A stretch of 64,000 nucleotides of DNA from Psychroserpens ponticola (GTDB taxonomy: Bacteria; Bacteroidota; Bacteroidia; Flavobacteriales; Flavobacteriaceae): positions 2,801,001 to 2,865,000 of the forward strand of contig NZ_CP116221.1 in the NCBI RefSeq assembly GCF_023556315.2, read 5' to 3'. The notes beneath the pieces were generated by a model. That model worked only from the letters and a program-made list of their open reading frames with translations, was not told the origin of the DNA and did no database searches. The position numbers were made by a program, and so were the translations under genes. Shown in pieces: positions 1-64,000 of this stretch; the stretch's first letter is position 1, and every line of letters begins with the position of its first letter.

Positions 1-830
1 TATTTTACTTCAAATTCTCCGTTACTTCTAATATAAAGAACAGTTTCTTTTTCTGCTGAAATAATTGAAGTTGCGTTTTCCTCAGCACCAAAATAAGATG
101 GCGCATTTAATTCCTTTTTACCTTCTTTTTTAGCAAACTGATGCGTTAATCCTCCAGAAATAACTACTGCTCTAAAATTCGGGCTCAAATTTTTGATTTC
201 CCCACTGAAACCAGCTGGAAGTTTTAAAAGTGTTGCACGCAATTCATTGTCTTCATGGCTTCCCCATAAAAAAGCAGTTTCAACATTAGTCTTTTTAGAA
301 ATCCATTCGATATTGTTAGCATTTAGCCACACCATATTGGTTTTATCTACGTTAATTGGACGCTCACCATTATCAAAAGCTTCCGAAGTTGGTTTTACTA
401 AATATGGACCTTCTTGAATATCTAAAAAAGCCATATTTTCATTATCATCAGCAGCTGTAATATGAGCCTCTCCTGCTGGTTGTTGCCAGTAAGAACCTGC
501 TGGTAACCATTGTTTTTCGGCACTTTCGTCATCATTATGTAATAATCCTTTAATAACTATACCACGATATGTAATATTATGAATGTGTGGTGGCGAAGAA
601 AATCCTTTTTTGAATTTCACTAAGAAACCTGCTGGTTCGTTTTTTGTACGATCTCCCCACAGTTTTCCAGCTGCTGGACTTTTATCGCCTCGTAACGGAT
701 TTAACCAGCCCCATTCTACTTTGTCTTGAGTTACTACTTCGTTTACAGACTTAATATCGTCTGTTGTTGGCGTCTGTGCATTTGCAAAAACACCTGCTAC
801 TAATGCTAATGCGATTAAAATATTTTTCAT
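1..830 (-). CDS. DUF4437-type cupin protein, secreted (stop codon cut by window edge)
   Basis: Reading leftward from an ATG at 830 gives 276 residues. The last codon in the window begins TA, so the stop is probably only one base beyond position 1. Residues 1-18 form a signal peptide ending near ANAQ, so the product is probably periplasmic. The rest reads as a duplicated cupin fold: a PPHIHN histidine pair sits near residue 83, and a second half ends with a GLTHQF motif. Proteins of this layout are labelled DUF4437 and have no settled function; anti-sigma ChrR-like cupins are the nearest described relatives. It is followed after 21 bp by a reductase gene on the same strand, with unknown linkage. 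The family call comes from recalled sequence pattern only. Confidence 0.72.
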   Translation of the reverse strand, partial: MKNILIALALVAGVFANAQTPTTDDIKSVNEVVTQDKVEWGWLNPLRGDKSPAAGKLWGDRTKNEPAGFLVKFKKGFSSPPHIHNITYRGIVIKGLLHNDDESAEKQWLPAGSYWQQPAGEAHITAADDNENMAFLDIQEGPYLVKPTSEAFDNGERPINVDKTNMVWLNANNIEWISKKTNVETAFLWGSHEDNELRATLLKLPAGFSGEIKNLSPNFRAVVISGGLTHQFAKKEGKKELNAPSYFGAEENATSIISAEKETVLYIRSNGEFEVK

Positions 831-851
831 TTTAAAATTTTATTGTTTTGA

Positions 852-1859
852 TTAAAATCCTTCTAAGACTATTTTACCTTTTGCTTTTCCTGTTTCTAAA
901 AACGCGTGTGCTTTTCTAAGGTTTTCAGCATTTATAGTTCCGAAATTTTCGCCTAAGGTTGTTTTAATGGTTCCGTTATCTATTAATTCTGAAGCTTTGT
1001 TCAAGATATTGTGTTGCTCAATCATATCCTCTGTTTGGAACATCGAACGCGTGAACATTAATTCAATATGCGTCGACACCGCTTTTCCTTTAAAAGGCAT
1101 CACATTTAACGATTTTGGATCGTCAATAAATCCAAATTTACCTTGAGGTTTAATCAGTTTTACAATCTCATATACATGATGTTCTGTAGCGTTTAAACTC
1201 ACTACATATTCTGGTGCAGGCAAATTGTATTTTTCAAACTCTTCACTTAGTTTATTTCTGTGATTGATTACTGTATCTGCACCTAATTCTTTTAACCAAG
1301 ACTTGGTTTCTTCGCGAGAAGCAGTACCAATAATGTTTAATTTTGTCAGCTTTTTAGCCAATTGAATCAATATAGATCCAACACCACCAGCAGCTCCAAT
1401 TACTAAAATAGATTTATTGGCATCGTCTTTAGAAACTTGCAATCTATCAAACAACATTTCGTATGCTGTAAGCGTTGTTAATGGTAACGCAGCAGCTTCA
1501 GGAAAAGATAAACTTTGTGGTTTTTTACCAACAATACGTTCGTCTACAATTTGAAATTGTGCGTAACTCCCTTGACGTGTAAAATCTCCTGCATACCAAA
1601 CTTCATCTCCTACATTGAATAAAGTAACGTCTTCGCCAACTTCCTTTACAATTCCGGTAGCATCCCAACCAATTACTTTCCAATCGTCTCCTTCAACAGG
1701 CATTCCTGAGCGCACTTTATAATCTGCTGGATTTACAGAAATAGCTTTAATTTCAACCAAAATATCCCTTCCTATTGCTTTTGGCGTTTCTAATTCTATG
1801 TCTTGTAAAGAATTTATGTTGTCAATTGGTAAATTCTCTTTGTATCCTATTGCATTCAT
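852..1859 (-). CDS. Zinc-binding alcohol dehydrogenase family protein (quinone reductase-like)
   Basis: Medium-chain dehydrogenase/reductase of 335 residues, a usual length for the family. The N-terminal GroES-like half contains SVNPADYKVR and GWDATGIV. The NADPH-binding Rossmann half has the motif GAAGGVG at about 155-161. It lacks the cysteine-rich structural zinc lobe, so it belongs with the NADPH:quinone oxidoreductase/zeta-crystallin branch, most like the adh_fam_1 group. The likely reaction is NADPH-dependent reduction of quinones or reactive carbonyls in the cytosol. It lies 21 bp downstream of the nitroreductase on the same strand, so the two are probably cotranscribed. That pairing with an HxlR regulator fits an electrophile or quinone stress unit. 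The exact substrate is not readable from sequence. Confidence 0.85.
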   Translation of the reverse strand: MNAIGYKENLPIDNINSLQDIELETPKAIGRDILVEIKAISVNPADYKVRSGMPVEGDDWKVIGWDATGIVKEVGEDVTLFNVGDEVWYAGDFTRQGSYAQFQIVDERIVGKKPQSLSFPEAAALPLTTLTAYEMLFDRLQVSKDDANKSILVIGAAGGVGSILIQLAKKLTKLNIIGTASREETKSWLKELGADTVINHRNKLSEEFEKYNLPAPEYVVSLNATEHHVYEIVKLIKPQGKFGFIDDPKSLNVMPFKGKAVSTHIELMFTRSMFQTEDMIEQHNILNKASELIDNGTIKTTLGENFGTINAENLRKAHAFLETGKAKGKIVLEGF

Positions 1860-1880
1860 CTGAATTAAACGTTTTTGAAA

Positions 1881-2540
1881 TTATATTACAGTGAAAATTT
1901 CGCTTTCTGCTAACCTAGATTTTGGTGTTTTTTCAGTAGAATTGAAATCAGAATCTGCTCTATATCCTAAAGACACTGCAACTAATGATGTGTATCCTTT
2001 TTCTCTTAATCCAAATTCTTCATCTAAAACTTTTACATCAATACCTTCCATTGGTGTAGCATCGATTCCTAAACTAGCAACACCTAATAAAAAGCTACCA
2101 ATATTAAGGTATACTTGCTTTTCCATCCAGTGTTGTAGATCTTTTAAATCGTATTTATGAATACCAGCAAATACTTTAACAGCACTTAAGAATCCGTTTT
2201 TTATATCTTCATTAGGGAATCTTCCGCTTTTATCTTCTGTATCTGCTATATGCTGATAATATGCATCATCAGCATCTGTTTTAACACAAAATAAAACCAC
2301 TGCTGAAGCATTTTTCACTTTAGGTTCGTTAAAACTAAAAAAACCTTGTGTTCCTTTTGCTACACGTGTTTTACCTTCTGTAGTTTCAGCAACTATAAAG
2401 TGCCAAGGTTGTAAGTTTACACTAGAAGGACTCATTCTTAACAAGTTTTTGATTTCAGCCATATCTGTATCCGATATTTTTTTGGTTGCATCATATTCCT
2501 TAGTTGTGTATCTCCAGTTTAAAATTTCATTTAAATTCAT
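1881..2540 (-). CDS. NAD(P)H-dependent nitroreductase (NfsB-like)
   Basis: A 219-residue FMN-dependent nitroreductase-fold protein of typical family length. It opens with the NfsB-like segment LNWRYTTKEYD, followed by MSPSSVNLQPWHF at about 36-48, the phosphate-binding and dimer region of the fold. The C-terminal GIDATPMEGID segment is also typical. Members reduce nitroaromatics, quinones or flavins using NAD(P)H. It is the first gene of a two-gene unit with the quinone reductase-like protein and is divergent from an HxlR regulator. The 239-bp gap between them holds matching inverted repeats, so HxlR control is likely. Physiological substrate is unknown. Confidence 0.87.
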   Translation of the reverse strand: MNLNEILNWRYTTKEYDATKKISDTDMAEIKNLLRMSPSSVNLQPWHFIVAETTEGKTRVAKGTQGFFSFNEPKVKNASAVVLFCVKTDADDAYYQHIADTEDKSGRFPNEDIKNGFLSAVKVFAGIHKYDLKDLQHWMEKQVYLNIGSFLLGVASLGIDATPMEGIDVKVLDEEFGLREKGYTSLVAVSLGYRADSDFNSTEKTPKSRLAESEIFTVI

Positions 2541-2574
2541 TTGTATGTGTTTTTTTTAGTTGATTAATAATCAT

Positions 2575-2591
2575 ACTATCAAAAGTATAGT
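2575..2591. promoter_or_regulatory. Putative HxlR operator, nitroreductase side
   Basis: Inverted repeat ACTAT-N7-ATAGT, 35 bp upstream of the nitroreductase start. The same arms with the same 7-nt spacing recur at 2709-2727 on the regulator side. A shared, precisely spaced motif in a divergent HxlR/reductase gap suggests both directions respond to the HxlR protein. Sequence evidence only; no binding data. Confidence 0.55.
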
Positions 2592-2708
2592 GCAAATGTA
2601 ATTTTAGTATACATTTTATACAAGAACGGTCAAAAAGGATAGTATGAAATTTACGCAAAAAATAATCATATATCACTCATAATATGAAACTTAAGACAAT
2701 GTTAAATA

Positions 2709-2756
2709 AACTATAAAAAGTATAGTTGTATAATTTATGATAGTACTCTATCTTTG
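2709..2756 (+). promoter_or_regulatory. HxlR gene promoter with overlapping operator
   Basis: TTG at 2726-2728, a 20-nt spacer and TATCTTTG at 2749-2756 match the Bacteroidota promoter TTG-N19/20-TAnnTTTG. The inverted repeat AACTAT-N7-ATAGTT at 2709-2727 runs into the TTG element. A further short inverted repeat, GATAG-N4-CTATC at 2739-2752, overlaps the -7 box. The arrangement predicts autoregulation of the HxlR gene. Confidence 0.6.
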
Positions 2757-2779
2757 TAAGAAATTTAATAAAAGAGGTT

Positions 2780-3124
2780 ATGTATAAGTTAAATGGAAAA
2801 GAATATCCTTGTTGTGCAAGTTTAACAATGGGGTTTATTGGCGGAAAATGGAAAACAGTTATTCTATTTCATCTTAGAGAAAAAACACTTCGATATAACG
2901 AACTGCGCAAACAAATGCCATCGGTTACCGAACGTACATTAAGTTTACAATTAAAAACTTTGGAAGAAGATGGTTTAATTTTTCGAAAAGTATATACATC
3001 TAAACCTCCTTTAAAGGTAGAATACTCGTTAACAGATTTTGGAAAAACATTGATACCTGTTGTGCAATCTATAGCGGATTGGGGTGTTTATGCTGTTGGA
3101 GAAAAAGGAAAAGTTTTAGTATAA
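2780..3124 (+). CDS. HxlR-family winged-helix transcriptional regulator
   Basis: A 114-residue protein, the normal size of single-domain HxlR regulators. The N-terminal cysteine pair in YPCCASLTMGFIGGKW leads into a winged helix with SVTERTLSLQLKTLEEDGLI as recognition region and a C-terminal dimerisation helix. HxlR/YodB-type proteins often sense electrophiles, quinones or aldehydes through an N-terminal cysteine and repress a neighbouring reductase; the divergent nitroreductase/quinone reductase pair fits this. A purine-rich AAGAGG lies just before the ATG. The two inverted repeats in the shared intergenic region are the predicted operators. The inducing signal is inferred. Confidence 0.88.
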   Translation: MYKLNGKEYPCCASLTMGFIGGKWKTVILFHLREKTLRYNELRKQMPSVTERTLSLQLKTLEEDGLIFRKVYTSKPPLKVEYSLTDFGKTLIPVVQSIADWGVYAVGEKGKVLV

Positions 3125-3182
3125 GAAATTCCATTTATTATAGCACTGTAGTTTGACTTAATTGATTCGACTATATTTTATA

Positions 3183-4052
3183 TTAATTCATTTTAGTTTT
3201 AGAATTCTTATCAAAACTACTTCGACGCTTCACCATAAAATTCAAAATCAGTCCTCCAAGAATTAATGAAATTCCGAGCAATCCAATTATTGTATAAGTT
3301 TCTGCTAACCAAATCACGCCAATTAACATTGTAAAGATGACTTCGATATATTTTAGAGGAGCAATTTGATTCACTTCGCCAATCTGAAAAGCTTTTGTCA
3401 TATAATATTGTCCGAAGTATCCAAAAACACCTAAACTCAATAATATAACCCATTCTATACCAACAGGGTTTTGCCAATTAGAAATTGCTAGAACACCTCC
3501 AAATAGAGCTGCAATAATCATAAAATAATTGACAACAACTATTGGATGATCTTTATTTCCTATTTTTCTAATAATGATAAATACCAATCCTGTAAAGACA
3601 GCTGATAAAAGGGCATAAAAGATTCCGTAACTATTAACTTCAATATTAAAACCTTTTAATATAAAAACACCACTTAAAGCGATAGCAAAACAAAACCATT
3701 GTAAATGTTTTACTCTTTCTTTGAGCAGTATTAATGCAAATAAAGCTGCAAAAATTGGTGATATATATCTAATTGAGACAGAAGCTCCCATTGACAAATG
3801 TTTTAGTGACATAAAAAATAAGGTCATAGCTACAAAACCTATAAAACCTCTTGAAAGCAATAAAAATTTCTCATTACCAAGTATTGAGATTTTTTTATGC
3901 ATTAAGAAAGGAAGCGTAAAAAACAATGATCCTATGGATCTGAAGAAAACTATTTGATAGACATTAAAGTGAGTAAGTTTTTTAACAAAAACGTTCAACA
4001 ATGCAAAAGCCAATGCACTCATAATCATCAATATGACAGCCTTCTTAAACAT
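3183..4052 (-). CDS. EamA/DMT-superfamily transporter
   Basis: A 289-residue, strongly hydrophobic protein with about ten predicted membrane segments arranged as two five-helix EamA repeats, the standard form of the drug/metabolite transporter superfamily. The C-terminus is short and basic. It starts 17 bp after the truncated lacI gene and follows kdgK-kdgA on the same strand, so it is likely the last gene of that operon. The position suggests it handles a small metabolite linked to KDG catabolism, for import or relief of overflow, but EamA sequences do not reveal substrates. It converges on the HxlR gene with 58 bp between stops and no clear terminator hairpin there. Confidence 0.82.
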   Translation of the reverse strand: MFKKAVILMIMSALAFALLNVFVKKLTHFNVYQIVFFRSIGSLFFTLPFLMHKKISILGNEKFLLLSRGFIGFVAMTLFFMSLKHLSMGASVSIRYISPIFAALFALILLKERVKHLQWFCFAIALSGVFILKGFNIEVNSYGIFYALLSAVFTGLVFIIIRKIGNKDHPIVVVNYFMIIAALFGGVLAISNWQNPVGIEWVILLSLGVFGYFGQYYMTKAFQIGEVNQIAPLKYIEVIFTMLIGVIWLAETYTIIGLLGISLILGGLILNFMVKRRSSFDKNSKTKMN

Positions 4053-4069
4053 CTTAACATATATAAAAA

Positions 4070-4600
4070 TTAGTTTATACGTCTTAACAACGTATTAAAA
4101 CTAGAAATACATTCTTTTTTCAGTCTCTCTTCAGATAAATTTTCGTCAACACAGATATGTTCAACAGGAAGGTTATTTTCTTCTTTAAAATATTTATTAA
4201 GAAGTTTGTTTTTTGTAATTATGATAAGTCCATCTACACTTCCATCGTTACTATTTCTCATAAATTCTTTTTCTTTTGAAGTTTCCTCAAAAGATTGAAA
4301 TATAAAAATTCTGTAACCAAAAGTATAAGCTAGTTTTTCAATATTAAACAATAAACAACTATAAAAAGACGTATTAATTTGAGGAACAATTACAGAAATA
4401 GTTTTTGTTTTTTTCTTTCTAAGTGCAACAGCATAATTGTTTGGAACATAATTATATTCATCAGCAATAGTTTGAATAACCTTACGAGTATCTATACTAA
4501 TATCTGGCTTGTTGTTTAATGCCTTAGATACTGTGGAAACAGAATACCCTGAAACTTGAGAAATTTCTTTTAATGTTATAGTTGACTCTAGATGATTCAT
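4070..4600 (-). CDS. Half-length LacI-family DNA-binding protein
   Basis: A 176-residue protein with a complete LacI helix-turn-helix (LKEISQVSGYSVSTVSKALN, about 11-30), the hinge region (NNYAVALRKKKT) and only the first part of the periplasmic-binding-like sensor domain, to about residue 165. Full LacI proteins are about 330-345 residues, like the one at 6465-7481, so the second half of the ligand domain is missing. No remnant follows: the EamA gene starts 17 bp later. This is a deletion or a stable short form, not a local frameshift. It overlaps kdgA by the ATGA four-base coupling. It could bind DNA without normal effector response, or be decaying. Confidence 0.8.
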   Translation of the reverse strand: MNHLESTITLKEISQVSGYSVSTVSKALNNKPDISIDTRKVIQTIADEYNYVPNNYAVALRKKKTKTISVIVPQINTSFYSCLLFNIEKLAYTFGYRIFIFQSFEETSKEKEFMRNSNDGSVDGLIIITKNKLLNKYFKEENNLPVEHICVDENLSEERLKKECISSFNTLLRRIN

Positions 4601-5265
4601 TTTCTTACATCTTCTATTATACTCAAAGCAAGTTTTGTATTTGTTTCTATTTCTTTATAATTAAATTCTCCGTTTGCATTTTTTTTAATGAGTTTAGAGC
4701 CCATACCAACACAAGTAACACCAGCATTGAACCATCCTTTTAAGTTTTCCATAGTTGGAGATACACCTCCTGTTGGCATAATGCTAGTCCATGGTTGAGG
4801 TCCTTTAATAGCTTTAACGAAATCTGGCCCATAAATTCCGCCTGGAAACAATTTTACAATTTCACAACCAAACTCTTCTGCTTTTGCAATTTCAGTAAGC
4901 GATCCACAACCTGGTGACCAAAGTACTTTTCTTCTGTTGCATACAATTGCAATATCTTCTCTAAATACAGGTGTAACAATAAAGTTAGCACCAAGCGCCA
5001 TAAATCTAGAAGCTGACGCAGCATCAGTAACAGAGCCTACTCCCATTATCATTCCAGGTAACTCTTTAAGGACATACTTATTGAGCTCTCCAAAAACTTC
5101 ATGTGCAAAATCACCTCTAGCAGTAAATTCTAATAGTCTTGCACCTCCTTTATAGCATGCATCTAGAACCTCTTTACATGCTGTTAAATCTCCATCATAA
5201 AACAAAGGCACTAAACCTGTTTGTTTCATTACTTCTGCTACTTCTAATCTTGAAAAATTTGCCAT
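4597..5265 (-). CDS. kdgA: KHG/KDPG aldolase
   Basis: A 222-residue class I aldolase that cleaves 2-keto-3-deoxy-6-phosphogluconate to pyruvate and glyceraldehyde-3-phosphate, the last step of alginate uronate breakdown. Expected catalytic residues are visible: Glu46 and Arg50 in LLEFTARGD and the Schiff-base lysine Lys138 in EIVKLFPGG. The phosphate-binding glycine region MPTGGVSPT is also present. It lies 4 bp after kdgK and overlaps the truncated lacI gene by 4 bp, so it is translationally coupled in a kdgK-kdgA-lacI'-eamA operon. Cytosolic. The family also includes 2-keto-4-hydroxyglutarate aldolases, but the kdgK context settles the main role. Confidence 0.93.
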   Translation of the reverse strand: MANFSRLEVAEVMKQTGLVPLFYDGDLTACKEVLDACYKGGARLLEFTARGDFAHEVFGELNKYVLKELPGMIMGVGSVTDAASASRFMALGANFIVTPVFREDIAIVCNRRKVLWSPGCGSLTEIAKAEEFGCEIVKLFPGGIYGPDFVKAIKGPQPWTSIMPTGGVSPTMENLKGWFNAGVTCVGMGSKLIKKNANGEFNYKEIETNTKLALSIIEDVRK

Positions 5266-5269
5266 AATA

Positions 5270-6316
5270 TTATCTTGCTACACGTCCTGAGGCGTCACCA
5301 CCCATTAATTTTTCTACTTCTGAAACTGTTACCAAGTTTGCATCACCTTTAATAGTGTGTTTCAAACAAGATGCTGCAACAGCAAAATCCAATGCATTTT
5401 GGTCATCTTCAGGATATTTTAATAAACCATAGATTAATCCACCCATAAATGAATCTCCACCACCAACTCTATCAACAATATCTGTAATTTGGTATTGACG
5501 TGTTTCATACATTTTTTTACCATCGTACAAAACGCCAGCCCAAGTATTATGAGAAGCAGAAATAGAACCTCTCAATGTTGTAATTACTTTTTTAGCTTTT
5601 GGAAATTTCTCCATCATTTGTTTACAAACAGAAAGAAATGCTTCTGCTTTAACATCATGACCATGTTTATGAACATCAAGTCCTTCTGGATGAATACCAA
5701 AATGCTTTTCGGCATCTTCTTCATTTCCTAAAACAACATCACAATATGACGTTAATTCACTCATTATTTTTTCTCTGTGAGCATCATCGCAGAACGTCCA
5801 TAGTTTAGCACGATAGTTTAAATCTGTAGAAATAGTTATTCCTAATTCACTTGCAGCTTTTACAGCTTCTAGACAAGCATCAGCAGCACCTTGTGAAATT
5901 GCAGGAGTAATTCCTGTCCAGTGAAACCAAGCAACATCTTTAAAAGCGGCTTTCCAATCAACCATTCCTGGTTTAATTTCAGAAATTGCAGAATGTGCAC
6001 GATCATATACTACTTTACTTCCTCTACTTACGGCTCCAGTTTCTAAAAAATAAATTCCTAATCGATCACCACCATGAATTATTTTATCAACACCAACGCC
6101 TCTTTTGCGCATCTCCATCATGGCACATTCACCAATATCATTTTTGGGTAAACGTGTTACAAAATCTACAGGAACTCCATAATTAGCTAAAGACACAGCG
6201 ACATTAGATTCTCCTCCGCCATAAACAACATCGAAGCAAGAAGCCTGTGAAAATCTCAAAAACCCTTGAGGTGCTAATCTTAACATTATTTCTCCAAAAG
6301 TGACTACTTTTTTCAT
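5270..6316 (-). CDS. kdgK: 2-keto-3-deoxygluconate kinase (PfkB family)
   Basis: A 348-residue ribokinase/PfkB-type sugar kinase that phosphorylates KDG with ATP to KDPG. The N-terminal substrate-side motif VYGGGESNVAVSLANYG is present. The C-terminal signature VGGGDSFMGGL has the catalytic base Asp288. The bacteroidotal form is a little longer than enterobacterial KdgK (about 310). It is the first gene of the KDG operon. A 148-bp divergent region separates it from the full-length lacI and contains two related inverted repeats, so LacI repression lifted by a uronate intermediate is the likely control. The assignment rests on family motifs plus the kdgA partner. Confidence 0.92.
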   Translation of the reverse strand: MKKVVTFGEIMLRLAPQGFLRFSQASCFDVVYGGGESNVAVSLANYGVPVDFVTRLPKNDIGECAMMEMRKRGVGVDKIIHGGDRLGIYFLETGAVSRGSKVVYDRAHSAISEIKPGMVDWKAAFKDVAWFHWTGITPAISQGAADACLEAVKAASELGITISTDLNYRAKLWTFCDDAHREKIMSELTSYCDVVLGNEEDAEKHFGIHPEGLDVHKHGHDVKAEAFLSVCKQMMEKFPKAKKVITTLRGSISASHNTWAGVLYDGKKMYETRQYQITDIVDRVGGGDSFMGGLIYGLLKYPEDDQNALDFAVAASCLKHTIKGDANLVTVSEVEKLMGGDASGRVAR

Positions 6317-6352
6317 ACTAAATTATATTTAAAATATTTTATTTTTCTACCT

Positions 6353-6370
6353 GGTTAAACGATTAAGCAA
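6353..6370. promoter_or_regulatory. Putative LacI operator on the kdgK side
   Basis: Imperfect palindrome GGTTAAACGATTAAGC, related to the perfect site GCTTAAACGTTTAAGC 80 bp away. It lies 37 bp before the kdgK start, in the expected leader/promoter area, and includes the central CG typical of LacI operators. I could not place a convincing TTG/-7 pair for kdgK, so the promoter itself is not called. Confidence 0.6.
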
Positions 6371-6402
6371 ATCCTAAAAAATAAATCAAAACAGACATAG
6401 TT

Positions 6403-6455
6403 TTGATTCCTATGGTTAAAACAATATATTTGCTTAAACGTTTAAGCAAATATAT
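6403..6455 (+). promoter_or_regulatory. lacI promoter with 32-bp perfect palindromic operator
   Basis: TTG at 6403-6405, a 19-nt spacer and TATATTTG at 6425-6432 give a perfect Bacteroidota promoter. A palindrome without mismatches runs 6424-6455, centred on the CG at 6439-6440 with core GCTTAAACGTTTAAGC. It covers the -7 box and predicted start site and ends 9 bp before the GTG start codon. This layout predicts tight autorepression. Confidence 0.78.
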
Positions 6456-6464
6456 AAAAACAAA

Positions 6465-7481
6465 GTGAATAAAAAAAGAACAACCATAAAAGACATTGCA
6501 AATGTTCTAAATATTTCACCTGCTGCAGTTTCAAAAGCTATGCATGATGATTCACGCATTAGTGTAAAAACTAAAGAAGCTGTAAAACGAGTTGCAAAAG
6601 AATTAAATTACCAACCTAACCATTTAGCAAGTGCTTTACGAAAAGGAAAAAGTAATTTAGTAGGTGTTATTGTACCAAAAACGAATAGCAATTTCTTCTC
6701 TTCTGTAGTTGAACATTTGGAAGAGGTATTAAACAAGGCTGGCTATAACATAATTATTACGCAAACTAATGAATCATTTGAGAAAGAATGCAAAAATATA
6801 GATACTCTACTTTTCACCCAAGTTGATGGAATAATTGCTTCAATGGCAAATAAAACTGTTGACTTATCTTATTATGAAAAGATAAAATCCTATGGGATTC
6901 CTTTAATACTATTTGATCGTGGTGAGAACGACTTAAATGTAGATTATGTTGGTATAAATGATTATGATAGTAGTCATATGATTGTTGAACATCTCATTTC
7001 AAAAGGTTGCAAACGAATAGCACATATAGGTGGTTATAGACGTACACGCATTTATAATAACAGAATTAGAGGCTACATTGATGCAATTAAAAAAAATAAT
7101 CTTCCGATTGATGAAAATCTTCTTATTGAAAGTGACTTAACACTTAAAGACGGCAGATTAAAAATGACAGAATTGTTAAAGCTCAAAAACAGACCAGATG
7201 CGATTTATATTGCTAGTGATTATGCAGCCTTAGGTGCCTTACAGGTTTTAAACGAAAATAATGTTAAAGTGCCTGATGACATTAGATTAGTAGGATTTGG
7301 CAATGAACCATTTACGTCATTAGTGACACCTGCAATTTCAAGTATAGAGCAACATAGTTCACAAATTGGAAAACTAGCTGCCGAAACATTTTTGAAGCGA
7401 ATCAAAAACCCAACAAAAAAACAAACCTTAAATAAAATTATTCTTGATGCAGAATTGATTGTAAGAGATTCTTCTAAATAA
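6465..7481 (+). CDS. LacI-family transcriptional regulator of KDG/uronate metabolism
   Basis: A 338-residue full-length LacI/GalR regulator. The helix-turn-helix is at about 7-27 (IKDIANVLNISPAAVSKAMH), then the hinge helix NHLASALRKGKS, then a complete periplasmic-binding-like sensor domain ending near 335. The start is GTG at 6465; an ATG giving the full helix-turn-helix is not available. It is divergent from kdgK-kdgA and has a 32-bp perfect palindrome over its own promoter, so it probably represses itself and the kdg operon. The effector is likely KDG, DEH or KDPG, inferred from the neighbours. The truncated paralogue at 4070-4600 shares its DNA-binding architecture but differs in recognition residues. 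Confidence 0.92.
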   Translation: MNKKRTTIKDIANVLNISPAAVSKAMHDDSRISVKTKEAVKRVAKELNYQPNHLASALRKGKSNLVGVIVPKTNSNFFSSVVEHLEEVLNKAGYNIIITQTNESFEKECKNIDTLLFTQVDGIIASMANKTVDLSYYEKIKSYGIPLILFDRGENDLNVDYVGINDYDSSHMIVEHLISKGCKRIAHIGGYRRTRIYNNRIRGYIDAIKKNNLPIDENLLIESDLTLKDGRLKMTELLKLKNRPDAIYIASDYAALGALQVLNENNVKVPDDIRLVGFGNEPFTSLVTPAISSIEQHSSQIGKLAAETFLKRIKNPTKKQTLNKIILDAELIVRDSSK

Positions 7482-7504
7482 AAGTGCCCTTTTTTCCATA
7501 AAAA

Positions 7505-7529
7505 AAGTGGCTACAAAACGTAACCACTT
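7505..7529 (-). terminator. Intrinsic terminator after the gntR-MFS-SDR operon
   Basis: A hairpin with AAGTGG/CCACTT outer and TAC/GTA inner pairs (one mismatch) around a 5-nt loop. On the minus strand it is followed at once by a run of T residues (plus-strand A at 7499-7504). It lies between the convergent lacI and SDR genes and is oriented for the SDR operon. Confidence 0.75.
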
Positions 7530-7578
7530 CTTATCCAATCAAATATATAAGAATTAACTACATGTTAATCCTTTATTC

Positions 7579-8343
7579 TTAAATACCTAATGCTTGTCCA
7601 CCACCAATTTGGATCGTTTCTGCAGTTATAAAAGCAGCATCTTTACTTGCTAAGAAAGAAATAACACCAGCTACATCTTCAGGTTGACCTAATCTTCCTA
7701 ACATAATATTATTTGCCCATGAAGCAAAAACTTCTGGTTTTGTTGCTTTAATTTGAGCATGAAATGGTGTATCAATGGTTCCAGGTGAAACTGCATTTGC
7801 TCTAATACCATATTCCGCTAAATCTTTTGCCAATGCTCTTGTAATTGCATGAACTCCAGCTTTAGATGTTCCATAAACACCAGCTCCAGGTCCACCTGCA
7901 GTCCATCCAGCATTTGAAGTATAATTAATTATAGAAGGATGTTCTCCTTTTTTCAGAAATGGTATTGCTGCTCTTGAAGCAAAAAACACAGAATCTAAGT
8001 TAAGCGCCATAACAAATCTGTAAAAATCAGTTGTCATTTCTTCAAAACGAGATCTTCCTCCTAATCCACCAGCATTGTTAACTAGCACATCAATTTTACC
8101 ATATTTTTCACCAATTTTAGTGATGTTAGAAGTTACGTCATCTTCTTTTGTAACGTCAAAGCCGTAATACTCAGCGCTAATACCTTGATTTGTAAGCTCT
8201 TTAACTCTTTTAGCTCCCGCTTCATCATCGATACCATTTAAAACTACAGTATATCCATCTTGACCTAATCTTTCAGCAACTGCAAATCCAATACCTCCTG
8301 TAGCACCTGTTATTATAGCTACTTTTCCTTTATTTTTACTCAT
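7579..8343 (-). CDS. SDR oxidoreductase, probable DEH reductase
   Basis: A 254-residue classical short-chain dehydrogenase/reductase. The cofactor motif TGATGGIG is at 12-19, NNAGG at 89-93, and the catalytic triad residues Ser143, Tyr157 and Lys161 (YGTSK) are present. In alginate loci, SDRs in this position reduce 4-deoxy-L-erythro-5-hexoseulose uronate (DEH) to KDG with NAD(P)H, feeding KdgK. The locus has kdgK, kdgA and kdgF but no other DEH reductase, so this gene fills the gap. It is the last gene of the gntR-MFS-SDR operon, 23 bp after the permease, and an intrinsic terminator follows. NADH or NADPH preference cannot be read securely. Confidence 0.85.
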   Translation of the reverse strand: MSKNKGKVAIITGATGGIGFAVAERLGQDGYTVVLNGIDDEAGAKRVKELTNQGISAEYYGFDVTKEDDVTSNITKIGEKYGKIDVLVNNAGGLGGRSRFEEMTTDFYRFVMALNLDSVFFASRAAIPFLKKGEHPSIINYTSNAGWTAGGPGAGVYGTSKAGVHAITRALAKDLAEYGIRANAVSPGTIDTPFHAQIKATKPEVFASWANNIMLGRLGQPEDVAGVISFLASKDAAFITAETIQIGGGQALGI

Positions 8344-8366
8344 CTTTTAATAGTATATTTTATTAT

Positions 8367-9638
8367 TTAATTTATTTCGTTTTCTATAGGTTTAATCTCT
8401 TTTATCAATAGATTAATTGACAATACTGCTAACGGAGCTAATACAGCTAATATTATAAATGCTGGTGTGTATGATTCAGTAGTTATTATCGGTATCAACC
8501 AGTTCATAATAATTACAGAAACAGCTCCAATACTTCCACCTAATCCAGCTAGTGTTCCAACGGATTTCCCATTCAATAGATCACTTGGAATAGTTTGAAT
8601 GTTACTAATTGAAAATTGGAATCCAAATAATACAACAAACACAAAAGACACAAATTTCTCAGGTGTATCGGCAAATAATATCGCTCCGACAATTGCAAAA
8701 ACAATTATTACGGCTCCAATAGTGATTACTTTTTTTCTTGATTTATCTAAGCTATTGTTATTCATTAATTTTTTCACATACCAACCTCCAGCGAGACTAC
8801 CAATTGCAGCTCCTACATATGGAAACCATGCATAATAGCCTATTTCTTTTACATTAAACCCAAATTCTTTATATAAGTAAATTGGCATCCAAAACACAAA
8901 CAACCACCAAATTGGTTCAATAAAAAAGCGTGAAGCAATTACTCCCCAAGATTCTTTCATAGAAAGGATCTCCATTACACTTAAACTTTTATCATCATCA
9001 TTATCTCGCCTAGATTCTAATCGACCTGAGACGATATGATTCTTCTCTTCATCAGTAATCCATGGATGCAATTTCGGTTTATTTTTGTTCATTATTAACC
9101 AAGGAATAATCCATATAAATCCTAAAACACCAATAATTACAAATGTTACTTTCCAACCATAAGCGCCAAATAATTCTGCAACAGTAGGTGCAGCAATTAT
9201 TGAACCGATAGCAGCACCAGCATTAAATATACCTTGTGCAACAGCTCTTTCTTTAATAGGAAACCACTCTGCATTATTTTTTACTGCTCCAGGCCAATTA
9301 CCAGCTTCAGCAACACCTAATAATCCTCTAAATATCCCTAAAGAAGCTGCTCCTCTAGCGAAGAAGTGTAACACACTAGCTAAAGACCAAAAGAAAATAG
9401 ACAATACAAATCCTATTTTTGTTCCAACCTTATCATATACTTTACCTGAAATAAATTTACCAGCTGCATATGTGATTGTAAATATATTTATAACCCAAGC
9501 ATAATCTTCTTCAGTAAGGCCTAAATCTTTACTCATTTCTGGCCACATTATTCCTAATGCTGATCTATCAATATAATTGATAACTGTGGCGAGGCAAACT
9601 AAGCCTATAATCCACCATCTAAGTCCTTTTACTTTCAT
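8367..9638 (-). CDS. MFS permease of the hexuronate/anion:cation symporter type
   Basis: A 423-residue, 12-helix major facilitator. The N-terminal helix contains TVINYIDRSALGIMWPEM, the signature of the anion:cation symporter (ExuT/phthalate permease) family. An AEAGNWPGAVK segment at about 110-121 is another marker of that family. Enterobacterial ExuT imports hexuronates; here the expected cargo is unsaturated monouronate, DEH or a related uronate released in the periplasm by the exolyases. It is flanked by the GntR regulator (22 bp) and the DEH-reductase-like SDR (23 bp) in one operon. The role is family and context inference. Confidence 0.88.
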   Translation of the reverse strand: MKVKGLRWWIIGLVCLATVINYIDRSALGIMWPEMSKDLGLTEEDYAWVINIFTITYAAGKFISGKVYDKVGTKIGFVLSIFFWSLASVLHFFARGAASLGIFRGLLGVAEAGNWPGAVKNNAEWFPIKERAVAQGIFNAGAAIGSIIAAPTVAELFGAYGWKVTFVIIGVLGFIWIIPWLIMNKNKPKLHPWITDEEKNHIVSGRLESRRDNDDDKSLSVMEILSMKESWGVIASRFFIEPIWWLFVFWMPIYLYKEFGFNVKEIGYYAWFPYVGAAIGSLAGGWYVKKLMNNNSLDKSRKKVITIGAVIIVFAIVGAILFADTPEKFVSFVFVVLFGFQFSISNIQTIPSDLLNGKSVGTLAGLGGSIGAVSVIIMNWLIPIITTESYTPAFIILAVLAPLAVLSINLLIKEIKPIENEIN

Positions 9639-9660
9639 ATTTGGTTAGTCTGTTATTAAA

Positions 9661-10362
9661 TTAAACATTATAACAATATTGGTATAACACGCTAAAGTGT
9701 GCTTTCATTTTTGCCTTAGCTAATTGTGGTTTTTGTCTTTTTATCGCATCGAATATCTCTTCGTGTTCTTTAACTCCTCTTTGAGAGAGTCCTTTATCAC
9801 AAACGTGATATTTTTCAAAATTTGTAATGATTTCAGGTGTTATAACAAGCATAAACGCATTCATGGTGCTATTTCCACTTGCTTTAGCAATTGCCAAATG
9901 AAAAAGTAAATCCTCTTGAACTGCATCTTCACCTTTTAAAACTTTTTGATTATAAGCATCTAGGGCTACTTTTAATTTTTCAAGATCCTCATCTGTTCTT
10001 CTAATCGCAGCCAAACGCACTGTTTTTAATTCTAATAAAATTCTAGTTTCCACTAAAGATTTAAAATCTGGATCTTCTAATCTCAAAATATCTTCAATCA
10101 TTCCATTCATGGCAATGACACCAATATTGGCAACAAAAGTTCCGCTTTGTGGAATTGATTTTAAGAGTCCATAAAATTCTAATTTCTGAATTGCTTCTCG
10201 AACAACACTTCTAGTTACTTCAAATTTTTCTGACAACATTCGCTCCGAAGGTAATTTATCTCCAGGCTCAAGATTTTTATGATTTATAAGTTCTCCTATT
10301 TTGGAAATGATAATCTTTTGAACATTCTGATTATCTGCTTTTGTAAGTGTTTCTATTTTCAT
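9661..10362 (-). CDS. GntR-family (FadR subfamily, FCD domain) regulator of the alginate locus
   Basis: A 233-residue regulator with an N-terminal GntR winged helix (about 12-80; LEPGDKLPSERMLSEKF, then TRSVVREAIQKLE) and a C-terminal all-helical FCD ligand domain (about 100-228). Probable FCD metal/ligand residues Asp151, His155, His200 and His222 are in place. FadR/UxuR-type proteins bind TGGTNNACCA-like palindromes, and exactly this motif occurs as tandem pairs over three promoters of the locus (17078, 22291, 31984). I infer that this protein represses those promoters and is released by a uronate intermediate. No such box lies before the gntR gene itself. It heads the gntR-MFS-SDR operon. 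Confidence 0.9.
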   Translation of the reverse strand: MKIETLTKADNQNVQKIIISKIGELINHKNLEPGDKLPSERMLSEKFEVTRSVVREAIQKLEFYGLLKSIPQSGTFVANIGVIAMNGMIEDILRLEDPDFKSLVETRILLELKTVRLAAIRRTDEDLEKLKVALDAYNQKVLKGEDAVQEDLLFHLAIAKASGNSTMNAFMLVITPEIITNFEKYHVCDKGLSQRGVKEHEEIFDAIKRQKPQLAKAKMKAHFSVLYQYCYNV

Positions 10363-10401
10363 ATTTTAAAATCTCATTAACTTTCAATTAAAAATGTCTG
10401 A

Positions 10402-10441
10402 TAAATTTATAAAAATATTACACGGAACAAGTGTTTATTCC
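10402..10441 (-). promoter_or_regulatory. Candidate promoter of the gntR-MFS-SDR operon
   Basis: On the minus strand, TTG (plus 10428-10430) is followed after 18 nt by TAAATTTA (plus 10402-10409), one base from TAnnTTTG. A near-inverted repeat, GGAACAA-N4-TTATTCC (10424-10441), overlaps the TTG element and could bind a regulator. It differs from the TTGGTNNACCA boxes used elsewhere. Weak promoter match. Confidence 0.4.
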
Positions 10442-10466
10442 TACAAAAAATTCAACAATACTTAAA

Positions 10467-10503
10467 GAATTCTACTCATCTACATTTAGGATTAGTAGAA
10501 TTC
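10467..10503. terminator. Perfect 10-bp inverted repeat after the susCD operon, possible terminator
   Basis: Arms GAATTCTACT (10467-10476) and AGTAGAATTC (10494-10503) are exactly complementary across a 17-nt loop, 29 bp after the PL7 stop. On the minus strand the hairpin is followed only by TTTAAG, so the U-tract is poor. It may be a weak terminator, an mRNA 3'-end stabiliser or an operator. Confidence 0.45.
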
Positions 10504-10531
10504 AATAAGCGACAAACTCAAATAATCAATC

Positions 10532-11431
10532 TTAATGTTTTACTTCTAAATTATAATATCTCACTCTTGCGAAAGCACCTTCATCTCGTGATTGAAAATA
10601 ATTGCCAGCTTTGAAATAATTTTCAAATATTCCCCATTTTGACATATGGATATTTTCGTACACTTTATACTCGTTATCATTTAAAATAATCACCATTTTT
10701 CCTTCAGAAACTTGAACTTCAAGAGTGAATTTTTTAAAATCTACTTTTTCTTTAAAATTAAACCCTTCATCATTTCCCCATGCATCTTCGTGAAGCATTT
10801 CAGTTTCAGTAGCATTTAAGTTTTTAAGAACTTTAGTTTTAATTCTAATCTTACCTTTATCCCAATATATTTTCAACATTGGTGGTGCATTGTTATCATC
10901 TTGACCTATTAAATCTCTTTGTTCATTAGTTAATCTGCCATGAATTTGCATAATAATAACGCGATGATATTTTCCATCTTCACCTCTAGTAACTTCATCA
11001 ATTGCAAGTTTGCCTTTCATAATGCCTCCTTGCTTGAATGTCCAGTTCGTATTATTATCACCTGGAATCATTTGTTCTCTTAACTCAGATCTAGAATATT
11101 TAGTATTTCTAGTTGTAGCTTGACTTGGATATGCATGAAATACAAGCGCACCTCGACTCGAATCGTTGTACATGTATGGAATTAACTTCTCATTTGTAGC
11201 ATAATCCATAATTTCAGGAGGTGAAACCTCGTAAGGTTTTTTACCATCTCCAGAAGGTGTTGTCACCTTCCAATGTGACAAATCAATATCTGGCAACTTA
11301 CTTTTTTTCCTTTTTTTCTTCTTCTTCTTTTTTTCCTTTTTAATTACAGAGTTAGAAGTTGTGCTCATGGATTGGCAGTTAGCTGCCAATCCAAAAAAGA
11401 ACACAAATAAGAATGTATAATAAATCTTCAT
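10532..11431 (-). CDS. PL7 alginate lyase with a polylysine linker
   Basis: A 299-residue protein that cleaves alginate by beta-elimination. The PL7 fold (alginate_lyase2) occupies about 46-298 with the three family motifs: RSELR at 114-118, QIHG at 162-165 and YFKAGNYFQ at 272-280, supplying the catalytic Arg, Gln, His and Tyr. A signal peptide ends around residues 18-20; the Cys there has a poor lipobox (AANC), so lipoprotein status is uncertain. Residues 31-45 are almost all lysine or arginine, which could hold the enzyme against anionic alginate or the cell surface. It is the last gene of the susC-susD-PKD-PL7 operon, 10 bp after the PKD protein. Endo or exo mode is not readable. Confidence 0.93.
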   Translation of the reverse strand: MKIYYTFLFVFFFGLAANCQSMSTTSNSVIKKEKKKKKKKRKKSKLPDIDLSHWKVTTPSGDGKKPYEVSPPEIMDYATNEKLIPYMYNDSSRGALVFHAYPSQATTRNTKYSRSELREQMIPGDNNTNWTFKQGGIMKGKLAIDEVTRGEDGKYHRVIIMQIHGRLTNEQRDLIGQDDNNAPPMLKIYWDKGKIRIKTKVLKNLNATETEMLHEDAWGNDEGFNFKEKVDFKKFTLEVQVSEGKMVIILNDNEYKVYENIHMSKWGIFENYFKAGNYFQSRDEGAFARVRYYNLEVKH

Positions 11432-11441
11432 TAATTTTTAT

Positions 11442-12344
11442 TTAATCGTCAGCAGCAAGTGTAAACGTATCAATATAAGCTTCATCTAACTCATTAAAGA
11501 AGTAAATTGCTAACGTAGTATTTGTTCCAGAATTAAATGATAACGTACCTGTCGCTAATTCACTTGTTCCAACAACATCTTCTGAAAATGAAACTGAAGC
11601 AACTGTATTAGCTGCTACATCAGCTGGATCGGTTGTTGGCTTAACCATTAAAACATTTAGTACTCCGAACATATCAGATACATCATCTTTTAAACGGTAT
11701 CTAAACGATAAAACATAATCTGTATTTGGTGTAAAATCACCTATTTCTTGATACCCTATTCTATCGGCTGATTCAGGTAATTTTCCTCCATAATTTCCAT
11801 CATGATAACCACTTGATCCTGTTATTTGTAACACACCACCTAGATCAGAATTTCTCCAAACAGCTCTACTATCAATCTCAACTGGATCATCACCTGCATC
11901 ACCATTATCAAAACCTGGTTCAAGTATTTCAGGGATTAAAACGTCTGGCACTTCTGGCTCAACGATCTCTAAAGTTTTTGTAACAGTACTAGAAACACCA
12001 TTACCATCTGTAGCGGTTAGTGTTACTGAGTACATACCTTCACCTGGATAGGTTTTTTCAGCATCAGAATCACTAGATGTTGTATTATCATCAAACTCCC
12101 ATAAATACGTAATTGCATTTGATGATAAGTTTGCGAACGTATAATCTTTCCATTCTTCATTTTGCCCTACACCTTGTGAGAAAGAAAAATCTGCTGAAGG
12201 AGGTGTTGCGTCTGCAATAGAATTAGCACCTAGTGGTTCATATTTATCCAGATCACTGCACGATTGTGATAAAGCCAATAACACAATAAACATGCTAGCT
12301 CTATAAATTGATTTTGTTAAAAATTTCTTCATTTTATTATGCAT
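11442..12344 (-). CDS. PKD-domain surface glycan-binding lipoprotein
   Basis: A 300-residue lipoprotein: a signal peptide with lipobox LSQSC (Cys29), an Ig-like PKD domain at about 45-128 (YLWEFDDNTTSSDSDAEKTY, then YSVTLTATDGNG), and a C-terminal beta-sandwich of about 150 residues resembling carbohydrate-binding modules (GYHDGNYGGKL, FRYRLKDD). It sits directly after susD, where Bacteroidota polysaccharide loci encode the SusE/F-type glycan-binding protein. It probably captures alginate at the outer surface and hands it to SusD/SusC. ATGs at 12344 and 12332 are both possible; the second gives the more usual signal peptide start (MKKFLTKS). Confidence 0.82.
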   Translation of the reverse strand: MHNKMKKFLTKSIYRASMFIVLLALSQSCSDLDKYEPLGANSIADATPPSADFSFSQGVGQNEEWKDYTFANLSSNAITYLWEFDDNTTSSDSDAEKTYPGEGMYSVTLTATDGNGVSSTVTKTLEIVEPEVPDVLIPEILEPGFDNGDAGDDPVEIDSRAVWRNSDLGGVLQITGSSGYHDGNYGGKLPESADRIGYQEIGDFTPNTDYVLSFRYRLKDDVSDMFGVLNVLMVKPTTDPADVAANTVASVSFSEDVVGTSELATGTLSFNSGTNTTLAIYFFNELDEAYIDTFTLAADD

Positions 12345-12347
12345 TTT

Positions 12348-13793
12348 TTAGTTATATCCTGGGTTTTGTGATAAACGCCCATTACTTAAGTTAATTTCTC
12401 TTTGTGGTATTGGCAATAAAAGATCTGTAGCAGTAAAATTATAACCATTAGCTGCTGAAAAAACAGACAATACATTTTGAGCCTCTCCAAAACGAATTAG
12501 ATCAAATAAACGTTGGTTTTCATATGCTAACTCAACTCGACGTTCATCTAACAATTCTTGCTTAGTAATGTTATCATCATCATCACCAGATAAACCTGCT
12601 CTTAATCTCACTTCTTCAAATGAGTCTAATGCTCCTTGAACACTAGTACTAGAACCTCCAGCCATAATTGCTTCTACATGCATTAATAATACATCAGCAT
12701 AACGTATTACAATCCAATCATTACCTGCAGAAGTTGGATCACTTGATGTTGGATCAATTCCTAAATCATCATCACCATCTGGTAGATATTTTACGACTTG
12801 AAATTGTGTTGGTTGACCTGTATCTACTCTATAAGAATATAATGTTCTATCACCACCTAATTCATCTAGTGCATTTCGAGAATCAACAGTTGTATAATTC
12901 ACACCACTTGTTCTACCTACAGCGTTTAACCATTCTGCAGAGAAGTTTTGACTATCATTACTATCTGGAAAATAACCAATAGCAAATATAATTTCACTAT
13001 TCAATTCATTAAAGAAGACATCTTTAAAGTTAGGCTGTAACATAAAACCACTACTCATTATTTCTTCACATAAAATTTGTGCTTCTAAGTAATTCGTTCC
13101 TTGTGTCAAGTAAACTTTAGCTAATAAAGCTTGAGCTGCTGCTTTTGACGCTCTCGTTTTATAAGTGTTATCTAAACCTGCAACTGCATTTTCAAGATCT
13201 TCTTCAATAAAAGCATAAATATCAGCTGTATTAACTCGTGTAAATGCAACATCTAAATAACTAGAATCATTTGGATCTAATACTTGATCTACTAACGGAA
13301 TATCTCCAAACAATCTTACTAAGTTAAAATAAGCATAAGCTCTAACAAATTTTGCTTCAGCTTCAATTTTTGCTTTATTTTCATCAGAAGCTACATTCAA
13401 GTTAAGCAATACAATATTTGCTCTAAATATAACATTGTAAAAACTATTGTAATAATCTTGAACGATACCATTTGTAGGCTGAATTGAATAATTTTCAAAT
13501 TGAGCAGCTTCACCTTCTGAACTTTTAGTTCTGGTATTATCACTTCTCATCTCCGTAAGATAAAACTCTTGTTGCATCCCATGATAATCATTAGATACAG
13601 TAGAATTAATTCCTTGAATACCATCATACATATTAATAACAGCTCCATTCAACTGCTCTTCCGTAGTATAAAAAGTGTTTGCGTTAATTAATGACTCTAA
13701 CTCTGGAGATAGATAATCTTCTCCGCAAGCTGAGGTCGCAGCCATTACTAATAGTAACACTATAATTTTAATTGATTTCATAATATATTTCAT
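12348..13793 (-). CDS. susD: SusD/RagB-family glycan-binding lipoprotein
   Basis: A 481-residue SusD homologue: lipoprotein signal with Cys near residue 23 (ATSAC), an N-terminal SusD-like domain with TPR helices (AEAKFVRAYAYFNLVRLFGD) and the C-terminal RagB/SusD domain with the usual ending LLPIPQREINLSNGRLSQNPGY. It forms the lid of the SusCD import complex and binds alginate oligomers. Its stop is 3 bp before the PKD gene, and it lies 15 bp after susC. ATG at 13793 or the in-frame ATG at 13781 could be the start; the latter gives a cleaner signal peptide. Confidence 0.95.
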   Translation of the reverse strand: MKYIMKSIKIIVLLLVMAATSACGEDYLSPELESLINANTFYTTEEQLNGAVINMYDGIQGINSTVSNDYHGMQQEFYLTEMRSDNTRTKSSEGEAAQFENYSIQPTNGIVQDYYNSFYNVIFRANIVLLNLNVASDENKAKIEAEAKFVRAYAYFNLVRLFGDIPLVDQVLDPNDSSYLDVAFTRVNTADIYAFIEEDLENAVAGLDNTYKTRASKAAAQALLAKVYLTQGTNYLEAQILCEEIMSSGFMLQPNFKDVFFNELNSEIIFAIGYFPDSNDSQNFSAEWLNAVGRTSGVNYTTVDSRNALDELGGDRTLYSYRVDTGQPTQFQVVKYLPDGDDDLGIDPTSSDPTSAGNDWIVIRYADVLLMHVEAIMAGGSSTSVQGALDSFEEVRLRAGLSGDDDDNITKQELLDERRVELAYENQRLFDLIRFGEAQNVLSVFSAANGYNFTATDLLLPIPQREINLSNGRLSQNPGYN

Positions 13794-13808
13794 TTTTTAA
13801 AGTGTTAA

Positions 13809-16800
13809 TTAAAATTCTAAATTCAACCCTAATGATATGGTTTGTTGTACAGGTGAACCAGCTCTTTGGTAACCATACGTCGTTGGAGATGTATCGTTTA
13901 TAGATTCTGGATTAAACCCTGTATAATCACTTGCAGTAAAATAAAGAAGGTTTGTTCCACTTGCATACACTCTCGCTTTTGTTAAAAATATTTTAGATAA
14001 TAAACTCTGAGGAAGTGTATAACCTATGTTTACATTACGTAATGCTATATACGAAGCATCTTGAATAATATCGTCTGTAAATATCTTTTCTTTAATGAAT
14101 TCTTTATTTGGTGTATCTGCTGTATAATCTTGAGCACTATTAAAATGATTGAATATATACTGATCTCCCATATTTCTGATTTCAGCACCATGACTTCCTT
14201 GAAACATAAAGCTTAAATCGAAATCTCCAACTTTAAAATCATTAGTTAAACTCCAAACAATGTCTGGATAAGGATCCCCTAAGATTGTTTTATCATCATC
14301 ATCAATTATACCATCACCATTTAAATCTTTCACATACACATCTTGAGCTTCACCTCCAACTGGGTGATATGGATTATTTATATACTGTAAAGGAATATCT
14401 CTATCAACAACCCAACCATAGAAAGAAGAAATTGGATTTCCAACTTGATTAATCCATTCTGCTGCTCTTTTACTATCTACATTTTGAATTTGTCCATCAG
14501 AATCTGCGAAATTAACTAATTTATTTTCGTTTTTAGACACTAACATAGTAGTTGACCATTTGAATTTTTCTTTAGAAATATTTCTAGTTCTTAATTCTAA
14601 TTCAAATCCTGAATTTTCAACTTCACCAATATTAACTAAACGACTGTCTAAACCAGTTGTACCTGAAATTGGATTATCTATAAGAAGTTGATCACTTGTT
14701 CTCTTATAGTATTCTACAGAACCAGATACAATATTATTGAATAAACCAAAATCAATTCCTGGGTTAATCTCTATTGATCGTTCCCATTGTAAATTAGGAT
14801 TTGCAAAGTTAATAGAGTTAAAACCAGGCTCAACGTCACCATCAACAACTGCAGTTGAAGATTGCAATAAAGGTAAGTATGGAAAAGCATCAACAATAGG
14901 ATCTCCTGATCTTAAAAATGGATTACCAGACACACCATAACTCATTCTAATTTTTAACATATTAACAACTTCGCTTTCATTTAAAAAGTCTTCGTTACTA
15001 ACGATCCAACCAACAGAGGCCGCTGCAAAATTACCATACTTACTATCTTCTCCAAAAGAAGAAAATCCATCACGTCTAAAACTTACAGACGCTAAATACT
15101 TATTATCATAAGAGTAGTTTAGCCTTGCTAAATACGATATTAGTCGTTCTGGAATTTCATAAGACACACTCGTTACAGTTGTTGGATCTGCAGCAGTAAT
15201 AGTTTGTAATAAATCCGAATCATAACCAGCACCAGATGTGCTTTCAAAATTGGTATCCCATTTTTCAGCAGAAAAACCAACTATAGCACCAATTTCATGC
15301 TTTCCAAAAATCTTGTCATAAGAAAATATATTATCTGTTACAAAGTGAATTCTGTTTTGTGTAGATAAATCTAATTGTGTTGCAGAGGCACCGTTTCTAC
15401 TTGAAAGAACACCTTGCCAGCGATCTCTTTTAGTATTCTGGAAATCTCCAGACAATGTAGTTCTAAAAGAAAAGTTATCTGTAATGTTATACTTTGCAAA
15501 AACACTACCTGCTAGTTTAAATTTATAATCGTTACGATCACGCTCTAATACTTTTGCCGCTGGATTTGTATTTGAAGTATTACTAATATCTGTTCCACCA
15601 GATTCAACTGGTGACATTGTATCTAGGTCAAAATCATCAAACATTCTTTGTTCAGCGTAATCACCAATTTTCACATTTGCATATTTACCACCATCTCGTA
15701 AACGGTTAACATATTGAATATTACTTGCATCAATATATAATGGCAACCAAGGTGTTTGTCTTAAAATATCGTGAGTAGAACCATCAAAACGTCTTCTATT
15801 AGAATAAGATGGACTTAAATTTGCTCCAATTGAGAATTTATCATTGATTTTAGAATTTACTTTTAATCTTAGTGAATACTTCTTATAATCATCAGTTAAT
15901 AAAACACCCTCATCATGAACATAATTTAAAGACAAACTAAATTTTGTATTTTCATTACCACCTCTAGCTGCAAAAGAGTGACTCTCAATGATACCACCAT
16001 CAAAAATAACATCTTGCCAATCGCGATCTGTACCAATTAATTGCTTAACTCTAGTTCTATCAGATATAGTTCCTGTAGCTGCTTTTTCTGCTCTTGCAGT
16101 TTCAGCTACTGTAAAATAGTAATCATCACTTTGTCTTGCTTCTTTAAAACCTGTAAAGACATTATAAGTAAACTTTGTCTTACCAGCTTTACCTTGCTTT
16201 GTAGTTATTAAAATTACACCATTAGCTCCTCTAGAACCATATATTGCAGCAGAAGCAGCATCTTTTAACACTTCAAAAGATTCAACTTCATTCATATCTA
16301 AGTTACCTAAAAAGTCACTATCAACAACTAAACCATCAACAACAATAGCTGGTGAAGAATCTCCAGAAATTGAACCAGTTCCTCTAATTCGAATTGTTGG
16401 AGCAGAACCCGCTTCACCTTCTGTAGCAGCAATAGTTACACCAGACACCTGACCTACTAAAGCTTCATCAACTCTTGGTACAGCAATTTGATCAAGGTCT
16501 TCATTTTTAACCTTTGATATAGCTCCTGTTAAATGACTCTTTCTCTGAGTACCATAACCGATAACTACAACTTCATCTAATTGAGCTGCGTCTTCAGCCA
16601 ATGAAATACTTAACGTTTGTTGGTCACTAACAATAACTGTTGAGGTAACATAACCTAAATAAGAGAATTGTAACACCTCACCAGAAGCTACATTAATTTC
16701 GAAGTTTCCATCAAAATCTGTAGAAGCACCTCTTGTTGTATTTAGAACTAGAACATTAACACCTGGAATAGGTTGTTGATCTACTTCAGAAACAACTGTC

Positions 16801-16886
16801 CCTTTCAGCAGATAGCTTTCTTGGGCAAACATTGTTACGCTAAATAGTAATGCAACTAATAGCGGTAGTTTGTTTTTTAAATTCAT
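13809..16886 (-). CDS. susC: SusC/RagA-family TonB-dependent receptor
   Basis: A 1025-residue outer-membrane transporter. A signal peptide ends near FAQE. A carboxypeptidase-regulatory-like domain follows at about 25-105 (GVNVLVLNTTRGASTDFDG). The plug comes next, with the TonB-box area DEVVVIGYG and the SusC signature KDAASAAIYGSRGANGVILI near 210. The rest is a 22-strand-type barrel ending in aromatic residues (LGLNLEF). With SusD it imports alginate oligomers using TonB energy. It is the first gene of the susC-susD-PKD-PL7 operon, with a 369-bp upstream region that carries a canonical promoter and tandem regulator boxes. Confidence 0.97.
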   Translation of the reverse strand: MNLKNKLPLLVALLFSVTMFAQESYLLKGTVVSEVDQQPIPGVNVLVLNTTRGASTDFDGNFEINVASGEVLQFSYLGYVTSTVIVSDQQTLSISLAEDAAQLDEVVVIGYGTQRKSHLTGAISKVKNEDLDQIAVPRVDEALVGQVSGVTIAATEGEAGSAPTIRIRGTGSISGDSSPAIVVDGLVVDSDFLGNLDMNEVESFEVLKDAASAAIYGSRGANGVILITTKQGKAGKTKFTYNVFTGFKEARQSDDYYFTVAETARAEKAATGTISDRTRVKQLIGTDRDWQDVIFDGGIIESHSFAARGGNENTKFSLSLNYVHDEGVLLTDDYKKYSLRLKVNSKINDKFSIGANLSPSYSNRRRFDGSTHDILRQTPWLPLYIDASNIQYVNRLRDGGKYANVKIGDYAEQRMFDDFDLDTMSPVESGGTDISNTSNTNPAAKVLERDRNDYKFKLAGSVFAKYNITDNFSFRTTLSGDFQNTKRDRWQGVLSSRNGASATQLDLSTQNRIHFVTDNIFSYDKIFGKHEIGAIVGFSAEKWDTNFESTSGAGYDSDLLQTITAADPTTVTSVSYEIPERLISYLARLNYSYDNKYLASVSFRRDGFSSFGEDSKYGNFAAASVGWIVSNEDFLNESEVVNMLKIRMSYGVSGNPFLRSGDPIVDAFPYLPLLQSSTAVVDGDVEPGFNSINFANPNLQWERSIEINPGIDFGLFNNIVSGSVEYYKRTSDQLLIDNPISGTTGLDSRLVNIGEVENSGFELELRTRNISKEKFKWSTTMLVSKNENKLVNFADSDGQIQNVDSKRAAEWINQVGNPISSFYGWVVDRDIPLQYINNPYHPVGGEAQDVYVKDLNGDGIIDDDDKTILGDPYPDIVWSLTNDFKVGDFDLSFMFQGSHGAEIRNMGDQYIFNHFNSAQDYTADTPNKEFIKEKIFTDDIIQDASYIALRNVNIGYTLPQSLLSKIFLTKARVYASGTNLLYFTASDYTGFNPESINDTSPTTYGYQRAGSPVQQTISLGLNLEF

Positions 16887-17034
16887 AATAATTGTTTTGA
16901 ATTGAATTAATTAATATTAACAATTACTTAAGTTTTAATACACAGCTAATTAATATGTTTTTTTGTAGCTTTGCTTATGTATCTACTTACTAAGTAATTA
17001 CACTTTTTCACTTCTTTTTATAGAAGTTTTTTTT

Positions 17035-17061
17035 AAAAGGATAGGCCCACCCTGTCCTTTT
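17035..17061 (-). promoter_or_regulatory. Stable hairpin in the predicted susC leader
   Basis: The plus-strand arms AAAAGGATAGG and CCTGTCCTTTT pair over 11 positions (one G-T) around a 5-nt loop. It lies downstream of the predicted susC start site, about 150 nt before the coding start, so it would be in the long 5' UTR. On the minus strand A residues follow, so it is not a terminator for susC. It may affect mRNA stability. Confidence 0.5.
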
Positions 17062-17077
17062 TTGTTATAAAAAATAA

Positions 17078-17129
17078 TTGGTTTACCAGATTGGTTTACC
17101 AAATATATATAAAATTTTGTTAATTCCAA
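17078..17129 (-). promoter_or_regulatory. susC promoter with tandem TTGGTTTACCA operators
   Basis: On the minus strand TTG (plus 17127-17129), a 19-nt spacer and TATATTTG (plus 17100-17107) form an exact Bacteroidota promoter. Two TTGGTTTACCA boxes, 17078-17088 and 17091-17101, are direct repeats 13 bp apart. The first overlaps the end of the -7 element and the second covers the start site. A GntR/FadR-type protein bound here should block RNA polymerase. Confidence 0.82.
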
Positions 17130-17255
17130 CGTTTTCGTAAATTTTATTTGTTAAAATAGAACACGTTTAAGTTAAAATAGCAAACACTAAATATTCGTTT
17201 AAGGAATCTCTTGCTTTTTTCACAAAAGCTTCATGGATTATAACTAAAGGATTTT

Positions 17256-17633
17256 TTACGACTCTTTATCACCAAAATAAGATGGTCCATCACCAGTTAA
17301 GAAATCTTCTCTAACTGGACTAAATGTATCAATTAACTCTCCTTCTTCTAAACAAACTGCACTATGCAATAAATTAGGTTCGACATACACACCATCTCCT
17401 GCTTCTACAATTTGCTTTTCTCCATCAATTTCAAATTCAAATTTACCAGAAACACAAAAGGTAGCTTGTGTATGAAAATGTTGATGCGGTGTACCTAATG
17501 CTCCTTTGTCAAATTTTACTCTTACCATCATGATTTGGTTATCATAACCTAAGAATTTTCTTGATACTCCTCCTCCAAGTACTTCCCATTCGATATCTTT
17601 TGTAACAATATACTTTTCGCTAAATCTTTTCAT
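17256..17633 (-). CDS. kdgF: KdgF-type cupin, uronate linearisation enzyme
   Basis: A 125-residue single-domain cupin. KdgF proteins speed up conversion of the cyclic 4,5-unsaturated monouronate released by lyases to the linear ketone DEH. The cupin metal site is visible as the histidine cluster PHQHFHTQ at 49-56 and His90 in PNLLHSA. The second cupin motif EAGDGVYVEPN is intact. It is the last gene of the PL6-PL17-kdgF operon, 21 bp after the exolyase that makes its substrate. No signal peptide, so cytosolic. The alternative of an unrelated cupin is made unlikely by this position. Confidence 0.9.
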   Translation of the reverse strand: MKRFSEKYIVTKDIEWEVLGGGVSRKFLGYDNQIMMVRVKFDKGALGTPHQHFHTQATFCVSGKFEFEIDGEKQIVEAGDGVYVEPNLLHSAVCLEEGELIDTFSPVREDFLTGDGPSYFGDKES

Positions 17634-17654
17634 AATTTTATAATTTTTATTATT

Positions 17655-19934
17655 CTACTTGAAATAATAAGAACCTGACCATTCATAATTCTTATTGTCT
17701 ATTTTTAAGTTATGTATTACTTCTTTTGAAGCCTTTGTATTTGCTGTAATAAATAGTTTAGTATTACCTTTTACAGTTGTAATTGAAATGGCTGTATAAT
17801 CTACAGTATCTAATATAACTTTTAATCCTTGTATATTACTGTTAGAATTAAACGCAGATTCTGTGACTGGACTATAACTACCATGAGATTCTATAGTTGA
17901 AACAAAAAGTGTGTTTTTTGTGTTTTTTCTTCTTAATAATAATGCAGGATCTCTTCGTAAATTAAATTCAGGATCGTTTGCGCCAATTCTTGTAAAGAAT
18001 AATTCGTCCTTATTATTAGTTATAGAAGTTAAGGTATAAAACTTACGATTGTGTAACCAAGAAAACTTACTGTTTTCATTTGAAGCTTTTGCAGAACCTT
18101 CAACAAATAGATGTTGGTAACCATTTTTTGTTCCTAAAGCTTTTTGAACTTTAGGAGTTTGATAATCAAAATTAGTTTTTAAAACTTGTCCGAAAAAGTA
18201 ATATGGAAAATCATACTGATTGGCTTTGTTAGACATTATCTTCATAATATCTAACATATAAGGCTTTTCGAAATCTTCATCTTTAATGATTGCCATAGTA
18301 CGAAGCATCTCTGTTCCTGGATAAGCATTTGTTTCTTTTGCGCTTACAACTTGAACAGCTTCATTTTCAGAAGAAAAATAATTAAGCACTGAATGATGCT
18401 GACTCCCTATTTCGTATTTCCCGTTAAAATGAGACGTTTCATTTTGTGTTACTGTATTATGAGCAATCGTTTGTTTTGCCCACGTTTTATTTTCTTTCAA
18501 ATAATTTCCACCACCTTTTTGTTCAATATTTACAAAACGTGCTAAACCATAATCTTGAATAACTTCTTCACCTTTTTCATATAACGAATATGATAACTTA
18601 TCATAATGTCCATGACTAGATCCTTGAGCCGCATACTTAAAGACCAATTCTAAATTTTCATTTCTCAAAATACCAACTCCACCCTGTGTTCCATTTGGTC
18701 CATCGGATAAGTTGATTGATTTTTTTTCAAAATGCATTTCTTTTCCATTTTTAATTCCTAGTGCAACAGCCAAACCAGAATCATCTAATAAAACACGATC
18801 TTGTTCTTTTGCTATACTTAATAAACCTGCATCCTGATCTCCAAAATGATACGAAATATCTACAGCAGTGACTAAGGCACTTGTGTAATAGGACATTCCT
18901 TTTTGACCATCATTAAGTGGAAAAAAATCGCCATCAGCATCAGACAAGTTTAATAATGCATTAATTGATTTTAGAAGCACACCTTCTTTGTATTCAAAAA
19001 TCTTTACATCTGGTCTAACATTATGCAATCCTTCAGCAAAAATTAAAAAAGGATACATCGCGTAACGTTGATAATAAGGTCCTTCATTATAATAACCATC
19101 TGGTGAAAACGGTTCTTCTATATTCGCTAAAAAACCTGCCTTTCCATCTTTATTTAAAAAGCCACCATCATCATCTTTAGCGGTTTTGTCTAAATCCACT
19201 CCTTTAATTCCGTATAAAGCACGATCAATTAATTCCTGATCATTCATCACCAAACCTATCATACCAACAGCTGCATTTCCCCAAGTACTATGGTTATGAA
19301 CTCTTTGGTAAAATTGCGGACTGTCAATTGAGATATGATCTGCAAATGGTCTGAATAAATTTGTTTCTAGTTTGTTTCGTTCTTCTTCAGACAAATAATT
19401 ATAGATGCAATCGTATGCTTGACTCACATATACTAACCAGTTTGAATCATTTAAACATTGCCAAAATAATTTGCCTCTAGCATATGATCTTGTTTTTGGA
19501 TGAAGTGGTAATGTTTTATACATTTCCTCGTATTGCATTAACATGTCTTTTACGTATTTAGCATACTTTTCATCCTCTAAAATTTGATATAAAACGCCTG
19601 CTTTTTGCAAAACTACAAAATTACGTTTGTGTCTTGCATGCGTATAACCACCAGAATAATCAACTGGAATTGGTGTTTCTATTCCTGAAGCAATTTCTGC
19701 ATCTATCTCATCTTGTACTGCTTTTAAGGTATTGTCGAAAATTGGAATATTTCCTAATTGCTCTCTAATCTCTTTTACGCCTTGAGCTGTAAGTATTAAT
19801 TTAGGATGCGCTTCTGAAGTTGCTCTTTCACTTTTATTATTTGTATCAGCTACGTTTTCTCTTTTACAAGAAAACGCAGTGAATACAATTGCGACTAAAG
19901 CAAATTTAAGTATGAAATTTTTAGTAATTATCAT
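17655..19934 (-). CDS. PL17 oligoalginate lyase (exo-type)
   Basis: A 759-residue lipoprotein (lipobox AFSC, Cys23). An N-terminal alpha-toroid alginate_lyase domain covers about 40-380 and a C-terminal heparinase II/III-like beta-sheet domain about 400-750. Active-site features of PL17 are present: Asn214-His215 in VHNHSTWGN, the tyrosine-rich SPDGYYNEGPYYQRYA near 281-290, and HGHYDKLSYSLY in the C-terminal domain. PL17 enzymes strip unsaturated monouronates from oligoalginate, probably in the periplasm. It lies 2 bp after the PL6 gene and 21 bp before kdgF, an order matching the reaction order. Confidence 0.93.
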   Translation of the reverse strand: MIITKNFILKFALVAIVFTAFSCKRENVADTNNKSERATSEAHPKLILTAQGVKEIREQLGNIPIFDNTLKAVQDEIDAEIASGIETPIPVDYSGGYTHARHKRNFVVLQKAGVLYQILEDEKYAKYVKDMLMQYEEMYKTLPLHPKTRSYARGKLFWQCLNDSNWLVYVSQAYDCIYNYLSEEERNKLETNLFRPFADHISIDSPQFYQRVHNHSTWGNAAVGMIGLVMNDQELIDRALYGIKGVDLDKTAKDDDGGFLNKDGKAGFLANIEEPFSPDGYYNEGPYYQRYAMYPFLIFAEGLHNVRPDVKIFEYKEGVLLKSINALLNLSDADGDFFPLNDGQKGMSYYTSALVTAVDISYHFGDQDAGLLSIAKEQDRVLLDDSGLAVALGIKNGKEMHFEKKSINLSDGPNGTQGGVGILRNENLELVFKYAAQGSSHGHYDKLSYSLYEKGEEVIQDYGLARFVNIEQKGGGNYLKENKTWAKQTIAHNTVTQNETSHFNGKYEIGSQHHSVLNYFSSENEAVQVVSAKETNAYPGTEMLRTMAIIKDEDFEKPYMLDIMKIMSNKANQYDFPYYFFGQVLKTNFDYQTPKVQKALGTKNGYQHLFVEGSAKASNENSKFSWLHNRKFYTLTSITNNKDELFFTRIGANDPEFNLRRDPALLLRRKNTKNTLFVSTIESHGSYSPVTESAFNSNSNIQGLKVILDTVDYTAISITTVKGNTKLFITANTKASKEVIHNLKIDNKNYEWSGSYYFK

Positions 19935-19936
19935 AT

Positions 19937-22282
19937 TTAGTTTTTAGAAATAGTTCCTATGTCTTGATTATCTGTTCCTTTATTTTTTAAAGAAGAATCA
20001 GCTGACAACTCAAATGTTCCTTCTTTAAATGTTGGTTCAATATTATAAAGGTTAGAAATGTTATGTTTTTGATCTCCTGTTACTATAATCTCATCAGATT
20101 TATAGTAATTATTATTTACGACATTTACAATTGGCTCACCAACAACTAAATGCATGTTTAGCCCTTTCGTATTATTAAAATTGTTATTTTGAATATCGTT
20201 TACCTGAACACCATATAAAGACATTGCAGCTTTATACTTGTTCTTTTTGCCAAAACCTACATTATTAAATACATTGTGATCTACTTCTAAAAATGGACCG
20301 AACGTACTTTCATCTTTTCCACCTCTATACAAACGCAATGCAGCACCTTGCAAATTGGTAACTGTATTATTTTTCATTATCAAGTATTCTACATTATAAG
20401 CTCCAATATCATCCGTTTCTTTATCTAATGCGGTAATATGTCCTGATATATTTTTGAATGTTGAATTTTGAATACTTATCGTATCTGCAAATGTGCCTTT
20501 TGACACTCGAAGCACATCAAACGAATGATTAACGACCATATCTTTAAACTCACAGTTGTCTATAAATAATTTATAGTTATCAATCATTGAGTTTTTACTT
20601 GTACTAATCACAGAATTACCTGCATAATCTGGAGATTTTGTTCCGTCGAAACTTACATTCTCTAATGATAAGCTTCCTCCATTTTGAATCTCGAAAGCCA
20701 TCATACGTTCAAACAAAATCGTTGCTTTTTTAGCTCCTGATGTTTTGAAAGTTAAAGGATGGTTTATTTTTACTGCTTTGGTTATTAAATATGTTCCATC
20801 GTCTTCTAACTCTATAATATCTCCAGCTTCCGAAGTTTTCACAATGTTATACAAGGTATTAATACCAGCTTCCACTTTAATTGTTTTACCAGAATTTAAT
20901 GCAACACTAGTATCTGCTTTAGAATACCAAGTTATACCAGTATTTTCTTTAGTTGCAATCTTTGGACTAATAGTTACTTTATTTTTAATTTTATCTGAAG
21001 TAGGAATTAAGAATCCTTGTTCATTTTTCACCAATGTAATGTCTGCATTTTCAAAACCTTCTTTTATAGTCGTTTTTCCATGTTCGCCTAGAAGATTGTC
21101 TTTAAAAGTGATTCCACTTATATCATCATAAATAGTAAACGTGTCATTCTTGTTTTCGTTATAAAAAATGTTTCCTGAAATTTCTGAAGTTCTAGGCGCT
21201 TGGCTTCTTTCTGAATCACTTCCAGCACATAATTGAATATGATCGCAATTAACAAACGTATTACTATTTAATTTAGAATCGATTACTGGAACGTAACGAT
21301 TTGGTGGCGAATTTGGCACACCATTCATCATCACAAATGCGCCTCTAAAACGGTAACCCGTTAAGCCAACATGATAATTATTTATAACCGTTTGTGTTTC
21401 ATTAATAATACGAACTCCTCCAGTACTTGGTTTTCCATTCCCAATAAATACATTACCATCAACTAAAGTTTCATTTCCATGACGCATGGTTAATGTTCCA
21501 GTACACTCAAAAAATGTATTGTATTTAAATGTGTTTTGACAGGCTTTATTAGAAATGATTTCGTGTTCTCCGTTGGTTCTATCAAAATAATTAGATTCTA
21601 CTAAAGTATTTGAATTTTCCAAGGCGTGATGGCTAGTACCAATTCTTAAAGTTTCTCCTCCATTATTTCCATATGTTGGACGAGGACCAAAATAGTTGTG
21701 ATCTATTTTATGATTGTTTGCTCTACTTCCTTTAGTATCTAAACCAACAATCATAGTGACCCCTAAATTCTTTTTGCCTGCAATGTGATTGTGATCAATA
21801 CGATTATTTTGTCCGTAAATGGTAATCCAATAATCTTGTACTTGACGTTCTGGGTTATTGTAATTATCGATCACACATTCAGTTAAACGGCAATTATTAG
21901 CCATTTCCTCTCTATTTTTTCTGAACGAGATTACTGCGTTAGTTGGCGTGAATCCATTTTTAAAAACGAGTCCTTCAACAATTAAATGCTCTCCAGCTAA
22001 TTGCAAATTAGAATTACCTTCTAGAGTTACTTTTCCTTTATCTTCTACAGTAAGTTTAATTGGATTTTCTGCAGTTCCTTTACCTTCAAAAACGAGTTCA
22101 GCGTCACTCCAAACACCATTAGCTAATGTAATAACATCACCAGGGTTTGCGTTTTTTACTGCATCGTTAAACTCTGTTACGTTTTTAACTTTTAAAACTC
22201 TGGAATTAGCGTCAGCAAAAGACACCGTTAATACTAATAAAATAATGATTGAGACAAAGCCGAGGGAACGTTTGTTTTTCAT
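19937..22282 (-). CDS. PL6 alginate lyase with a second beta-helix domain
   Basis: A 781-residue protein starting at the ATG at 22282. A longer reading from a TTG at 22315 would run through the operator boxes and is rejected. A signal peptide ends near ADAN. The N-terminal right-handed beta-helix (about 30-420) has the chondroitinase-B/PL6 catalytic lysine Lys246 (IISNKAC) and arginine Arg267 (TMRHGN), at the 21-residue spacing seen in the family. A second beta-helix domain follows (about 470-770). Two-domain PL6 enzymes attack MG or MM alginate. First gene of the PL6-PL17-kdgF operon, 113 bp after the Nramp-like gene, with its own promoter. Confidence 0.92.
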   Translation of the reverse strand: MKNKRSLGFVSIIILLVLTVSFADANSRVLKVKNVTEFNDAVKNANPGDVITLANGVWSDAELVFEGKGTAENPIKLTVEDKGKVTLEGNSNLQLAGEHLIVEGLVFKNGFTPTNAVISFRKNREEMANNCRLTECVIDNYNNPERQVQDYWITIYGQNNRIDHNHIAGKKNLGVTMIVGLDTKGSRANNHKIDHNYFGPRPTYGNNGGETLRIGTSHHALENSNTLVESNYFDRTNGEHEIISNKACQNTFKYNTFFECTGTLTMRHGNETLVDGNVFIGNGKPSTGGVRIINETQTVINNYHVGLTGYRFRGAFVMMNGVPNSPPNRYVPVIDSKLNSNTFVNCDHIQLCAGSDSERSQAPRTSEISGNIFYNENKNDTFTIYDDISGITFKDNLLGEHGKTTIKEGFENADITLVKNEQGFLIPTSDKIKNKVTISPKIATKENTGITWYSKADTSVALNSGKTIKVEAGINTLYNIVKTSEAGDIIELEDDGTYLITKAVKINHPLTFKTSGAKKATILFERMMAFEIQNGGSLSLENVSFDGTKSPDYAGNSVISTSKNSMIDNYKLFIDNCEFKDMVVNHSFDVLRVSKGTFADTISIQNSTFKNISGHITALDKETDDIGAYNVEYLIMKNNTVTNLQGAALRLYRGGKDESTFGPFLEVDHNVFNNVGFGKKNKYKAAMSLYGVQVNDIQNNNFNNTKGLNMHLVVGEPIVNVVNNNYYKSDEIIVTGDQKHNISNLYNIEPTFKEGTFELSADSSLKNKGTDNQDIGTISKN

Positions 22283-22290
22283 AAATAAAA

Positions 22291-22342
22291 TTGGTTGACC
22301 AGATTGGTTGACCAATATACATGATTTTTAGTAGTTTGCCAA
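22291..22342 (-). promoter_or_regulatory. Promoter of the PL6-PL17-kdgF operon with tandem TTGGTTGACCA operators
   Basis: On the minus strand TTG (plus 22340-22342), a 20-nt spacer and TATATTGG (plus 22312-22319; one base from TAnnTTTG). Boxes TTGGTTGACCA lie at 22291-22301 and 22304-22314, again 13 bp apart, and end 9 bp before the start codon. The layout is the same as at susC, so the same regulator is expected. Confidence 0.78.
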
Positions 22343-22395
22343 AATATGTGTGCATATTTATCATTAATCTATGCTATTTTGATTAAAAATCAATT

Positions 22396-23670
22396 TTAAA
22401 AATAGTCCATTAATGCCAATATTCCATTGTAAGAAATGATACAGGCAAAAAGAAGTGACGCAAACATTCCAATATTAACAAAGAGACTCGTTTTATAGTC
22501 TTTCATTACTTTTTTACTATTCACTAAAATGATGATTCCTAAAATCACTAATGGTAAAACAAACACATTAAATACTTGAGATAGAATTTGAATCTCAATA
22601 GGATTAGCGCCAAACGCTGGACCAATTAAAGCAACTAAACAAGCAACAGCTGTAATGATTCTGAATTGACGTGAATTAGTATCTAATTCACCTGATTGAT
22701 AATCTGCTACCAATAATGGTGCTATCAATAAACAAGGGAAAATAGAAGACAAGCCTGCACTTAATGCGCCAAAAAAGAAAATAGTAACTGCCCATTTACC
22801 AGCAACAGGCTCTAAGGTATTTGCCATATCTAAAACTTGTGTCACCTCCTTACCTTGATAATACAAAGCTCCAGCAGCTACTGCCATAATAACACCACTA
22901 ATAACAAATATTAAGATCGCAGCAGTAATAGAATCTTTCTTTTGTTGATCTAAATTTTTAATAGTCCATCCTTTTCCTTTTACAAATAGTGGTCTTGATA
23001 AAAATGTAGCAGATGCCATTGTAGTACCTACAAATGCTGCAACTAACATTTTTCCTCCAGGCACATTTGGAATGGTTGGTATTAACCCCTTTACAACATC
23101 CATAGGAAGTGGCTGCACAAAACATAATGACAACACAAATGACATTCCCATTAAGGTTACAAATATGACGAGTATCTTTTCAAAGAAGGTATACTTACCT
23201 ACCAGCATTAATAAGTAAAACGTAACAATAATAACAATGGCAGTTATTAAAACGGTTTCATATTTATGTGCACTTAAGCCATCAAAATTTACTGCTAAAA
23301 TCTCAAATATAATATTTGATGAAATTCCTAAAATTCCCATCAGAGAATTCCATTGCCCAAATGTTATTCCTACAATAATTAATATGGCTAAAATTTTACC
23401 AAATTTTAAATGCTTTTTAAATCCGTAGAGCGCTGTTTCACCAGTTATTAATCCGTAATTCCCATAAGCAAACATTAGAATTCCAGAAAAGAGGCAACTT
23501 AAGAAGAGTACCCATAATAATTGCATATTAAATTTACTTCCAGCAACAATCATTGACGTTACACTACCTGTACCAATAGTATAACCAATAGCAAAAATTC
23601 CAGGACCAAACCCTAATATTATAGCAATGATTTTTTTAAAAAATGATTTTTTAGGCGTAGCTGCTTCCAT
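22396..23670 (-). CDS. Divergent Nramp-fold membrane transporter
   Basis: A 424-residue protein with about 11 membrane segments that aligns by eye with Nramp/MntH proteins (GPGIFAIGYTIGTGS in helix 1, AGSKFNMQLLWV in helix 2). The DPGN metal-binding motif of helix 1 is replaced by TGTGS-like residues, and the helix-6 MPH motif is replaced by TTMASATFL. Canonical Mn/Fe transport is therefore doubtful. It follows the gluconokinase-6PGDH fusion by 38 bp in the same operon, which suggests a sugar-acid or other non-metal cargo. The fold call is fairly safe, but the substrate is unknown. Confidence 0.75.
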   Translation of the reverse strand: MEAATPKKSFFKKIIAIILGFGPGIFAIGYTIGTGSVTSMIVAGSKFNMQLLWVLFLSCLFSGILMFAYGNYGLITGETALYGFKKHLKFGKILAILIIVGITFGQWNSLMGILGISSNIIFEILAVNFDGLSAHKYETVLITAIVIIVTFYLLMLVGKYTFFEKILVIFVTLMGMSFVLSLCFVQPLPMDVVKGLIPTIPNVPGGKMLVAAFVGTTMASATFLSRPLFVKGKGWTIKNLDQQKKDSITAAILIFVISGVIMAVAAGALYYQGKEVTQVLDMANTLEPVAGKWAVTIFFFGALSAGLSSIFPCLLIAPLLVADYQSGELDTNSRQFRIITAVACLVALIGPAFGANPIEIQILSQVFNVFVLPLVILGIIILVNSKKVMKDYKTSLFVNIGMFASLLFACIISYNGILALMDYF

Positions 23671-23708
23671 GATATTAGTTGTTAGTTATTGGTTGTTAAT
23701 CTTAATTT

Positions 23709-25592
23709 TTAATTCCAATTGGTATGATAACTCTTTCCAGAATCATCATCTAATCTTTGATATGTATGCGCACCAAAAAAATCTCTTTGCGCTTGGATAA
23801 CATTAGCTGAAGCGTATTTTGTTGTAATTCCAATTAAAAAATGTATAGCTTCTCCTAAAGCAGGTGTTGAAATGTCATTAAGAATACTTTGGGACACTAC
23901 CTTTTTTAACGCTGGCATATATTGTTTAACGTAAGCAATTAATTGTGGATGGGTTAGTATATTATCTGTGTGTTTAAAGACTTCAACCAATTCTTCCATT
24001 AAAGTTGATCTTATAATACAACCGTTTGTCCAAATTCTAGCAATTTCACTAAGATTTAAATTCCATTGATATTTATTAGACGCCTCAGCAATTAATTTAA
24101 AACCTTGATAATGATTTATAATTCTAGCGAATTGATACGCTTCTAAAACATCATTTGTTGTCAGATTTAATTCTGAAGAATTTACACTTTCAAAATTCTT
24201 ATTTAGCTGAATTCTTTCATCTTTATAAAAAGAAACATATCGTGAAAACAATGCAGAAGCAATCAAAGTACTAGGTACACCAAGTTCTGCCGAAGCGATC
24301 GTTGTCCAGTTCCCTGTACCTTTATTTCCTGCTTTATCCAAAATCTTTTTCACCAACCATTCATCTCCTTCTTTCTTTCTAAAAATAGCAGTAGTTATTT
24401 CTAATAGATAACTACTTGCAGCGTTTTTCCAACCATCTAACGTATTTGCGATATCGTCAGGTTTTTGTCCTAAAGCTTCTATAATGGTAGACACTTCAGC
24501 CAATAATTGCATTTCTACATACTCGATACCATTGTGGACCATTTTTATGAATTGTCCACTTCCTTCAGTACCAACATATGTACAACATGGCAAACCATTT
24601 TTATCTTTAGCTGAAATAGTTTCTAGAAAAGGTGCTACTTTCTCATAGGCTTCTTTATCTCCACTTGGCATAATAGATGGTCCTTTAAGAGCACCTTCTT
24701 CTCCTCCAGAAACACCAGTTCCTATAAAATGAATTCCTTTAGACTTTAAATAATCGTAACGTTCTTTCGTTTTTTTATAGTTTGAATTACCGCCATCAAT
24801 AATAATATCGTTTTCAGACAAATGAGGCAATAAATCTTCAATTACATAATCAATTGTTTTTCCAGCATTAACCATTAACATGATACGTCTTGGTTGCTGT
24901 AAAGAATTGACAAAAGCAAAAATATCATCAAAATCAGAAGCTTCAGACAATTCTGGATATTCAGCTTTAAAATTTTTAGCGACATGCTCTTCAACGCCAT
25001 CAACATGCCTATTAAACATTGAAATTTTAAATCCGTTATTGGCTAAATTTCTGCATAGGCTTTTTCCCATAACTCCTAGACCAAATAATCCAAATTCTGA
25101 GGTATTCATTAATTTGTTTTTTATAGTTTTCACAATGTTTTCTGGTGTCAAGCTAATATCTATTTGTAATGCGTCTTTAGGATGTTCTAAAATATCGAAT
25201 TGTGATTTCAGTAATTCTGAAGGCATAAAATGATCTGATCTACTATTCATTCTTTTAAAAATCTGCTCAAAAGATCCTGATAAATGCACCCATTTAGCTT
25301 TACTTTCAATATCACGACTTAATGTATCTCGATACGTTTCCTTTAAAGCTGAACAAACGATAATACAACTATTTTCTTTTAGTTGCTTTTTAGCCAAATC
25401 GTTTAAAGTCTCCAACCAACCTTGTCTATCATCATCATTTAAGGCTTGTCCGCTAGACATTTTTGTAACATTATGCTCTGGATGAAAATCGTCACCATCA
25501 AAAAAAGGGATATCTAATTCTTGAGCTAATAGTTTTCCGATAGTGCTTTTTCCACAACCAGAAACTCCTATAACAAATATTACTTTTTTCAA
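23709..25592 (-). CDS. Fusion of gluconokinase and 6-phosphogluconate dehydrogenase
   Basis: A 627-residue protein with two apparently complete enzymes in one frame. Residues 1-160 are a GntK-type gluconate kinase with P-loop GVSGCGKST (9-17) and DGDDFHPEHNVTKM. Residues from about 162 are a decarboxylating 6-phosphogluconate dehydrogenase with the NADP motif GLGVMG (171-176), IDGGNSNYKKT and the active-site segment IKMVHNGIEY; about 466 residues, the family's normal size. Together they would turn gluconate into ribulose-5-phosphate, CO2 and NADPH. It lies 11 bp after a PL7 gene. Gluconate is not an alginate product, so its role may be NADPH supply or co-use of another sugar acid. Confidence 0.93.
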   Translation of the reverse strand: MKKVIFVIGVSGCGKSTIGKLLAQELDIPFFDGDDFHPEHNVTKMSSGQALNDDDRQGWLETLNDLAKKQLKENSCIIVCSALKETYRDTLSRDIESKAKWVHLSGSFEQIFKRMNSRSDHFMPSELLKSQFDILEHPKDALQIDISLTPENIVKTIKNKLMNTSEFGLFGLGVMGKSLCRNLANNGFKISMFNRHVDGVEEHVAKNFKAEYPELSEASDFDDIFAFVNSLQQPRRIMLMVNAGKTIDYVIEDLLPHLSENDIIIDGGNSNYKKTKERYDYLKSKGIHFIGTGVSGGEEGALKGPSIMPSGDKEAYEKVAPFLETISAKDKNGLPCCTYVGTEGSGQFIKMVHNGIEYVEMQLLAEVSTIIEALGQKPDDIANTLDGWKNAASSYLLEITTAIFRKKEGDEWLVKKILDKAGNKGTGNWTTIASAELGVPSTLIASALFSRYVSFYKDERIQLNKNFESVNSSELNLTTNDVLEAYQFARIINHYQGFKLIAEASNKYQWNLNLSEIARIWTNGCIIRSTLMEELVEVFKHTDNILTHPQLIAYVKQYMPALKKVVSQSILNDISTPALGEAIHFLIGITTKYASANVIQAQRDFFGAHTYQRLDDDSGKSYHTNWN

Positions 25593-25603
25593 TACTTCTA
25601 AAT

Positions 25604-26656
25604 TTAATTGATAGGTGCTGTTCCTTCGCCTAAGGTGCCTTCTTTAAACCATACCTCAGCATAACATCCATTTGCATATTGTTTTGCTATATCACCATCA
25701 TAAGTTTCTGAACCAGTACTCCATACCATATTGTCTTCTGGATTTTTTCCATTCGTCTGATTATATGCACCTTGTTTAAAATTTTGCAATTCACCAGCAT
25801 AAGCACTTTCACGCTCTAAACCATCACGACCAATAGATGCATATAACGTTTTAATTTGTTGTGGCAGTGCTTTAGTAAACTCTGATTTTATTAAACTTTT
25901 GGTAAAGGTTTTAGTGTTATGACCTTCTCTTGTAAATGTCAAATACATTATACCTTCATATACGTTTATTTCGTAACTGAATTCTTCACCTAAAGCAATT
26001 CCATCTATAGGTTCTTCAGGATATGTATTTGGGCTGGTGCCAATAACAGACATGTCATTTCCCCAAACTGCTGTTGAATAATCCCATCTACCAGAATTAT
26101 CATCTCCAGCGGTATTAATTTCGTAATTCCAATACACCGAACCATTCTTATGTCCAGGAAATTTTTTATAAAAGATTTTTAAAGGTTCGTTTTCGTGCCC
26201 TTCAGTACCATGAATTTGTCCAACTACAACAGCATATGAAGCAGCAACTCTAGCATCACCAGAAGTAGAAACATGTTGCACTTTAAGTGTTCCAGTTAAT
26301 TTGCCACCTTCCATGGTTTTCCAATGTTTTTTTTGACTCATTTCTGTTCTTGTATTACTTGATGTTCTAGACGTTATACCAGAGTTTGGTGTTTTATATA
26401 CAACCCAATCTGTTTTCCCATCATTTGTAACATAGAAAAAATCTTTGTGTTCCGAATTAACTAAGTTTTCCATTTTAGTGCCATCTCCACAAAGGATGCT
26501 GAATTCGTCTAAAAATGGAAGCACATCGCTTGGATGTTTTTTAAGGTCTTCCGTTTTAATAGGTGTTTCTGAAATTATATCAGAAGTCGTTTTAGAATCA
26601 TTCTTACAAGCAATAAATGCTAGAAATGTAACTGTAATAACTATTATTTTTTTCAT
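25604..26656 (-). CDS. PL7 alginate lyase, likely exolytic (AlyA5-like)
   Basis: A 350-residue lipoprotein (lipobox AFIAC, Cys17). PL7 motifs appear in diverged form: RTEM at 103-106, QIHG at 147-150 and FKQGAYNQ at 293-300. The larger size and the variant RTEMSQ/NFKQGAYNQ motifs resemble PL7 subfamily 5, whose described member AlyA5 is exolytic. The C-terminal segment after the last motif (about 50 residues) is longer than in the other two PL7 proteins here. It sits 13 bp after the M23-like gene and 11 bp before the GntK-Gnd fusion. The exolytic mode is inferred from subfamily resemblance only. Confidence 0.85.
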   Translation of the reverse strand: MKKIIVITVTFLAFIACKNDSKTTSDIISETPIKTEDLKKHPSDVLPFLDEFSILCGDGTKMENLVNSEHKDFFYVTNDGKTDWVVYKTPNSGITSRTSSNTRTEMSQKKHWKTMEGGKLTGTLKVQHVSTSGDARVAASYAVVVGQIHGTEGHENEPLKIFYKKFPGHKNGSVYWNYEINTAGDDNSGRWDYSTAVWGNDMSVIGTSPNTYPEEPIDGIALGEEFSYEINVYEGIMYLTFTREGHNTKTFTKSLIKSEFTKALPQQIKTLYASIGRDGLERESAYAGELQNFKQGAYNQTNGKNPEDNMVWSTGSETYDGDIAKQYANGCYAEVWFKEGTLGEGTAPIN

Positions 26657-26669
26657 ATTACTCTCTTAA

Positions 26670-27614
26670 TTAATTCTTTAACCTTTTCAAATACTTTTTC
26701 TTTTCTCTCTTAGAAAATTCTTTATAAAATATCTCTTCATTAAATTCAGAAGTATATATTTTCTTATTCTCTAATTGTACGGAACCATTTGAAGTCTTAA
26801 AATAGGGCATTATAAATTTTTTACCTTTTTCGGCATCTTTTAATTTTCTATGTTCATTATATATCGTCTCATTATCTGAAATATAAAACTGTCGAAATAT
26901 AAAAGAATACATGTTATCATAATTATTACTAATCGCGCCTAATTTAGTATGAGGATAAACTTCTTGGCCAAGATTAACAAAAATACCATCCTTTAAAAAC
27001 CCAAAATAACTAGCTATTGTGCCATCTAAATGTTCTATTGTGATGGAATTAGATTTTGTTGTGACTCGTTTACCTTTAGTACTATTATTATCAAATTCAT
27101 CTCTAACTTTAATAATCGTTCCTCTTCTCATACATAAGACAGTGTCTGAGGTTTTACTATAAAATTTTAAAGAATACCAACTTGTGTTTTTGTCACTTTC
27201 TAGAAATTTTTCGCCATAGAAGTCTTTGTTCACTATTGCACCAACTTTTGAACCTGTTTTAAAAGGAAGCACATATTGAAATAAGCTATCGACTTCAGGA
27301 TTTGGCTCACCCATTGTATATTTATACTTATAAGTGAATCTAATTCCTTTGTCTTTATTTAAAGGTCTTAAAGTAAATAAACGACCTGAAGATTGCTTAA
27401 GCACTTTTTTAAAAGTAGGTCTATTCGCATTTTCTAGATTATCGAGTTCAAGAATAATATAGTAACTTCCTGGCAGGCTTTTTTCATATAAAAAATCTAT
27501 GCTGTTATCAGAATTTCTTTCAGTTTTAACTTTTATTGTCTTGTCTTGAGCAAATAGGTTGAAGTTAAATGCAAGTCCAACTGAAACATATAAAAGTAAC
27601 TTTAAATATTTCAT
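26670..27614 (-). CDS. M23/LytM-like secreted protein lacking catalytic histidines
   Basis: A 314-residue exported protein (signal peptide ending near LFAQ). Residues 165-230 resemble the core of M23 peptidases (NSITIEHLDGTIASYFGFL followed by VNLGQEVYPHTKLG). The zinc ligands are missing: no HxxxD precedes the core, the Tyr-x-His-Leu position reads YFGFL, and the final HxH position reads SFIF. It should be inactive as a peptidase. The N-terminal 120 residues are a separate beta-rich region and the C-terminus is very basic (KREKKKYLKRLKN). It overlaps the upstream PL6 gene by 1 bp and precedes a PL7 gene by 13 bp. A binding or scaffold role is possible but unproven. Confidence 0.65.
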   Translation of the reverse strand: MKYLKLLLYVSVGLAFNFNLFAQDKTIKVKTERNSDNSIDFLYEKSLPGSYYIILELDNLENANRPTFKKVLKQSSGRLFTLRPLNKDKGIRFTYKYKYTMGEPNPEVDSLFQYVLPFKTGSKVGAIVNKDFYGEKFLESDKNTSWYSLKFYSKTSDTVLCMRRGTIIKVRDEFDNNSTKGKRVTTKSNSITIEHLDGTIASYFGFLKDGIFVNLGQEVYPHTKLGAISNNYDNMYSFIFRQFYISDNETIYNEHRKLKDAEKGKKFIMPYFKTSNGSVQLENKKIYTSEFNEEIFYKEFSKREKKKYLKRLKN

Positions 27615-29941
27615 TAATACATCAGTTTCATTACTAAATTTTCTTCTGTTTTTATTTGCCCTGAATTTGATAAACTATTATCAGATTCTATATTATTTTT
27701 TGCTCCCCATAAAATGGAAACAAATTCAACGGCATTATTTTTAAATGTGTTATTAGCAATATTTACATTTACAATACCTCTATGGTTTAGTAGAATTTTA
27801 TTTTTCTCTTTTGCACCGCAGTTAGTAAACTCACTATTGGTTACTAAAAGATTTCCTCCAATAGTAGACTCATCATATCCTCCTCTGTAATAATCAATAA
27901 CATTTGCTTTTACATTATTAAAATCACAGTTGTTTATGGTTAAATATTCTGTATTATAATCGCCTTTATCGTTCGTTTCTTCAGATAACTCTATACCATT
28001 TTCACAATTTGAAATAATCGTATTTTCAAAAGTAATCCGTTCGGCAAACGTTTCTTTATAAGCTTTTAAAACATAATTAAAGTTACTTAATTCAGAATTT
28101 AAAACTGTTAATCCAAAATGGTTAGACATGTTCTCTATTAAACTTGCAAACGCATAATTTGTAGCATTTCCTTTTAAATAGATATTGTCAAGTGTAAGAA
28201 AACCTTTAGGATGTAATTGAAACGCAGGAGTATTTTCTTTTCCTGTAAAATAGAGTATGACTTTAGATTTGTCTATCGTTTTAATGGTGATTTTCTTATT
28301 AATGACTAATGATTTTGATAAAACATGTTTTCCTCTATTGATAATAATTATATCTCCATTATTCGCTTCGTCAATTTTAGTTTGCAATTCTTCCGCATTA
28401 GCTGCATTATGTGTTACTGGGTTTTTGTCTTTTATTTCATTAGAAAACCAAGTGGTACCATATTTAGATTTGTCTAATATATTTGGATTAGAAACATCTA
28501 CGCTAAAAGCTGCACCAATACTTGCATTATCTTTTCTAGAATTCCCAAATAAATCGTTTTCAATGTCGTTAAAACCGTAACCGTTGTAGGCTTCTATTTC
28601 ATTTGAAACACCTGTTGGAAGCGATATATTATCTGATATTTTCTTCAAACCTAAAGATGCTTCCACTATACCTTTATTGAAATTTTCAAACGCTACACCT
28701 TGATTATTCACAACATTATTTTTAAATAAAACACCATCTGCTTTGTCGTTTTCGACAACAATTGCTTCTAACCCTTTTTCATTGTAAACAATATTATTAG
28801 CAACTGTAGTCCTAATTGCTCTTGCTGAACGGATTTCAGATTTAGGCAACACATCAGCTTGTGCAATGTTTGTACCCACACCAAATTGCCAAGGCGAACT
28901 ACAATTTACATAAGTGTTATACGCCACAACAACATCTGTAACTTGATTATAACGGTTTAAAGGTGATTTTGGAATCCCATTCATAACTGCTAAAGGGCTT
29001 CTGAAGCTTTTCCCTTTTAGGTTATAGAAATAGTTATTAGTTACCCAATGCCCTGTATTAATGATTCTAATGCCACCATAATTTTCATTTTCACCATCAC
29101 CAATAAAGTAATTTCCGTCTATGGTACAATAATTACCATGACGTGTTACTAAAGAACCTTCACTTTTATAAAACACATTATTTCTGAACTCATTGAAGTT
29201 TGTTTTACTAGAAATCACTTCAACTTCACCGTTGCATTCTTCAAATAAGTTGTTAGAAACCATCGTATGGCTTGGCGACATAGACGTATAACTGTTTCCT
29301 AACTGAATCGTTTCTCCACTTGGACCACCTTTTACAGGCCTTGGTCCAAAATGATTATTTACAATTTGATGGTAATTATTAATACTCTCAATACCTTCTA
29401 TACTTACTCTTACGGTTGGTCCTCTATTAGTTTTCCCAGCGATATAGCAATTACTTAACTCATTATGTCTTCCCCAAAATTGCACCCATAAATCACTTTT
29501 ATCACGCTTAGGTTTGTTGAAATCTTCGATAACACAATTGGTAATTTTACAATGACTAGCGATTTCATCGAGTGTATCTTTATGGCTTATTTTAAAATCT
29601 ATTACAGCACTTGAAGGTGAATATCCGTTTTTAAAATGTAAGCCTTCAACTACTAAATATTCGCCACCAAATTTCAAATACGATTGACCTTCAATAGTAA
29701 CTTTCCCTTCAGTTTCAGCTTTTAAAGTGATCGGTTTATCTTTAGTTCCTTTACCTCTAAATTTAATTTGAACATCGTTCCATATTCCATTTGATAAAAC
29801 AATATTATCTCCAGCTTGACAGGTTTTAATTGCTGTATTTAATTCATCAATATTTGACACTTTAATTTCACTTGCGACTTCTTGATTACCACAAGCCATT
29901 AACAAAATTAAAAGACTAAGACTATATATTATTTTTTTCAT
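27614..29941 (-). CDS. PL6 alginate lyase lipoprotein with a second beta-helix domain
   Basis: A 775-residue lipoprotein (lipobox LLMAC, Cys17) paralogous to the PL6 at 19937-22282. The catalytic pair is at the same positions, Lys246 (VISSKTN) and Arg267 (VTRHGN), in a beta-helix of about 30-420, followed by a second beta-helix at about 500-750. It carries a lipid anchor, whereas its paralogue has an ordinary signal peptide, so the two may act at different places. It overlaps the M23-like gene by one base (TAATG). An intrinsic terminator lies between it and the upstream lamin-tail gene, so it either has its own weak promoter or depends on read-through. Confidence 0.92.
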   Translation of the reverse strand: MKKIIYSLSLLILLMACGNQEVASEIKVSNIDELNTAIKTCQAGDNIVLSNGIWNDVQIKFRGKGTKDKPITLKAETEGKVTIEGQSYLKFGGEYLVVEGLHFKNGYSPSSAVIDFKISHKDTLDEIASHCKITNCVIEDFNKPKRDKSDLWVQFWGRHNELSNCYIAGKTNRGPTVRVSIEGIESINNYHQIVNNHFGPRPVKGGPSGETIQLGNSYTSMSPSHTMVSNNLFEECNGEVEVISSKTNFNEFRNNVFYKSEGSLVTRHGNYCTIDGNYFIGDGENENYGGIRIINTGHWVTNNYFYNLKGKSFRSPLAVMNGIPKSPLNRYNQVTDVVVAYNTYVNCSSPWQFGVGTNIAQADVLPKSEIRSARAIRTTVANNIVYNEKGLEAIVVENDKADGVLFKNNVVNNQGVAFENFNKGIVEASLGLKKISDNISLPTGVSNEIEAYNGYGFNDIENDLFGNSRKDNASIGAAFSVDVSNPNILDKSKYGTTWFSNEIKDKNPVTHNAANAEELQTKIDEANNGDIIIINRGKHVLSKSLVINKKITIKTIDKSKVILYFTGKENTPAFQLHPKGFLTLDNIYLKGNATNYAFASLIENMSNHFGLTVLNSELSNFNYVLKAYKETFAERITFENTIISNCENGIELSEETNDKGDYNTEYLTINNCDFNNVKANVIDYYRGGYDESTIGGNLLVTNSEFTNCGAKEKNKILLNHRGIVNVNIANNTFKNNAVEFVSILWGAKNNIESDNSLSNSGQIKTEENLVMKLMY

Positions 29942-29983
29942 TTGAAATGATATAAGATTTATTTAAGTGTCTACTAAAAATAC

Positions 29984-30016
29984 AAAAAGCCTTTTTAGTA
30001 TTACAAAAGGCTTTTT
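29984..30016 (-). terminator. Intrinsic terminator after the lamin-tail gene
   Basis: Perfect 12-bp stem AAAAAGCCTTTT/AAAAGGCTTTTT with a 9-nt loop. On the minus strand it ends in GGCTTTTT and a T-rich tail. It lies 19 bp after the stop of the 30035-31039 gene and before the lipoprotein PL6 gene, so it should reduce transcription into the PL6-M23-PL7-GntK/Gnd-Nramp genes. Confidence 0.82.
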
Positions 30017-30034
30017 GAAGTTGCTAAAATCAAA

Positions 30035-31039
30035 TTATTCTATAATAATTTTTTTAGTAATACTATTTCCGTTAGCATTTATTTTTAAGAAATAAACACC
30101 ATTATTCAATATAGAAATATCTAAACGATTATTTGTTAATTCATTTTGAGAAAGCACATTCTTTCCTAAAATATCATAAACTGTAATAGAAGTAATCTCT
30201 ACAGAATTTGATTCAACAGTAATAAAATCATTTGCAGGATTTGGATAAACTTTGAATTTAGAAGCTGCAAAGCTATTTACTGATAATGCTGGATTTGCAT
30301 CATTTGCAGAACCTGGAGTTCCTATTTGATCACTAGCACTAACGTCATCATAAACATTAGTTGAAAATGCCCAATATAATGGATTGTCATTATCGGTAGC
30401 AGTTAAAAAATTCGCATCTAATTGAAACGATTTTCTTGAACCTTGATCTTGAGCTGGAAATCCAGTACTAGCAGTTATTGAGTTTCCATTGGCATAACTA
30501 CATGCTTCTCCATTAGTTATCCAATTGTCATAACCGTAATCATAATGCACTTCATCTACTACTGTAGTCCCATCTGCTTTATAAATTATTAATCCATCAG
30601 GACAATTATCATCACCAGCATCAGAATAAGAACTTTCATTATTGAAGCTAGGCTTTTTATAATCATATTGATAATCAAAAACATGTCCTCCTTGTGCATC
30701 AGGAACTTTAAAGCCTGATAAACTCGCATAAGAATGCGCAGGAATACTAAAAGCACCCATAATTGTCTGGTTACCGTTAATATCTTCTAAAATCCAACCT
30801 GTCATATCTACCGCAGAAGCTGTTGTATTATAAATTTCAAACCATTCTGTATGTCCTTCGTTTGGCGTAGTATTATCATTGCTATTTTCAGGGTAAGCTA
30901 TTAAAGCTGCATCAAGAGCTTCTTGAGTTGGCTTTAAGGGTCTGTTGTAAATTTCGGTGACAATGACTTCTCCACTCTGTTGTGCAAAAGACAAAGCCAT
31001 TGAAAATACTAAGGCTAATAAAAGTAATTTTGTTTTCAT
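30035..31039 (-). CDS. Lamin-tail-domain protein with type IX secretion sorting tail
   Basis: A 334-residue secreted protein. Signal peptide to about residue 19 (LSFAQQ). A lamin-tail domain (LTD, an Ig-like fold) covers about 22-230, with the EWFEIYNTTASAVDMTGWIL motif. The C-terminal 75 residues are a type A sorting domain (VYPNPANDFITV, ITVYDILGK, LDISILNNGVYFLKI), which directs export through the type IX system and surface attachment or release. No catalytic domain is visible. It lies between two lyase genes, 25 bp after the distal PL7, which suggests a surface role in alginate binding or adhesion, but this is inference from position. Confidence 0.85.
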   Translation of the reverse strand: MKTKLLLLALVFSMALSFAQQSGEVIVTEIYNRPLKPTQEALDAALIAYPENSNDNTTPNEGHTEWFEIYNTTASAVDMTGWILEDINGNQTIMGAFSIPAHSYASLSGFKVPDAQGGHVFDYQYDYKKPSFNNESSYSDAGDDNCPDGLIIYKADGTTVVDEVHYDYGYDNWITNGEACSYANGNSITASTGFPAQDQGSRKSFQLDANFLTATDNDNPLYWAFSTNVYDDVSASDQIGTPGSANDANPALSVNSFAASKFKVYPNPANDFITVESNSVEITSITVYDILGKNVLSQNELTNNRLDISILNNGVYFLKINANGNSITKKIIIE

Positions 31040-31064
31040 AATAAGCGTGTTTAAAGATTAATAA

Positions 31065-31979
31065 TTAATGTGTAATATTTAAATTGTAATATTTTATATA
31101 AGAAAATGCATCTTCATCTGTAGATCCTAAATAGTTACCAGCTTTAAAGTAATTCTCGTAAGGCCATTTATCTAAACTCACATCTTCATAAACAAAAGTG
31201 TCCTCGTCGTTAAGTTGCACTTCAATTCTTGCATTGCTAGCAGTAATTCTAAAGTGAAAAGCTTCAAAGCCTACGTAACCTAAATTCACTTTAATATCTG
31301 TCCAAGTTTCATTTGAAGTTTCTAATAAATCGTCACCATCAGTACTTTCATCAATTAGTGATTTTTTGTGACACCAAACAAAACCATCTTTCCAATAAAT
31401 TTTAATTAGAGGCGGTCCATTATTAGATGAAAATCCATGAAGATTCATATCTTCTTCAGAAATAATTCCGTGAATTTGCATAACAATAACCTTATGATAG
31501 TTTTCACTAGAGCCATTATTTTCGGAAATAGAATCGACTTTCAACCTACCAACCATTTCACCACCTTCTAAAAGTGTCCAATTTTCTCGAGCATTATCAG
31601 GATTTATAAGCTCTCTTAATTCTGTTCTTGAATATGAACTATTTGTAGTTGAAACATCAGGAAATGTATAAAACACCAACGAACTATCTGAAACATCATC
31701 ATACATATAAGGTTTCACAGATTCCAAGTTTTGGTATCCAAAATCAATTAACAAATCAGGTTGATATTCATCTGGACCTCCATTATTATTTTCATCTACT
31801 GGCAATGTTACTTTCCAATTTGAGAAATTAATTTCAGCATAAACAATTGGTTCTTCATCTGTGTCATCATCATTTTTATCAACAATAATTTTTCCATTAG
31901 TAATTGAATTCTCATTCTTAGAACAAGAATAAAACACGAATAGAAACGTTGAAATAATTATGAATAAAAATGCTTTCAT
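31065..31979 (-). CDS. PL7 alginate lyase lipoprotein, first gene of the distal lyase operon
   Basis: A 304-residue lipoprotein (Cys19 in FYSC) starting at the ATG at 31979; the upstream in-frame TTG at 31982 is rejected because it abuts the operator. PL7 motifs: RTELR at 118-122, QIHG at 168-171, YFKAGNYLG at 277-285. It is closest in this window to the PL7 at 10532-11431 but has an acidic linker (DKNDDDTDEEP) where that one has a lysine run. The lipobox suggests attachment to the outer membrane. Its promoter carries tandem TTGGTNNACCA boxes, so it is co-regulated with susC and the PL6-PL17-kdgF operon. Confidence 0.92.
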   Translation of the reverse strand: MKAFLFIIISTFLFVFYSCSKNENSITNGKIIVDKNDDDTDEEPIVYAEINFSNWKVTLPVDENNNGGPDEYQPDLLIDFGYQNLESVKPYMYDDVSDSSLVFYTFPDVSTTNSSYSRTELRELINPDNARENWTLLEGGEMVGRLKVDSISENNGSSENYHKVIVMQIHGIISEEDMNLHGFSSNNGPPLIKIYWKDGFVWCHKKSLIDESTDGDDLLETSNETWTDIKVNLGYVGFEAFHFRITASNARIEVQLNDEDTFVYEDVSLDKWPYENYFKAGNYLGSTDEDAFSYIKYYNLNITH

Positions 31980-31983
31980 CAAA

Positions 31984-32035
31984 TTGGTTAACCAGTTTGG
32001 TTTACCAAATATATAAATAATTATGAAATATGCAA
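31984..32035 (-). promoter_or_regulatory. Promoter of the distal PL7 operon with tandem operators
   Basis: On the minus strand TTG (plus 32033-32035), a 19-nt spacer and TATATTTG (plus 32006-32013). Boxes TTGGTTAACCA (31984-31994) and TTGGTTTACCA (31997-32007) are 13 bp apart, the upstream one touching the -7 element. The geometry equals that of the susC promoter. Confidence 0.82.
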
Positions 32036-32209
32036 ATTATAAGCAAAATTTTAAAGAATTCGCATAAATCATTTGGACACAAAATCAAGTTAGCAACAAA
32101 AGCTATATTAGGGATTAAATACTTTCAAATTGAATTAATATTTTTGTCTTTTTTAAAAAAGAAGAATAACGTCATAAATGACTAAAACAGATTAAAAAAA
32201 ATCATTCTA

Positions 32210-34519
32210 TTAATTATCTTTTTTCTTTTTCTTCAAAAAAGAAAAGATCCCTTTCCTTTGTTTCTTTTTGTCTTTTGCTTCAGAATCAAATTCACGTTCC
32301 TTCTTATCCTTAGTAAAGAGTCGCTTTAAAAATCCATCACGCTTTTCAGGATCGCAATCTAGAGCTGCTGCAACGTCCTCTGAAGGAATTTCAAACTTAG
32401 CTTTTGTAATCGCATTAAATTTTGAATCAGCATTCATCTGCTTTAAAAATAAAGCTACAATAGGTAATGCTGAATTTGCACCTTGACCAATAGACGTATT
32501 ACTAAAACCGATGCGATGATCGTCATTACCAACCCAAGATGCCATGACTAAATTTGGACTCAAACCTACAAACCAACCGTCTTTATTGTTTTGTGTGGTT
32601 CCTGTTTTTCCAGCTAAATCATTATTTAAGCCATATGTGCTTCTGATGCGTTTTGCAGATCCTGTATTAATTGTAGATTTCATCATTTCAATCATGATTT
32701 GCCTTGTGTCTTCTGAAAAAGCTTCAGTGCCTATGTAACGATTTGATTGTTCGTAAATAATGTTCCCAGATTTATCTTCTATTTTGGTAATATAAAAGGG
32801 TTTTGAAACATGACCTTCATTAGCAAAACTAGTATATGCGCTTACCAATTCTAACATAGATAATTGTCCAGTTCCTAAAGCCACAGATGGTACTTTAGGC
32901 AAATCTGATTGTATTCCCATACGTTTGGCTTGCTCAAGAACAGCCTCTATACCAACATCTTCAAGAACTTTTACAGCTATGGTATTTACAGATTCACTTA
33001 ACGCTTTTTCAAATGAATAATTAAGATATCGATCTGCTTCTTCTTTACCTCCATTAGTTGGTGTCCAGTCTTTTTGATTGGTATAGGTAATTTCTTTTAT
33101 CGGATAATACGTACAAGCATCCATTCCTTTTTCTATAGCAGCTGTATACACAATAGGTTTAAATGTTGAGCCAATTTGACGCTTTGAAGCTGAAACATGA
33201 TCAAACTTAAACCATTCAAAATCAATACCTCCAACATATGCTTTTACAGCTCCATTATTAGGATTCACAGCAACAAAACCCGTGTTTAAAAACTTCATCA
33301 TGTGTTGCAAACTATCAATAACTGAAGCGTCTTTTAGGATCTCACCTTCCCAAGAAAACAAGTTCATTTTTGTTTTTGTACTTAAAGAATCTATGATGCC
33401 TTTATCGCTCCATTTTTGTTTTTTCAAACGCTTGTATAATGGTAAACTCCTAATTCGTTTTTCAATCAAAGCAGTGTTTGAAATCCAAGGCGCTTTCTTT
33501 CCATATGAAGTTTCTAATTGCGACTGCAAAGATGCCATATGTTGCTGCATTGCACTTTCAGCATAGCGTTGCATATCGAGATCTAAAGTGGTATGAATTT
33601 TCAATCCATCTTTATACAGATTATACGTTTCACTATTCTGTTGAGATAAACTATCGAGTATCATCTTTACATCCACTCTAACTTTCTCTCTAAAATATGC
33701 TGCAGCACCTTCAGAGTGGTTAAATTTCCTATACACTACAACTAAAGATGCCTCGCTTGTTTCTTTCCTAACATCATTTACTAAGTAGCCATATTTTTCC
33801 ATTTGTTGCAAAACAACATCACGTCTTAACTGACTTCGTTCAGGAAATAATCTCGGATTATAACTATGAGGTGCTTTTAAGGTTCCTATTAATGTTGCGC
33901 ATTGTGATAGATTGAGATCTTTAGTTGACGTACTAAAAAAACGTTGTGAAGCACTTTCTATTCCGAAGACATTTTCGCTAAATGGGACTGTGTTCAAATA
34001 CATAGCAATGATATCTTCCTTTGAATACAAATCCTCAAAACGTATTGCAAGAATCATCTCTTTAGTTTTAATAACTGGCATAGTAAACCAGCCATGATTC
34101 TCTCTTCCGTAGATATTTTTTGCTAATTGCTGACTAATGGTACTTCCACCACCTGAAGAATTATCTTGCAATAAAATAGTTTTAAAAAACACACGTAATA
34201 AGCTTGTATAATCAATCCCATTATGTTCATAAAACCTAACATCTTCGGTAGCTAACAATGCATTCACCAGATGCTTAGGAAGGTCATTAAACTGTACACT
34301 TTGTCTGTCAAAAATGAAATATTTCCCTAACAACTCTTGATTAGCATCCAATAATACGCTAGCTTCAGCTTGTTTAATATTTGAAATATCATCTTTAGAA
34401 GGCAACTTTCCCCAAAACCCAAAATACACTGAACACCAGAATAGTAAAAATAAAATGATTCCACTTAATGACAATTTAAGCAACCATTTGAACCAGGATT
34501 TCTTGAATTTGAAACTCAT
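32210..34519 (-). CDS. mrcA: Penicillin-binding protein 1A, bifunctional
   Basis: A 769-residue class A PBP. One membrane anchor (about 14-35) is followed by a GT51 glycosyltransferase domain with catalytic Glu92 in TEDVRFYEHNG and GGSTISQQLAKN at 124-135. The transpeptidase domain has SxxK at 451-454 (STFK), SVN at 510-512 and KTGTT at 638-642. It polymerises and cross-links peptidoglycan in the periplasm. The C-terminus is a lysine-rich tail. It lies outside the alginate locus, 226 bp from the distal PL7 start on the same strand, and is a housekeeping gene. Confidence 0.95.
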   Translation of the reverse strand: MSFKFKKSWFKWLLKLSLSGIILFLLFWCSVYFGFWGKLPSKDDISNIKQAEASVLLDANQELLGKYFIFDRQSVQFNDLPKHLVNALLATEDVRFYEHNGIDYTSLLRVFFKTILLQDNSSGGGSTISQQLAKNIYGRENHGWFTMPVIKTKEMILAIRFEDLYSKEDIIAMYLNTVPFSENVFGIESASQRFFSTSTKDLNLSQCATLIGTLKAPHSYNPRLFPERSQLRRDVVLQQMEKYGYLVNDVRKETSEASLVVVYRKFNHSEGAAAYFREKVRVDVKMILDSLSQQNSETYNLYKDGLKIHTTLDLDMQRYAESAMQQHMASLQSQLETSYGKKAPWISNTALIEKRIRSLPLYKRLKKQKWSDKGIIDSLSTKTKMNLFSWEGEILKDASVIDSLQHMMKFLNTGFVAVNPNNGAVKAYVGGIDFEWFKFDHVSASKRQIGSTFKPIVYTAAIEKGMDACTYYPIKEITYTNQKDWTPTNGGKEEADRYLNYSFEKALSESVNTIAVKVLEDVGIEAVLEQAKRMGIQSDLPKVPSVALGTGQLSMLELVSAYTSFANEGHVSKPFYITKIEDKSGNIIYEQSNRYIGTEAFSEDTRQIMIEMMKSTINTGSAKRIRSTYGLNNDLAGKTGTTQNNKDGWFVGLSPNLVMASWVGNDDHRIGFSNTSIGQGANSALPIVALFLKQMNADSKFNAITKAKFEIPSEDVAAALDCDPEKRDGFLKRLFTKDKKEREFDSEAKDKKKQRKGIFSFLKKKKKDN

Positions 34520-34648
34520 TTAATATTATTAGATACTATTATATACGTAAGAAAATTCAGATTCGACGTTTTAATACAGATTTTTTTTCTGAAATATGAT
34601 TCAATTAAAAGTACTTCATTTTAGCAATTAATTGCGTAATTTTCATTT

Positions 34649-35377
34649 ATGGAAAAAACAGTATCCGAAGCTATTGCATATAGACGATCAACTAGAATTT
34701 ACAAAGATGAACCTATTAATTCTGAAAAAGTAAAACAATGTTTATATAATGCAACTTTAGCGCCTACGAGTAGTAATTTACAACTTTGGGAATTTTATCA
34801 CGTAACATCTAAAGATATTTTAGAGAAATTAGCTACAGCATGTTTTAACCAAAATGCGGCAAAAACGGCTCAACAATTAGTAATCGTTGTCACAAGAAAA
34901 GATTTATGGAAAAAACGAGCTCAAGCGAATATCAATTTTCTAAATAAAGCGTTTGACAAACCCAATTTAGATCCTAAATTGGCAAAAAGAAAAAAGCAAG
35001 GAACAGATTATTACAAGAAACTAATTCCTACGATCTATTTAGATTTCTTAGGCATTCTTGGGTGTATTAAGTATTGGATTTTTCAAATTATTGGCTTGTT
35101 CAGACCAATTTACAGGCAAACCAGACAAAGTGATATGCGAATTGTAGCTCATAAAAGTGCTGGATTAGCAGCACAAAATTTCATGATAAGTATGGCTGCT
35201 ATTGGCTATGACACTTGTCCTATGGAAGGCAGTGACACTCTAAGAGTAAAACAAATTTTAGATTTACCTCGTGGTGCTGAAATCAATATGATTATTGGCT
35301 GTGGCATTAGAGATGCCAAAGGCATTTATGGTTCACGCTTTCGTGTGCCTTTTGAAGAGGTTTATTTTGAAAAATAA
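34649..35377 (+). CDS. Nitroreductase-family protein
   Basis: A 242-residue FMN-binding nitroreductase-fold protein with the opening EAIAYRRSTRIYKDEPI and ATLAPTSSNLQLWEF at 30-44. The C-terminal half has the TCPMEGSDTLRVKQIL segment. It is divergent from PBP1A and convergent with dsbD, with no spacing between its stop and the dsbD stop. An insertion at about 110-160 (with hydrophobic LDFLGILGCIKYWIF) is unusual for the family and may mark a membrane-touching or dimer segment. Substrate unknown. Confidence 0.83.
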   Translation: MEKTVSEAIAYRRSTRIYKDEPINSEKVKQCLYNATLAPTSSNLQLWEFYHVTSKDILEKLATACFNQNAAKTAQQLVIVVTRKDLWKKRAQANINFLNKAFDKPNLDPKLAKRKKQGTDYYKKLIPTIYLDFLGILGCIKYWIFQIIGLFRPIYRQTRQSDMRIVAHKSAGLAAQNFMISMAAIGYDTCPMEGSDTLRVKQILDLPRGAEINMIIGCGIRDAKGIYGSRFRVPFEEVYFEK

Positions 35378-37780
35378 TTAGTTTTCAAAATTACTAATGC
35401 CGTCAGATAACCATTCATGATATTCTTCTGCGTTTGGAGTATAACCGACTGGATCAATCAGGTTTTCTTCGTTATGACCCATTAAAACATAGAAAGGTTG
35501 TGTATTTGTTTTGTACCTTATTGTTTGTAATTCACTCCATTTCTGTCCAATATATCTTAGTTTTTTCCCAGGTTTTAATTTTGAATCTGTAACATCATCT
35601 TCAGATAGTTTTCGTTTATCATCAACATATAATGAAATCAGTACCACATCATTCTTTAGCTTGTTAAGTACTTTTTCTTTCACCCAAACATTCTGTTCCA
35701 TCTTACGACAATTCACACAAGCCCAACCTGTAAAATCAATCATAATTGGCTTTCCAACTTGTTTAGCATAGGCTAAACCCTTATCATAATCATTAAAAGC
35801 AAGTATATCGTGTGGTGCCAATAAATGTGCACCATCAGGCAAATCGGTATGACTTGTTGTACTACTTCCTCCTTTTGAATTACCTACACCATAAGGCGAT
35901 TCACTATAATCTAAAGGTGGAGGAAACGCACTTATTAAATTTAAAGGCGCTCCCCAAAGTCCAGGTATCATATACACTGTAAATGACAATGTCAATAACC
36001 CTAAAAGCAAACGTCCTACAGAAATATGCTTTAATGGCGAATCATGAGGCAATTGAATCTTACCAAGTAAATATAAAGACAAGGCACCAAAAATAGCAAT
36101 CCAAATAGCTATAAAAACTTCACGCTCTAGGAAATGCAGTTGCAATACTAAATCGGCTTGAGACAAAAATTTGAAAGCAAGAGCTAATTCTAAAAATCCT
36201 AAAACAACTTTTACTGTATTTAGCCAACCACCAGATTTAGGCAACGAATTTAACCAACCAGGAAAAGCAGCAAATAATGCAAATGGCAAAGCAATTGCTG
36301 TTGAAAAACCTAACATACCAATTACAGGTGCAACACCTCCTTTAGACGCAGCTTCAACCAAAATAGTTCCTACTATTGGTCCTGTACAAGAAAAAGACAC
36401 AATTGCTAGAGCTAAAGCCATAAAAAAGATTCCAACAAGTCCTCCTCTATCTGCCTGTCGATCTGCCTTATTAGCCCAAGAATTTGGTAAAACAATTTCA
36501 AAAGCACCTAAAAATGATATTGCAAAAACAACCAGTAACAAGAAGAATATAATATTAAACCAAACGTTAGTTGCCAATGCGTTTAAGGCATCTGCTCCAA
36601 ATATAGCAGTGATTAGCGTTCCTAATAATACATAGATAATTATGATAGACAAACCATAAATAATGGCATTTCTAATCCCTTTCGCTTTTGACTGACTCTG
36701 TTTAATAAAGAAACTTACAGTCATTGGTATCATAGGAAACACGCATGGTGTCAATAAAGCTACAAAACCAGATAAAAATGCGACAAAGAAGATTGACCAA
36801 AGACCTCTAGACTCTCCTTTATCTTCAGATGAAGATGAAGTCACTCCTTGTTTTGCTTCAACACTGTTAGTCAAATCATAGTTTAAGTCTACATAACTTG
36901 GTGTTAAACATTTTTCATCATCACAAGCCATAAAGCCAACTTCTCCAGTTATTGTAGTATAATCAGTATTATCTAATTTTATATGTTGTCTAAATTCTGC
37001 AGAGGATTTAAAAAATTTAATATTCATGTTAAAGACTTTATCTTTAACTTCTTTCCCTTTTTCTTCTGAAGTTTTACCCACTAATACGATACCTTCAGGT
37101 AAATCATATAAAAATTCGGTTGGTATTGGACCATCTTCAGGAACTGATTGCGAGTATAACTTCCAGCCTTTATCAATCGTTGCTTTCGAAACTAAAATAA
37201 ATTCTGAATCTGATATTTTCTCAACAGATGACGTCCATTTTACAGGTTCTAATATTTGCGATTTGTCTTCTGAAGTTCCTCCTTGAAAAAGACTAGGAGC
37301 TGAGTCACTAACTTCAACCTTTTTAGCGGTAGTCAAATCAAAATTTAAATCTATATATTCTGGAGGCAAACACTTTGAATCATCACAAACCATAAATTCA
37401 ACCTCTCCTTTAACAATGGATAATTCTTGATTGAGAACTTTTATTCGTTGTCTAAATTCTGCTTTATCTTCAAAAAACTTAATTTTCATCTGAAAGATAG
37501 GATCATCAACTGTGTGACCTACATCTTCTAAGGTTTTACCATTTAATTCAAAATCTGACGATAATGTATAATTGAAAGTTGTTGGAATTGGCCCATCTTC
37601 TGGCACATTTTGAGCATACAAATGCCAGCCACTATCAACAGTTGCAGTAGATATTAAATCATATTCAGTATCTGAGATCTTCTCAACATTAGTCTTCCAT
37701 TTTACAGGCTCTAACACCTGTCCTTTAGCAGTGGTAGAAAACAAAATAAGACTACAAAACGCAATTAATATATTTTTCAT
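35378..37780 (-). CDS. dsbD: DsbD-type thiol:disulfide interchange protein with duplicated N-terminal domain
   Basis: An 800-residue inner-membrane protein carrying reducing power from cytosolic thioredoxin to the periplasm. After a signal peptide there are two tandem DsbD N-terminal-like domains (about 22-155 and 175-305), each beginning LEPVKW and holding a CDD-x-KC cysteine pair (CDDSKC, CDDEKC). The membrane domain (about 330-600) has [10 protein letters not shown] and SCTGPIVGT. The C-terminal thioredoxin domain has the redox motif CVNC in [11 protein letters not shown]. Enterobacterial DsbD has one N-terminal domain, so this is an internal duplication. Its stop abuts that of the convergent nitroreductase. 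Confidence 0.93.
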
Positions 37781-37883
37781 TAGTAGTATTTAGGTATTGA
37801 AAAGAGCTAAATTAAAAAAAACAAAGGGATTAATAGTAAGTATTAAGTCTTGATTAACAAATATCAATTTTTAGACATAAAAA

Positions 37884-37904
37884 AACCGAACAAAAAGTTC
37901 GGTT
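37884..37904 (-). terminator. Intrinsic terminator after the rhodanese pair
   Basis: Stem AACCGAAC/GTTCGGTT with a five-base loop. On the minus strand it is followed by a run of seven T. It lies 24 bp after the rhodanese stop and upstream of dsbD. Confidence 0.85.
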
Positions 37905-37927
37905 AAAATTAATGATGTAAGTTGAAA

Positions 37928-38326
37928 TTATTGCAAAGTCTTTAATTCATGACCATTAAATTTCCATTCGGTAATTCCACCATTTAAATCGTATATTTTG
38001 ATAAATCCTGCCTCTTTAAGTTTTTTAGAACATTTAGCACTTCGACCACCTGATTTGCAGTACAAAATAACAGGTTTTGACTTGTCTAATTTTGTAATAT
38101 CTTCATCAAAAGTAGGTGAATGAAAGTCGATATTTTGTGATTTATCTATAAACCCATCTTTATATTCTTCAGGAGTGCGAACGTCAACAATTTGTACATC
38201 ATCTAATTCTAAAATGGTTTGCATTTCTTCGGGAGAAATGACCTTAATTTCTGATTGTGTCCCGTTTTCACAGTTTGCAAGTGATAGCGCAAAAATAAGG
38301 CTAAGAACGATACTGATTTTTTTCAT
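37928..38326 (-). CDS. Rhodanese-like lipoprotein
   Basis: A 132-residue single-domain rhodanese with an N-terminal signal and probable lipid-anchored Cys19 (LANCEN). The active-site loop is CKSGGRS at about 91-97, with DVRTPEEYKDGF upstream and GGITEWKFNGH near the end. Rhodaneses carry sulfane sulfur on the active cysteine. It follows a cytosolic rhodanese by 11 bp, so the pair may serve the two compartments. An intrinsic terminator follows directly. Physiological sulfur donor unknown. Confidence 0.88.
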   Translation of the reverse strand: MKKISIVLSLIFALSLANCENGTQSEIKVISPEEMQTILELDDVQIVDVRTPEEYKDGFIDKSQNIDFHSPTFDEDITKLDKSKPVILYCKSGGRSAKCSKKLKEAGFIKIYDLNGGITEWKFNGHELKTLQ

Positions 38327-38337
38327 TTTTGATTGAT

Positions 38338-38652
38338 TTATATTGAAGAGACTTCACCTTGCCACTCATTGAAGCCTCCTAATAGGTTGTATGTTTTTTT
38401 AAATCCGAGTTGATTCATAACAGCACAAGCTTGACCACTTCTACCTCCAGCTTTACAATACACAAAATACGTTTTGATTTTATCAAGTTGTTGAATTTCA
38501 TCAACAAATCCTTGACCTTTAAAAATATCAATGTGTTTTGCATTAGGAATAATTCCTTCTGCTACCTCTTCAGGTGTTCTAACGTCTAAAACGACAGCAT
38601 TATTATCTGCTGCTAATTTTGAAATCCACTCGTGTTGTGTTAAATCTGCCAT
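38338..38652 (-). CDS. Rhodanese-like domain protein, cytosolic
   Basis: A 104-residue minimal rhodanese without a signal peptide. DVRTPEEVAEG is followed by the active loop CKAGGRSGQA with catalytic Cys at about 70, and GGFNEWQG at the C-terminus. It is the first gene of a two-gene unit with the lipoprotein rhodanese. It probably handles persulfide sulfur or delivers it to an acceptor. The specific role is not evident. Confidence 0.88.
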   Translation of the reverse strand: MADLTQHEWISKLAADNNAVVLDVRTPEEVAEGIIPNAKHIDIFKGQGFVDEIQQLDKIKTYFVYCKAGGRSGQACAVMNQLGFKKTYNLLGGFNEWQGEVSSI

Positions 38653-38726
38653 AATAATTTTATAAAATAATACATATCAAAAACCATGCTAATTTAACGT
38701 TTCCTTATCATAAAGACGAAAAAAAA

Positions 38727-38747
38727 CCCAAAGCGTTACACTTTGGG
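38727..38747 (-). terminator. Intrinsic terminator after the redoxin pair
   Basis: Stem CCCAAAG/CTTTGGG with a 7-nt loop. On the minus strand it is followed by eight T. It lies 27 bp after the stop of the 38775-39389 gene. Confidence 0.88.
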
Positions 38748-38774
38748 CTGTTAAAATTATAAGTTTTTTTATGA

Positions 38775-39389
38775 TTACACCTTGATACTACAACCAATAG
38801 CTCTTGTTTGCTTCTCTTTAATTTCATTTCCAGAAAGTAAAGCATCAACTGCATCTTCAACATACTTATTGTTTACAGCGTTAGCATCTTGATGATTATC
38901 ATCTATAGCTCCAATATATTTCACAACATTTCCTTTTTTAGTCTTTTTAAGAATATAAACATGTGGTGTTTTTGTTGCACCATATTGTGGATAAATTTTC
39001 TGACCTTTATCCATTAAGTATGGAAATGTAAAGCCTTTTGCTTTTGCACGAGCTTGCATGGCCTCCATACTATCTCCAGGTTTAACTTCTGGATTATTTG
39101 GCATAATAGCTATCACAGGATAACCTTGATCTGCGTATTTTTTATTTAATGCTTCTATACGATCTTCATAAGCAACAGAAAAAGGACAAGTATTACATGT
39201 AAACACAACAATATATCCTTTTGAAGATTTATAGTCAGATAATGATACTGTTTTTCCATCAATATTTTCAAGCGAAAAATCTGTTGCAGTATCACCAATA
39301 TGATAACCATGTCCTCCTCCTAAATATGTAAATGAAGATAAAATTACAATAGTTAATAATGCAAAAAATGGTTTAAGTGTGTTTTTCAT
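38775..39389 (-). CDS. Exported AhpC/TSA-type thioredoxin-fold protein
   Basis: A 204-residue protein with a signal peptide (to about residue 23) and a redoxin domain: TATDFSLENIDGKTVSLSDY, then the redox motif CNTCPFSVAYEDR at about 70-82, and KTPHVYILKK near 145. The two-cysteine CNTC motif resembles the YbbN/AhpC-type periplasmic redoxins common in Bacteroidota. It lies 9 bp after the TlpA-like gene on the same strand and is likely to act with it and the nearby DsbD in periplasmic thiol chemistry. Target proteins unknown. Confidence 0.85.
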   Translation of the reverse strand: MKNTLKPFFALLTIVILSSFTYLGGGHGYHIGDTATDFSLENIDGKTVSLSDYKSSKGYIVVFTCNTCPFSVAYEDRIEALNKKYADQGYPVIAIMPNNPEVKPGDSMEAMQARAKAKGFTFPYLMDKGQKIYPQYGATKTPHVYILKKTKKGNVVKYIGAIDDNHQDANAVNNKYVEDAVDALLSGNEIKEKQTRAIGCSIKV

Positions 39390-39398
39390 GATTTTATT

Positions 39399-39917
39399 TT
39401 ATTTAAGGAATTGTTTGACTTCGGTTTCTAATTCATCATAATTAAATGACTTCTCGTAAAATTTACGTTCATTTTTATTAAAAATAACTGTAGCAGGAAT
39501 AGCTCCAGTCCAACTTTCATCTACTTTAGGAATCCATGAGTTTGAATCTACATCATTTAGTGCAATAACTTTAGATTGTAAATTCTTGCTTTTTATGTAA
39601 GGCTTTAGCTTTGTCTCATATTTACTAGGAAAATCGAGGCTTACCAATATAACTTCAACATCTTCGACATACTCCTTATTCAATTTTTCAAAATAAGGCA
39701 ATTCTTTAACGCAAGGCGCACACCATGTAGCCCAGAAATTAATGATGTACGTTTTATCATCAGTAGTACTCAAATACTTTTGAATCCCTTCAAAATCATA
39801 TACCTCAAGAGACAATTCCACCTCTGGTGACTCAATTACATCTGCAACTTCCTTTTTTTCTGTAACCTCTTTACAAGAAAAAAACACTAGCAAAACTATT
39901 ACCAAAGTGTACTTCAT
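39399..39917 (-). CDS. TlpA-family disulfide reductase lipoprotein
   Basis: A 172-residue lipoprotein (lipobox FFSC, Cys15) with a thioredoxin fold and active motif WATWCAPCVKELPYF at about 63-77. The cis-proline segment is GAIPATVIF. TlpA/ResA-type proteins reduce specific disulfides outside the cytoplasm, for example in cytochrome maturation. It starts a two-gene unit with the redoxin at 38775-39389 and is divergent from the MarR gene with a 102-bp gap. The partner is inferred, not shown. Confidence 0.88.
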   Translation of the reverse strand: MKYTLVIVLLVFFSCKEVTEKKEVADVIESPEVELSLEVYDFEGIQKYLSTTDDKTYIINFWATWCAPCVKELPYFEKLNKEYVEDVEVILVSLDFPSKYETKLKPYIKSKNLQSKVIALNDVDSNSWIPKVDESWTGAIPATVIFNKNERKFYEKSFNYDELETEVKQFLK

Positions 39918-39993
39918 AAGATAAAGTTATTAAACCTATTTCTTCATTCTTAAACTTTAACAAAATATTAGACAAACTACTTAATATTAATAT

Positions 39994-40021
39994 TACATTT
40001 GTATATACAATAATTGTATAT
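39994..40021 (+). promoter_or_regulatory. marR -7 element and palindromic operator
   Basis: TACATTTG at 39994-40001 matches the Bacteroidota -7 box, although I see no TTG at the right distance. A 19-bp palindrome, ATATACAAT-A-ATTGTATAT (40003-40021), follows at once and covers the start codon at 40020. MarR proteins bind such palindromes, so autoregulation is likely. Confidence 0.6.
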
Positions 40022-40484
40022 GAAAGAATTAAAACACAGATTACAAACAACCACAGATTTATCTATTGAAAAACAAATTGTTATCAATATGTTTTTGACT
40101 CATAATAAGTTGAAAAATGATTTATTAAATGAATTAAAACCTTACGATTTATCTTTAGAGCAATTTAATGTGTTGAGAATATTGCGAGGACAAAAAGGGA
40201 ACCCAATCAACCTTCAAGATATTCAAGAACGTATGATAAACAAAATGAGCAATACAACACGACTGGTTGACAAACTCATATTAAAAGGGTTTGTGAAACG
40301 AAATCAGTGTAAATCAAATAGAAGAAAAATTGAAATCTATATCACTTCTGAAGGTTTAAAAATTTTAAACAAACTTGATAGTACAATAGACAAAACAGAA
40401 CAAACCATTACCTCAAATTTATCACAAACCGAATTAAAAAAATTAAACGAATTATTATTAAAACTCAAACAAAACAAACAATGA
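40020..40484 (+). CDS. MarR-family transcriptional regulator
   Basis: A 154-residue winged-helix protein starting at the ATG at 40020; the TTG six bases upstream is not needed. The DNA-binding segment INLQDIQERMINKMSNTTRL is followed by VDKLILKGFVKRNQCKSNRRK, a typical MarR wing. It overlaps the yceI gene by 4 bp, so the two are translationally coupled and YceI is the obvious target. A 19-bp palindrome over its own start codon is the likely operator. Ligand unknown; YceI context suggests an isoprenoid, lipid or redox signal. Confidence 0.9.
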   Translation: MKELKHRLQTTTDLSIEKQIVINMFLTHNKLKNDLLNELKPYDLSLEQFNVLRILRGQKGNPINLQDIQERMINKMSNTTRLVDKLILKGFVKRNQCKSNRRKIEIYITSEGLKILNKLDSTIDKTEQTITSNLSQTELKKLNELLLKLKQNKQ

Positions 40485-41053
40485 AAAACAACATTTTAAA
40501 AACAGGATTTATCGTGATATTAGCAATGACTATTGCTTCTTTCACAACAGCATCAGAAAAAAGCGTAAACGTAAAAGATAGTAGTATTACTTGGAAAGGT
40601 CACAAAGTAACTGGATCACATGAAGGAACAATAAATCTATTAGAAGGTTCATTAATATTTGATGGTGAAAATCTTACTGCTGGTCAATTCACAATCGATA
40701 TGACATCAATTATTGTTACTGATTTAGAAGCTGGAAGCGGAAAAGAAAAACTAGAAGGTCATTTAAAATCTGATGATTTCTTTGGTGTAAATAACCATAA
40801 GAAAGCGATGTTCAAAATTAATTCAGTTAATGGAAAAAATGGAACATATAGAGTATATGGTGACTTAACGATTAAAGGAATTACAAAACCAGCAACGTTT
40901 CAAATGATGATAAAAGGCAATACTGCAACTGCTAGCTTTAAAATTGATAGAACTAAATATAATATCAAATATGGGTCTTCTAGTTTCTTTGATAATTTAA
41001 AAGACAAAGCAATTTATGACGATTTTGATCTAAATGTAACTTTAAAGTTTTAA
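40481..41053 (+). CDS. YceI-family periplasmic protein
   Basis: A 190-residue secreted protein (signal peptide to about residue 25) with the YceI lipocalin-like fold: SSITWKGHKVTGSHEGTINL, then FTIDMTSI, HLKSDDFFGVNNHKKAMFKI and GDLTIKGITKPATF, all standard family segments. YceI proteins bind polyprenyl lipids or amides in the periplasm; the physiological role is open. It is coupled to the upstream marR gene by a 4-bp overlap, and an intrinsic terminator follows at 41088-41111. MarR-YceI pairing is common in this phylum. Confidence 0.92.
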   Translation: MKNNILKTGFIVILAMTIASFTTASEKSVNVKDSSITWKGHKVTGSHEGTINLLEGSLIFDGENLTAGQFTIDMTSIIVTDLEAGSGKEKLEGHLKSDDFFGVNNHKKAMFKINSVNGKNGTYRVYGDLTIKGITKPATFQMMIKGNTATASFKIDRTKYNIKYGSSSFFDNLKDKAIYDDFDLNVTLKF

Positions 41054-41087
41054 ATTAAACGTTGGTTAATAGCACATTTAGAAACCT

Positions 41088-41111
41088 AGATTCCCATTAA
41101 TTTGGGAATCT
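41088..41111 (+). terminator. Intrinsic terminator after marR-yceI
   Basis: A nine-base stem AGATTCCCA/TGGGAATCT with a 6-nt loop, followed by seven T on the plus strand. It closes the marR-yceI operon and insulates the trp promoter immediately downstream. Confidence 0.9.
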
Positions 41112-41134
41112 TTTTTTATTTTAATTGAATAAAT

Positions 41135-41164
41135 TTGAATTGTAACAATTCATTTCTATATTTG
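41135..41164 (+). promoter_or_regulatory. trp operon promoter
   Basis: TTG at 41135-41137, a 19-nt spacer and TATATTTG at 41157-41164 match the Bacteroidota consensus exactly. A 15-bp inverted repeat GAATTG-TAA-CAATTC (41137-41151) lies in the spacer and could be an operator or chance. It is followed by the leader peptide and attenuator. Confidence 0.82.
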
Positions 41165-41179
41165 AACTTTATAATAACA

Positions 41180-41242
41180 ATGAACACAAATTTAAATATT
41201 ACTTGGTGGTGGATTTCTCGAAACTCAAACTTCGTGAGCTAA
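41180..41242 (+). CDS. trpL: trp leader peptide with three tandem Trp codons
   Basis: A 20-codon ORF starting 16 bp after the -7 element. Codons 9-11 are TGG TGG TGG (residues ITWWWIS), followed by nine more codons and TAA. Three consecutive Trp codons in a short leader just before an intrinsic terminator and trpE is the layout of ribosome-mediated transcription attenuation. Plenty of charged tRNA-Trp should let the ribosome pass and the terminator form; shortage should stall it at the WWW codons. A possible pause hairpin pairs CTCGAA with TTCGTGAG inside the leader. I could not fix the antiterminator pairing by hand. Confidence 0.85.
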   Translation: MNTNLNITWWWISRNSNFVS

Positions 41243-41270
41243 ACCTATAGTATATTTAAAATAATATATC

Positions 41271-41304
41271 AAAAAGGCTTGTCATTCACGACAAGCCTTT
41301 TTTT
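41271..41304 (+). terminator. trp attenuator terminator
   Basis: A 13-bp stem AAAAAGGCTTGTC/GACAAGCCTTTTT with a 6-nt loop followed by further T residues. It lies 28 bp after the leader peptide stop and 12 bp before trpE. A terminator in this position, inside the operon leader, is the regulated step of attenuation. Confidence 0.9.
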
Positions 41305-41315
41305 AATGAATAAAA

Positions 41316-42716
41316 ATGAAAACATTTAGTTTATACACGCATTACAAAAAAATATTAGCAGACACCATCACACCTGTTAGTATTTATCTAAAAATAAGAG
41401 ATAAATATCCTAATAGCATCTTATTAGAGAGTAGTGACTATCATGCCAACGATAATAGTTTTTCTTATATCTGCTTTAACCCAATTGCTTCTATAAAGGT
41501 TAATGATGACACTATTGAACAACAATATCCTGACGGTAGTTCAAAAAAAAACTACACAAAAACAGTATCTGTAACTGAAGAAATTCACAAGTTCACCAAA
41601 CGATTCAAGATAAATTCTGAAGACGATTTCAAATTTATAAATAACGGTATTTTTGGATATACTTCTTATGATGCTGTAAAATACTTCGAAGATATTGAAA
41701 TTAGCAATAAACCAAACTCTCTAGTAATCCCAGACATTTACTATGCTGTATATCAAAACATAATAGCTATCAATCATTTTAAAAATGAAGCTTACATATT
41801 TGCGCACTGTTTCGAAACTGAAAACAATATTGATGAAATTTTACAATTAATTAGTTCAAAAAACTTTGCGTCTTATACGTTTAAAACCGATTCTGATATC
41901 TCATCAAACCTTACAGACAAAGAATATAAAAATCATGTCGAATTAGCAAAAAAACATTGCGCTCGTGGTGATGTATTTCAATTGGTCCTTTCAAAAAAGT
42001 TTTCTCAAGGTTTTAAAGGAGATGAATTTAATGTGTATCGCGCGTTACGAAGTATTAATCCGTCGCCTTATTTGTTTTATTTCGACTATGGCGATTTTAA
42101 AATCTTTGGAAGTTCTCCCGAAGCACAACTTGTAGTTAATAATGAACAAGCAGAAATTCATCCTATTGCTGGCACGTTTAAAAGAACAGGAAATGATGAA
42201 GAAGATCAAATCTTAGCTAAAAAACTAGCGCAAGACGATAAAGAAAATGCAGAACATGTGATGCTTGTTGATTTAGCAAGAAACGATTTAAGTCGACATG
42301 GAAGTGAAGTGAAAGTTGAAACTTATAGAGAAGCTCAATTTTTCTCTCATGTGATTCATCTCGTTAGTAAAGTCACTGGGAAAGTTCATAAAAACACACC
42401 TACGATGCAAGTAGTTGCAGACACATTTCCTGCAGGAACACTAAGTGGTGCACCAAAACATAAAGCCATGCAATTAATCGAAAAATATGAAAAAACAAGT
42501 AGAGCTTTTTATGGTGGAGCTATTGGTTTTATGGATTTCGATGGCAATTATAACCATGCTATAATGATACGAACTTTTATGAGTAAAGATCATAAACTGC
42601 ATTGGCAAGCTGGAGCTGGTTTGGTTTCAAAATCCAATCCAGAAAATGAATTACAAGAAGTCTATAATAAATTAGGTGCATTAACAAAAGCGATTGAAAT
42701 AGCTGAAGACATTTAA
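41316..42716 (+). CDS. trpE: Anthranilate synthase component I
   Basis: A 466-residue chorismate-utilising enzyme. With TrpG it makes anthranilate from chorismate and glutamine, the first committed step of tryptophan synthesis. The N-terminal ILLESSD segment (about 34-40) contains the LLES tryptophan-feedback motif. The chorismate-binding half shows IHPIAGTFKRTG, DLARNDLSRHG and FPAGTLSGAPKHKAM. Slightly shorter than enterobacterial TrpE (520) but normal for the phylum. It follows the leader/attenuator and is separated from trpG by two repeat elements. Confidence 0.96.
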   Translation: MKTFSLYTHYKKILADTITPVSIYLKIRDKYPNSILLESSDYHANDNSFSYICFNPIASIKVNDDTIEQQYPDGSSKKNYTKTVSVTEEIHKFTKRFKINSEDDFKFINNGIFGYTSYDAVKYFEDIEISNKPNSLVIPDIYYAVYQNIIAINHFKNEAYIFAHCFETENNIDEILQLISSKNFASYTFKTDSDISSNLTDKEYKNHVELAKKHCARGDVFQLVLSKKFSQGFKGDEFNVYRALRSINPSPYLFYFDYGDFKIFGSSPEAQLVVNNEQAEIHPIAGTFKRTGNDEEDQILAKKLAQDDKENAEHVMLVDLARNDLSRHGSEVKVETYREAQFFSHVIHLVSKVTGKVHKNTPTMQVVADTFPAGTLSGAPKHKAMQLIEKYEKTSRAFYGGAIGFMDFDGNYNHAIMIRTFMSKDHKLHWQAGAGLVSKSNPENELQEVYNKLGALTKAIEIAEDI

Positions 42717-42722
42717 AGGAAT

Positions 42723-42798
42723 GGCGTTACCACAAGGGTCAGGCTTTCGGCAGTCGCTCTCTTTGAGGAGCTCCAACAAATGCCTCAATCCTTAACGC
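42723..42798. repeat. 76-bp GGCGTTACC...TTAACGC repeat, copy 1
   Basis: Begins six bases after the trpE stop. A second copy of identical length lies at 47363-47438. Both share GGCGTTACCACAAGGGTCAG at the left and CAATCCTTAACGC at the right, with GCGTTA/TAACGC inverted ends and a variable middle. I recognise similar elements between genes in other Flavobacteriaceae, but have no formal name for them. Confidence 0.8.
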
Positions 42799-42814
42799 AA
42801 ATCGCGATACAATT

Positions 42815-42890
42815 GTCATTCCGTACTTGATACGGAATCCAATATAAATTAAAATAACTAAAAAAAAATTCTTGCCATAGCAGGAATGAC
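42815..42890. repeat. Palindromic element GTCATTCC...GGAATGAC between trpE and trpG
   Basis: The outer arms GTCATTCC and GGAATGAC are complementary across 76 bp. The left end also forms its own hairpin, ATTCCGTA-N5-TACGGAAT (42818-42838). Similar GTCATTCC-type palindromes are scattered between genes in many bacteria. It ends 6 bp before the trpG start. Confidence 0.65.
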
Positions 42891-42896
42891 AGAAAT

Positions 42897-43460
42897 ATGA
42901 AAGTATTAGTAATAGACAACTACGATAGTTTTACTTACAATCTAGTCCATTATTTAGAGGATTTAAATTGTCAAGTCACTGTAAAACGAAATGACAAACT
43001 AACGCTTGAGGAAGTTGATGCGTTTCAAAAAATCGTACTCTCTCCTGGACCTGGTATTCCAGATGAAGCTGGTCTTTTAAAAGCCATCATTAAAGCCTAT
43101 GCTCCTACTAAAAGCATCTTAGGTGTTTGTTTAGGTCAACAAGCTATTGGTGAAGTTTTTGGAGGCTCACTTATAAACCTAGATGAAGTCTATCATGGTG
43201 TTGCAACTCCAGTTCAAATAACTGTTGATGATGAAACATTATTCCAGAATATGGATAAATCAATCGAAGTTGGTCGTTATCATTCATGGGTTGTAGATGC
43301 AAATTTACCTGAAGTACTAGAAGCTACTTCTGTTGATAATAACGGACAAATAATGTCAATAAGACATAAATTTTACGATGTAAAAGGTGTGCAATACCAT
43401 CCAGAATCGGTTTTGACACCAAATGGAAAACAAATTTTAGAAAACTGGATTAAGAGTTAA
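42897..43460 (+). CDS. trpG: Anthranilate synthase component II (glutamine amidotransferase)
   Basis: A 187-residue class I glutamine amidotransferase that supplies ammonia to TrpE. The catalytic triad is visible: Cys78 in GVCLGQQAIG, and His168 and Glu170 in QYHPESVL. The oxyanion segment is LSPGPGIPDEAG (48-59). In many bacteria the same protein also serves 4-aminobenzoate synthesis; no pabA-like second copy is in this window. It is third in the trp transcript after trpL and trpE, with a repeat-filled 180-bp gap upstream. Confidence 0.96.
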   Translation: MKVLVIDNYDSFTYNLVHYLEDLNCQVTVKRNDKLTLEEVDAFQKIVLSPGPGIPDEAGLLKAIIKAYAPTKSILGVCLGQQAIGEVFGGSLINLDEVYHGVATPVQITVDDETLFQNMDKSIEVGRYHSWVVDANLPEVLEATSVDNNGQIMSIRHKFYDVKGVQYHPESVLTPNGKQILENWIKS

Positions 43461-43462
43461 AA

Positions 43463-43607
43463 CGTCACTTCGAGTGGTTTTGAGATTATTAAATTAAAAT
43501 ATATTTTGATTGAAAATACCTAAACGAAATTTAAAAAAATTGTATCGAGAAGTCATGAATAGTTCTCGATACAATTTCGATAAAAATAGAAATCACTCGA
43601 ACTGACG
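43463..43607. repeat. 145-bp palindromic CGTCA-TCGAGTG repeat, copy A
   Basis: Terminal inverted repeats CGTCACTTCGAGTG and CACTCGAACTGACG, with an inner 15-bp inverted repeat AAATTGTATCGAGAA (43537-43551) and TTCTCGATACAATTT (43563-43577). It begins 3 bp after the trpG stop. A diverged copy of 137 bp lies in the next gap (44619-44755). It resembles miniature palindromic repeats common in flavobacterial genomes. No ORF. Confidence 0.85.
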
Positions 43608-43619
43608 AAATACACAAAT

Positions 43620-44612
43620 ATGAAACAAATACTTAACAGATTAATAAATCATGAAACCATCTCAAGCGAAGAGGCCAAACGAGTATTGGTTGATATATCT
43701 GATGGAAAATTCAACCAAAGTCAGATTGCATCTTTCTTAACTATTTTCATGATGAGAAGTATAACATTAGAAGAATTACAAGGCTTTCGTGATGCTTTAT
43801 TAGAACTTTGTATTCCTATAGATTTATCAGATTTTAATGCTATTGATTTATGCGGAACAGGTGGTGACGGAAAAGACACTTTCAATATTTCAACATTAGC
43901 ATCTTTTATTACTGCAGGCGCTGGAGTTAAAGTAGCAAAACATGGAAATTACGGTGTGTCATCTGCTTCAGGATCGTCAAATGTTATGGAAGCTTTAGGA
44001 ATTCATTTTTCAAACAAATCAGATTTCTTAAAATATTCAATCGATAAAGCCGGAATTTGTGTTTTACATGCACCATTATTTCATCCAGCTATGAAAAACG
44101 TAGCTCCTATTAGAAAAGAATTAGGAGTTAAAACTTTTTTCAACATGCTTGGCCCAATGGTTAACCCTTCATTCCCAAAAAACCAAATGGTTGGTGTATT
44201 CAATCTAGAATTACAACGTATATATGGGTATTTATATCAAAATACAGATAAAAATTATAGCATTGTTCATGCGCTTGATGGTTATGATGAAATTTCATTA
44301 ACTGGAAATACTAAAATTATTTCTAATAGGTCTGAAACGATGTTAAGTCCATCTGATCTAAACCTAAATCAAATACAACAATCAGAAATTTTTGGAGGAG
44401 CAACTGTAAAAGCTGCGGCCAAAATTTTTAAAAACATTATCAATTGTAAAGGTACAGATGCTCAAAACAATGTCGTTTGTGCCAATGCTGGATTAGCAAT
44501 AGCGACTGTAAAAGGGATTTCTCATCAGGAAGGATTTCATTTAGCACAAGATAGCCTAGGAAGCGGAAGAGCTAAAGCAAGTTTAGAGCGATTAATAGAG
44601 TTGAGTAAATAA
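43620..44612 (+). CDS. trpD: Anthranilate phosphoribosyltransferase
   Basis: A 330-residue class III phosphoribosyltransferase joining anthranilate to PRPP. The PRPP/anthranilate site CGTGGDGKDTFNIST lies near 78-92, KHGNYGVSSASGSSN near 107-121 and the conserved GPMVNPSFPKNQMVGV at about 178-193. Single-domain form, not fused to trpG. Flanked on both sides by copies of the 140-bp palindromic repeat. Confidence 0.96.
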   Translation: MKQILNRLINHETISSEEAKRVLVDISDGKFNQSQIASFLTIFMMRSITLEELQGFRDALLELCIPIDLSDFNAIDLCGTGGDGKDTFNISTLASFITAGAGVKVAKHGNYGVSSASGSSNVMEALGIHFSNKSDFLKYSIDKAGICVLHAPLFHPAMKNVAPIRKELGVKTFFNMLGPMVNPSFPKNQMVGVFNLELQRIYGYLYQNTDKNYSIVHALDGYDEISLTGNTKIISNRSETMLSPSDLNLNQIQQSEIFGGATVKAAAKIFKNIINCKGTDAQNNVVCANAGLAIATVKGISHQEGFHLAQDSLGSGRAKASLERLIELSK

Positions 44613-44618
44613 TATTAA

Positions 44619-44755
44619 CGTCACTTAGAGTGATTTTTGATATTAAAATACATTTTGATTGAAAACACTTAAACGAAATTTAAAAAATCATATCGATAAG
44701 TAATGATAGTTCTCGATACAATTTCGATAAAAAATCGAAATCACTCAAACTGACG
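44619..44755. repeat. 137-bp palindromic CGTCA-AGAGTG repeat, copy B
   Basis: Diverged copy of the element at 43463-43607: same left end CGTCACTTAGAGTG, same inner TAGTTCTCGATACAATTTCG and same right end CACTCAAACTGACG, with fewer inner pairs (CATATCGATAAG on the left arm). It starts 6 bp after the trpD stop and ends 12 bp before trpC. Confidence 0.82.
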
Positions 44756-44767
44756 AATAACATAAAA

Positions 44768-45553
44768 ATGAATATTTTAGATAAAATAACTACAGACAAA
44801 CGTATCGAGGTTAATCTTCGAAAGCAACTCATTCCAATTAAACAATTGGAACAATCTGTTTTGTTTGAACGTGACACTATTTCATTAGCTAAAAAGTTGC
44901 GACATAGTCATACAGGAATTATAGCTGAGCACAAACGGCGTTCGCCTTCAAAACAAGTCATAAATCACAATTTAAATGTATTTGATGTTGCGAGAGGTTA
45001 TGAAAACGCAGAAGTTTGCGGCATGTCTGTTCTAACAGATGGAAAATATTTTGGAGGCAGTTTAGACGACCTTCTAACTGCTCGTTCTAGTTGTAGTTTA
45101 CCTTTACTTCGTAAAGAATTTATTATTGATGACTATCAAATTCTAGAAGCCAAAGCTTATGGAGCTGATGTCATATTATTAATTGCGGCAATTTTAACAA
45201 AAGCTGAAATCAAACAATTTTCAGAATTAGCAAAACAATTACAATTGGAGGTTTTACTTGAAATTCATAACGAAAAAGAACTTCATAAATCAATCATGCC
45301 TAGTATTGATATGCTAGGTGTTAACAATAGAAATCTCAAAACTTTTGAAGTTAGTTTAGACACAAGTAAGCAATTAAGTGAATTGATTCCAAGCGATTTC
45401 GTAAAAGTTTCAGAAAGTGGTATTTCTAGTATTGAAGCTATTAAAATACTACAACCTTATGGTTATAAAGGATTCTTAATTGGAGAGAATTTCATGAAAA
45501 CTGATAATCCTGGAGAAAGCGCAATTCAATTTATTAAAGACTTACAATCATGA
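44768..45553 (+). CDS. trpC: Indole-3-glycerol phosphate synthase
   Basis: A 261-residue TIM-barrel enzyme that cyclises CdRP to indole-3-glycerol phosphate. Diagnostic segments are IAEHKRRSPSK (catalytic Glu/Lys pair), LRKEFIIDDYQ with the catalytic lysine, GVNNRNLKTFEV and VSESGISS. Monofunctional, unlike the enterobacterial trpC-trpF fusion. It overlaps trpF by 4 bp, so translation is coupled. Confidence 0.96.
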   Translation: MNILDKITTDKRIEVNLRKQLIPIKQLEQSVLFERDTISLAKKLRHSHTGIIAEHKRRSPSKQVINHNLNVFDVARGYENAEVCGMSVLTDGKYFGGSLDDLLTARSSCSLPLLRKEFIIDDYQILEAKAYGADVILLIAAILTKAEIKQFSELAKQLQLEVLLEIHNEKELHKSIMPSIDMLGVNNRNLKTFEVSLDTSKQLSELIPSDFVKVSESGISSIEAIKILQPYGYKGFLIGENFMKTDNPGESAIQFIKDLQS

Positions 45554-46185
45554 AACTGAAAATTTGCGGAATGAAAAATGAAAACAACATTTTAAATGTT
45601 GCAAAATTAAATCCAGATTATATGGGTTTCATTTTTTACAAAAATTCGCCACGTTATTTTAAAAGTGTTATTCCAGAATTACCTAAGAATATTAAAAAAA
45701 TTGGAGTATTCGTCGATGCAACTTTTGATTACATCACAGGTATTGTCAACAAACACAATTTACAAGGTGTACAATTACATGGTAATGAATCTCCAGAACT
45801 ATGTAAACAACTACAAGATTCAAATTGTACAGTAATAAAAGTATTTTCTATAAAAAACACCTTCAACTTTAATAGTTTAGAACCTTACGAAGATGTTTGT
45901 GATTACTATTTATTCGATACAAAAGGGAAACAACCAGGAGGAAATGGTTTCACTTTTGATTGGAGTGTTTTAAAAAAATACTCTTCAATAAAACCATTTT
46001 TTTTAAGTGGTGGCATTGGACCACATGAATTAGATAATTTATTATCATTTCTAAAAAGGCCTGAAGCGATTTTTTGCCACGCATTAGATTTAAATAGTAA
46101 ATTCGAAACCAACTTAGGCTTAAAAAACACAGACAAATTAAAAGCATTTAAAGATCAACTTATAGCAAACAACTATGACGTATAA
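45550..46185 (+). CDS. trpF: Phosphoribosylanthranilate isomerase
   Basis: A 211-residue TIM-barrel enzyme converting PRA to CdRP. It opens with the family motif [12 protein letters not shown] carrying the catalytic cysteine. [26 protein letters not shown] with the catalytic aspartate, and [12 protein letters not shown] complete the set. The start overlaps trpC by 4 bp and its end overlaps trpB by 11 bp. Confidence 0.95.
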
Positions 46186-47356
46186 CATTGACGACAAAGG
46201 CTACTATGGTGAATTTGGAGGCGCATATATTCCAGAAATGCTCTATCCTAACGTGGAAGAGTTACGACAAAACTATCTTAAGGTAATGGCTGAGCCTTCT
46301 TTCAAAAAGGAGTTTGACCAATTACTAAAAGATTATGTTGGTCGTCCTTCTCCACTCTATTTTGCCAAACGATTAAGCAATAAATACAAGACAAAAATCT
46401 ATCTTAAACGGGAAGATTTAAATCATACTGGTGCACATAAAATCAATAATACAATCGGTCAAATTCTAATGGCGCAACGCTTAGGAAAAACTAGAATTAT
46501 TGCCGAAACTGGAGCAGGACAACATGGTGTCGCTACAGCAACAGTTTGCGCATTGATGGGATTAAAATGCATTGTGTATATGGGAGAAATTGATATTGCT
46601 CGTCAAGCTCCTAATGTGGCACGCATGAAAATGTTAGGTGCTGAAGTTAGACCAGCGCTTTCAGGTAGTCGCACTTTAAAAGATGCTACAAATGAAGCCA
46701 TTCGTGACTGGATTAATAATCCTGTCAACACACATTATATTATTGGTAGTGTTGTTGGTCCTCATCCTTATCCAGATATGGTAGCGCGTTTTCAAGCCAT
46801 CGTTTCCGAAGAAATCCAATGGCAACTCAACGAGAAAGAAGGCACAACTAAACCAGATTATGTGGTTGCTTGTGTTGGTGGTGGAAGCAATGCGGCTGGT
46901 GCTTTTTATCATTATTTAGACGATACTGACGTAAAACTCATTGCTGTTGAAGCTGCTGGAAAAGGCATTCATTCTGGTGAAAGTGCTGCAACTTCGGTTT
47001 TAGGTCGTGAAGGGATTATTCATGGAAGCAAAACATTGTTGATGCAAACTAACGACGGACAAATTACCGAGCCTTATTCTATTTCTGCTGGTTTAGATTA
47101 TCCTGGTGTCGGACCAATGCATGCGCATTTGTATACATCTGGTCGTGCTGAATTCTTGTCTATTACAGATGATGAAGCCATGAAATCAGGATTGGAGTTA
47201 AGTCAGTTAGAAGGTATAATTCCAGCTATTGAAAGCTCACATGCTTTAGCTATTTTGGAGCAGAAAAAATTCAATGCAGATGATATTGTAGTCATCAACC
47301 TATCTGGACGAGGTGATAAAGATTTACAGAATTATATCGATTATTTTAAATTGTAA
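46175..47356 (+). CDS. trpB: Tryptophan synthase beta subunit
   Basis: A 393-residue PLP enzyme condensing indole with serine. [12 protein letters not shown] begins the family match, the PLP lysine is in [13 protein letters not shown] (about 82-94), and [11 protein letters not shown] binds the phosphate. Normal length for TrpB1. Start overlaps trpF by 11 bp. The start at 46175 ([16 protein letters not shown]) is typical for the phylum. Confidence 0.97.
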
Positions 47357-47362
47357 AATTAT

Positions 47363-47438
47363 GGCGTTACCACAAGGGTCAGGCTTTCTAGGCTCGCTAT
47401 CAAAGATGAGCTCAAACAAACCTTTCAATCCTTAACGC
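47363..47438. repeat. 76-bp GGCGTTACC...TTAACGC repeat, copy 2
   Basis: Begins 7 bp after the trpB stop and has the same length and ends as the copy after trpE at 42723-42798. The middle differs except for a shared GAGCTC core region. Both copies point the same way and begin 6-7 bp after a trp gene stop. Confidence 0.8.
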
Positions 47439-47456
47439 AAAACTGAACTAAATTTC

Positions 47457-47484
47457 GTCATGCAAAACTTGTTTCAGCATCTCA
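47457..47484. repeat. Short palindromic repeat fragment before trpA
   Basis: GTCATGC, then AACTTGTTTCAGCATCTCA, resembles half of the widespread intergenic GTCATGCTGAACTTGTTTCAGCATCTCA-type repeat. ATGC and GCAT pair around the middle. It explains the apparent 14-codon N-terminal extension of trpA, which is not real coding sequence. Confidence 0.6.
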
Positions 47485-47501
47485 CTAGAAATAAAAAAAT
47501 A

Positions 47502-48266
47502 ATGAACAGAATAAACCAAAAACTAAAAAAAGACAAAAAACTTCTATCCATATATTTTTCAGCAGGATATCCTAATTTAAACGATTCAGTTTCCATCATT
47601 CAAAACCTTGAAAAAAGTGGTGTAGATATGATAGAAATCGGACTTCCATTTAGTGATCCTTTAGCAGATGGACCAACCATACAAGCAAGTTCAACACAAG
47701 CGCTTAAAAATGGAATGACGACTGAAATTCTATTTAATCAATTAAAAGACATCAGAAACACGGTTTCTATTCCATTGATTATTATGGGTTATTTTAATCC
47801 GATGCTTCAATATGGTGTTGAAGCATTTTGTAAAAAATGTCAGGACATTGGTATTGACGGACTCATAATTCCAGATTTACCTGTAGATGTTTACAATGAA
47901 CAATACAAAGCTACTTTTGAAAAATATGGTTTAATAAACGTATTTTTAATAACGCCTCAAACCTCAAATGAACGTATTAATTTTATTGATTCTATTTCAG
48001 AAGGGTTTATATATATGGTTAGTAGTGCAAGTGTAACAGGAAGCAGTTCTGGTTTTGGAAACGAACAAACAGCCTACTTTAAACGAATTGCTGATATGAA
48101 TCTTAAAAATCCACAAATTGTTGGTTTTGGTATTTCAAATAATGAAACATTCACACAAGCGACTCAATTTGCAAAAGGAGCTATTATTGGTAGTGCATTT
48201 ATTAAGCATCTGTTAAATAACCCAATACATAAAATTAAAGATTTCGTTAATTCAATTAAATATTAA
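47502..48266 (+). CDS. trpA: Tryptophan synthase alpha subunit
   Basis: A 254-residue TIM barrel cleaving indole-3-glycerol phosphate to indole and G3P. The ATG at 47502 (MNRINQKLKKDKKLLSIYFS) matches the family start; an in-frame ATG at 47460 would add repeat-derived residues and is rejected. Catalytic Glu is in DMIEIGLPFSDPLADGP, and catalytic Asp in DGLIIPDLP. It partners TrpB in the channelled complex and is the last trp gene. Confidence 0.96.
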   Translation: MNRINQKLKKDKKLLSIYFSAGYPNLNDSVSIIQNLEKSGVDMIEIGLPFSDPLADGPTIQASSTQALKNGMTTEILFNQLKDIRNTVSIPLIIMGYFNPMLQYGVEAFCKKCQDIGIDGLIIPDLPVDVYNEQYKATFEKYGLINVFLITPQTSNERINFIDSISEGFIYMVSSASVTGSSSGFGNEQTAYFKRIADMNLKNPQIVGFGISNNETFTQATQFAKGAIIGSAFIKHLLNNPIHKIKDFVNSIKY

Positions 48267-48315
48267 AATCTATCTTAGTAACTTATTAATAACACTAACC
48301 AACAAATCAAAATTT

Positions 48316-48726
48316 ATGGAATGGTATTTAAAAGTCGTAAGAGATAATTACGCAAATTTCACAGGAAGAGCAAGACGTCAAGAATATTGGATGTTTGTAT
48401 TGTTTAACTTCATTTTTATTATAGCAGTAGCTATGATATCAGGATTTTTATCAAGCTTTTTAGAAGCTCCAATTTTTATGGGCTTATATATTATTTATAT
48501 TTTAGGTGTAATTATTCCTAGTTTGGCTGTTGCTGTAAGACGACTACATGATACAGGAAAAAGTGGTTGGTATTACTTAGTATCTCTTATTCCTTTTATA
48601 GGTGGTATTTGGCTTTTAATATTACTTGCTACTGAAGGTGACGTCGGCCCAAATGCTTACGGTCCTGACCCAAAAAAACCTAATACAGAAGAAATTAACG
48701 AAATTGGGAGAAAAGAAATTGAATAA
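48316..48726 (+). CDS. DUF805 membrane protein
   Basis: A 136-residue integral membrane protein with the DUF805 pattern: N-terminal NFTGRARRQEYWMFVLFN, three to four hydrophobic segments and VAVRRLHDTGKSGWYYLVSLIPFIGG. The C-terminus is a short soluble tail. Function unknown for the family. It lies 49 bp after trpA and ends at an intrinsic terminator. It may be read through from the trp operon, but nothing ties it to tryptophan. Confidence 0.9.
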   Translation: MEWYLKVVRDNYANFTGRARRQEYWMFVLFNFIFIIAVAMISGFLSSFLEAPIFMGLYIIYILGVIIPSLAVAVRRLHDTGKSGWYYLVSLIPFIGGIWLLILLATEGDVGPNAYGPDPKKPNTEEINEIGRKEIE

Positions 48727-48747
48727 ATTTCAAAAATAAATAACACA

Positions 48748-48778
48748 AACCTATTCAGTTATGAGTAGGTTTTTTTTA
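48748..48778 (+). terminator. Intrinsic terminator after DUF805
   Basis: Stem AACCTA/TAGGTT (48748-48753 and 48766-48771) with a 12-nt loop, followed by a T-rich tail to 48778. A short stem but a strong T-tract. It probably ends the trp-DUF805 transcript. Confidence 0.7.
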
Positions 48779-48804
48779 TATTAAAATTAATAAAATAGTA
48801 AAAA

Positions 48805-49257
48805 ATGCCTCTTAACATCGTTTTATTTGAACCAGAAATCCCAAACAACACTGGTAATATTGGTCGATTGGCTTTAGCTTCAGGCTCAAAATTACACCTT
48901 GTAAAACCCTTTGGATTTGAAATTAGCGATAGTAGACTTAAACGAGCTGGATTAGATTATTGGCAACATTTAGATGTCACAATTTATGAATCTATTGAAG
49001 AATTTTTCAAAATACAGCTGAATAAAAAATTTGCATTCTTTTCAAGTCATGCTAATAAGTTACATTGGGAAATTCCTTTTGAAGATAATTTGTTTCTTAT
49101 ATTCGGAAAAGAATCTGTTGGTTTACCAAAAGATTTAATTCAAAAACAAAAAGAACATTTATATAAAATACCAATGTACAGCGATTATATTAGAAGTTTA
49201 AATCTTGCTAATGCTGTAAGTATTGTTATATATGAAGGTTTAAAACAAATACAATAA
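48805..49257 (+). CDS. trmL: tRNA (cytidine/uridine-34-2'-O)-methyltransferase
   Basis: A 150-residue SpoU/TrmD (SPOUT) methyltransferase of the minimal TrmL type, methylating the ribose of the wobble base of certain leucine tRNAs with SAM. PEIPNNTGNIGRLA opens the family match, LIFGKESVGLP is the second motif, and SLNLANAVSIVIYEGL forms the trefoil-knot SAM site. Cytosolic homodimer. It starts its own unit after the terminator, 7 bp before the YitT gene. Confidence 0.93.
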   Translation: MPLNIVLFEPEIPNNTGNIGRLALASGSKLHLVKPFGFEISDSRLKRAGLDYWQHLDVTIYESIEEFFKIQLNKKFAFFSSHANKLHWEIPFEDNLFLIFGKESVGLPKDLIQKQKEHLYKIPMYSDYIRSLNLANAVSIVIYEGLKQIQ

Positions 49258-49264
49258 TTAATTT

Positions 49265-50179
49265 ATGCTTTCAAGACGAACTAAAATATACAAATCACTT
49301 TCAGAATATGCTCAAATATTTTTAGGCATCGTATTAGCAAGTATTGGTTTAAAGGCTTTTTTATTACCCAACGGATTTCTAGATGGAGGAGTGACTGGAG
49401 TTGCGTTGTTAATTAAAACATTTGTAGATATTAACTTATCATACCTCTTAATTGTTTTTAGTATTCCGTTTTTAATTCTAGGTTATTATACGGTTTCAAA
49501 ACGAATTATTTTAAAATCTATAGTTAGCATTTTAGGTTTAGCATTGTTTATTCATTTTGAAAATTTTGAAACTATAACAGACGACAAACTCCTCATTTCA
49601 ATCTTTGGAGGTTTGTTTTTAGGATCAGGAATTGGAATCGCTATTAGAAATGGTTCTGTACTTGACGGTTCTGAAATTTTAGGCGTCTTTTTTAATGACC
49701 GCTTCGGAATTAGTATTGGTAAAGTAATTTTGATATTTAATGTGGTATTATTTTCGATTACTGCCTTTCTAATATCTGTTGAGATTGCGCTTTATTCAAT
49801 TCTAACATACATCGTAACTGCCAAAGTCACAGATTTAATTATTGAAGGTTTTGAAGATTTTATTGGTGTTACCATCGTGTCAAATGAATATAAAATCATT
49901 AAACCTGCTATCCTAAAAGAGTTAGGAGCTGGCATGACTATTTATAAAGGAAAAAAAGGGTTTGGTAGCAGAGGTAAATTTGAAGACTTTGATATTATTC
50001 ATACCATTATTAATCGTATTGATATAAAAAAACTGTATCGTATTGTTGCCGAAATCGATGAAAATGCCTTTATCGTTGAATTTGATGTAAACAATGTGAA
50101 GGGTGGAGTTTTACGTCGCTATTTAGATAGAAAAAAAGGAAAAAAATTAGCAAATTTTCTTGCTGAACAAAATGAGTAG
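49265..50179 (+). CDS. YitT-family membrane protein (DUF161 + DUF2179)
   Basis: A 304-residue membrane protein. Five to six hydrophobic segments (about 12-180) carry the GFLDGGVTGVALLI and GLFLGSGIGIAIRNGSVLDG repeats of the YitT membrane domain. A cytosolic C-terminal DUF2179 domain (about 215-290) contains GAGMTIYKGKKGFG. Function is unknown in general; some relatives are proposed transporters. It lies 7 bp after trmL. Its stop directly abuts the stop of the convergent VF530-type gene. Confidence 0.9.
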   Translation: MLSRRTKIYKSLSEYAQIFLGIVLASIGLKAFLLPNGFLDGGVTGVALLIKTFVDINLSYLLIVFSIPFLILGYYTVSKRIILKSIVSILGLALFIHFENFETITDDKLLISIFGGLFLGSGIGIAIRNGSVLDGSEILGVFFNDRFGISIGKVILIFNVVLFSITAFLISVEIALYSILTYIVTAKVTDLIIEGFEDFIGVTIVSNEYKIIKPAILKELGAGMTIYKGKKGFGSRGKFEDFDIIHTIINRIDIKKLYRIVAEIDENAFIVEFDVNNVKGGVLRRYLDRKKGKKLANFLAEQNE

Positions 50180-50401
50180 TTATGTATTGTTTTTCAAAAA
50201 ATTCAAGTACATCTCCTCAACTTTAGTTCTCGCCCAAGGTGTTCGTCTTAAAAACTTTAAACTTGATTTCACAGAAGGATCCTGATTAAAACAACGAATA
50301 TTAATTTGGTGACCCATATATTCCCAACCATAATGAGCTTGTAAGTCAGTCACAATTTGCTCTAACTTTATGCCATGTAAAGGGTTGTTCGGCTGTGTCA
50401 T
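50180..50401 (-). CDS. VF530-family small protein
   Basis: A 73-residue protein matching the VF530/DUF2132 family ([20 protein letters not shown], then [23 protein letters not shown]). Members have a small helical fold related to SAP-like DNA-binding domains, but no confirmed function. A repeat element separates it from the next gene upstream. It is convergent with the YitT gene with no gap. Confidence 0.88.
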
Positions 50402-50406
50402 ATTGC

Positions 50407-50483
50407 TGTCTGGTCGAGCGTAGTCAAGACCTAATTAAATTTATTCTGATTAAAAAGACCTCTCGACTGCGCTCGAGGTGACA
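50407..50483. repeat. 77-bp palindromic TCGAGCGNAGTCNAGA element
   Basis: Left arm TGTCTGGTCGAGCGTAGTCA and right arm CGACTGCGCTCGAGGTGACA are imperfect reverse complements around an AT-rich centre. The element is more GC-rich than its surroundings. It fills most of the 86-bp gap between two small genes. The GCTCGA core is seen in repeats dispersed through many bacterial genomes. Confidence 0.75.
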
Positions 50484-50487
50484 TATA

Positions 50488-50697
50488 TTATTCAACTAGT
50501 TTTTTAATCTTAACTGCTTTTTCAAAATGGTCTAATTTGTGCGTTTTAATCCACCAGGTCGCAGCTTCCATTAACAATTCGGGATTATCGTTTTTATTTT
50601 TGAAAAAAGCATAAAACGACACACCAACAGTGTGACCTTTTTGAGCAATTTTTTTATCGCAAACTTCTAAAATCTTATGCTTTAAACCAGTCGTCAT
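50488..50697 (-). CDS. Conserved small protein, possibly DUF6500
   Basis: A 69-residue cytosolic protein (KHKILEVCDKKIAQKGHTVGVSF, WWIKTHKLDHFEKAVKIKKL). I associate this pattern with the DUF6500 family, but not firmly. The stop of the upstream rhlE gene and this start are adjacent, so it is probably translated from the rhlE message. No motif suggests a biochemical function. Confidence 0.72.
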   Translation of the reverse strand: MTTGLKHKILEVCDKKIAQKGHTVGVSFYAFFKNKNDNPELLMEAATWWIKTHKLDHFEKAVKIKKLVE

Positions 50698-51975
50698 TTA
50701 GTTTCGTCTATCGTTACGTCGTCTAGAGTTATTACTCTTGTTTCTATTATTTCTATTTCCGCTAGAATTTTTAGACCCAGAATTTCGAGAATTACGTTGT
50801 TGTCTATTTTGTCCAGGTTTAATTGGCACTGTTGATGCATTAGGATCAGGTTCAAAACCTTCTACAATTTCTACATCGATTTTCTGTCCGATTAACTTTT
50901 CAATATCACGTAAATATGTCGTTTCATCTGCACTTACTAAAGAAAGTGCTTGACCATTGGCTCCTGCTCTTCCTGTTCTTCCAATACGATGAACATAATC
51001 TTCAGAAATATTAGGCAATTCAAAATTCACAACATGAGGTAAAAGAGGAATATCTAAACCACGAGCGGCAATATCTGTAGCAACTAGCACTTTTACACTA
51101 CCATTTTTAAATCCAGCTAACGCTTTAGTTCTTGCACCTTGACTTTTATTTCCATGAATTGCTGCAGCAGTAATACCAGAGCTTATCATTTTTTTACACA
51201 GCTTATTGGCACCATGTTTTGTTCTTGTAAACACTAAAACTTGTTTCCAATTTCCATCAGAAATAAGTTTAATAATTAAACCCGTTTTCTTTCCTTTAGC
51301 GACACGATAAACTTTTTGAGAAATCGCTTCTACTGTAGTATTTTCTGGAGTCGCTTCTACTTGAATTGGATTATTTAAGATACCATTAGCAAGCTTTCGT
51401 ATATCTTTAGAAAATGTAGCCGAAAACATCAAATTCTGACGTTTCTCAGGCATTAATTTCATGACACGTTCTATATCTCTTAAAAACCCCATATCTAGCA
51501 TTCGATCTGCTTCATCAAGCACAAAGACTTCCACACGTTTAATAGATAGTAAATTTTGATTATGCAAATCTAATAAACGGCCAGGAGTTGCAATTAAAAC
51601 ATCTACACCTTGACGTAATCTAGCAACTTGAGGCTTTTGATTCACGCCTCCAAAAATTACCATACTACTGATATTTAAAAACTCACTATAGTCTTTAACA
51701 CTTTGGTGAACTTGTGCAGCAAGCTCTCGTGTTGGTGTTAAAATTAAAGCACGAATTGGTCTGAATTTTGCTTTTGGGTTTTCAGATAAATAATGCAGAA
51801 GTGGCAGTGTAAAACCTGCCGTTTTACCTGTACCTGTTTGCGCAGATGCTAAAACATCACGTCCTTCTAACACAGGAGGAATTGCTTTTTCTTGAATTGG
51901 ACTTGGAGTAGTATATCCTTTTTTGCTAATTGCTTTTAACAAGGCATCAGATAAGCCTAAAGATTGAAATGACAT
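50698..51975 (-). CDS. rhlE: DEAD-box RNA helicase, RhlE type
   Basis: A 425-residue helicase starting at the ATG at 51975 ([20 protein letters not shown]); a GTG eight codons upstream is unlikely. Motifs are in order: Q motif [21 protein letters not shown], Ia [30 protein letters not shown] and [13 protein letters not shown] low-complexity Asn/Arg/Ser-rich tail (about 385-425) probably binds RNA. It remodels RNA duplexes in ribosome assembly or decay, often cold-induced. Confidence 0.94.
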
Positions 51976-52083
51976 AAATAATAGTTGTGAGATAAACACT
52001 GTTATTTAGGTTACCTCTTTTTGTTAAGCACAAATGTAATGTTAATTTATTCGATATCTAGAATTTAGTTGATTAATACACAT

Positions 52084-53220
52084 TTACAACACCATACATT
52101 TACGCAACGTATCTTCGTAGATTTTTTCATATTTCGGAACAATAGCATGAATCCCAAACTTCTTGGATGCTTCTTTGGCATTCATTTTAAATTGTGCCAA
52201 ACGATTGTTATCACTTAAAATATGAATGGCATTTTTCGACATGTCTTCGATGTCATTTACTGAACTTAGATATCCTGAAAAACCATGTGTATTCACTTCA
52301 GGAATTCCGCCTGTATTGCTAGAAATTACAGGCACACCAGAAGCCATTGCTTCTAAAGCCGCTAACCCAAAACTTTCTGTAATTGATGGTAATAAAAACA
52401 GGTCACTGAAGCAAAGTATTTTATCTATTTCATTACTATTTCCGAAGAAAATCACTTTATCAGTTATTCCTAATTTAACACATAATTGTTCAGCTGGTTC
52501 TCGTTCTGGACCTTCGCCAACCATCATCAATTTTGCAGGCATTTTCTTTTGAATATTATTAAACACCTTAATCACATCTGGAATTTGTTTTACTTCTCTA
52601 AAATTACTGATATGTGTAATGATTTTTTCTTCATCAGATGCCATCATGCCTCGTTGGCAATCGGTAAAATGATTTTCATGCTTGCTTAAATCTATAAAGT
52701 TAGGAACCACATCAATATCATTTTTAATATCGAATAAACGCAAGGTATCCTCTTTCAAACTTTGAGACACAGAGGTTACAGCATCAGATTTATTAATACT
52801 AAACGTTACTGCTGTTTTATAAAATGGATGACTTCCAACTAAAGTAATATCTGTTCCATGAAGCGTGGTAACAATTGGAATATAAATCCCTTCCTCTTGC
52901 AACATCTTTTTAGCCATATAAGCTGCATATGCATGAGGAATAGCGTAATGTACATGTAAGATTTCAATATCATGTAACTTTACCATATCTACAAGTTTAC
53001 TAGACAAAGCTAACTCATATGGTTGGTATAAAAACAATGGATACTCAGGAACATTTACTTCATGATAATGCACATTATTACTCAATAATTCTAATCGTAC
53101 AGGCTGACTATAAGTAATGAAATGAATTTCATGTCCGCGTTTTGATAATTCTAATCCTAATTCTGTAGCTACAACTCCACTACCTCCAAATGTTGGATAA
53201 CATACAATTCCTATTCTCAT
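52084..53220 (-). CDS. bshA: N-acetyl-alpha-D-glucosaminyl L-malate synthase
   Basis: A 378-residue GT4 glycosyltransferase, first step of bacillithiol synthesis (UDP-GlcNAc plus L-malate). N-terminal RIGIVCYPTFGGSGVVATELG is the BshA hallmark. Further segments are HVHYAIPHAYAAYMAK, VTTLHGTDITLVG and the nucleotide-sugar site LPSITESFGLAALEAMASG. Bacillithiol occurs in Bacillota and many Bacteroidota. The next gene upstream is a GH3/serine hydrolase fusion, a neighbour I recall for bshA in this phylum. Confidence 0.95.
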   Translation of the reverse strand: MRIGIVCYPTFGGSGVVATELGLELSKRGHEIHFITYSQPVRLELLSNNVHYHEVNVPEYPLFLYQPYELALSSKLVDMVKLHDIEILHVHYAIPHAYAAYMAKKMLQEEGIYIPIVTTLHGTDITLVGSHPFYKTAVTFSINKSDAVTSVSQSLKEDTLRLFDIKNDIDVVPNFIDLSKHENHFTDCQRGMMASDEEKIITHISNFREVKQIPDVIKVFNNIQKKMPAKLMMVGEGPEREPAEQLCVKLGITDKVIFFGNSNEIDKILCFSDLFLLPSITESFGLAALEAMASGVPVISSNTGGIPEVNTHGFSGYLSSVNDIEDMSKNAIHILSDNNRLAQFKMNAKEASKKFGIHAIVPKYEKIYEDTLRKCMVL

Positions 53221-53359
53221 TGAAAATGGTTTTAGTTAGTAGTCGCAATTCATACTAGAAACCGACAACTGAACTGTTTAATTAGACTGATTGTAAAGAT
53301 AAAGATTAATAGCGCTTAATTAGAAGACCTTTAACATTTTGAAAGGTTTTTTGTCTCTA

Positions 53360-56317
53360 TTAATCTATAATTGCTTCGTAAATAGCTTCTTGAATATTCG
53401 TTCTGATATTCTCTCTAAGCAATAGGTTTTTTCCTGCTTTTGGGTAGGTTCTATTTGCTAAGAAAATATATACAATTTCTTCTTCAGGATCTGCCCAAGC
53501 ATAAGTTCCAGTAAATCCGGAATGCCCAAAACTTGTCATAGACAAACAACCACATGTTGGTCCATCATCACCTAATTGTGGTTTATCAAAACCAATACCA
53601 CGTCTATTATTGTCATCACAATAGTAACAGGTATTAAACTTATCTAAGGTTTCAATATTAAAGTATCGTTTTCCACCATAATAGCCTTTTTGCAAATACA
53701 TCTGCATAATTTTAGCCACATCATTGGCATTACTAAAAACACCAGCATGACCTCCTACTCCATTTTGCATAGCTGCTCCCATATCATGTACATAGCCATG
53801 TACTTTTTGATACCGATAATAATCATCAATTTCTGTTGGTATAATGTTTTTATCACTAAACTTTATTGACGGATTATAAGTGGTATGATTTGCGCCTAAA
53901 GACTGGTAAAAATGATCTTGAACCAATTCATCTAAAGGTTTCTTGTAATATTTTTCAATATATTTTTTTAAAATATAATATGGCATATCACTATAGCGAT
54001 AGCGTAATCTAGACAACAAGTCACTGTCTTTAATAATTTTTTGAATAGAATCTGGATAGTCTTTCCTTAGGTATAAATTTTCAGCAACTTTAATATTAAA
54101 TTTCGGACTTGCTTTTTTTCTATAGTATTTTGGATCTGGTTTTTTTGTAACCGAATCTAAAGTATGCACATAAAATGGAATCCAAGGTTTTAACCTCGCA
54201 TAATGTGATAACATTTGCTTAATAGTCACATTCTTTTTATTTGAAGTTGTATATTCTGGCAGCATTTTAGACAACTTAGTATCTAAAGTCACTGCTCCTT
54301 TTTCTTCAAGTTCCATAACTAATGGTAATGTTGCCAATATCTTTGTAAGAGAAGCGACATCATATATATCTTCAAACTTTACAGCTTGCTTTTTACTGTA
54401 GGTGTGATGTCCAAAATTCTTATTATAAATGACTTTACCTTTTCTGGCAATTAACAATTGAATTCCGGGAGTCATTTTATTATTAACTGCATAATTGGCA
54501 ATAGAATCGACACGCTTTAAAAGTTCTGAGCTCATGCCAACACGTTCTGGCAAACCATAGCTTAAAGAATTAAGAGCATTATATGAAATCCCATCGTGAA
54601 CCTTGAAATATTCTCCTGTAGATACTGGTAATGTTCCTTTAACTGGAATAGCTCCAAAAATAACTTGAGCTGATTTTTGTTGAGCAATATTACTGTTCTG
54701 ATAACTCATCACAATACCATCAATATTTTCAACAGTTTTTAAATCTATTAATGCATAAGGTCTTGTAAAAACATCTAAGACCACAGTATTAGTTCGAGCA
54801 ATTTCGTATAACCAAACTAGTTCTCTATCTGTAAATTCAAACTTTTCCCAAGCATGCTTATTAGCACGATGAAAACCAATGATTACTGTATTGTAATTTT
54901 GAAGTTTGGTAATCATTTCATCAAGCTTTTCCGCTTTAACATGATGCACTTTGGTATACTTTTGTAATTCATTATAAAATGTAGAACCATCATCATCACC
55001 AAGCTGAACATAGGCTATTTTTTTTGTCTGAAGGTTTCGCAATGGCAATAGTTCTGATTTATTTCTAACGACAGTAATAGCGTTTTCAAGAAGTTCTTCA
55101 TAAAGCACATCATCCTTGAGACGATTTAAATCTTCAATTAAAGTTGATGTTCCTATAGGACTATAATCATGTAACCCAACTTTATACTTGGCCATCAATA
55201 TTTTTTTTACAGAATGAGACAAACGTTCTTCTGTAATTGTCTTATCTGTGTAGGCATCAACAAACCTTTGAATAGCTGCCTGAGGGTTTTCAGACATTAG
55301 CATAACATCATTACCTGCCATAAACGCCATTAAATCAATTTCGCCACCTTTAGGCATGTTAGACATACTATTTCCATCAATACCTTTTTCAATATAATCA
55401 GCGACTCCTTTCATATCTAAAGCATCGGTAAAAATCAATCCTTTAAAACCTAGAGTATCTTTTAATATATCTGTCACAATATGTTTAGACAATGATGACG
55501 GAAATCCGCTTCTGGGCTCTAAACTAGGAACGTTTAAATGAGCAACCATGACACTAGACAATCCTTTATCGATTAATTTTCGATAAGGGTATAACTCTAC
55601 AGAATCAATTCTTTTTTCGTCAAAATTGATTGTTGGTAAGGTTTTATGGGAATCACTTTCAGTATCTCCATGACCTGGAAAATGCTTTGCATTTGCTAAT
55701 ACTCCAGCATTTTGCATGCCTTTCATAAAGGCCAGAGCTTTTTCAGTTACATTTTCACGATCTTCTCCAAATGATCTATTACCAATAATAGGATTTTTGG
55801 GATTTGTATTAATATCAACAACAGGTGCAAAATTGAAATGAACACCAATACGTTTGCAGTGTTCACCAATATGATATCCAGCACGTTCAATTAAAGCATT
55901 ATCACGAATCGCTCCAAGCGTCATATTCCATGGAAAAGTATATGTAGAATCCAAACGCATACTCAAACCCCATTCTGCATCCATTCCAATTAACAAAGGT
56001 GTTTTTGAAATGGCTTGATACAAATTATTAAGTTTAGCCTGTCTAACTGGACCTCCTTTAGAATATATTAAGCCACCTATATGATTATCTCTAATAAGCT
56101 TAACTATTTTTTTTTCAGTTGCTTTATCCTGATTAGAAAATACTTGAACCATAAATAGCTGTCCAATTTTTTCTTCTAAAGACATATCATTATAAAGGCT
56201 ATCTACCCATTTTTGTTGCGCTTGAATATCTTTAGCATACAAAGGATGGTTGTCATCTTGAGATGCAACAGTATTTGAAAAAACTATAATGGTGATAAGG
56301 GACAGTATATATCGCAT
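53360..56317 (-). CDS. GH3 beta-N-acetylglucosaminidase fused to a class C beta-lactamase-like serine hydrolase
   Basis: A 985-residue secreted protein (signal peptide ending near VASQ). Residues 35-400 are a GH3 domain of the NagZ kind, with KHFPGHGDTESDSH from 211 and the nucleophile Asp298 (IFTDALDMKG). A GH3 C-terminal-like region follows (about 405-575). Residues 595-980 are a beta-lactamase/transpeptidase-like hydrolase with Ser656-x-x-Lys659 (ASLTK) and a late GHSGFTGT motif. Together they could trim muropeptide sugars and peptides during wall recycling. Fusions of this type are widespread in Bacteroidota. It lies 139 bp upstream of bshA. Confidence 0.92.
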   Translation of the reverse strand: MRYILSLITIIVFSNTVASQDDNHPLYAKDIQAQQKWVDSLYNDMSLEEKIGQLFMVQVFSNQDKATEKKIVKLIRDNHIGGLIYSKGGPVRQAKLNNLYQAISKTPLLIGMDAEWGLSMRLDSTYTFPWNMTLGAIRDNALIERAGYHIGEHCKRIGVHFNFAPVVDINTNPKNPIIGNRSFGEDRENVTEKALAFMKGMQNAGVLANAKHFPGHGDTESDSHKTLPTINFDEKRIDSVELYPYRKLIDKGLSSVMVAHLNVPSLEPRSGFPSSLSKHIVTDILKDTLGFKGLIFTDALDMKGVADYIEKGIDGNSMSNMPKGGEIDLMAFMAGNDVMLMSENPQAAIQRFVDAYTDKTITEERLSHSVKKILMAKYKVGLHDYSPIGTSTLIEDLNRLKDDVLYEELLENAITVVRNKSELLPLRNLQTKKIAYVQLGDDDGSTFYNELQKYTKVHHVKAEKLDEMITKLQNYNTVIIGFHRANKHAWEKFEFTDRELVWLYEIARTNTVVLDVFTRPYALIDLKTVENIDGIVMSYQNSNIAQQKSAQVIFGAIPVKGTLPVSTGEYFKVHDGISYNALNSLSYGLPERVGMSSELLKRVDSIANYAVNNKMTPGIQLLIARKGKVIYNKNFGHHTYSKKQAVKFEDIYDVASLTKILATLPLVMELEEKGAVTLDTKLSKMLPEYTTSNKKNVTIKQMLSHYARLKPWIPFYVHTLDSVTKKPDPKYYRKKASPKFNIKVAENLYLRKDYPDSIQKIIKDSDLLSRLRYRYSDMPYYILKKYIEKYYKKPLDELVQDHFYQSLGANHTTYNPSIKFSDKNIIPTEIDDYYRYQKVHGYVHDMGAAMQNGVGGHAGVFSNANDVAKIMQMYLQKGYYGGKRYFNIETLDKFNTCYYCDDNNRRGIGFDKPQLGDDGPTCGCLSMTSFGHSGFTGTYAWADPEEEIVYIFLANRTYPKAGKNLLLRENIRTNIQEAIYEAIID

Positions 56318-56448
56318 AAATCAAATCTACAGGTTAAGTCTATTAAACATAACTAAAAACTATGCCAAAATAGTATTTTTAGAACGTATTATAAAGACTT
56401 TAAGATAGATTTATAAAGAAGGTTGTAAACATAAATTGAGATTAATCT

Positions 56449-57672
56449 TTATTTGATTAAATCTATATGTCTATCGTGATAACCTAATAGATAAAGCACA
56501 CCATCTAGTCCTATACTTGATATTGAACTTTGCGCATTATCTTTTACAGTTGGTTTTGCATGAAAAGCAATTCCTAATCCAGCTAAATTAAGCATTGGCA
56601 AATCGTTAGCACCATCACCAACAGCAATAGTTTGACTAATATCAATGCCTTCTTTTTTAGCGATTTCTTTAAGGTACTCGGCCTTTTTATTACCATCAAC
56701 AATCTCACCTAAGTAACCACCAGTTAAAACACCATCTTTAATTTCTAATTGATTAGCATATACGTAATCCATGCCTAATTCTTCTTTCAAATAGTCACCA
56801 AAATAGGTAAATCCACCTGATAAAATAGCGGTTTTAAAACCATAGCTCCTCAAGGTATCAATTAGTCGTTTTGCACCTTTAGTAATTGGCAAGTTAACAG
56901 CAACATCATGAAGCACCTCTTCACTCAATCCTTTTAAAAGTTTCATTCGCTTTTTAAAGCTCTCATTAAAATCTATCTCGCCTTGCATAGCAGATTCTGT
57001 AATCGCTTTCACCTCTGGACCAACGCCTGCTAACTCCGCTAATTTATCTATGACTTCAGCTTGGATCAGTGTAGAATCCATATCGAAACAAACGAGACGT
57101 CTATTTCTTCTAAAAATATTATCTTCTTGAAATGCAATATCGACATCTAAATCTCTTGAAATTTGCATGAATCTTTCAGTAAAATCTGCTTTACAATCAA
57201 TTTTCCCTCGAATAGACAACTGAATTGATGCTCTAGGATATTCTTCTTCATTAACGAGAGATGTTCGTCCTGTTAATCGTTTAATAGCATCAATGTTTAA
57301 GTTCTTTTCTGAAATAACTTTAGTGACCTCAGCTATCTGATCCGCAGATAATTTTTCTCCAAGAATAGTAACAATGTAACGATCTTTGCCTTGCAGATTC
57401 ACCCATTTTTCATAATTCTCAAGGGAAATAGGTGAAAATTTAGCAGTCACATCGAGTTCGTAAGCTTTAAACAACAAATCTTTCAAAACCGAAGCCGAAT
57501 TATCTCCAGATTCAATTTCAAACATAAAACCTAAAGATAAAGTGTCATGTATATTTGCCTGTCCAATATCTAAAATTTTGGCGCCATATTCTGAAAGAAC
57601 AGTCATTAAACTAGACGTTAATCCTGGTTTATCTTGTCCAGAAATGTTCATTAAAAAAATATCTTTCGTCAT
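56449..57672 (-). CDS. serB: Phosphoserine phosphatase with N-terminal ACT domains
   Basis: A 407-residue protein from the ATG at 57672; a TTG two codons upstream is rejected. Two ACT-like regulatory domains (about 6-85 and 98-175) are followed by a HAD phosphatase with catalytic CFDMDSTLI (Asp197, Asp199), SGGFTYFG and the metal site VGDGANDLPML. It makes L-serine from phosphoserine; the ACT domains suggest serine feedback. Serine is also a substrate of the TrpB reaction, but no linkage is implied. It is 18 bp downstream of the 57691-58176 gene on the same strand. Confidence 0.94.
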   Translation of the reverse strand: MTKDIFLMNISGQDKPGLTSSLMTVLSEYGAKILDIGQANIHDTLSLGFMFEIESGDNSASVLKDLLFKAYELDVTAKFSPISLENYEKWVNLQGKDRYIVTILGEKLSADQIAEVTKVISEKNLNIDAIKRLTGRTSLVNEEEYPRASIQLSIRGKIDCKADFTERFMQISRDLDVDIAFQEDNIFRRNRRLVCFDMDSTLIQAEVIDKLAELAGVGPEVKAITESAMQGEIDFNESFKKRMKLLKGLSEEVLHDVAVNLPITKGAKRLIDTLRSYGFKTAILSGGFTYFGDYLKEELGMDYVYANQLEIKDGVLTGGYLGEIVDGNKKAEYLKEIAKKEGIDISQTIAVGDGANDLPMLNLAGLGIAFHAKPTVKDNAQSSISSIGLDGVLYLLGYHDRHIDLIK

Positions 57673-57690
57673 ATTCAATCGTAACTTGAT

Positions 57691-58176
57691 TTATTTTAAG
57701 AATCTACTATGCCAGCTTTCACTTGCAGGCACTTCCCAATTTTCATTGAATTCTGCAATATTAATCACCATATTATTAAAGACAATTGTGTTTTTAGAAA
57801 CGGCTTTATCTTTAGCCATTTTTTTGAAATCTAATAATGTTTTGTATGCAATGTAATCACCTTGTTTATAGGAGACATTCATTTTGTCCATGAGGTCAAC
57901 ATTGTAGTCTTTCTCTAATTGTTGAATAAAATGAACTGAAGCATCAATACTACAACCTGTAGCATTTTGAAGTTTTTGATTAAGAGCGATAATGATAAAA
58001 CGCTTATATTTTATCATAAAACCTGATTGCAGATCACTTCCGTGAGCTGTCCAGTTTTCAATAAAAATATTTAATTTATCTCCTATCTCAGAGATTTCTT
58101 GTTCAGAAAACGAACGATTAGCTTGATAAATCCAAACTCTAGATTCTTCTGGTAATGTATTGAAATCAACTAACAT
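57691..58176 (-). CDS. Conserved flavobacterial protein of unknown function
   Basis: A 161-residue cytosolic protein with no signal peptide. Homologues are often labelled ABC transporter ATPase in databases, but there is no Walker A, signature or Walker B motif here. Visible features are EESRVWIYQANRSFSEQE near the start, FIENWTAHGSDLQSGFMIKY in the middle and an ending SWHSRFLK. It is probably cotranscribed with the small membrane protein (9 bp) and serB (18 bp). No function can be read. Confidence 0.8.
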   Translation of the reverse strand: MLVDFNTLPEESRVWIYQANRSFSEQEISEIGDKLNIFIENWTAHGSDLQSGFMIKYKRFIIIALNQKLQNATGCSIDASVHFIQQLEKDYNVDLMDKMNVSYKQGDYIAYKTLLDFKKMAKDKAVSKNTIVFNNMVINIAEFNENWEVPASESWHSRFLK

Positions 58177-58185
58177 ATAACGTCC

Positions 58186-58380
58186 TTATTTTTGATGTTT
58201 TTTAAAATTTCTGTAGGTTAAAAAACCATACATGATAGTTGCAAAAATATAATAAAACCCAAGTTTCTGCCATGAAAACCCTCGATCAAAAATGTAATCA
58301 ACACCTAAAACGATGGCACAAAAAATTAAACCTCCAACCAAAGCTGCAACTATGACTCGTTTTTTATTTACACTAGCCAT
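58186..58380 (-). CDS. Small two-helix membrane protein
   Basis: A 64-residue protein starting at the ATG at 58380 (MASVNKKR), just after the Fe-S gene stop. A longer reading from a TTG at 58407 would overlap that gene by 23 bp. Two hydrophobic segments (about 9-27 and 40-57) and a basic C-terminus suggest an inner-membrane protein. Similar short proteins accompany this gene order in relatives; function unknown. Confidence 0.7.
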   Translation of the reverse strand: MASVNKKRVIVAALVGGLIFCAIVLGVDYIFDRGFSWQKLGFYYIFATIMYGFLTYRNFKKHQK

Positions 58381-58384
58381 AACC

Positions 58385-59176
58385 TTATAAATCTTGTGCA
58401 TTAGCAATTAACTCTGCAATATCCATCACTGCTACGTCAGCTTCTTTTTCTTTAAATTTCACACCATCGGTCATCATAGTATTACAATAAGGACAACCAG
58501 TAGCGATAATATCAGGATTAGTTTCTAAAGCATCCTGAGTACGCATCTCATTAATATCCATATTTCCTTTTTCGGGTTCTTTGAACATTTGAGCTCCTCC
58601 AGCACCACAACATAAAGCTGTAGCTTTACTTCGTTTCATTTCTTGCATATTAGCATTAAGAACGGCTAACACATCTCTTGGCGCATCATATTCTGAATTT
58701 GCACGACCTAAGTAACAAGGATCATGAAATGTGATGCGTTTTCCTTTATAATTACTATCCTTAATTTCAATTTTATTTGAATCGATTAATTCTTTTAAAA
58801 ATTGTGTGTGATGAATAACATCATAGTGACCACCTAAATTAGGATATTCATTTTTTAAACAATTAAACGAATGTGGATCACAAGTCACGATGCGTTTTAC
58901 GTCATATGCATTTAACAATTCGATATTCATTAAAGCTTGCATTTGAAATAAGAATTCATTTCCTGCACGTTTAGCAACATCACCTGTAGAACTTTCTTCA
59001 GTACCTAATACTGCAAAATTAACTTGAGCTTTGTTTAATATTTTCACAAAAGCTTTAGTTATTTTTTTTGCTCTATCGTCATAACTTCCAGCAGAACCAA
59101 CCCAAAACAATATATCTGGTTGTTTACCTTCAGCCATAAATTCAGCCATTGTTGGCACCTTAAGTTGTTCACTCAT
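58385..59176 (-). CDS. Cysteine-rich (CCG-domain) Fe-S binding protein
   Basis: A 263-residue protein starting at the ATG at 59176; a TTG at 59224 would overlap the upstream gene by 46 bp. Two CCG-type cysteine motifs are seen: FHDPCYLGRAN followed by ATALCCGAGGAQM, and later ATGCPYCNTMM. Such domains bind the non-cubane or 4Fe-4S clusters of heterodisulfide reductase HdrB, GlpC and LutA subunits. It starts 2 bp after the membrane Fe-S gene, so the two form an electron-transfer pair. Substrate unknown. Confidence 0.87.
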   Translation of the reverse strand: MSEQLKVPTMAEFMAEGKQPDILFWVGSAGSYDDRAKKITKAFVKILNKAQVNFAVLGTEESSTGDVAKRAGNEFLFQMQALMNIELLNAYDVKRIVTCDPHSFNCLKNEYPNLGGHYDVIHHTQFLKELIDSNKIEIKDSNYKGKRITFHDPCYLGRANSEYDAPRDVLAVLNANMQEMKRSKATALCCGAGGAQMFKEPEKGNMDINEMRTQDALETNPDIIATGCPYCNTMMTDGVKFKEKEADVAVMDIAELIANAQDL

Positions 59177-59178
59177 CT

Positions 59179-60486
59179 CTATTCGTTTTTCCAATTTAAT
59201 CGATCCTGTTGGTTGTATGGCCAAGGTGCACCATTGTTTTCAATATTAGTCATCATATTATTGAGTTCCATTGGAGCTGCACTTTTTTCCATAACCAAAT
59301 ATTGACGCATTTGCATGATAATATTTAGAGGATCTATACTCACTGGACAAGCTTCAACACATGCATTACAAGTTGTACATGCCCAAATTTCTTCATTTGT
59401 AATATAGTCACCTAATAGTTGCTTTCCATCATCTTTAAATTCGCCATTATTAGCATCAATATTTTTACCAACCTCTTCAAGACGATCACGAGTATCCATC
59501 ATAATTTTACGAGGTGATAATTTTTTACCTGTTTGGTTTGCTGGACATTCACTTGTACAACGACCACATTCAGTGCATGTATAAGCATTTAATAAATTTA
59601 CCCAACTTAAATCTTGAACATCACTTGCTCCAAATTTAGCAGGCATTTCAGGTTCTGCTCCTTCTGGAGGTGCAGCAAACGGATCGACATTAGGATCCAT
59701 CATCATTTTAACTTCTTTAGTAACGGCTTCTAGATTTGGAAACTGACCTTTAGGTGTTAATTTTCCGTAATATGTATTTGGAAATGCTAATAGAATGTGC
59801 AAATGCTTTGAAAAATATAGATAATTCAAGAACGCTAAAATTCCAATGATATGAATCCACCAAGCTGATCTCTCAATAAGGTGAATTGTACTTTCAGAAA
59901 AACCATTGAACCAAGGTGCAATGAATTGACTTATCACATTACCAGAATCCATGGCTTGAAACTGAAGATCTGTCGCATTCATTGTTAAAAACAAACACAT
60001 TAAAACAACTTCAAAATAGAGGATAATATTACCATCACTTTTTGGCCAACCCTTCATTTCTGTACTTAAAAAACGTTTTAATTTAATTACATTTCGTCTT
60101 AACCAAAACAAAATTACCGCTACTAAAACGAGAATTGCTAAAATTTCAAATGTGCCAATTAATATGCCGTAAAGACTACCTATTTTAGAAAAAATACGAT
60201 GTGTTCCAAATACACCATCAATTATGATTTCAAGGACTTCTATATTAATGATTACGAAACCTACATAGACAACAACATGTAAGAATCCTGCAATAGGACG
60301 TTTTACCATTTTGCTTTGACCTAAAGCAATCCTACTCATGTTTTTCCAGCGTTGTGGTTTGTCATCTGAAACATCAAGATCTTGTCCAAGTTTTATATTT
60401 CGGATAAGTTTTTTTACGTTTCTTGCAAAATAACCAATGCCAATGATAAGGATAATGGCAAATATTATATTTGGTACATATTCCAT
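59179..60486 (-). CDS. Membrane-bound 4Fe-4S dicluster oxidoreductase subunit
   Basis: A 435-residue protein. Four to five N-terminal membrane helices (about 5-240) resemble the nitrate reductase gamma/HdrE heme-binding domain. A ferredoxin-like domain holds two 4Fe-4S motifs, CTECGRCTSECP (about 300-311) and CTTCNACVEACP (about 370-381). Together with the CCG-domain protein it likely passes electrons between the quinone pool and a soluble partner. Flavobacteria keep this pair next to the MCE-domain gene, as here. The overall reaction is unknown. Confidence 0.88.
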   Translation of the reverse strand: MEYVPNIIFAIILIIGIGYFARNVKKLIRNIKLGQDLDVSDDKPQRWKNMSRIALGQSKMVKRPIAGFLHVVVYVGFVIINIEVLEIIIDGVFGTHRIFSKIGSLYGILIGTFEILAILVLVAVILFWLRRNVIKLKRFLSTEMKGWPKSDGNIILYFEVVLMCLFLTMNATDLQFQAMDSGNVISQFIAPWFNGFSESTIHLIERSAWWIHIIGILAFLNYLYFSKHLHILLAFPNTYYGKLTPKGQFPNLEAVTKEVKMMMDPNVDPFAAPPEGAEPEMPAKFGASDVQDLSWVNLLNAYTCTECGRCTSECPANQTGKKLSPRKIMMDTRDRLEEVGKNIDANNGEFKDDGKQLLGDYITNEEIWACTTCNACVEACPVSIDPLNIIMQMRQYLVMEKSAAPMELNNMMTNIENNGAPWPYNQQDRLNWKNE

Positions 60487-60493
60487 ATGTTGT

Positions 60494-61447
60494 CTAGTTC
60501 TTTAGTTCTTCTTCTGTTGGTGATTTATAAGGTATTTCTTTTTTTGATAAAATACGTCTGTAACGAGCTGGATGCAATTTAATATCTCTGAGTAATTCTT
60601 CCATTTCTTTAGAAGCAGCTTCTAAATTATCATATAAAGCGTCGTCTTTCAATAATTTACCGATACTTCCTTCACCATTATTAATACCAGCCATTACGGC
60701 ATCGAAACTTTTAATTGTAGATTGCAAATCTTTTATAGTTCCAGCAAGGTTAGCATTGGCTAATGAATCTGATAATTTCGAAAAACTTTCAGAGGTTTTT
60801 TCAAAGTTAGATAAGGTAGCTGTTATGCTTTCTTGATTTGTATCTACCAACCTATTTATAGACAACGACGTATTTTTAAAAGACTTAATTGTAGCATTCA
60901 ATTCTGCAATGCCTTCTTTGATATTATTCTTGGTTTCAGTGTCGAGAATTTCATTTACATTAACAAGTAAAGAATCAGCTTCTTCCATAACAACTTCTAT
61001 CTTTTCTTGCAATGGTGTTAATCGTTGATTGACCAATTCTGTTAGTCCAGCTTTAACTCTAGCTTCTAAATAATCGCCAGTAACGGCATTTGCATCTTTA
61101 TCAAATGCTGGAATAATTGCTACAGCTTTACCTCCTATTAATCCGAGATCATACAATTCAGCTTTACTGTTTTTAGAAAACTGAAAATCATTATCCACCA
61201 AGAGTGACACTAATAATTTACCTGAACCATCACCTTTAAAACTGATGTTTTTCACCTTTCCTACATTCATTCCGTTTATAGTAACTGGAGTTGATGGCGC
61301 TAATCCTTCAACATTATCATAAAGCACATAATATGTACGTGAAGAATCTAATATATTTTCTCCCTTAAGATAATTGAATAAGAAAACGAATAGTAGAATG
61401 CCAGATATGACTAATACAGCTGTTTTTACTTCTCTTGAGATTTTCAA
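60494..61447 (-). CDS. MCE/MlaD-domain protein
   Basis: A 317-residue protein with one N-terminal membrane anchor (about 10-26), an MCE domain at about 38-115 (VEGLAPSTPVTINGMNVGKV) and a long helical C-terminal region (about 130-290). MlaD-type proteins form hexameric rings that carry phospholipids between membranes. No ABC ATPase or permease genes are adjacent, so its partners lie elsewhere. It follows the amidase gene by 54 bp on the same strand. Confidence 0.9.
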   Translation of the reverse strand: MKISREVKTAVLVISGILLFVFLFNYLKGENILDSSRTYYVLYDNVEGLAPSTPVTINGMNVGKVKNISFKGDGSGKLLVSLLVDNDFQFSKNSKAELYDLGLIGGKAVAIIPAFDKDANAVTGDYLEARVKAGLTELVNQRLTPLQEKIEVVMEEADSLLVNVNEILDTETKNNIKEGIAELNATIKSFKNTSLSINRLVDTNQESITATLSNFEKTSESFSKLSDSLANANLAGTIKDLQSTIKSFDAVMAGINNGEGSIGKLLKDDALYDNLEAASKEMEELLRDIKLHPARYRRILSKKEIPYKSPTEEELKN

Positions 61448-61501
61448 TGCGTCTAATATTTGGTTATAACAAACTTAGCAGTAAATATATAAAGAATGTT
61501 T

Positions 61502-62620
61502 CTAATTTGCCCTAGTTTTTAGTGCTTCTGATAGTTTAATTTGCTTACCATCTTCAAAGGCTACAACAAAACTACTTGTATATCCTTTTTGTTTTGCTAG
61601 GGATTCTAGACGTCTAATTTCATTTAAGTCTGAAGTACTCCCATAATAGTATTTAAATAGACCTCCTACTTTCACTTTTGAAATTTCTGAAAGTCCTTTA
61701 AAATTATACGATTGTGGTTCTAAATCTCTTGAACTTGCAGCTATTTGAACTTTAAAGATTATGTTGTTATAAATAAGCTCAACATTTTTTGTTTCTTGGT
61801 TACTTATTGAAGGGGTTTCTTCATAGATATTCTCTCCAATATTCTGGTCTAGATTTTTTTTATAGGTTAAAATAGCTTCAATAATAGAGCTAGACATTTT
61901 TGTTTGTCCGTTTTTAGAATTCAAATAAGCACCTTCTTTTTTATAAGTTAAAAATCCGGTTTCTATTAAAACACTTGGCATATATGTATTATGCAACACC
62001 CAAAATCCAGCTTGTTTAACTCCTCGACTATTTCGCTTTCTCTTATCTTTAAAACTATCTTCAACTAGACGAGCAAGACTAATACTTTGCTCTAAATATA
62101 GTTCTTGCATAATTGTAATCCCAATCATTGATTCAGGAGAATTAGGATCAAATCCTTCATAATGTTTTTGATAATCTGCCTCCAAAAAAATCACTTCATT
62201 TTCTTTCTTGGCTATTTCAAAGTTTCTTTGGTCGGCATGCAACCCTAACACAAAGGTTTCTGTACCATGTGCTGATGAATTATGCGCATTACAATGTACA
62301 GACACAAATAAGTCAGCTCCAGCGTCATTTGCAATTTTAGCACGACCTCTCAACGTGACAAATTTGTCATTCTTTCTCGTATAAATGACTTTAATATCTT
62401 CATTTTTCTCTAACTCATTACCTACAGCTAAAACTATTTTAAGTGCAATCTCCTTTTCTTTATAGCCACTCCCTAAATTACCAGAATCATGTCCACCATG
62501 TCCAGCATCAAGCACAACAACAAACTTATCTTCATTCTTTGTTATATTATTTGCAGATGTTAAAAAACATGTAAATAATAATGTAACACATACGATTATA
62601 TACTGTAAATTCGTTTTCAT
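61502..62620 (-). CDS. N-acetylmuramoyl-L-alanine amidase
   Basis: A 372-residue exported amidase_3 (AmiC-type) enzyme that cuts the bond between muramic acid and the stem peptide. Zinc ligands and catalytic residues are visible in VLDAGHGGHDSG, YKEKEIAL, SVHCNAHNSS and LIETGFLT. The C-terminal 90 residues (VQIAASSRDL onward) resemble a SPOR-like domain that binds denuded glycan at division sites. It is divergent from lptD with a 126-bp gap. Confidence 0.92.
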   Translation of the reverse strand: MKTNLQYIIVCVTLLFTCFLTSANNITKNEDKFVVVLDAGHGGHDSGNLGSGYKEKEIALKIVLAVGNELEKNEDIKVIYTRKNDKFVTLRGRAKIANDAGADLFVSVHCNAHNSSAHGTETFVLGLHADQRNFEIAKKENEVIFLEADYQKHYEGFDPNSPESMIGITIMQELYLEQSISLARLVEDSFKDKRKRNSRGVKQAGFWVLHNTYMPSVLIETGFLTYKKEGAYLNSKNGQTKMSSSIIEAILTYKKNLDQNIGENIYEETPSISNQETKNVELIYNNIIFKVQIAASSRDLEPQSYNFKGLSEISKVKVGGLFKYYYGSTSDLNEIRRLESLAKQKGYTSSFVVAFEDGKQIKLSEALKTRAN

Positions 62621-62746
62621 ATTGGTACTAACGGTTAATACTTTTGGTTTATTTTAAAATTATCAGTTTACACATATTTTAGTGAGTTTCAACACTTTTT
62701 ACAAATTGATTAAAATATAAATTATTCATAAAAAATATATGTAATT

Positions 62747-64000
62747 TTGGCAATTCAAAAACCGAGCCATACTTTAGCAAAAATACATTTAAAAGCATTG
62801 CATACAAAAAGCTTTAATACACTTTTTATCTTAAGTTTTACCGTGTTTATCAACATGTTTTGCTTTGCCCAAGAATTGCCAAAACCCAAAGACCCTATTA
62901 AGCCTGCACCTATTACTGATTCTACAGTAGTAAAAACAGATTCTATTATAGGATTACCAATTCCGATTAAGGAAATTGATAGCACTCTTAAAGATTCAGT
63001 ACCCAAAAAGAAAAAAGAATTCCTTGCAGATATCGTAAAGTATAAGGCAAAAGATTATGTATCATTAAACCAACGCTTACAGCAAACAACGCTTTATAAT
63101 GAAGCTGAAGTGATTTATGGAGATATGACCATTACTTCAGGAATTATAATTATTGATCACAACAAAGACTTGGTATTTGCAAAAGGAATTGAAGACTCTA
63201 CTGGAGTTTACACGCAACCTCCTGTATTTAAACAAGGTGCAAATGTTGTGGAGCCAGATTCTATGGTTTTTAATACAGTAAGTAAAAAAGCGCTAATTTA
63301 TAATTCTAGAACTGAACAAAGTGGTGGTACCATCATTTCAGAAATTAGTAAAAGAGAAAATGATTCGGTAATTTTTGTGAAGAATGCAAAGTTTACAACA
63401 TCAGAAAATTTAGATGATCCTGAATATTATTTCTTGATGAGAAGAGCCAAATTTGTTCCTGGAAAAAAAGTAGTTACTGGTTTAGCAAATATGTTTATTT
63501 ACGATGTACCTACTCCGATAGGTGTGCCATTTGCATATTTCCCAATGAGTGACAAACAAACTTCTGGTATTATTTTCCCTTCATTTGGAGAAGACAATGG
63601 AAATGACAGAGGTTACTTTTTACAAAATGGAGGTTATTATTTTGCAATTAGTGACTATATTGATTTAGCTGTTCTAGGTGATTATTATACAAATGGGAGC
63701 TATGGATTGAGATTTGAAACTAATTACGCAACACGCTATAGATATAATGGAAATTTAAGTGTTAGATATGAGAATCTCATTAATAGCGAAAGAGGCTTTC
63801 CTGATTTCTCAAAATCTACTATTTACAATATTAGATGGTCTCACAGTCAAGACTCTAAAGCTAGTCCGAATTCTAGGTTTTCAGCATCTGTTAACTTAGG
63901 TAGTAGTACGTATTATAAGCAGTCTACAAATCAACTTAACCTATCAAATTCGCAAAATAACACGTTATCATCTTCTATTTCATATTCAAAAACCTTTCAA
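62747..64000 (+). CDS. lptD: LPS-assembly protein LptD (OstA-like), partial
   Basis: The first 418 residues of a protein that continues past the window edge. The only open start before the signal sequence is TTG at 62747 (AIQKPSHTLAKIHLK follows); an in-frame ATG at 62855 lies inside the hydrophobic segment. The signal-like segment is about 25-42. An OstA/LptA-like jellyroll domain (about 95-220; GDMTITSGIIIIDHNKDLVFAKG) is followed by the LptD barrel start (VPFAYFPMSDKQTSGIIFPS). LptD inserts LPS into the outer membrane. The family is long in Bacteroidota (about 900 residues). Confidence 0.88.
   Translation, partial: MAIQKPSHTLAKIHLKALHTKSFNTLFILSFTVFINMFCFAQELPKPKDPIKPAPITDSTVVKTDSIIGLPIPIKEIDSTLKDSVPKKKKEFLADIVKYKAKDYVSLNQRLQQTTLYNEAEVIYGDMTITSGIIIIDHNKDLVFAKGIEDSTGVYTQPPVFKQGANVVEPDSMVFNTVSKKALIYNSRTEQSGGTIISEISKRENDSVIFVKNAKFTTSENLDDPEYYFLMRRAKFVPGKKVVTGLANMFIYDVPTPIGVPFAYFPMSDKQTSGIIFPSFGEDNGNDRGYFLQNGGYYFAISDYIDLAVLGDYYTNGSYGLRFETNYATRYRYNGNLSVRYENLINSERGFPDFSKSTIYNIRWSHSQDSKASPNSRFSASVNLGSSTYYKQSTNQLNLSNSQNNTLSSSISYSKTFQ

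Follow-up and report, generated by a model that had tools for sequence, protein, structure and literature searches.

Phase-locked tandem operators and a candidate antisense RNA in an alginate utilization locus of Psychroserpens ponticola

The alginate locus and its fused promoters

Brown algae contain alginate as one of their main polysaccharides, and Flavobacteriaceae are among its important consumers. The stretch of Psychroserpens ponticola DNA analysed here, 64,000 nucleotides in full and called the window below, contains an alginate locus with the following genes:

7579..13793, minus strand: rest of the susC run, encoding SusD, a PKD protein, Alginate_lyase2 (PL7), GntR, an MFS transporter and an SDR protein
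9661..10362, minus strand: GntR/FCD regulator of AusR type, 233 residues (PF00392, 1.5e-17; PF07729, 1.3e-25)
13809..16886, minus strand: SusC/RagA TonB-linked transporter (TIGR04056, E 1.2e-238)
17256..22282, minus strand: Chondroitinas_B (PL6), Alginate_lyase with Hepar_II_III_C (PL17) and a KdgF-like cupin
23709..31979, minus strand: PL7, a lamin-tail protein, PL6, a protein of no assigned type, PL7 and a kinase/6PGD fusion
23709-25592: the kinase/6PGD fusion gene in this lyase run

The PL family names (PL6, PL7, PL17) are assigned from the Pfam names, and the operon extents of the susC run (7579..13793) and the PL7 run (23709..31979) are predicted. Genes for a KDPG aldolase and a PfkB-type kinase also lie nearby in the window, flanked by LacI-type regulators. 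The three alginate operons are preceded by promoters and paired boxes:

17100..17129, minus strand: susC promoter, TTG-N19-TATATTTG, its -7 element fused to operator box 1
17079..17101, minus strand: tandem operator of the susC operon, two TGGTNNACCA boxes in 13-bp phase
22312..22342, minus strand: promoter of the PL6 operon, TTG-N20-TATATTGG, which departs from TAnnTTTG at one base
22292..22314, minus strand: tandem operator of the PL6-PL17-kdgF operon, 9 nt upstream of the PL6 ATG at 22282
32006..32035, minus strand: promoter of the second lyase operon (PL7), TTG-N19-TATATTTG
31985..32007, minus strand: tandem operator of the second lyase operon, 5 nt upstream of the PL7 ATG at 31979

A preliminary description of this DNA had placed two copies of TTGGTNNACCA exactly 13 bp apart at each of three promoters, and all three pairs are indeed there and perfect (17078-17088/17091-17101, 22291-22301/22304-22314 and 31984-31994/31997-32007, 13 bp start to start), over the promoters of the alginate operons. 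Its remark that 13 bp is not an integral number of helical turns also stands, at about 1.24 turns. The overlap of box 1 with the -7 element that it described is exact at susC and PL7, where the final TTG of the element doubles as the first TTG of box 1, and deviates by one base at PL6. Box matches with at most one mismatch number 43 in the window versus 14.2 ± 4.2 in shuffles, and the composite pair arose in none of 300 Markov-resampled windows, with a chance expectation of about 1.7e-6 per window and 1e-4 per genome.

A search of the whole 4.03-Mb genome for the composite motif returned only four perfect pairs, all upstream of alginate-type genes at distances of 5-192 nt, the longest being that from operator to susC in the window. 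The fourth pair (G000:C1:3636877-3636900) lies outside the window, about 0.8 Mb away and 26 nt upstream of an unlinked 839-residue PL6-type gene, whose protein combines a secretion tail with the Chondroitinas_B domain also found in the window's PL6 proteins. No fifth perfect pair was found genome-wide, and the one match with two mismatches (888707) lies inside an ORF. By the comparative tests of this analysis, the operator pairs look functional.

Isolated boxes carry little meaning in this genome, because their count (29 + 31 matches, 12 of which come from the four pairs) is near that of a reversed-pattern control (23 + 26) and most lie in ORFs: among the 30 single-box loci listed, 26 fall inside ORFs of at least 100 aa, with five places counted on both strands and one locus (L014) at a contig end, where placement relative to ORFs is unreliable. 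Single boxes were therefore rejected as regulon members here. One palindromic single box is intergenic (G000:C1:3138885). Within the window, no box was found upstream of gntR, where it might have pointed to autoregulation, or within 300 bp upstream of the KDPG-aldolase and PfkB-kinase genes.

The fusion of promoter and operator recurs in relatives. We aligned 43 tandem sites (43 of 46 matches, leaving out L096 1912, L108 8144 and L117 14139), orienting them by hand from the downstream gene. TAnn[TA]TTG is fused to box 1 at the window's offset in 37 of the 43, lies elsewhere in one, and is missing nearby in five; the consensus over all 43 is approximately TAtaTTTGGTaaACCAAtyTGGTwaACCAATT, with the TTG common to promoter and box 1 in 37. 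At the sequence level, these promoters form a single cassette with their operators: the -7 element continues into box 1, and box 2 follows 13 bp later. At 18 of 23 lyase sites the start codon comes 5-35 nt after the site, and the distance from operator to susC start is 184-316 nt in the tandem-site loci; across the named loci, which are the best 80 of 335 found (1.55 Mb, two of them from one genome), it is 27-346 nt.

The regulator and the spacing of its boxes across the family

The 233-residue protein combines a GntR wHTH domain with a C-terminal FCD domain, the arrangement of the FadR subfamily, and the best Foldseek matches to its structure model are GntR-family (GntR/FCD) structures, at moderate model confidence (pLDDT 74.6, pTM 0.57). 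Its distribution follows that of the box pair closely. Among 146 relatives the pair is present in 18 genomes and the GntR in 19, with all 18 falling within the 19. Across 397 genomes of the family, the GntR occurs in 103 and a pair spaced 11-41 bp in 102, with both in 97, the GntR only in six, the pair only in five, and neither in 289; the Fisher value of 3e-78 for these 397 genomes is not a probability of independent events, because the genomes are related. None of the 294 family genomes without the GntR has a pair at 13 or 26 bp, and the five pair-only genomes stand outside the 13-bp rule because their spacings are 12, 18, 28, 33 and 41 bp. Among the matches listed for the 97 genomes with both GntR and pair (11-41 bp), the spacing is 13 or 26 bp save in one (G244:C12, 36 bp), and one of the six GntR genomes without a perfect pair (G041) carries a degenerate triple array in phase. 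The proposal in the preliminary description that the locus forms one alginate regulon under its own GntR is thereby supported by co-occurrence across genomes, by the targets, and by an AusR-like gene context, all of it evidence from sequence.

The spacing itself follows a strict rule. In the best 80 of 335 loci, perfect TGGTNNACCA pairs within 60 bp of each other lie at 13 bp (98 pairs), 26 bp (20) or 39 bp (2) and at no other distance, and the reversed pattern gives no pairs in the same 80 loci. Perfect boxes in these best 80 of 335 loci form 87 arrays in 66 loci (72 of two boxes, 14 of three and one of four), of which 81 are fused, on one strand or both, to a -7-like element; 61 arrays precede SusC, 22 other locus genes and two unclassified genes, and two stand at locus ends. 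Of the 71 loci holding a susC start, again from the best 80 of 335, 70 have an array (a pair with at most one mismatch) within 450 bp. In 75 GntR genomes, 37 of 41 matches spaced 14-44 bp are spaced 26 bp, many with a weakened middle box in phase; other spacings in GntR genomes are 15 bp (G338:C20), 36 bp (G244:C12), 42 bp (G326:C2) and 43 bp (G182:C12). Arrays also stand before a P-loop kinase that by eye resembles gluconate kinase in two relatives (L105 3850 and L118 8582), and near a protein of 316-322 residues whose start is twin-arginine-like (L094 5954, L102 6246 and L117 14139).

A further kind of site lies at the regulator gene. A single perfect box starts 21-48 nt upstream of the ausR ATG in 35 of the 80 relatives (best 80 of 335), near position 9965 of the 20.7-kb loci in L187-L261, where it nearly always reads TGGTTAACCA; some relatives have a weak second box one 13-bp phase upstream. 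These single boxes suggest autoregulation in relatives. The single box upstream of ausR is absent in the window and in L182-L186.

The operator system appears from its sequence to be of the same kind as AusR, already described in Zobellia; the AusR regulon of Zobellia galactanivorans DsijT was reportedly set out by Dudek et al. in NAR in 2020. To this known kind the present analysis contributes the exact 13-bp phase, which holds as a strict lattice across many genera, together with the fusion of promoter and operator, a fourth target and the candidate antisense RNA described below. In published accounts, Zobellia AusR is reported to be a GntR repressor within the alginate locus that represses most alginate genes (PMC7874173, PMC8286568, PMC8073546), with operators in single, double or triple copies (PMC7874173). 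The present regulator is likewise a GntR/FCD protein inside an alginate polysaccharide utilization locus (PUL), and its operators are double at four promoters in this genome and single and triple in relatives. The Zobellia locus also shares a TonB-dependent transporter, a SusD-like protein, PKD proteins, PL7 and PL17, with PL6 in some Zobellia, but the genus is another one (here, the Psychroserpens group) and the likeness is one of gene context taken from published descriptions. The accessible part of PMC12842492 held nothing on operators.

Other GntR regulators help to define the operator class. The preliminary description called the boxes FadR/UxuR-type palindromes; according to PMC4494728, UxuR palindromes have 2 nt between GT and AC and FadR/ExuR palindromes 3 nt. 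The UxuR half of that assignment holds, as the present boxes have the 2-nt spacing, and the FadR half does not: in the best 80 of 335 loci, 2-nt palindromes number 272 and 3-nt palindromes 28, and we rejected the FadR/ExuR class. The protein itself differs from the gammaproteobacterial UxuR (FadR subfamily), scoring 68.7 of the 442 bits that mark the cut-off of the Uxu regulator model. NanR of E. coli is also a GntR-type regulator acting on a repeated operator, and according to PMC8012715 it binds with high affinity only where repeats are arranged in a defined way; its repeats are direct ones, on which it cooperates through a 32-residue N-terminal extension. Here the repeats are inverted and the Pfam GntR match begins at residue 18, leaving no long NanR-like N-terminal arm, so we set aside a NanR-type operator.

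We propose that the GntR/FCD protein encoded in the locus, an AusR-type repressor, has the paired boxes as its operators, and put the probability of this reading at about 0.9. It is very improbable that they belong instead to another regulator encoded elsewhere, with the co-occurrence merely mirroring the alginate locus. Boxes and GntR do travel with the same gene cluster, and LacI-type regulators do flank the KDPG-aldolase and PfkB-kinase genes in the window; yet the boxes are GntR-type palindromes (PMC4494728), the repressor reported for Zobellia is a GntR protein in a similar gene context, and the single boxes upstream of ausR suggest autoregulation. We also think it rather unlikely that the two boxes make up one extended site for a single dimer or tetramer instead of two dimer sites, even though 70 of 71 loci with a susC start (from the best 80 of 335) have the pair, extra half-sites 7-12 nt from the centre of a GntR-family palindrome are described in PMC4494728, and a tetrameric regulator of the GntR superfamily has been reported. 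Single boxes precede ausR in 35 of the best 80 of 335 loci, and arrays of three and four boxes keep the phase, so that repeated units fit better.

A candidate antisense RNA in the susC leader

On the strand opposite susC, the leader that separates the operator from the gene contains a second conserved element:

16966..16973, plus strand: putative -7 element TAGCTTTG of the antisense RNA
16979..17063, plus strand: candidate antisense RNA of about 85 nt in the susC leader, with predicted ends
17035..17063, plus strand: intrinsic terminator of the antisense RNA, 15 nt from the operator core

A scan of 16880-17260 found one terminator, on the antisense strand only, with a shuffle mean of 0.0. In relatives the leader stem-loops are kept, reading on the plus-strand RNA as a nearly invariant upstream stem-loop, ACTTC...GAAGT, followed by the terminator AAAAGGAyrGG...CCyrTCCTTTTTT, which in many relatives ends 12-16 nt from the operator. 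TAnnTTTG with all six bases stands upstream in 35 of 48 loci versus 4.2 expected from mononucleotide shuffles (from the best 80 of 335 loci); in the window, a TTG at the -33 distance from the antisense -7 element is absent. No Rfam family reached its gathering score in 16800-22500, and the six Rfam matches up to E 10 in 16880-17260 are all far below theirs. Our literature search, in which Dudek 2020 and Cao 2016 were covered at second hand, found no paper on this antisense RNA.

We aligned 33 sequences (32 distinct) from 36 long leaders, omitting L234, L235 and L249, which have no clear hairpin, and re-placing L189 by hand; because rows were positioned by a hairpin followed by a run of T on the antisense strand, this alignment favours that strand. 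In it, pairing is kept in 98.4% of cells, and both sides have changed in four pairs. Of 500 shuffles, none reached its covariation score, one its number of both-side pairs, and 38 its number of further pair types. The terminator stem accounts for 363 cells over the 33 rows, of which 326 are Watson-Crick, 32 G.U on the antisense strand, one G.U on the susC strand and four neither; in 16 held-out loci, found by the covariance model itself, the corresponding figures for 176 cells are 159, 12, two and three.

The covariance model tracks the regulator. Among the 146 relatives, a strong match (E < 1e-8, one per genome) is found in 18 of the 19 that have the GntR (the exception is G036) and in none of the 127 relatives without it, where the best match is 5e-6 (G135); these counts use stricter filters, and some match at E at most 0.1 is found in 87 of the 146 genomes, most of them weak. 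Matches with E < 1e-4 occur in 48 of the 80 named loci (best 80 of 335), 32 of which were in the training alignment; 48 of 48 are antisense to susC, and all have an operator box with at most one mismatch within 170 nt. Nine weaker matches (E at least 7e-4) in the best 80 of 335 loci lie on the other strand, most overlapping the same hairpin. Among loci with a susC start and an array, from the best 80 of 335, the RNA is present in 47 of 50 leaders of at least 150 nt and in none of 20 shorter ones, including the short leader of L182, among the closest relatives by GntR sequence. The candidate is found in long leaders and absent from short ones even between close relatives, which provides natural matched loci with and without the RNA, such as long-leader loci of Kordia and short-leader loci of Winogradskyella.

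Elsewhere, the second-best match to the antisense model in this genome is weak (E 0.0036), and a weak match in the window at 41248-41303 on the plus strand (31 bits, E 9e-4) is possibly just a terminator. No similar antisense terminator was found at three inspected SusC-like genes of this genome (L293-L295, two of which score over the TIGR04056 family cut-off), out of 33 further TIGR04056 matches. One genome (G048:C4) has two copies of the candidate antisense RNA beside two SusC-like stretches (L096 1785-1850 and 9708-9773), which suggests that the RNA was duplicated together with the locus.

The hairpins could in principle act in the susC mRNA, as a leader regulator on the sense strand, and the folding of that strand, too, exceeds that of shuffles (z -4.3, versus -5.4 for the antisense strand). 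We consider this unlikely: read on the antisense strand, the terminator stem has 32 G.U against one A.C in the 33 training rows and 12 against two in the 16 held-out loci, the terminator is found on the antisense strand only, and the TAnnTTTG element stands upstream on that strand. Equally doubtful is the idea that the terminator serves just to keep stray antisense transcripts out of the operator region and that there is no functional small RNA. Its closeness to the operator, 12-16 nt in many relatives, would suit such a role, but the upstream stem-loop ACTTC...GAAGT is nearly invariant too, and leaders without the element are short, as would fit a gene cassette. In layout the candidate resembles the DonS RNAs of Bacteroides. 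These measure 78-128 nt, lie antisense to the susC homologues of PULs and diverge from them, and lower the expression of these genes (PMC7366714); FopS RNAs are described as repressing translation of SusC-like transporters (PMC11697453). The candidate is similarly short, at about 85 nt, with the same orientation relative to susC, and may work like DonS; it differs in belonging to another family and PUL, in lying in a leader that adjoins a repressor array, and in being known from sequence alone.

A proposed two-layer control of alginate uptake

We propose that the alginate susC of Flavobacteriaceae is under a two-layer switch, made up of a phase-locked AusR array and a facing DonS-like antisense RNA that forms a removable cassette, a model we hold to be somewhat better than even. 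In the first layer, repressor on the boxes would occupy the spot where RNA polymerase opens and leaves the promoter, and plain occlusion of the polymerase is suggested because the array reaches from the -7 element over the probable start site. When alginate is absent, two dimers on neighbouring boxes would hold the lyase and uptake operons off, and alginate breakdown products would free the repressor from its operators. The 13-bp phase sets half-sites alternately 6 and 7 bp apart, so that neighbouring dimers would touch or nearly touch, and cooperation between dimers on paired boxes is plausible. The number of boxes may grade repression, from one (ausR in relatives) through two (the lyases and susC) to three or four (susC of some relatives).

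A second layer of control at susC is likely in this strain. The RNA of about 85 nt would be transcribed against susC through the leader, in the direction of the operator, and stop at the terminator just before it, and would pair with the susC leader, collide with susC transcription, or both.

Sequence alone suffices to predict the regulon by means of the 24-bp composite, which has four perfect matches here, all before alginate-type genes. The spacing rule makes it possible to test cleanly how GntR dimers share the DNA. Should the antisense RNA prove real, the control of SusC by small antisense RNAs known from gut Bacteroides would extend to marine Flavobacteriaceae, and would reach a locus whose repressor is known.
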